DNA of 15,078 nucleotides, from assembly GCA_007120055.1 (NCBI GenBank), contig SKOL01000577.1:1-15078 (forward strand), read 5' to 3'. The notes beneath the pieces are model-generated. The model worked only from the letters and a program-made list of their open reading frames with translations. It was not told the DNA's origin and searched no databases. The DNA is from Anaerobacillus sp. (GTDB lineage: Bacteria > Bacillota > Bacilli > Bacillales_H > Anaerobacillaceae). The first letter of the stretch is position 1. Each line of letters begins with the position of its first letter. Positions 1 to 15,078 of the stretch are shown piece by piece. The translations under genes were made by a program, and so were the position numbers.

Positions 1-206
1 AACGACTCGACCTATTAATCGAAAGCCGTCCTGTATTACAAGGTCGTACGATGGAAGAAATCGAACAGCTTTTTAAAGAACGACAAGAAATTTATTCTAT
101 CCACCATTCAAAGTTTAGTACCGATGACCTCGAAGTTGAGGAGCTTGCGGATAACATTATTGAGACGTTAAAAATCTCATGGGATATTCACGAGCCTAAT
201 AAATAA
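1..206 (+). CDS. aroK: Shikimate kinase, C-terminal end (partial)
   Basis: This is the last 67 codons of a gene that starts before the window; the reading frame begins at base 3 and ends with TAA at 204-206. Shikimate kinase phosphorylates shikimate with ATP in the cytoplasmic pathway to chorismate and aromatic amino acids. The visible part has LLIESRPVLQGRT, followed by the EEIEQLF-ERQEIYS-HH segment. This matches the lid arginine region and C-terminal helix of Bacillus AroK as I remember it (RP-L--R-, then an ER--IY motif). The P-loop and shikimate-binding residues lie outside the window, so the assignment rests on the C-terminal third only. No terminator is visible directly after the stop. 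The next gene is on the same strand 92 bp downstream. Confidence 0.72.
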   Translation, partial: RLDLLIESRPVLQGRTMEEIEQLFKERQEIYSIHHSKFSTDDLEVEELADNIIETLKISWDIHEPNK

Positions 207-298
207 ATTTACACAATCGTTTTTCATCGTATCGTCACCCTTTTATACGCAAGATTAATGTAATATAAAGTTAAAATTAACTTAAAGGGGATGTGAAA

Positions 299-739
299 GT
301 GAACGAACACGCTGTGAAGGAAGAGGTTTTACGAATTTTAAGTGAGCATAGGGTTGGGACACTCTCAACAATGAAAGGGGATCAACCTTTCTCTCGATAC
401 ATGATTTTCAGAAATGAAGGGTTGACGCTTTATACAATTTCGAGCAAGGTGACCGAAAAAGTGCAAGACATTTTGAACAATCACAAAGTACATATTTTGT
501 TAGGGTTTGAAGGAGCTGGTGGTGGTTACGGAAAGCCGTACATTGATATGACCGCCATTGCGACGATCCATGATGAGCAAGAGCTAAAGGACCGCTTTTG
601 GCACGATAATTTCCGTAAATACTTAGAGGGACCAGAAGACCCAAATTATATAGTCATTCGCTGTGAGCCGACTACACTTCGCTTAATTAACCATCCAGAA
701 TTAGATGGACCTGCTACAATTAATTTAACTGAACAGTAG
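299..739 (+). CDS. Pyridoxamine 5'-phosphate oxidase-fold general stress protein (YdaG/GSP26-like)
   Basis: A soluble protein of about 146 residues with the split-barrel flavin-binding fold. The N-terminal helix is followed by VGTLSTMKGDQPFSRYM, then the strand GLTLYTISSK and the KV-DIL-N--VHILLG segment. These are typical of the general stress protein 26/YdaG group of the pyridoxamine-oxidase superfamily. Members bind FMN or related cofactors, and their physiological substrates are mostly unknown. Two GTG starts are possible, at 293 and 299. The ribosome site AAAGGGG ends at 290, which leaves only 2 nt before GTG-293 but 8 nt before GTG-299, so I chose 299. The gene stands alone. It is followed by a hairpin at 762-793 shared with the opposing cytochrome gene. 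I saw no convincing sigma-B promoter in the 92 bp upstream. Confidence 0.8.
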   Translation: MNEHAVKEEVLRILSEHRVGTLSTMKGDQPFSRYMIFRNEGLTLYTISSKVTEKVQDILNNHKVHILLGFEGAGGGYGKPYIDMTAIATIHDEQELKDRFWHDNFRKYLEGPEDPNYIVIRCEPTTLRLINHPELDGPATINLTEQ

Positions 740-754
740 GGTTTCAAAAGCAAT

Positions 755-793
755 CGTAAAAAAAGGAGCTTAATCCAGTGATTAAGCTCCTTT
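755..793. terminator. Bidirectional intrinsic terminator between convergent genes
   Basis: A perfect 14-bp stem (762-775 with 780-793) closes on a CAGT tetraloop. On the minus strand it is followed by seven T (758-764 read in reverse), making a strong terminator for the tetrahaem cytochrome gene at 810-1274. On the plus strand it is followed only by TTTAACATTT, so it would terminate the stress-protein gene less efficiently. Confidence 0.85.
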
Positions 794-809
794 AACATTT
801 CAATATTTT

Positions 810-1274
810 TTATTTTGTATAATCTTTAAGATATCCATGAACGGAAGCACCATCGTGACAATCTGTACAAGAAAGGCCGTTTTGCTCAAAGACAGCGTGT
901 GAATTTCTAGTTAGGTCGCTACGGTTAGTACTATCTAAATTATGACAAGAAAGACATGTTTCGTCAGGCACTGTAGCATTAATGACACTATAATTGTTTG
1001 GATCTTTTTGTCCAGTAATAGTACTAAAAGCTTTTGTAGTTCCTTTCACTTTATCTTCTATAAACCCTCCACCATGACAGCTTATACAAGAAACCTCAGC
1101 GTGTGGTCTAGCTTCAAAGTATTCCGTAAACTCTGGTGCATCATGACAACTTAAGCAAAAACCATCGCTCGATGTTGCTTTAACCCCCGTATTCGTAACT
1201 ACTGCTATTACAATTCCTGCAAAGACACTTCCTAAAATAATTAAAAATAATTTCTTATTAATCTTCTTAAACAT
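810..1274 (-). CDS. Tetrahaem NapC/NrfH-type membrane cytochrome c, copy 1
   Basis: A 154-residue protein with a short basic N-terminus, one membrane span at about residues 9-27, and four haem-binding CXXCH motifs at 40-44, 63-67, 107-111 and 136-140. Size, single anchor and four haems match the NrfH/NapC/NirT family. These proteins sit on the outer face of the membrane, oxidise menaquinol and hand electrons to a partner reductase or multihaem cytochrome. The ATG has a good site, AGGGGGA, 8-9 nt upstream. A paralogue lies at 1968-2435: 58 of the first 67 residues are identical, and differences concentrate after the second haem. The nearest possible partner is the pentahaem lipoprotein at 2540-3592. 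No nrfA-type gene is in the window. Its own promoter is not obvious, and the gene starts only 50 bp after sda, so read-through from sda is possible. Confidence 0.85.
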   Translation of the reverse strand: MFKKINKKLFLIILGSVFAGIVIAVVTNTGVKATSSDGFCLSCHDAPEFTEYFEARPHAEVSCISCHGGGFIEDKVKGTTKAFSTITGQKDPNNYSVINATVPDETCLSCHNLDSTNRSDLTRNSHAVFEQNGLSCTDCHDGASVHGYLKDYTK

Positions 1275-1324
1275 TTTTGAGTCCCCCTATTTTTCGCATT
1301 TGATGTTTTCATAATCTATCTTTA

Positions 1325-1465
1325 CTAAGATGTTTTTCTTATTTGGTTTAGCAACGACCTTCTCTCAATTTCTTCTTTTATTAAATTAATGAAGTCCGCA
1401 CTAAGATTTAATTCAATAGCTTTATAATATGTTTGAATTATTAAGTCATTAGAAAAGTCTTTCAT
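1325..1465 (-). CDS. sda: Sda-like sporulation checkpoint inhibitor (46 aa)
   Basis: A 46-codon reading frame, ATG at 1465-1463 and TAG at 1327-1325, encoding a protein that begins MKDFSNDLIIQTYYKA. It carries the blocks YYKAIELNL-ADFI-LI and EEIERRSL. This agrees closely with Bacillus subtilis Sda as I recall it (also 46 residues, with an LSDELLIESYFKA-EMNL--DFI-LI pattern and a -RRSL- segment). Sda is a small helical hairpin that binds the dimerisation domain of the sporulation kinase KinA and blocks phosphorelay entry when replication is disturbed. The gene lies between two tetrahaem cytochrome genes. Its ribosome site is unusual: AAGGAGG sits 25 nt before the ATG with a small hairpin between them (separate entry). 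No in-frame start exists further upstream, because the frame runs into TGA without a start codon. Confidence 0.78.
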   Translation of the reverse strand: MKDFSNDLIIQTYYKAIELNLSADFINLIKEEIERRSLLNQIRKTS

Positions 1466-1497
1466 CCTGTCTCTGCAGTATGCAGTTCAACCTCCTT
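1466..1497 (-). promoter_or_regulatory. Split ribosome binding site of sda with intervening hairpin
   Basis: A perfect AAGGAGG (1497-1491, minus strand) is separated from the sda ATG by 25 nt, too far for normal initiation. The spacer contains CTGCA-TAC-TGCAG (1485-1473), a 5-bp stem with a 3-nt loop. Folding it would shorten the effective distance to about 12 nt. Only a weak GACAGG lies right next to the ATG. That this hairpin aids initiation is inference. Confidence 0.45.
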
Positions 1498-1631
1498 AAA
1501 ATTGTTGATATACAACATATGCTTCTTACATTTAGTTAATTTTGTTATTTTGTGACTCACCAAACTTTCTATATAGTGAGTAATCACAACCAGCACTGTT
1601 TCACTTTTTACCACATTTACTCTACAACTTA

Positions 1632-1660
1632 ACTATACTAGCTTTTTTATATCTCATCAA
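1632..1660 (-). promoter_or_regulatory. Candidate sigma-A promoter for sda
   Basis: On the minus strand, TTGATG (1660-1655) and TATAGT (1637-1632) are separated by exactly 17 bp, giving 4/6 and 5/6 matches to the vegetative consensus. It would start transcription near 1625, leaving a leader of about 160 nt. A 7/9 match to the DnaA box lies in that leader at 1607-1615. I give this low weight, although sda of B. subtilis is known to be DnaA-controlled. Confidence 0.4.
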
Positions 1661-1859
1661 TGCTACACGCCTTAAATACAGAATTTCCCCTACAACAAAA
1701 TAAAAGCCCTGACTAAGCAACTTAAAATAGTATGTGATTTTACCGATATAAATTGTCAAAAACTATGTATTTATATTAACTAATTACCTAATCAACTTTT
1801 CAAACAAAAACACCTCATTAGCGATCGCTCTCATTCCAGAATGAAAAACTTTTTCACAG

Positions 1860-1890
1860 AAAAAAAAGAGCTTATCCATGAGATAAGCTC
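1860..1890 (-). terminator. Intrinsic terminator of tetrahaem cytochrome copy 2
   Basis: GAGCTTATC (1868-1876) pairs with GATAAGCTC (1882-1890) around a CATGA loop. On the minus strand it is followed by eight T (1867-1860). The arm sequence is very like that of the terminator after copy 1 (shared GAGCTTA core and CTCCTTTAA flank). This suggests that gene and terminator were duplicated together. Confidence 0.8.
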
Positions 1891-1967
1891 CTTTAATATT
1901 CATGTATTCTATTATTCTTAAGTGCCTGTTCAACTGTCCAACGTTAGTTAATTTGTTGCTTTAAAGG

Positions 1968-2435
1968 TTAATTTGAATAATCTCTAAGGTAACCATGTAT
2001 GGACGGGCCATCATGACAGTCTGTACAAGAAAGGTTGTTTTCAGCATAAATTGCATGACCACTCAAGAATGCTTGACTACGATTTTCATTTTCTAAATTA
2101 TGGCAAGATAAACACTTATCGTCCGATATTCCTTTAGAAACTAATTCGTCATAATTGTTCGGGTCAACTTGACCTGCAAGTGTAGAGAAAGCTTTCATAG
2201 TACCTTCGACTTTATCTTTAACCAAGCCTTTAGTATGACAGTCTATACAAGAAACTTCAGCGTGCGATCTAGCCTCAAATTGTTCTACAAATTCAGGAGC
2301 ATCATGACAACTTAAGCAAAATCCATCAGATGATGTCGCTTTAACACCTTGGTTTGTTACAACCGCTAATACGATCCCAACAAATATGCTTCCTAAAATA
2401 ATTAATGATAACTTCTTATTGATCTTTTTAAACAT
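1968..2435 (-). CDS. Tetrahaem NapC/NrfH-type membrane cytochrome c, copy 2
   Basis: A 155-residue paralogue of the protein at 810-1274, with the same layout: basic start, one membrane span at about residues 9-27, and CXXCH motifs at 40-44, 63-67, 108-112 and 137-141. By family it would be a menaquinol-oxidising electron donor anchored on the outer membrane face. The ATG is preceded by AAGGTGA at suitable spacing. The gene begins 104 bp after the pentahaem lipoprotein gene on the same strand, and I see no strong terminator between them. Joint transcription with the lipoprotein is therefore plausible, which makes copy 2 the more likely redox partner. The block between haems 3 and 4 (NENRSQAFLSGHAIYAE) differs most from copy 1. 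This is the region where the two proteins could have diverged in partner choice, but that is inference. Confidence 0.85.
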   Translation of the reverse strand: MFKKINKKLSLIILGSIFVGIVLAVVTNQGVKATSSDGFCLSCHDAPEFVEQFEARSHAEVSCIDCHTKGLVKDKVEGTMKAFSTLAGQVDPNNYDELVSKGISDDKCLSCHNLENENRSQAFLSGHAIYAENNLSCTDCHDGPSIHGYLRDYSN

Positions 2436-2539
2436 TTCTAGTCACCTTCTTTTTTTGGGATGCTTTCAAGCAAATTATGTTATTTTCTCCGTTGCTAAAA
2501 AATCCTCTAAAAGTTATATTATTTTACCTTTATTATAGT

Positions 2540-3592
2540 TTATTGAAGCTTCCATAAAGACTCTTGTAATAAAGACTTAGCATATTTCGGATTATGCGCT
2601 CCACCACTCTTGTCACTATATACAAGATAATAGTTATAAGCAGCAACAAATGCTTCTTTGCTCACATTTTCAATATCAACAGGCTCCCCAGCAGCATCAA
2701 CAAACGGGAATGTTAGTCTTGACATACCGATTGCTGCAGCGCCATCTACAGCCGCTACTGCTGCATCGTGCAATTCTTCAAGTAACTCATCAAGTTCAGC
2801 TTGGAGGTTACCACCTACAGAAAAATCAGAAGTATTCGAGTGACATGAACCACAACTTGCTTCAATGTCAGCTATATCCATACTAAAGTTATGAGAGATA
2901 TACCCTTCCTCTGTTTCTGGCATATGACATCCAACACAACCTAGTAGTTGGTGACCGACAGAATTTGAGTATTCTACATCTGGATATTCCATTCCTCCGA
3001 TACCTGAATATAATGCCCCTGCATCATAGTGAGGGTATGCTGTCGGTTGTCCTTCACCAGACACCCATTCCTCGAACATACCTACTGTATCTCTTCGGCC
3101 GTTATGACACGCTATACATAGAGCTGAACTCTCACCTACATTAAAATCTTCATCCATAAACGGTACATATTCTGCTGGTGTAACACCAGTTGCTAACATC
3201 TCTTGTCCTACACCCGTATGACAAGTTGCGCAATCCATTGTCATTGGTAATTCAACTTCTTCGTCAGCTTCTTCGTCAGCTTGTGGTGTATAAGGATTGT
3301 CAGATAAGTGTTGTAAAAAACCATTTCCAGAGTGACAAGGTTGACAGCCGTCACGTCCTCCCGCTCTATTCAGGGCACCACTAGTACTTGCATGCCCTGT
3401 TAGTGCCCATTCAGCACTAATTGCTTCTACTACTGCTATACTACTAATATCTTCTGGCGTCGTTAGATTTGTACCTAACGATGCTGACGGATTATTATTT
3501 TCTTGTGGCGCTTCAGTCGTAGTAGTTTCACTACACGCTGTTAGAAAAAGAGCTACTATTAAAATTACTGCAATTGACCATAATTTCTTCAT
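2540..3592 (-). CDS. Pentahaem c-type cytochrome lipoprotein
   Basis: A 350-residue exported lipoprotein. The signal peptide MKKLWSIAVILIVALFLTAC has the lipobox LTAC with the lipidated Cys at 20, followed by a Thr/Asn-rich linker. Five CXXCH motifs lie at about 83-87, 121-125, 159-163, 219-223 and 247-251. The C-terminal helix ends in SGGAHNPKYAKSLL, a pattern shared with NrfA-like and other multihaem cytochromes. The frame opens further upstream (to 3637), but ATG-3592 has AGGAGG with 8 nt spacing and starts a perfect signal peptide, so I chose it. There is no CXXCK motif, so it is not a standard nitrite reductase NrfA. A strongly acidic stretch (QADEEADEEVE) separates haems 1 and 2. Role inferred: it takes electrons from the NrfH-like proteins next door to an extracellular or surface acceptor. 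The acceptor is not identifiable. Confidence 0.82.
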   Translation of the reverse strand: MKKLWSIAVILIVALFLTACSETTTTEAPQENNNPSASLGTNLTTPEDISSIAVVEAISAEWALTGHASTSGALNRAGGRDGCQPCHSGNGFLQHLSDNPYTPQADEEADEEVELPMTMDCATCHTGVGQEMLATGVTPAEYVPFMDEDFNVGESSALCIACHNGRRDTVGMFEEWVSGEGQPTAYPHYDAGALYSGIGGMEYPDVEYSNSVGHQLLGCVGCHMPETEEGYISHNFSMDIADIEASCGSCHSNTSDFSVGGNLQAELDELLEELHDAAVAAVDGAAAIGMSRLTFPFVDAAGEPVDIENVSKEAFVAAYNYYLVYSDKSGGAHNPKYAKSLLQESLWKLQ

Positions 3593-3682
3593 TATTTCTT
3601 CCTCCTCTTTTACACTACCATTATTCAATTTTTTCATATTTTATAAAATTCGTATAAAATCTCTTAATTTATTTATAAGACT

Positions 3683-3722
3683 ACTATACTATTTTTTTCA
3701 TAATAAATCACACTTTTTCACA
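3683..3722 (-). promoter_or_regulatory. Candidate activated promoter of the pentahaem gene
   Basis: On the minus strand a -10-like TATAGT (3688-3683) lacks a good -35. At the -35 position lies a direct repeat of TGTGA with exactly 10-bp spacing (3722-3718 and 3712-3708), inside TTTTGTGAAAAAGTGTGAT. A weak -35 overlapped by repeated TGTGA elements suits an activated respiratory promoter, for example one bound by a ResD- or FNR-like protein. The identity of the regulator is inference. Confidence 0.35.
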
Positions 3723-3799
3723 AAATATTCATATTGTTTTTTAGATAACCTTATATTTAGTAAAAGTAATGATGGTTTTCACCCTTTATCCCAAACCAC

Positions 3800-3832
3800 A
3801 TTGTGTAAAAAAGTATGTATAAGTTACACAAT
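3800..3832. repeat. Perfect 9-bp inverted repeat upstream of the pentahaem gene
   Basis: ATTGTGTAA (3800-3808) and TTACACAAT (3824-3832) are exact reverse complements separated by 15 bp. The centres of the arms are 24 bp apart, slightly over two helical turns. It lies about 110 bp upstream of the candidate -10 of the pentahaem cytochrome gene. It could be an operator or a cruciform/hairpin, and no run of T follows that would make it a terminator. Confidence 0.5.
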
Positions 3833-3936
3833 TATGTTCTTCGGGACCATTATAAAAATTCGGTATACCACAATTCCTTAAACTTTCTCCTTCGTCAAAT
3901 ATCTATCTCACCATCTTCTAAATTGTATTCATAGTG

Positions 3937-3976
3937 CTAAAAAGCAAAAAAGCCCAACTAGAGTAGGCTTTTTGCT
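3937..3976 (-). terminator. Intrinsic terminator of the ycsG-pxpBAC operon
   Basis: AGCAAAAAAGCC (3943-3954) pairs with GGCTTTTTGCT (3966-3976) with a one-base bulge. Read on the minus strand it immediately follows the pxpC stop codon and ends in a T-rich tract (GCTTTTTTGCTTTTT). It closes the operon. Confidence 0.8.
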
Positions 3977-4938
3977 CATTTGATATTTGCAGCTATTTTT
4001 AATTGCTTCATGTTTTTTTCTTGTCTTCTATATAATTGTTGCGCTTTCTCAACCGATATTTGTTCAAAACAAATTTTTGTCCCGGGCATTTGTTGAACGA
4101 GTCGTGGAATGTCTGTGGTAATCACTGTACCTATGCGTGTATAACCACCTGAAGTTTGGCGATCCGCTAATAAAACAATTGGTTGACCACTTGCAGGCAC
4201 TTGAATAGTGCCAATTGTTATTGCATCTGAAAGGATATCAGCTTCTCCTCGATGTTCAATGATTGGTCCAGAGAGTCGACACCCCATGCGATCAACTTCT
4301 CTTGTAATTTCATACGACTCATTGAAAAATGTCGTTAAACCTTTTTCAGTAAAAGCATGATGATCAGGTCCGACAATAACTCGGAAAGGCTTATCGTTAG
4401 CATAGTTTGGAATAATTTCTGGAGATAATGCCCGACCACTAAGCTTTTTATGAGAATCATTCATTTCACCACAAGAAAGAACATCGCCTTTTCGAATTTC
4501 TCGGCCTTCAATACCACCCATATTGGCTTTTAAATATGTTGCCTTACTCCCTAAAACTTCGTTACCATTTATTCCACCAGCTACGGCAATATACGCTCGC
4601 ACACCATGTTTGGGTTGCCCAAACGCTAATGTTTGACCTTTCTTCGCATATATTGACCTCCAAGGCTTCACTGCTCTACCGTCAATCGTCGCCGATAAAT
4701 CAGCCCCTGTAATTGCAATAACAGTATCATCAAGCAACTGTAATACCGGGCCCATCATTGTTACTTCTAATGTTGCTGCTGTTGGATCGTTACCAACGAG
4801 TAGGTTCCCAATTCGATGAGCAACATTGTCCATCGCTCCGGAAACGACAATTCCATACTGTTGGTAACCGGTGCGGCCTGTATCTTGAATAGTGGTTAAT
4901 AGACCAGGCTTCTTTACCTCAAAGAGTGCATTTATCAT
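3976..4938 (-). CDS. pxpC: 5-oxoprolinase subunit C (KipA family, biotin-dependent carboxyltransferase-like)
   Basis: A cytoplasmic protein of 320 residues. Together with PxpA and PxpB it forms the prokaryotic ATP-dependent 5-oxoprolinase, which opens 5-oxo-L-proline to L-glutamate. Family marks are the start VKKPGLLTTIQDTGR, the early AMD-VAHRIGN-LVGN block, LE-T--GP-L, TGAD, RAYIAVAGGI, the YLKANMGGIEGR segment, and RMGCRLSGP with the following LSDAITIGTIQVP--GQPI-LLADRQT-GGY. Length and domain order are as expected. The ATG overlaps the pxpA stop in an ATGA arrangement, implying translational coupling. In B. subtilis the homologue KipA is known as a modulator of KipI toward the kinase KinA. 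The catabolic role is the better-founded reading here because pxpA is adjacent. Confidence 0.9.
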   Translation of the reverse strand: MINALFEVKKPGLLTTIQDTGRTGYQQYGIVVSGAMDNVAHRIGNLLVGNDPTAATLEVTMMGPVLQLLDDTVIAITGADLSATIDGRAVKPWRSIYAKKGQTLAFGQPKHGVRAYIAVAGGINGNEVLGSKATYLKANMGGIEGREIRKGDVLSCGEMNDSHKKLSGRALSPEIIPNYANDKPFRVIVGPDHHAFTEKGLTTFFNESYEITREVDRMGCRLSGPIIEHRGEADILSDAITIGTIQVPASGQPIVLLADRQTSGGYTRIGTVITTDIPRLVQQMPGTKICFEQISVEKAQQLYRRQEKNMKQLKIAANIK

Positions 4939-5708
4939 GATTTTTTGACAGCTCCAACGTTTTGCAAATTAATATTTTGTTCTAAAAGGGCCAACCTGAG
5001 CTTTTGTACGAAAAGAAGTGCACTTGGTTCATCCCCATGAACGCATATAGTATCGGCTTTTAACGGTATAACCGTTCCGTCAACCGCTGTCGTTTCTCCT
5101 TCCTTCGCCATCGTGATCACTCTTTCCACAGCCACATCGACGTCTTTTATCATCGCATTAGGCTCAGTTCTTGATGTTAATGTTCCATCAGGTTGATACG
5201 TACGGTCAGCAAAAACTTCGTTTGCTACAGTTAAGCCAAGCGCTTCACCTGCTCGTATTAGCTCGCCTCCGGATAAGCCAAATAATATGAGAGTTGGATC
5301 GGTAGCATAAACGGCTTCGGCGATCGCTTCAGCTATATCTTTATTAACTGAAGCAATATTAAATAAGGCTCCGTGCGGCTTTACATGCTGCATTTTAGTA
5401 CCGTGTATTTTACAAAATCCGTTTAACGCATTCACTTGATATACGACAGAATTGTAAATATCTCTCGGGTTTGAATTAATCACCCGACGTCCAAAGCCAA
5501 AAAGGTCGTTAAAGCCTGGATGTGCACCAATTGCTACATTCTTCTCGATAGCAAGTTGAACGGTACGGAACATAACATTATGGTCACCAGCATGATAACC
5601 GCAAGCAATATTTGCTGATGTAATTAACTCTAATACTTTGTCGTCTTGCCCTATTTTAAAATTTCCGTAACTTTCACCTAAATCACTATTTAAATCAATT
5701 GTTAACAT
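4935..5708 (-). CDS. pxpA: 5-oxoprolinase subunit A (LamB/YcsF family)
   Basis: A cytoplasmic 257-residue protein of the LamB/YcsF family, the subunit A of bacterial 5-oxoprolinase. Conserved blocks are all present: NSDLGESYG at the start, IACGYHAGD, IGAHPGF-D--GFGRR, VKPHGALFN, EVFADRTY, and ICVHGDEP near the C-terminus. The frame can be opened upstream at GTG codons (5720 or 5717), but these lie within the ribosome site AGGTGG. ATG-5708 is 8 nt downstream of that site and gives the usual MLTIDLNSDLGE start, so I chose it. It lies 55 bp after pxpB and overlaps pxpC by 4 bases, giving the order pxpB-pxpA-pxpC. Family assignment is firm. The reaction follows from established work on PxpABC. 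Confidence 0.92.
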   Translation of the reverse strand: MLTIDLNSDLGESYGNFKIGQDDKVLELITSANIACGYHAGDHNVMFRTVQLAIEKNVAIGAHPGFNDLFGFGRRVINSNPRDIYNSVVYQVNALNGFCKIHGTKMQHVKPHGALFNIASVNKDIAEAIAEAVYATDPTLILFGLSGGELIRAGEALGLTVANEVFADRTYQPDGTLTSRTEPNAMIKDVDVAVERVITMAKEGETTAVDGTVIPLKADTICVHGDEPSALLFVQKLRLALLEQNINLQNVGAVKKS

Positions 5709-5763
5709 AATAAACACCACCTACAATACTATTAGCAAAGTCTTTATTTATCACTAAACATCA

Positions 5764-6486
5764 TTATATATATTCGTACTGCACGACATATTCTTGTTTC
5801 TCGATTAGACTTTCAATTTCTTCATATTCTCGTTTTTCGATCGGACGAAACTGTACATAATCACCAGCCTTAAATAATGATGGTTGCTGGCGACTACCAT
5901 CGTATAAAACTAGTGGAGTTCGCCCAATAATTTGCCAGCCACCAGGTGTTTCTAAAGAATAAATTCCGGTTTGCTCGCCTGCGATGCCAACAGAACCCGC
6001 TGGCACTAAGGGACGAGGAACTGACAATCTTGGTGTGCTAATTGCCGTCGACATCCCCCCCATATACGGAAATCCAGGTGTAAAACCGAGCATATAAATC
6101 AAGTATTCTCCAGAAGTGTGAATTTCGATTACCTCTTCAACCGTCAAGTTATTGTGCGAAGCTACTTGATCAATGTCAGGACCAAGTTTACCACCATAAC
6201 AAACTGGAATTATGACACGCCTTGCTTTTGGAAGCGACACTTTATCAAGCTTAGAAAGGAGGCCACTTAAATCAAGAACAAGGCGATTATATGATGTTTT
6301 TGTCGGTTGATAATATACCGTCACTGCCGTATAACTTGGTGACCATTCAACGATACCTTTAGGCGGTTCCTCTTTTAGCCATTCACAAAAACTACGGATT
6401 TTTCGATTTACCTCTGTGGAAATCGTATCTCCAAAAGCAATTCGAACAGCCGAGTCTCCTAGAGGAGAACATCTTTGTTCAGCCAA
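5764..6486 (-). CDS. pxpB: 5-oxoprolinase subunit B (KipI family)
   Basis: A cytoplasmic protein of 240 residues. It has the N-terminal PLGDSAVRIAFG, the middle IP-CYGG--GPD--VA, the GFTPGFPYMGGM motif, RL--PRP-VPAGSVGIAG, QTGIY--ETPGGW-IIGRTP, and the end F-AGDYVQF-PI. These are diagnostic of the KipI/PxpB allophanate-hydrolase-like subunit. The frame also opens with GTG at 6495, but that codon is part of the ribosome site AAGGAG. The TTG at 6486 lies 8 nt behind it and restores the family length, so I take TTG as the start. It follows the transporter gene by 25 bp. In B. subtilis KipI also inhibits the sporulation kinase KinA; whether that applies here cannot be read from sequence. Confidence 0.9.
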   Translation of the reverse strand: MAEQRCSPLGDSAVRIAFGDTISTEVNRKIRSFCEWLKEEPPKGIVEWSPSYTAVTVYYQPTKTSYNRLVLDLSGLLSKLDKVSLPKARRVIIPVCYGGKLGPDIDQVASHNNLTVEEVIEIHTSGEYLIYMLGFTPGFPYMGGMSTAISTPRLSVPRPLVPAGSVGIAGEQTGIYSLETPGGWQIIGRTPLVLYDGSRQQPSLFKAGDYVQFRPIEKREYEEIESLIEKQEYVVQYEYI

Positions 6487-6511
6487 CTTTTTCACTCCTT
6501 ATCATTGCTAA

Positions 6512-7741
6512 TTAAAATAATTGTGGAATCATTTGAATTAATGTACGTACACCTAAATATGCTGTTAAAACAACTACAATTCCACCGAATGCTGTTAACC
6601 ATACCGGGTGTTTGTAATCACCGATAATTGATGTTTTGTGTGCCGCTAATAAGATAGATCCTAATGTTAAAGGTAAAATTAAGCCGTTAAATGCACCTGC
6701 TAAGATAAGTAATGCGACTGGACGACCGACCACTGCAAAAACAGCTGTTGAAAATACGATAAAACCAATAACCCAATAGTTACGATTTTTTTCAATCGAT
6801 TTATGGAACGTCGTTAAAAACGAAACAGATGTGTAAGCCGCTCCAATCACTGAAGTAATCCCTGCCGCCCATAGAACAAGTCCAAATAATCGTAATCCAA
6901 CTTCACCAGCAGCTGCTTGGAAAACTGAACCTGTCGGGTTATCGGCAGCTAACGCCACTCCACCTGATACAACTCCTAAAACGGCTAAGAATAGTAACAC
7001 ACGCATAACAGACGCAATAACAATCCCGTTAATCGCTGTATTTGTTACTTGTCTTAAATTTTCTTTTCCACTAATACCAGCGTCTAAAAGACGGTGTCCA
7101 CCTGCAAATGTAATATAACCACCAACAGTACCACCAACAATAGTAATGATTGCCAACATATCTACTTGAATAGGTGCAACGGTTCTTATAACCGCCTCAG
7201 CATATGGCGGCTTACTTACGAACATAACGTAAGCAGTTAAAAGAATCATTAATGCTCCTAAATATCTTACAACTTTATCCATTGCGACATTTGCTTGTTT
7301 AAATGAGAAAATAATAATACAAATAGCCCCTGTCATAACTGCACCGATCCTTGGATCAAAACCTAACAATGCATTAACACCTAAACCACCACCGGCAACA
7401 TTACCAATGTTAAACGCGAGTCCACCAAGAACAATAAAAAAGGCAACTACATAACCTAACCCAGGTAAAACTGCGTTTGCAATATCTTGACCACGTTTTT
7501 CTGATACAGCAATAATTCGCCAAATATTAACTTGAGCACCAATATCTAAAATAATTGACGCTAAAATGACGAAGGCAAAACTTGCAAGTAACTGTTCTGT
7601 AAATACAGCTGTTTGTGTTAAAAATCCTGGTCCAACTGCCGACGTTGCCATCAAGAAAGCTGCACCCATCATTGCACTTAACCGTTCTTTTGGGGTCATG
7701 CTCTTATTTGTTAAATCATCCTTCACTACTTTTTCATTCAC
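6512..7741 (-). CDS. ycsG: NRAMP-fold membrane transporter of the 5-oxoprolinase operon (YcsG-like)
   Basis: A polytopic membrane protein of 409 residues with about 11 hydrophobic segments. It belongs to the NRAMP superfamily and resembles B. subtilis YcsG, which is also linked to ycsF/kip genes. The GTG start at 7741 has AAAGGGTG about 7 nt upstream. Where true metal-transporting NRAMPs carry DPGN in helix 1, this protein has GPGF (37-40). Where they carry M-P-H in helix 6, it has AGGHR (213-217). The residues that coordinate manganese or iron are therefore missing. Because it is first in the pxp operon, I infer that it imports 5-oxoproline or a related compound rather than a metal ion. The annotation 'manganese transporter' would be misleading. 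It is preceded by a sigma-54 promoter. Confidence 0.82.
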   Translation of the reverse strand: MNEKVVKDDLTNKSMTPKERLSAMMGAAFLMATSAVGPGFLTQTAVFTEQLLASFAFVILASIILDIGAQVNIWRIIAVSEKRGQDIANAVLPGLGYVVAFFIVLGGLAFNIGNVAGGGLGVNALLGFDPRIGAVMTGAICIIIFSFKQANVAMDKVVRYLGALMILLTAYVMFVSKPPYAEAVIRTVAPIQVDMLAIITIVGGTVGGYITFAGGHRLLDAGISGKENLRQVTNTAINGIVIASVMRVLLFLAVLGVVSGGVALAADNPTGSVFQAAAGEVGLRLFGLVLWAAGITSVIGAAYTSVSFLTTFHKSIEKNRNYWVIGFIVFSTAVFAVVGRPVALLILAGAFNGLILPLTLGSILLAAHKTSIIGDYKHPVWLTAFGGIVVVLTAYLGVRTLIQMIPQLF

Positions 7742-7778
7742 TTTATCTCACCCTTTCGACTTTTATACTAATAAAAGT

Positions 7779-7794
7779 TGCAAGAAATGTACCA
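7779..7794 (-). promoter_or_regulatory. Sigma-54 (-24/-12) promoter of the ycsG-pxpBAC operon
   Basis: The minus strand reads TGGTAC-ATTTC-TTGCA (7794-7779). It matches the sigma-54 consensus TGGCAC-N5-TTGCW at all but one base and keeps the essential GG-N10-GC spacing. It lies 38 bp before the GTG of the transporter gene, which leaves a short leader. A gene for a sigma-54 activator is directly upstream. This combination makes the call strong without any search. Confidence 0.82.
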
Positions 7795-7868
7795 ACTTTT
7801 AAAAAAGTCTTTATTTTCTGTAAAATCGTTAGGTCGTCCTGAAATATAACAATTTTACAAACATTCAG

Positions 7869-7891
7869 GTGTTTTTAGTGATTAAAAACAC
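7869..7891. promoter_or_regulatory. Candidate enhancer (upstream activating) site for the sigma-54 regulator
   Basis: GTGTTTTTA (7869-7877) and TAAAAACAC (7883-7891) form a perfect 9-bp inverted repeat with a 5-bp centre. It sits about 100 bp upstream of the -12 element, the usual distance for an NtrC-type enhancer. A second, looser inverted repeat, CCTGAA (7838-7843) and TTCAGG (7864-7869), adjoins it. No T run follows on the minus strand, so a terminator for the preceding gene is less likely. Confidence 0.6.
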
Positions 7892-7932
7892 ATGAAAGAA
7901 TTGAGCGTTTTCACACACTTTGTGCATTTTCG

Positions 7933-9300
7933 CTACACACGATTGCTCATCTTATCCAAACGGCGCTGTAATGCAAAACGACTCATTCCAAGAAGCTCCG
8001 CACTTTTTGAGATATTCTGATCTGTTTGATTTAATGCTTTTTTTATATACATGTTTTCTACTTTTTCTAGTTCGTGTTTTAGTGAAAAGCCTTTCGAAAA
8101 AGGTAACTGTTGATTGCTATTGCTACTTTCTTGTTTATCTAATTGCAACAACTTCGGTAACGTTACTCCTGCTTCATACAAAACGACATACCTTTCCATT
8201 ACATTACGAAGCTCTCTTACATTTCCTGGCCAATTATATTGGAGCAAAGTTTGTAAATCCTCTTTGTGTAACGGTGGAGGAAACTTTCCTAGGCGCTTTG
8301 AAAACTCGTAAACATAATGCTTGCTAATCGGTTCAATATCTTCTATCCGCTCTTTCAACGGTGGTAATTGAAGTGGAATCACGTGCAAACGATAATATAA
8401 ATCAGAACGAAACGAGCCTGCCTCTACTGCTTTTTGCAAAGAACGATTCGTCGCAGCAATAATTCGCAAATTTGTCGTTAAATTTTCAAATCCACCAACA
8501 CGACGAAAACTACCATCCTCTAGTAATCTCAAAATTTTCACTTGAATATCAAGAGGCATTTCACCAATTTCATCTAGAAATAATGTCCCCCCATTTACAA
8601 CTTCAACGATCCCCTTTTTTCGTTCGACCGCACTTGTAAAAGAACCTTTCTCGTGCCCAAACAATTCACTTTCAATGAGGTGAATTGGTAATGCACCACA
8701 ATTTAATGCCATAAACGGTTTTGTAGCGCGAAGGCTCTCTTGATGGATTAGTCTTGCTATCACTTCTTTTCCTGTACCTGTCTCTCCTTGAATTAATACC
8801 GTTGTATCTGTTGTAGACGCTAATGCAACTTTTTTAATAACATTTTGCATTTGCTTTGACTTTGCTATGAATGTTTGTTCTTCCAGTCGTTCACCTAAGT
8901 CAGTCTCAGCTTTATTGAATACATCTTCTAGTCGCTCAATTTTCTCAAATGCTTTATCTACTTGTTCAACAAGTTCTTGAAAATCGAAAGGTTTGCTAAT
9001 AAATTCACAGGCTCCGCCTTTTATTGCCTTCATAATAGAATCTGGACTATCATAGGCCGTCATAATTATTACTTGTATATGAAACCATCGTTCTTTCATC
9101 TCATATAAAAACTCAAGGCCGTTCCCGTCTGGTAGGCGTACATCTAGTAATACTACATGTGGTTGAAACATTTCGATCTCGCTTTCACCTTTTTCTAGCG
9201 TATCTACCGCTTGTACATAATAACTACAATCTTGCAATCCTGCTTTTAATGAAAGCCGTATCGCTTGTTCATCTTCAATAATCAATATGCGTTTCTCCAC
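7933..9300 (-). CDS. NtrC-family sigma-54-dependent response regulator
   Basis: 455 residues in three domains. The receiver (1-120) has the acidic pocket ED at 9-10, phospho-acceptor D53, T81 and K103. The AAA+ activator (about 145-375) has Walker A GETGTGKE at 172-179, [10 protein letters not shown] before the sigma-54 loop, Walker B LFLDEIGE with D243-E244, and the [10 protein letters not shown] helix. A Fis-type helix-turn-helix occupies the last 50 residues ([19 protein letters not shown]). The loop that touches sigma-54 is GSFTSA (219-224) rather than the usual GAFTGA; the Thr is kept. The GTG start at 9300 follows the kinase stop with a 1-bp gap, so the pair is co-translated. Its evident target is the sigma-54 promoter 140 bp downstream of its own stop, before ycsG-pxpBAC. 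That link is inferred from position. Confidence 0.93.
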
Positions 9301-9301
9301 T

Positions 9302-10948
9302 TTAACCGTTCCCTTCTAGCAATATTTTTACGACCGTACCATTTCCCACTTCACTTTCTACTTTTATTTCCCCATTATTTTGCACTAACAGCTGTTCAAC
9401 AACCGCTAAACCTAACCCCGTTCCTTTCGTGTTTGTCGTAAAAAATGGGTAAAAGATTTTTGATATATGCTCTTTTTCAATTCCTTTACCATTATCAATA
9501 ATAGAAACTTCTACTTTTTCTGAAATATTTTTAACAGTAATGCGAATTGTTCCTTCACTCTCAATAGCATTAATCGCATTTAGTAAGAGATTAAGTAATA
9601 TTTGCTTCAAATGATCTTCATCGACAAAAACATATTGAAACTCATTTACTGCTAAGACGATCTTAATATTTCGATCTTCAAAAATTTTTTTTAACATAGA
9701 TCCTATTTCTAAAGTCACTTTTTTAACATTAACCCTTTGTTTCTTTGCTTGCTTTGGCCGAGCAAAATTTAACATTTTAGATAATGACTCGTTTAGGCGA
9801 TTAATTTCATCTTCTAACAGTGCAAACAGTTCCTTATCCTCATCTACAAGGTTTAACCTCTTTTTTAGTACTTGGGATGTCGTCTTCATTCCTGCTAACG
9901 GGTTTCTAATTTCATGGGTAATTTGTGCAGTTAATTCCCCGATCGAAGCTAACCGGTGTAATACTTCCATTCGTTTTTCAACTTGAACCTTTTCCGTCAC
10001 ATCTTCTGCCGTCCCAAGAACACCAATCACTTCATTTTTTTTGGAAATTAGAGGAACTTGCCGTACTGAGAATGTTTGTTCTTTCCCCTGATTTTGAAAT
10101 GTCCATTGCATTGGTTCAGCGTCTGAACATAACATTTTTTCTACCCACTCTTCCATTCGCTGTTCAAGCTCGGGGCTATTTTTGCAAAGCGTTTTCCATC
10201 GATCATTTCGATAAATGGTTTGATCCGTAAACTTTTTTGTATAAACACCAATAAACGTACTAGCTAGAATTTGCTCTTGAAATGTCTTTAAACGTTCTAA
10301 ATATTGTTGCTTCTTAGATAAAGTGTCGACCATATCTCCTAAATGATCACCAAGCACTCGAATTTCATCTTCGCGGTCTTCTACATATTCTATTGGTAAG
10401 TTAGCTTTTTTCCCTTCTCCTATTTCACGACAATAGTCTGCTAACTTTTGAATCGGCTTTGATAAATGGTGTGAAAGTAAAACTGTACTTTGAACAGCTA
10501 TAATAACAGCAATCATTACGACGATAATTGTGTATTTTTGAATTTGTAACAGTTCGTTCGTCCATAACGTCATTGATAGCGGCAATATAAAGGCTGTCCC
10601 ATCAATACCTGCTTTGGAATAAACCCATTCAGATGTAGTAAATCTACTATTTTGAAGGTACCAACCTTCTTCACTTATTTCATGATCTCGTATTAATTGA
10701 AGATGATCATTTCTCTTCATCAAATTTACTTTTTCATAGGCATTTTCTTTAGTGGTCCCATTCGTGATGAGATAGTCATAGACAGCAACGACTTGTAAGA
10801 CTTCATCCTCTCCTTTTTGAAGAAGTTGGTTTTTATAAGATGAAAAAGCAAACCAATAAGAGATGATCCCTGTCACGATAATAGGAATAGTAACAACCAG
10901 TATAAATGAAGTGAGCATCTTTCTTTCAATTGAATGCTTTATTTTCAC
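9302..10948 (-). CDS. Membrane sensor histidine kinase paired with the sigma-54 regulator
   Basis: 548 residues. Membrane spans at about 12-34 and 139-158 enclose an extracytoplasmic sensor region of roughly 100 residues that I do not recognise. A HAMP segment follows (about 159-212), then a divergent PAS-like domain (about 222-325), the phospho-acceptor H345 in ITHEIRNP, and a HATPase domain with N457 in LLLNLLLNAINAI-type context, D486 in DNGKGI, and GTGLGL at 510-515. This is the NtrB/PhoR-like architecture usual for partners of sigma-54 activators. The start is GTG, overlapping the symporter stop as GTGA, and the stop is directly followed by the regulator. Kinase, symporter and regulator are therefore one translational unit. 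The ligand is unknown; 5-oxoproline is the inferred candidate. Confidence 0.92.
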   Translation of the reverse strand: MKIKHSIERKMLTSFILVVTIPIIVTGIISYWFAFSSYKNQLLQKGEDEVLQVVAVYDYLITNGTTKENAYEKVNLMKRNDHLQLIRDHEISEEGWYLQNSRFTTSEWVYSKAGIDGTAFILPLSMTLWTNELLQIQKYTIIVVMIAVIIAVQSTVLLSHHLSKPIQKLADYCREIGEGKKANLPIEYVEDREDEIRVLGDHLGDMVDTLSKKQQYLERLKTFQEQILASTFIGVYTKKFTDQTIYRNDRWKTLCKNSPELEQRMEEWVEKMLCSDAEPMQWTFQNQGKEQTFSVRQVPLISKKNEVIGVLGTAEDVTEKVQVEKRMEVLHRLASIGELTAQITHEIRNPLAGMKTTSQVLKKRLNLVDEDKELFALLEDEINRLNESLSKMLNFARPKQAKKQRVNVKKVTLEIGSMLKKIFEDRNIKIVLAVNEFQYVFVDEDHLKQILLNLLLNAINAIESEGTIRITVKNISEKVEVSIIDNGKGIEKEHISKIFYPFFTTNTKGTGLGLAVVEQLLVQNNGEIKVESEVGNGTVVKILLEGNG

Positions 10949-12378
10949 GATTTAAACTCTCCCTTACGTCGTAGCATGACAAATACGAGTCCAGAAATAA
11001 TTAATGATGGTACAACTGGCTGAATATAAAACTGCAGTGAATCAGGAATTAAAAACAACCAAATATTATAGCAAACTAATCCTACACCAATCGAATACAT
11101 AGCACCTTTTCGAGTTGCATTTTTCAAAAACAACCCTCCAAAAAGTGGAAAAAAGAACGTTACGGCAATTATTCCCCATATTTGCCCACTAAAAGCAACA
11201 AGTTCACTTAGCGGTCGTAACGCAACAAGTAGTGAGCCAAATGAAAAAATAACAACTGACCATTTATTCAATGACAACCGCTGACGTTCTCCTAACTTCC
11301 CTTTCGCTAAGCGCTCATAAAAATCATATACAAAGCTGCTACAAAGAATTAGTAATTGTGAATTTGCCGTTGAAACACATGCTGCAACAATACTCATTAA
11401 AATCCAACCTTTAAGTGGCGAATCAAAAACTTCATGAATTAATAAAGGCAGTAACTCATCACTATCAGTAAAAACTCTCTCTTCAAATATAACAATTGAG
11501 CCAAAGCCGATAACGATTGTAGCCGCATAGACAATTCCTAAAATTAAAGTACTCAAGCCAACCATACGGATCGCTACTTTCGTTGAAGAAGCAGATAATA
11601 ATCTTACTGCATATTGAGGGTTTGCTGCTAAACCAAGCCCAAGTGAGAAAAACGCACTAATGAAAATAATGATTGTTCCAAGTCCTTCTGGGAATAGTGT
11701 AAACAATCTCACGACTTCCTCATTTTTTTGAGTCTCAATAATTGAAGTATGAATGGATAAAAATCCCCCTGTATGTTGAAGTACATAATATGTAGCCATA
11801 GAAATACCGGTAATTATAAGAAAAAAGTTGAATACATCTGTCCGTGCAACTGAAATAAGCCCTCCATATGTCGTATACAAAAGAAACATAAAGACGAATA
11901 CAACTGCAACAGTATACGGAATATCTAACATATATGAAACCACTATACCGAAACCACGAATTTGGATTGCAATATAAAGTATATAGCTAACAATTAAAAC
12001 AACACTCGTTAACACTTGTAAACTTTTACTATTATACCTTTTATAGAAAAACTCCGGGATCGTCAAAATCTCATATTCTCGTAATTTTTTTGCCATTAAA
12101 ATTAAAAAAATAGAGCCGAGAAACCAGCATATAACGGTTGTAAAAATAATTGAATATCCATTTTCATAAATAAGAGCGGGAATCCCAAGCATTGAAGCGG
12201 CACTAAACCAAGTAGCAGAAAACGTGCAAATACTTAAAAAAATTCCTAAAGAACGGCTTGCTACATAATAATCACTTACTGTTTCCGAACGATTTATACC
12301 TTCTTTCCCGAGATATAAAATGACAATAATATAAATAAAAAAGAACCCTAAATAATAAAATGGTTCAAACAACGTCAT
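10945..12378 (-). CDS. Sodium:solute symporter family protein, part of the sensor operon
   Basis: About 477 residues with some 13 hydrophobic segments, in the sodium:solute symporter (SSF, LeuT-fold) family. Recognisable are the N-terminal SDYYVASRSLG, TFSATWFSAASMLGIP in the helix that lines the ion and substrate sites, the EILTIPEFFYKRYNS loop, TYGGLISVARTDVFN, and the LAANPQYAVRLLSA and ACVSTANSQLLI segments. Two ATGs in tandem (12381, 12378) follow AAGGGGG; the second has the better spacing, so I give it. The gene overlaps the small membrane protein upstream by 14-17 nt and the kinase downstream by 4 nt. Transported solute cannot be read from sequence. Its place in an operon with a sensor kinase suggests either uptake of the inducer or a direct part in signalling. 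Confidence 0.88.
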   Translation of the reverse strand: MTLFEPFYYLGFFFIYIIVILYLGKEGINRSETVSDYYVASRSLGIFLSICTFSATWFSAASMLGIPALIYENGYSIIFTTVICWFLGSIFLILMAKKLREYEILTIPEFFYKRYNSKSLQVLTSVVLIVSYILYIAIQIRGFGIVVSYMLDIPYTVAVVFVFMFLLYTTYGGLISVARTDVFNFFLIITGISMATYYVLQHTGGFLSIHTSIIETQKNEEVVRLFTLFPEGLGTIIIFISAFFSLGLGLAANPQYAVRLLSASSTKVAIRMVGLSTLILGIVYAATIVIGFGSIVIFEERVFTDSDELLPLLIHEVFDSPLKGWILMSIVAACVSTANSQLLILCSSFVYDFYERLAKGKLGERQRLSLNKWSVVIFSFGSLLVALRPLSELVAFSGQIWGIIAVTFFFPLFGGLFLKNATRKGAMYSIGVGLVCYNIWLFLIPDSLQFYIQPVVPSLIISGLVFVMLRRKGEFKS

Positions 12379-12478
12379 CATCTCCCCCTTTTCTAATTAA
12401 AAACTCTGCTAAAAAATAAGGGGTGATAACACATATAATGAATACTAGACTAGTAATTATGATCGTTTTTAAAGGCAT
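12365..12478 (-). CDS. Small single-span membrane protein (symporter accessory protein)
   Basis: A 37-residue protein starting MPLKTIIITSLVFIICVITP. It has one hydrophobic helix (about residues 4-28), a basic turn (IRKGG) and an acidic tail (DDDVV). The frame is open further upstream, but the preceding residues are not protein-like in context. ATG-12478 has AGGA about 9 nt upstream, so I chose it. Its stop codon lies inside the start of the symporter gene, a strong sign of coupled translation. Very small proteins of this type encoded just before SSF symporters are annotated as symporter small accessory proteins, and I recall the same arrangement in other Firmicutes. A role in folding or stability of the symporter is inference. 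Confidence 0.72.
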   Translation of the reverse strand: MPLKTIIITSLVFIICVITPYFLAEFLIRKGGDDDVV

Positions 12479-12503
12479 AACGACACATCCTATTTTTATT
12501 TTC

Positions 12504-12509
12504 ATTATA
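12504..12509 (-). promoter_or_regulatory. Candidate -10 element for the symporter-kinase-regulator operon
   Basis: The minus strand has a perfect TATAAT at 12509-12504, 26 nt before the accessory-protein ATG, just after the desR terminator. No good -35 is visible at 17 bp. No sigma-54 element was found here, so the sensor operon is probably transcribed by sigma-A. Confidence 0.35.
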
Positions 12510-12524
12510 ATTAATATTTTCAAA

Positions 12525-12559
12525 TAATAAAAGCGCTCCATACAAAATGGATCGCTTTT
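12525..12559 (-). terminator. Intrinsic terminator after desR
   Basis: AAAAGCGCTCCAT (12529-12541) pairs with ATGGATCGCTTTT (12547-12559), 12 of 13 positions matched, around an ACAAA loop. Read on the minus strand it ends in CTTTTATTATTTG. It separates the des-desK-desR unit from the symporter operon. Confidence 0.75.
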
Positions 12560-12608
12560 CAACACTTATTAAATATCCAATATTATAAAAAACGACAACA
12601 TAAACCCT

Positions 12609-13208
12609 TTATTTAAACCAGCCCTTCTCCTTAAACCGGGTAATTGCTTCGATCCGATTACTAACATCTAGTTTGTCTAAAATCGAAGAGACGTAATTGC
12701 GAACAGTGCCTGTTGTGATGAAAAGCTGTCCTGCGATATCTTTAGTACTTTTACCTTCAGACATTAAAACAAGCACTTCGCTTTCACGTTCGGTTAATGG
12801 ATTTTCTTCATTATAAACTTCATCAACTAACTCTGATGCATAAATGCGGCGCCCTTCCATCACTTTTCGGATCGCACTTGCTAACTCTTCGCTCGGGCTA
12901 TCTTTTAACATATAGCCACGAACACCTGCTTTCACAGCTCGAGCAAAATAGCCAGAGCGAGCAAATGTGGTTAAAATAATAACTTTGCAACTTGAATCTT
13001 TTAATTGTTCAGCGGCATCAAGACCACTTAGTCCTGGCATTTCAATATCCATGATACAAATATCTGGTTGATGCTTATTAACAAGTTTCACTGCATCTGT
13101 CCCATTATTTGCTTTGCCGACAACTGACATATCATCCTCTAAATCAAGCAAAGAAGCAAGTGCGCCTAATAACATTTTTTGATCTTCAGCAATGACAATT
13201 TTAATCAT
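12609..13208 (-). CDS. desR: DesR, LuxR/NarL-type response regulator of membrane fluidity
   Basis: 199 residues, the same length as B. subtilis DesR. The receiver domain has the acidic pair E8-D9, phospho-acceptor D54 in MDIEMPG, T-T-FARSGYF around the switch residue, and K in MLKDSPSEEL. The C-terminal LuxR-type domain has LTERESEVLVLMSEGKSTKDIA and the recognition helix TTGTVRNYVSSILDKL. Known role in the family: when phosphorylated by DesK in a stiffened membrane, two DesR dimers bind upstream of des and activate it. The ATG overlaps the desK stop as ATGA. The gene is followed by its own terminator. The target site upstream of des lies beyond the window. Confidence 0.93.
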   Translation of the reverse strand: MIKIVIAEDQKMLLGALASLLDLEDDMSVVGKANNGTDAVKLVNKHQPDICIMDIEMPGLSGLDAAEQLKDSSCKVIILTTFARSGYFARAVKAGVRGYMLKDSPSEELASAIRKVMEGRRIYASELVDEVYNEENPLTERESEVLVLMSEGKSTKDIAGQLFITTGTVRNYVSSILDKLDVSNRIEAITRFKEKGWFK

Positions 13209-14344
13209 CGACTATCCCCCTTTTCCGATTGTTTAGAAACATTTGGCACTTTAATAGCTAACATTGTTCCTTTGTGAGAAATAACTTCTAAAGACCCATT
13301 CACAAATTCAAGTCGTTCCTTCATTCCTTGAAGACCATTACCACGCAAGTCATAAAGAGGTCCCGAGATACCGACTCCGTTATCGATAACTTTAACAAGA
13401 AACTCTGTCGTTGACTGCTCGATAATGAGTGAACAAGAGGTAGCTTGACTATGTTTTACAACATTATTAATTGCTTCTTTTATACACATACTAACGACAT
13501 TTTCAGCAATTAATGAAATATTAAATACTTTCGGGTTTCCTTTTAAAGTAAACTGAATTTGAGCAGCATTTAAAATCTGTTTCACTCGATAAATTTCGTC
13601 TTCTAACTTCGTGCCACGCATTTCCGTCACCATTTCACGAACTTCTTTCAGGGCAATTCGTGCTGTTTTTTGGACATCTTTAATTTCTTGGCGAGCGAGA
13701 TTTGGATTTTTATGAACTAATTTACTTGCTAAATCGCTTTTTAAGCCTATTAATGAAAGCTTTTGTCCAAGAGTGTCGTGTAGGTCGCGAGAAATTCTTT
13801 GGCGCTCTTCTAGTTTAACAAGCTCAGAAATTCGTTTATTAGCATCCTCTAATTTTCCTTGGAGGACATCTTCTTTATTTTTATTATAAGTGCTAACCGG
13901 CAAAAGAATAACTGCCATCAAACTAAGTACAACAAACGGTAGTTGTGTGACTAAAACACGATTATGCACAGTTACGAAACCATAATAAATCGTCGAAAGT
14001 GTCGTGATAAGTAAAATAATATATAAAATAATAAAGGCCTTTCGATTTTTTAAGTTCCCGATAAAAAATGCTAAAAAGAGAAAGAAATAAATATAGCCAA
14101 ATTTCAAACTCATTGCTGTTGAAATCGCAATTTGGACACTCGTCCAAAAATAGACAAGCCACCCTTTAGAAATAAAGGATAGCACATAGCATATGAAGAA
14201 CCCGACAACCATGATAATACCAAATACTGTATGTGCCGTAGCTGATGTTTGAAAAATAAAGTAAAAAGGAAGGATATAGAAGACAATCCAAACATAAGGG
14301 CTAAGCCCTGTGTGTTCACGAAATTTTTGTCTTAATTTAGTCAT
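13205..14344 (-). CDS. desK: DesK, membrane-order (cold) sensor histidine kinase
   Basis: 379 residues. Four to five closely spaced membrane spans cover about residues 16-150. A short coiled linker (155-182) follows, then the HisKA_3 dimerisation domain with phospho-acceptor H189 in ISRDLHDTLGQKLSLIGLK, and a compact HATPase with KEAINNVVKHS, DNGVG and GLQGMKERL. This is the DesK signature; B. subtilis DesK is of similar size with its His at the equivalent place. It senses membrane thickness and order through the transmembrane part and switches between kinase and phosphatase. A strong ribosome site, AAGGAGGAGG, precedes the ATG. It follows des by 114 bp and overlaps desR by 4 bases. Confidence 0.93.
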   Translation of the reverse strand: MTKLRQKFREHTGLSPYVWIVFYILPFYFIFQTSATAHTVFGIIMVVGFFICYVLSFISKGWLVYFWTSVQIAISTAMSLKFGYIYFFLFLAFFIGNLKNRKAFIILYIILLITTLSTIYYGFVTVHNRVLVTQLPFVVLSLMAVILLPVSTYNKNKEDVLQGKLEDANKRISELVKLEERQRISRDLHDTLGQKLSLIGLKSDLASKLVHKNPNLARQEIKDVQKTARIALKEVREMVTEMRGTKLEDEIYRVKQILNAAQIQFTLKGNPKVFNISLIAENVVSMCIKEAINNVVKHSQATSCSLIIEQSTTEFLVKVIDNGVGISGPLYDLRGNGLQGMKERLEFVNGSLEVISHKGTMLAIKVPNVSKQSEKGDSR

Positions 14345-14405
14345 CTTCTACCTCCTCCTTTTTGCTGAAATTTTTTATGAATGAATGGTGATACGGTTTG
14401 GCGGT

Positions 14406-14421
14406 GATGAAATTTGTCATC
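14406..14421. promoter_or_regulatory. Inverted repeat between des and desK, possible DesR-type operator
   Basis: GATGA-AATTTG-TCATC is a perfect 5-bp inverted repeat with a 6-bp centre, located in the 114-bp gap between des and desK. Its minus-strand form ATGACAAATTTCAT is of the paired ATGAC/GTCAT-like type that I associate with DesR targets, but I cannot verify the consensus here. It could also be a weak RNA hairpin between the two genes. Confidence 0.25.
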
Positions 14422-14458
14422 CCTATCCTAACTGTCACACTTACTAGTAGTATATAGC

Positions 14459-15078
14459 TTAGTTGATTTTCCTCGCAAGTTCAATGTCATTATCATTACA
14501 TTGCTCACCGATGCGTTCAATTGTGTTACTTTTATAACCTTTTAATTCTTTAAAACTAACAAACGTTTTATTTTCTTCGTCCCAAAGGCGATAGCTTAGC
14601 GATTTTAAGCTCGTTCGGAGCGTAACCGTTGTTGCTTTTTGAAGAGGGATCGTTTCGTTATGCGCTTTTTCTAAGTGATAGTTTGGGACTCTTGGACTCA
14701 AATGGTGAACATGGTGAAAGCCGATGTTACCAGTTAGCCACTGTAACGGTTTTGGCAGCTGATAATAAGAACTTCCCTCTACAGCAGCTTGTACATAACT
14801 CCACTCATTTTCATGTTCAAAATAAGAGTGTTCAAACTGGTGCTGGACGTAAAACAACCAAATACCTAGTAAACCCGATAAGAAAAAGATTGGTCCTTGG
14901 ATCATTACAAATGCTTGCCAGCCAATAAGCAAGATTAATAACGCATATAAAGCGACTATCGCTACATTTGTTACATACGTATTAATGCGTTCCTTAGGCT
15001 TTGCTCCTTTTCGATTAAATCGATATTCAATGAGGAACACCGCAACCGGTCCAACACCAAGCATAATAAAAGGATTAC
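14459..15078 (-). CDS. des: Acyl-lipid fatty acid desaturase Des, C-terminal part (partial)
   Basis: The frame ends with TAA at 14461-14459 and runs without a stop to the window edge; the ATG at 15064 is internal (preceded by Asn-Pro-Phe-Ile). About 206 residues of a membrane-bound di-iron desaturase are visible. They include two hydrophobic spans, the histidine box HQFEH, and the third box in NIGFHHVHHLSPRVPNY, where the HHVHH cluster binds iron. The phrase EWSYVQAAVEGSS-Y-LPK is typical of Bacillus Des, which introduces a cis double bond into membrane lipid acyl chains after a temperature drop. The order des-desK-desR and the strand match the known B. subtilis locus. The first histidine box and the DesR-controlled promoter are outside the window. 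Confidence 0.92.
   Translation of the reverse strand, partial: NPFIMLGVGPVAVFLIEYRFNRKGAKPKERINTYVTNVAIVALYALLILLIGWQAFVMIQGPIFFLSGLLGIWLFYVQHQFEHSYFEHENEWSYVQAAVEGSSYYQLPKPLQWLTGNIGFHHVHHLSPRVPNYHLEKAHNETIPLQKATTVTLRTSLKSLSYRLWDEENKTFVSFKELKGYKSNTIERIGEQCNDNDIELARKIN

What the first reader, a model, noticed from the sequence alone, without database searches (positions are those of the whole stretch)
3976..12478. A sigma-54-controlled 5-oxoproline utilisation system with its own transporter-linked sensor
Seen: an operon of small membrane protein, SSF symporter, histidine kinase and NtrC-type regulator lies directly upstream of ycsG-pxpBAC. Between them is a TGGTAC-N5-TTGCA promoter with an inverted repeat about 100 bp upstream. 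Known: NtrC-type regulators act only with sigma-54, and PxpABC opens 5-oxoproline to glutamate. Inference: the kinase-regulator pair senses 5-oxoproline (or a peptide or glutamate-related signal) and switches on its breakdown. I am not aware of a described two-component sigma-54 circuit for pyroglutamate in Firmicutes.
Basis: partly seen in the sequence, partly recalled or inferred. Interest (0 to 1): 0.78.

Follow-up and report, generated by a model that had tools for sequence, protein, structure and literature searches.

The report
Sigma-54 switch for pyroglutamate use
A bacterial sensor-and-switch pair sits beside the genes that break down pyroglutamate (5-oxoproline) in many Firmicutes and very probably turns them on through the special sigma factor sigma-54; in one group of relatives the switch has lost its sigma-54 contact and the promoter has changed with it.

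Summary
The anatomy is real: small membrane ORF, SSF symporter, histidine kinase (HK), NtrC-type regulator (RR), then a perfect -24/-12 promoter and ycsG-pxpBAC. It is not a chance neighbourhood. In one bacterial order, 19 of 19 genomes with this symporter carry the whole block next to pxp; some Clostridia carry it too. In 14 of 14 pxp-linked loci whose RR keeps a GAFTGA-like loop (window: GSFTSA) a sigma-54 site lies between RR and target operon; 0 of 20 ycsG loci without the kinase have one in front of ycsG or the first pxp gene.

Unexpected: one clade (15 loci, 100/100 support) has lost the GAFTGA loop and the sigma-54 site together. Its gap carries a CodY-like box instead (15 of 15), although rpoN is present (9 of 9 checked). 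So 'acts only with sigma-54' is doubtful for this family, and this natural loss supports sigma-54 control in the window.

Inferred, not shown: the signal (5-oxoproline or a relative), the symporter's sensory role, transcription in the derived clade. rpoN could not be checked in the window's own genome. New variant of a known kind.

The parts
12365..12478 (-). small membrane protein (37 aa) directly upstream of and overlapping the SSF gene
   Evidence: similar ORFs before SSF in L098 and L099; no family hit (run on the longer 66-aa ORF)
10945..12381 (-). sodium:solute symporter (SSF) family transporter, candidate sensor partner or importer
   Evidence: Pfam PF00474, 172 bits; phmmer to vSGLT and SiaT chains
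9302..10948 (-). sensor histidine kinase: TM, about 100-aa outside region, TM, HAMP, PAS-like fold, HisKA, HATPase
   Evidence: Pfam; AlphaFold model pLDDT 77.6, pTM 0.35; membrane topology and the PAS-like reading are my interpretation of the model
7933..9300 (-). NtrC-type response regulator with GSFTSA in place of GAFTGA
   Evidence: Pfam Response_reg, Sigma54_activat, HTH_8; alignment
7921..7936 (-). degenerate regulator dyad GTAGCGAAAATGCACA overlapping the RR stop codon; possible first enhancer site
   Evidence: read by eye from the sequence; resembles the palindrome seen in relatives; it was not scored, because the gap scan began after the stop codon
7902..7917 (-). candidate enhancer TGTGTGAAAACGCTCA, 11 of 14 matches to TGTGCGAnnTCGCACA, 123 bp upstream of the -24 element
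   Evidence: 1 of 300 shuffles as good; conserved in alignment with L098 and L099
7819..7860 (-). second inverted repeat (13-nt core arms), also not conserved
7779..7794 (-). sigma-54 -24/-12 promoter TGGTAC-N5-TTGCA in front of ycsG
6512..7741 (-). ycsG/pxpT-like transporter (NRAMP family by Pfam, lacks the DPGN and MPH metal motifs)
   Evidence: Pfam PF01566; motif check
5764..6495 (-). pxpB, 5-oxoprolinase subunit
   Evidence: TIGR00370 equivalog above cut-off
4935..5720 (-). pxpA, 5-oxoprolinase subunit (true start probably the ATG a few codons downstream)
   Evidence: PF03746; NF003814 subfamily above cut-off, PxpA equivalogs below theirs
3976..4938 (-). pxpC, 5-oxoprolinase subunit
   Evidence: PF02626; TIGR00724 above cut-off, PxpC equivalog below its cut-off

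Best explanation
A dedicated two-component, sigma-54 circuit for 5-oxoproline use. The SSF-HK-RR operon is made from an ordinary sigma-A-type promoter. The membrane kinase, perhaps together with the neighbouring SSF symporter, responds to external 5-oxoproline or a closely related compound and phosphorylates the regulator. The regulator binds palindromes just after its own stop codon, loops to sigma-54 RNA polymerase at TGGTACATTTCTTGCA, and switches on ycsG-pxpBAC: uptake plus ATP-dependent opening of 5-oxoproline to glutamate. Shown by sequence and comparison: conserved gene block, conserved promoter and palindrome, loop/promoter co-loss in one clade. Inferred: phosphotransfer, DNA binding, ligand, the SSF protein's role, the sigma-A promoter.
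For: Linkage: HK in 13 of 249 genomes of one order, block contiguous with pxp in 13 of 13; a larger draw, SSF in 19 of 397, adds 6 loci, 6 of 6 contiguous. Clostridia: SSF in 6 of 391, 5 of 6 next to pxp, plus L002. Sigma-54 site (at least 10 of 12) in the RR-to-target gap in 14 of 14 pxp-linked GAFTGA-like loci, chance per gap 0.5-6.2%; 0 of 20 in front of ycsG or the first pxp gene in ycsG loci without the kinase, 16 of these 20 having all three pxp genes. Palindrome of at least 10 of 14 in 12 of those 14 gaps; in 20 whole genomes the only three places with at most 1 mismatch are all RR-pxp gaps. rpoN in 15 of 15 genomes tested, the nearest relative G109 among them. GAFTGA loss and sigma-54 site loss fall on one branch. 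5-oxoproline: a YcsG homologue and PxpABC are needed for growth on it in C. glutamicum (PMC13274462, abstract and passages).
Against: No experiment. The window's own rpoN could not be checked. The window loop GSFTSA has two substitutions; GSFTGA, GAFTDA and GAFTHA are listed as keeping activity (PMC4641369, passages), GSFTSA is not. The window palindrome is the weaker kind (11 of 14) and the consensus was drawn by eye from relatives; two of 14 gaps (L131, L133) fail it. SSF-HK-RR blocks of the same family face other genes in L135 and L142, so the sensor family as a whole is not 5-oxoproline-specific. Regulation of pxp genes elsewhere uses other regulators (PMC13274462, PMC10448178).
Confidence: 0.8

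Rival explanations
1. The circuit is real but the signal is something else (a peptide, glutamate, another lactam or a general carbon/nitrogen cue), with the SSF symporter carrying that compound and YcsG carrying 5-oxoproline.
For: YcsG (or a TRAP transporter in L136 and L137) already fills the uptake role inside the regulated operon, while SSF sits in the sensor operon; related SSF-HK-RR blocks face other targets: a membrane-like protein without Pfam hit in L135 and a periplasmic-binding-protein gene in L142.
Against: Strong linkage to pxp in Bacilli and Clostridia favours a signal tied to this pathway.
Confidence: 0.35
2. The window regulator no longer works with sigma-54: GSFTSA is a step towards the loss seen in the GAFTGA-less clade, and transcription comes from an unseen sigma-A promoter.
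For: Two loop substitutions; a related clade has lost the loop.
Against: The window keeps a 12 of 12 promoter and L098 keeps GSFTGA with a 12 of 12 promoter; in the loss clade the sigma-54 site is gone in 15 of 15.
Confidence: 0.08
3. The operon is mainly for manganese: YcsG is an Mn importer as claimed for B. subtilis (MntG).
For: PMC10448178 (passages) reports raised cellular Mn on ycsG overexpression and failure to build a triple importer mutant.
Against: YcsG in 16 of 16 proteins checked lacks DPGN and MPH (the motifs are recalled as the metal-binding ones); a TRAP transporter takes YcsG's place in L136 and, by gene sizes, in L137; PMC13274462 shows need for PxpT on 5-oxoproline.
Confidence: 0.07
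4. Conserved neighbourhood without regulation: the regulator acts elsewhere.
For: No binding data.
Against: In G109 the palindrome (at most 2 mismatches) occurs once in 4.4 Mb, in this very gap; 14 of 14 sigma-54 sites.
Confidence: 0.03

Closest known systems
pxpTABC with PxpR (Corynebacterium glutamicum, PMC13274462; abstract and passages)
   Same: YcsG-type transporter plus PxpABC for 5-oxoproline; dedicated local regulator
   Different: PxpR is a GntR-type repressor that binds 5-oxoproline; here a membrane kinase, a response regulator and sigma-54
pxpA-ycsG operon of Bacillus subtilis (PMC10448178; passages)
   Same: same enzymes and transporter
   Different: KipR, TnrA, CcpA, AhrC and MntR control there; no sigma-54 or two-component control described in the passages read
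CbrA/CbrB of Pseudomonas (review PMC7918813; passages)
   Same: SSF module, histidine kinase and response regulator in nutrient control; CbrB recalled to be NtrC-type and sigma-54 dependent
   Different: in CbrA symporter, STAC and kinase are one protein; here separate genes, no STAC hit in the kinase
GAFTGA-less NtrC of Caulobacter and Rhodobacter capsulatus (PMC10274813; passages)
   Same: NtrC-type regulator that lost the sigma-54 loop and works at sigma-70 promoters, as proposed for L102-L110 and L143-L148
   Different: here the loss falls on one branch inside a family whose other loci, and the window, still show matching sigma-54 sites at the same operon
sigma-54 regulons of Clostridiales (PMC6615313; term search of the main text)
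   Same: comparative prediction of EBP-promoter pairs in Firmicutes
   Different: 'oxoproline', 'YcsF', 'symporter' and 'allophanate' each occur 0 times in its main text; supplements not read

Membership tests
sigma-54 enhancer-binding response regulators (NtrC family) | receiver + AAA+ + Fis HTH | tested here: met
   PF00072, PF00158, HTH_8
sigma-54 enhancer-binding response regulators (NtrC family) | Walker A and B intact | tested here: met
   GETGTGKE and TLFLDE
sigma-54 enhancer-binding response regulators (NtrC family) | GAFTGA loop | tested here: inconclusive
   window GSFTSA; nearest relative GSFTGA; GSFTGA listed as keeping activity, GSFTSA not listed
sigma-54 enhancer-binding response regulators (NtrC family) | -24/-12 promoter with upstream sites | tested here: met
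   (sequence only)
sigma-54 enhancer-binding response regulators (NtrC family) | rpoN in the genome | tested here: inconclusive
   no window genome; present in 15 of 15 relatives tested
PxpABC 5-oxoprolinase | three subunits PxpA, PxpB, PxpC together | tested here: met
   PxpB equivalog and PxpA subfamily model above cut-off; PxpA equivalogs (best 356 of 392 bits) and PxpC equivalog NF045499 (268 of 500 bits) below theirs, TIGR00724 above
PxpABC 5-oxoprolinase | 5-oxoproline hydrolysis | not testable with these tools
   needs assay
CbrA-type SSF sensor kinase | SSF and kinase in one polypeptide with a STAC domain | tested here: not met
   separate genes 10945-12381 and 9302-10948; kinase Pfam hits hold no STAC
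KipR/IclR-controlled pxp operon | IclR regulator beside pxp | tested here: not met
   none of the 10 window proteins scanned is IclR-type; an IclR gene was identified by Pfam in one kinase-less locus, L113
NRAMP metal importers | DPGN and MPH motifs | tested here: not met
   absent in 16 of 16 YcsG proteins; motifs recalled

The most novel reading that the evidence does not exclude
A sensor kinase-symporter-regulator circuit for 5-oxoproline, spread over Bacilli and Clostridia, that was rewired once in evolution. On a single branch the regulator lost its sigma-54-contacting loop, the target promoter lost its -24/-12 element and gained a CodY box, while kinase, symporter, DNA-binding helix and part of the regulator's binding sites stayed. 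That would be a natural before/after pair for how a sigma-54 activator becomes sigma-54 independent at one and the same operon.
Probability: 0.6. Interest if true: 0.72.

Novelty: new variant of a known kind. Interest (0 to 1): 0.6.

Why it matters
5-Oxoproline forms spontaneously from glutamate and glutamine, so its recovery matters to many bacteria, yet only one regulator shown to bind it (PxpR) turned up in the papers read here. This adds a second, unrelated control logic with a concrete promoter, binding-site motif and phylogenetic range. It also bears on the dispute over whether YcsG carries 5-oxoproline or manganese: TRAP genes take its place in two loci. The clade that lost the GAFTGA loop and the promoter together makes the evolution from sigma-54 to sigma-54-independent activation directly testable with matched orthologues.

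Tried and rejected
Dyads 7864-7896 and 7819-7860 as enhancer: rejected, not conserved in L098 and L099. Sigma-54 control of the SSF-HK-RR operon itself: no site at 10 or more of 12 within 500 bp upstream of SSF in 15 of 16 loci; in L105 a 10 of 12 match (TGGTAGAAACGTGGCT) sits at -115, judged poor. The promoter of the derived clade: no convincing -35/-10 pair read by eye, left open. Plasmids: no match for SSF. Small family draws around G109, G059 and G140 (7, 2 and 4 genomes) gave no further loci.

Rows left out of the 14-against-15 table, with reasons: L135 (12 of 12 sigma-54 site, other target), L142 (other target; its site TGGCATCATTTTTGCT at 7930 was cut off by the gene start I assumed, so one search prints None), L140 (12 of 12 site, contig ends soon after), L139 (SSF and YcsG remnants joined at one point, HK and RR absent: deletion or assembly error), L141 (unrelated SSF locus). 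L081-L097 are short fragments: L081, L082 and L085-L097 of loci counted elsewhere, L083 and L084 with HK only. Within the 14: L136 has no PxpB hit; L131's NRAMP gene does not match window YcsG by tblastn; the sigma-54 site lies 433 bp from ycsG in L100 and 221 bp from the first gene in L136, 42-105 bp in the others. Palindrome failures among the 14: L131 (8 of 14) and L133 (9 of 14). The consensus was set by eye after seeing the gaps, so its shuffle values are not independent. The CodY consensus is recalled, and the box was noticed after the fact; the written prediction then held in 6 of 6 new loci, but all six fell in the same clade, so only the 'loss' half was tested. Controls: 16 of the 20 kinase-less ycsG loci have all three pxp genes, L119 has pxpA only, L116, L117 and L127 have none in the stretch fetched. 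In one search only the first pxp/ycsG gene's upstream region was scanned; one search repeated it for ycsG and every pxp gene: still 0 of 20 in front of ycsG or the first gene; six loci have a 10- or 11-of-12 match upstream of a later gene.
Full report
WHAT IS THERE. All genes of the finding lie on the minus strand. Pfam and NCBIfam confirm PxpC, PxpA, PxpB, an NRAMP-family YcsG, an NtrC-type response regulator (RR), a HAMP/HisKA kinase (HK) and an SSF symporter. The 191-bp gap between RR and ycsG holds TGGTACATTTCTTGCA at 7794-7779, the only match of TGGYAYN5TTGCW in the window (0.07 expected). The window's kinase is recorded on a 39-kb contig and no whole genome is held.

IS THE LINKAGE REAL? 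In one order around a Halalkalibacter genome, the window HK (E at most 1e-50) is in 13 of 249 genomes; in 13 of 13 the order SSF-HK-RR-ycsG-pxpB-pxpA-pxpC is kept on one strand (L100 has two extra genes between pxpB and pxpA). A larger draw with SSF (E at most 1e-70) gave 19 of 397, the same 13 and 6 more; the 6 are also contiguous. In a Clostridia draw SSF (E at most 1e-60) is in 6 of 391, five next to pxp genes (L001, L131-L134) and one (L135) next to a 480-aa protein, membrane-like by eye, without Pfam hit. L002 (Anaerotruncus) adds another pxp locus. A draw from the class of the Halalkalibacter genome gave 6 of 398: L136, L137 and L138 are pxp-linked (L136 without a PxpB hit), L142 has another target, L140 ends too early, L139 is a remnant, L141 is unrelated. 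YcsG itself (E at most 1e-60) is in 116 of 249 genomes, so most ycsG loci in that order lack this kinase; the association runs from sensor block to pxp, not the reverse.

IS SIGMA-54 INVOLVED? Among pxp-linked loci whose RR keeps a GAFTGA-like loop (window GSFTSA, L098 GSFTGA, the others GAFTGA, NAFTGA or HAFTGA), 14 of 14 have a GG-N10-GC site scoring at least 10 of 12 between RR and the first target gene. Shuffled gaps give such a site in 0.5-6.2% of cases. Of the 103 ycsG-positive genomes without the kinase I fetched 20 (20 of the 21 best-scoring): 0 of 20 have such a site within 600 bp of ycsG or of the first pxp gene; 16 of the 20 have all three pxp genes. Their neighbours differ; one divergent regulator (L113) is IclR-type. 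rpoN is present in 15 of 15 genomes tested.

WHERE DOES THE REGULATOR BIND? Right after, or overlapping, the RR stop codon many loci carry TGTGCGAnnTCGCACA-like palindromes. Best matches reach at least 10 of 14 in 12 of the 14 gaps, and these lie 77-149 bp upstream of the -24 element (ties included); L131 and L133 fail. The window has TGTGTGAAAACGCTCA (11 of 14) at 7917-7902 and a poorer neighbour, read by eye, at 7936-7921. In 20 genomes searched with up to 2 mismatches there are 69 places against 157 for the reversed-pattern control, so 2-mismatch hits mean nothing; but the only three places with at most 1 mismatch are all RR-pxp gaps (G109, G051, G832), and in G109 that is the only hit in 4.4 Mb. 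This suggests a one-operon regulon. In an alignment of the gaps of window, L098 and L099 only this dyad and the promoter stand out. The gaps of L135 and L140, whose RRs face other or unknown genes, have no good palindrome (8 of 14 or less). The palindromes often lie inside terminator-like hairpins, so part of their symmetry may serve termination; that is a caveat.

A NATURAL LOSS EXPERIMENT. In 15 loci (L102-L110, L143-L148) the RR has lost GAFTGA (for example KNSFSTQ in L102, ENSVRDQ in L103, a deletion in L110). In the nine aligned, Walker B is kept in all and Walker A in eight, with L102 reading GETGIGKE. In 15 of 15 the gap has no GG-N10-GC sigma-54 site at all. Instead it holds a conserved block containing a CodY-type box, 13-14 of 15 against AATTTTCWGAAAATT (consensus recalled): 9 of 9 (shuffle values at most 0.007) and 6 of 6, where the expectation had been written down first. 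The best score in the 17 other SSF-HK-RR gaps and in the 20 control loci is 12. CodY is present in 22 of 22 genomes tested, with and without the loop, so its presence does not discriminate; rpoN is present in the 9 of these 15 genomes that were checked. On the RR tree the loss needs one change, branch support 100/100, nested among sigma-54-type rows with midpoint rooting; L102 is the first offshoot. It is one event, so it is a consistent story, not a statistical correlation. Precedents for GAFTGA-less NtrC proteins acting at sigma-70 promoters exist (PMC10274813, passages).

TRANSPORTERS. In L136 and L137 the place of YcsG is taken by a TRAP set: DctP, DctQ and DctM by Pfam in L136, genes of matching size and place in L137. 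A B. pertussis TRAP system for 5-oxoproline is mentioned in PMC13274462. YcsG of B. subtilis has been called an Mn importer (PMC10448178, passages), while its C. glutamicum relative PxpT is needed for growth on 5-oxoproline (PMC13274462). None of 16 YcsG proteins has DPGN or MPH. I lean to 5-oxoproline.

KINASE AND SIGNAL. The HK model (pLDDT 77.6, pTM 0.35) is read as two membrane helices, about 100 outside residues with helices and strands, HAMP, a PAS-like region 224-316 and the catalytic core. The 50 structure hits listed are kinases, phytochromes and the like. The ligand stays an inference. The SSF operon has no good sigma-54 site upstream and, by eye, a TATAAT-like box in several loci, which would fit a constitutive sensor operon and an inducible target.

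LITERATURE. No description of a sigma-54 or two-component circuit for 5-oxoproline was found in these searches of the held library (listings and abstract starts seen): (1 paper, unrelated use of the terms, passages; 10 papers, none on this by title; 0), 104, 105, and term searches inside PMC6615313 and PMC12316311. Most subscription papers are not in the library; the C. difficile Pxp paper was not held.

VERDICT. Observation confirmed; core inference well supported by comparison; enhancer site moved; 'only with sigma-54' put in doubt for this family; signal open.

Noticed in passing
window 12609-15078: DesK-type kinase (DesK_N), LuxR-type response regulator and a partial fatty acid desaturase lie directly upstream on the same strand, which looks like the des-desK-desR arrangement of membrane-fluidity control (recalled).
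   Followed up: partly
window 810-3637: Two similar small NapC/NirT-like multihaem cytochromes and a larger multihaem protein with a Cytochrom_C552 match, which I find unusual company in a Bacillaceae-like contig.
   Followed up: partly
L100 14024-15822: Two genes that read like a serine recombinase and a TnpB-like transposase (by eye, no family search) lie between pxpB and pxpA.
   Followed up: partly
L139 4725-5962 (reverse orientation): SSF residues 26-198 are followed at once by YcsG residues 171-409; no kinase or regulator hit in the stretch: a deletion or an assembly join.
   Followed up: partly
L137 11892-13763: Genes that read like biotin carboxyl carrier protein and biotin carboxylase (by eye) lie between the TRAP-like genes and pxpBAC.
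   Followed up: no
L142 and L135: Related SSF-HK-RR blocks followed by sigma-54 sites and other genes (a periplasmic binding protein in L142, a protein without Pfam hit in L135): a wider family of modular sigma-54 sensor blocks.
   Followed up: partly
L131 9019-9807: A D-glutamate cyclase gene (PF07286) heads the pxp operon behind the sigma-54 site, which may link D-glutamate to 5-oxoproline.
   Followed up: no
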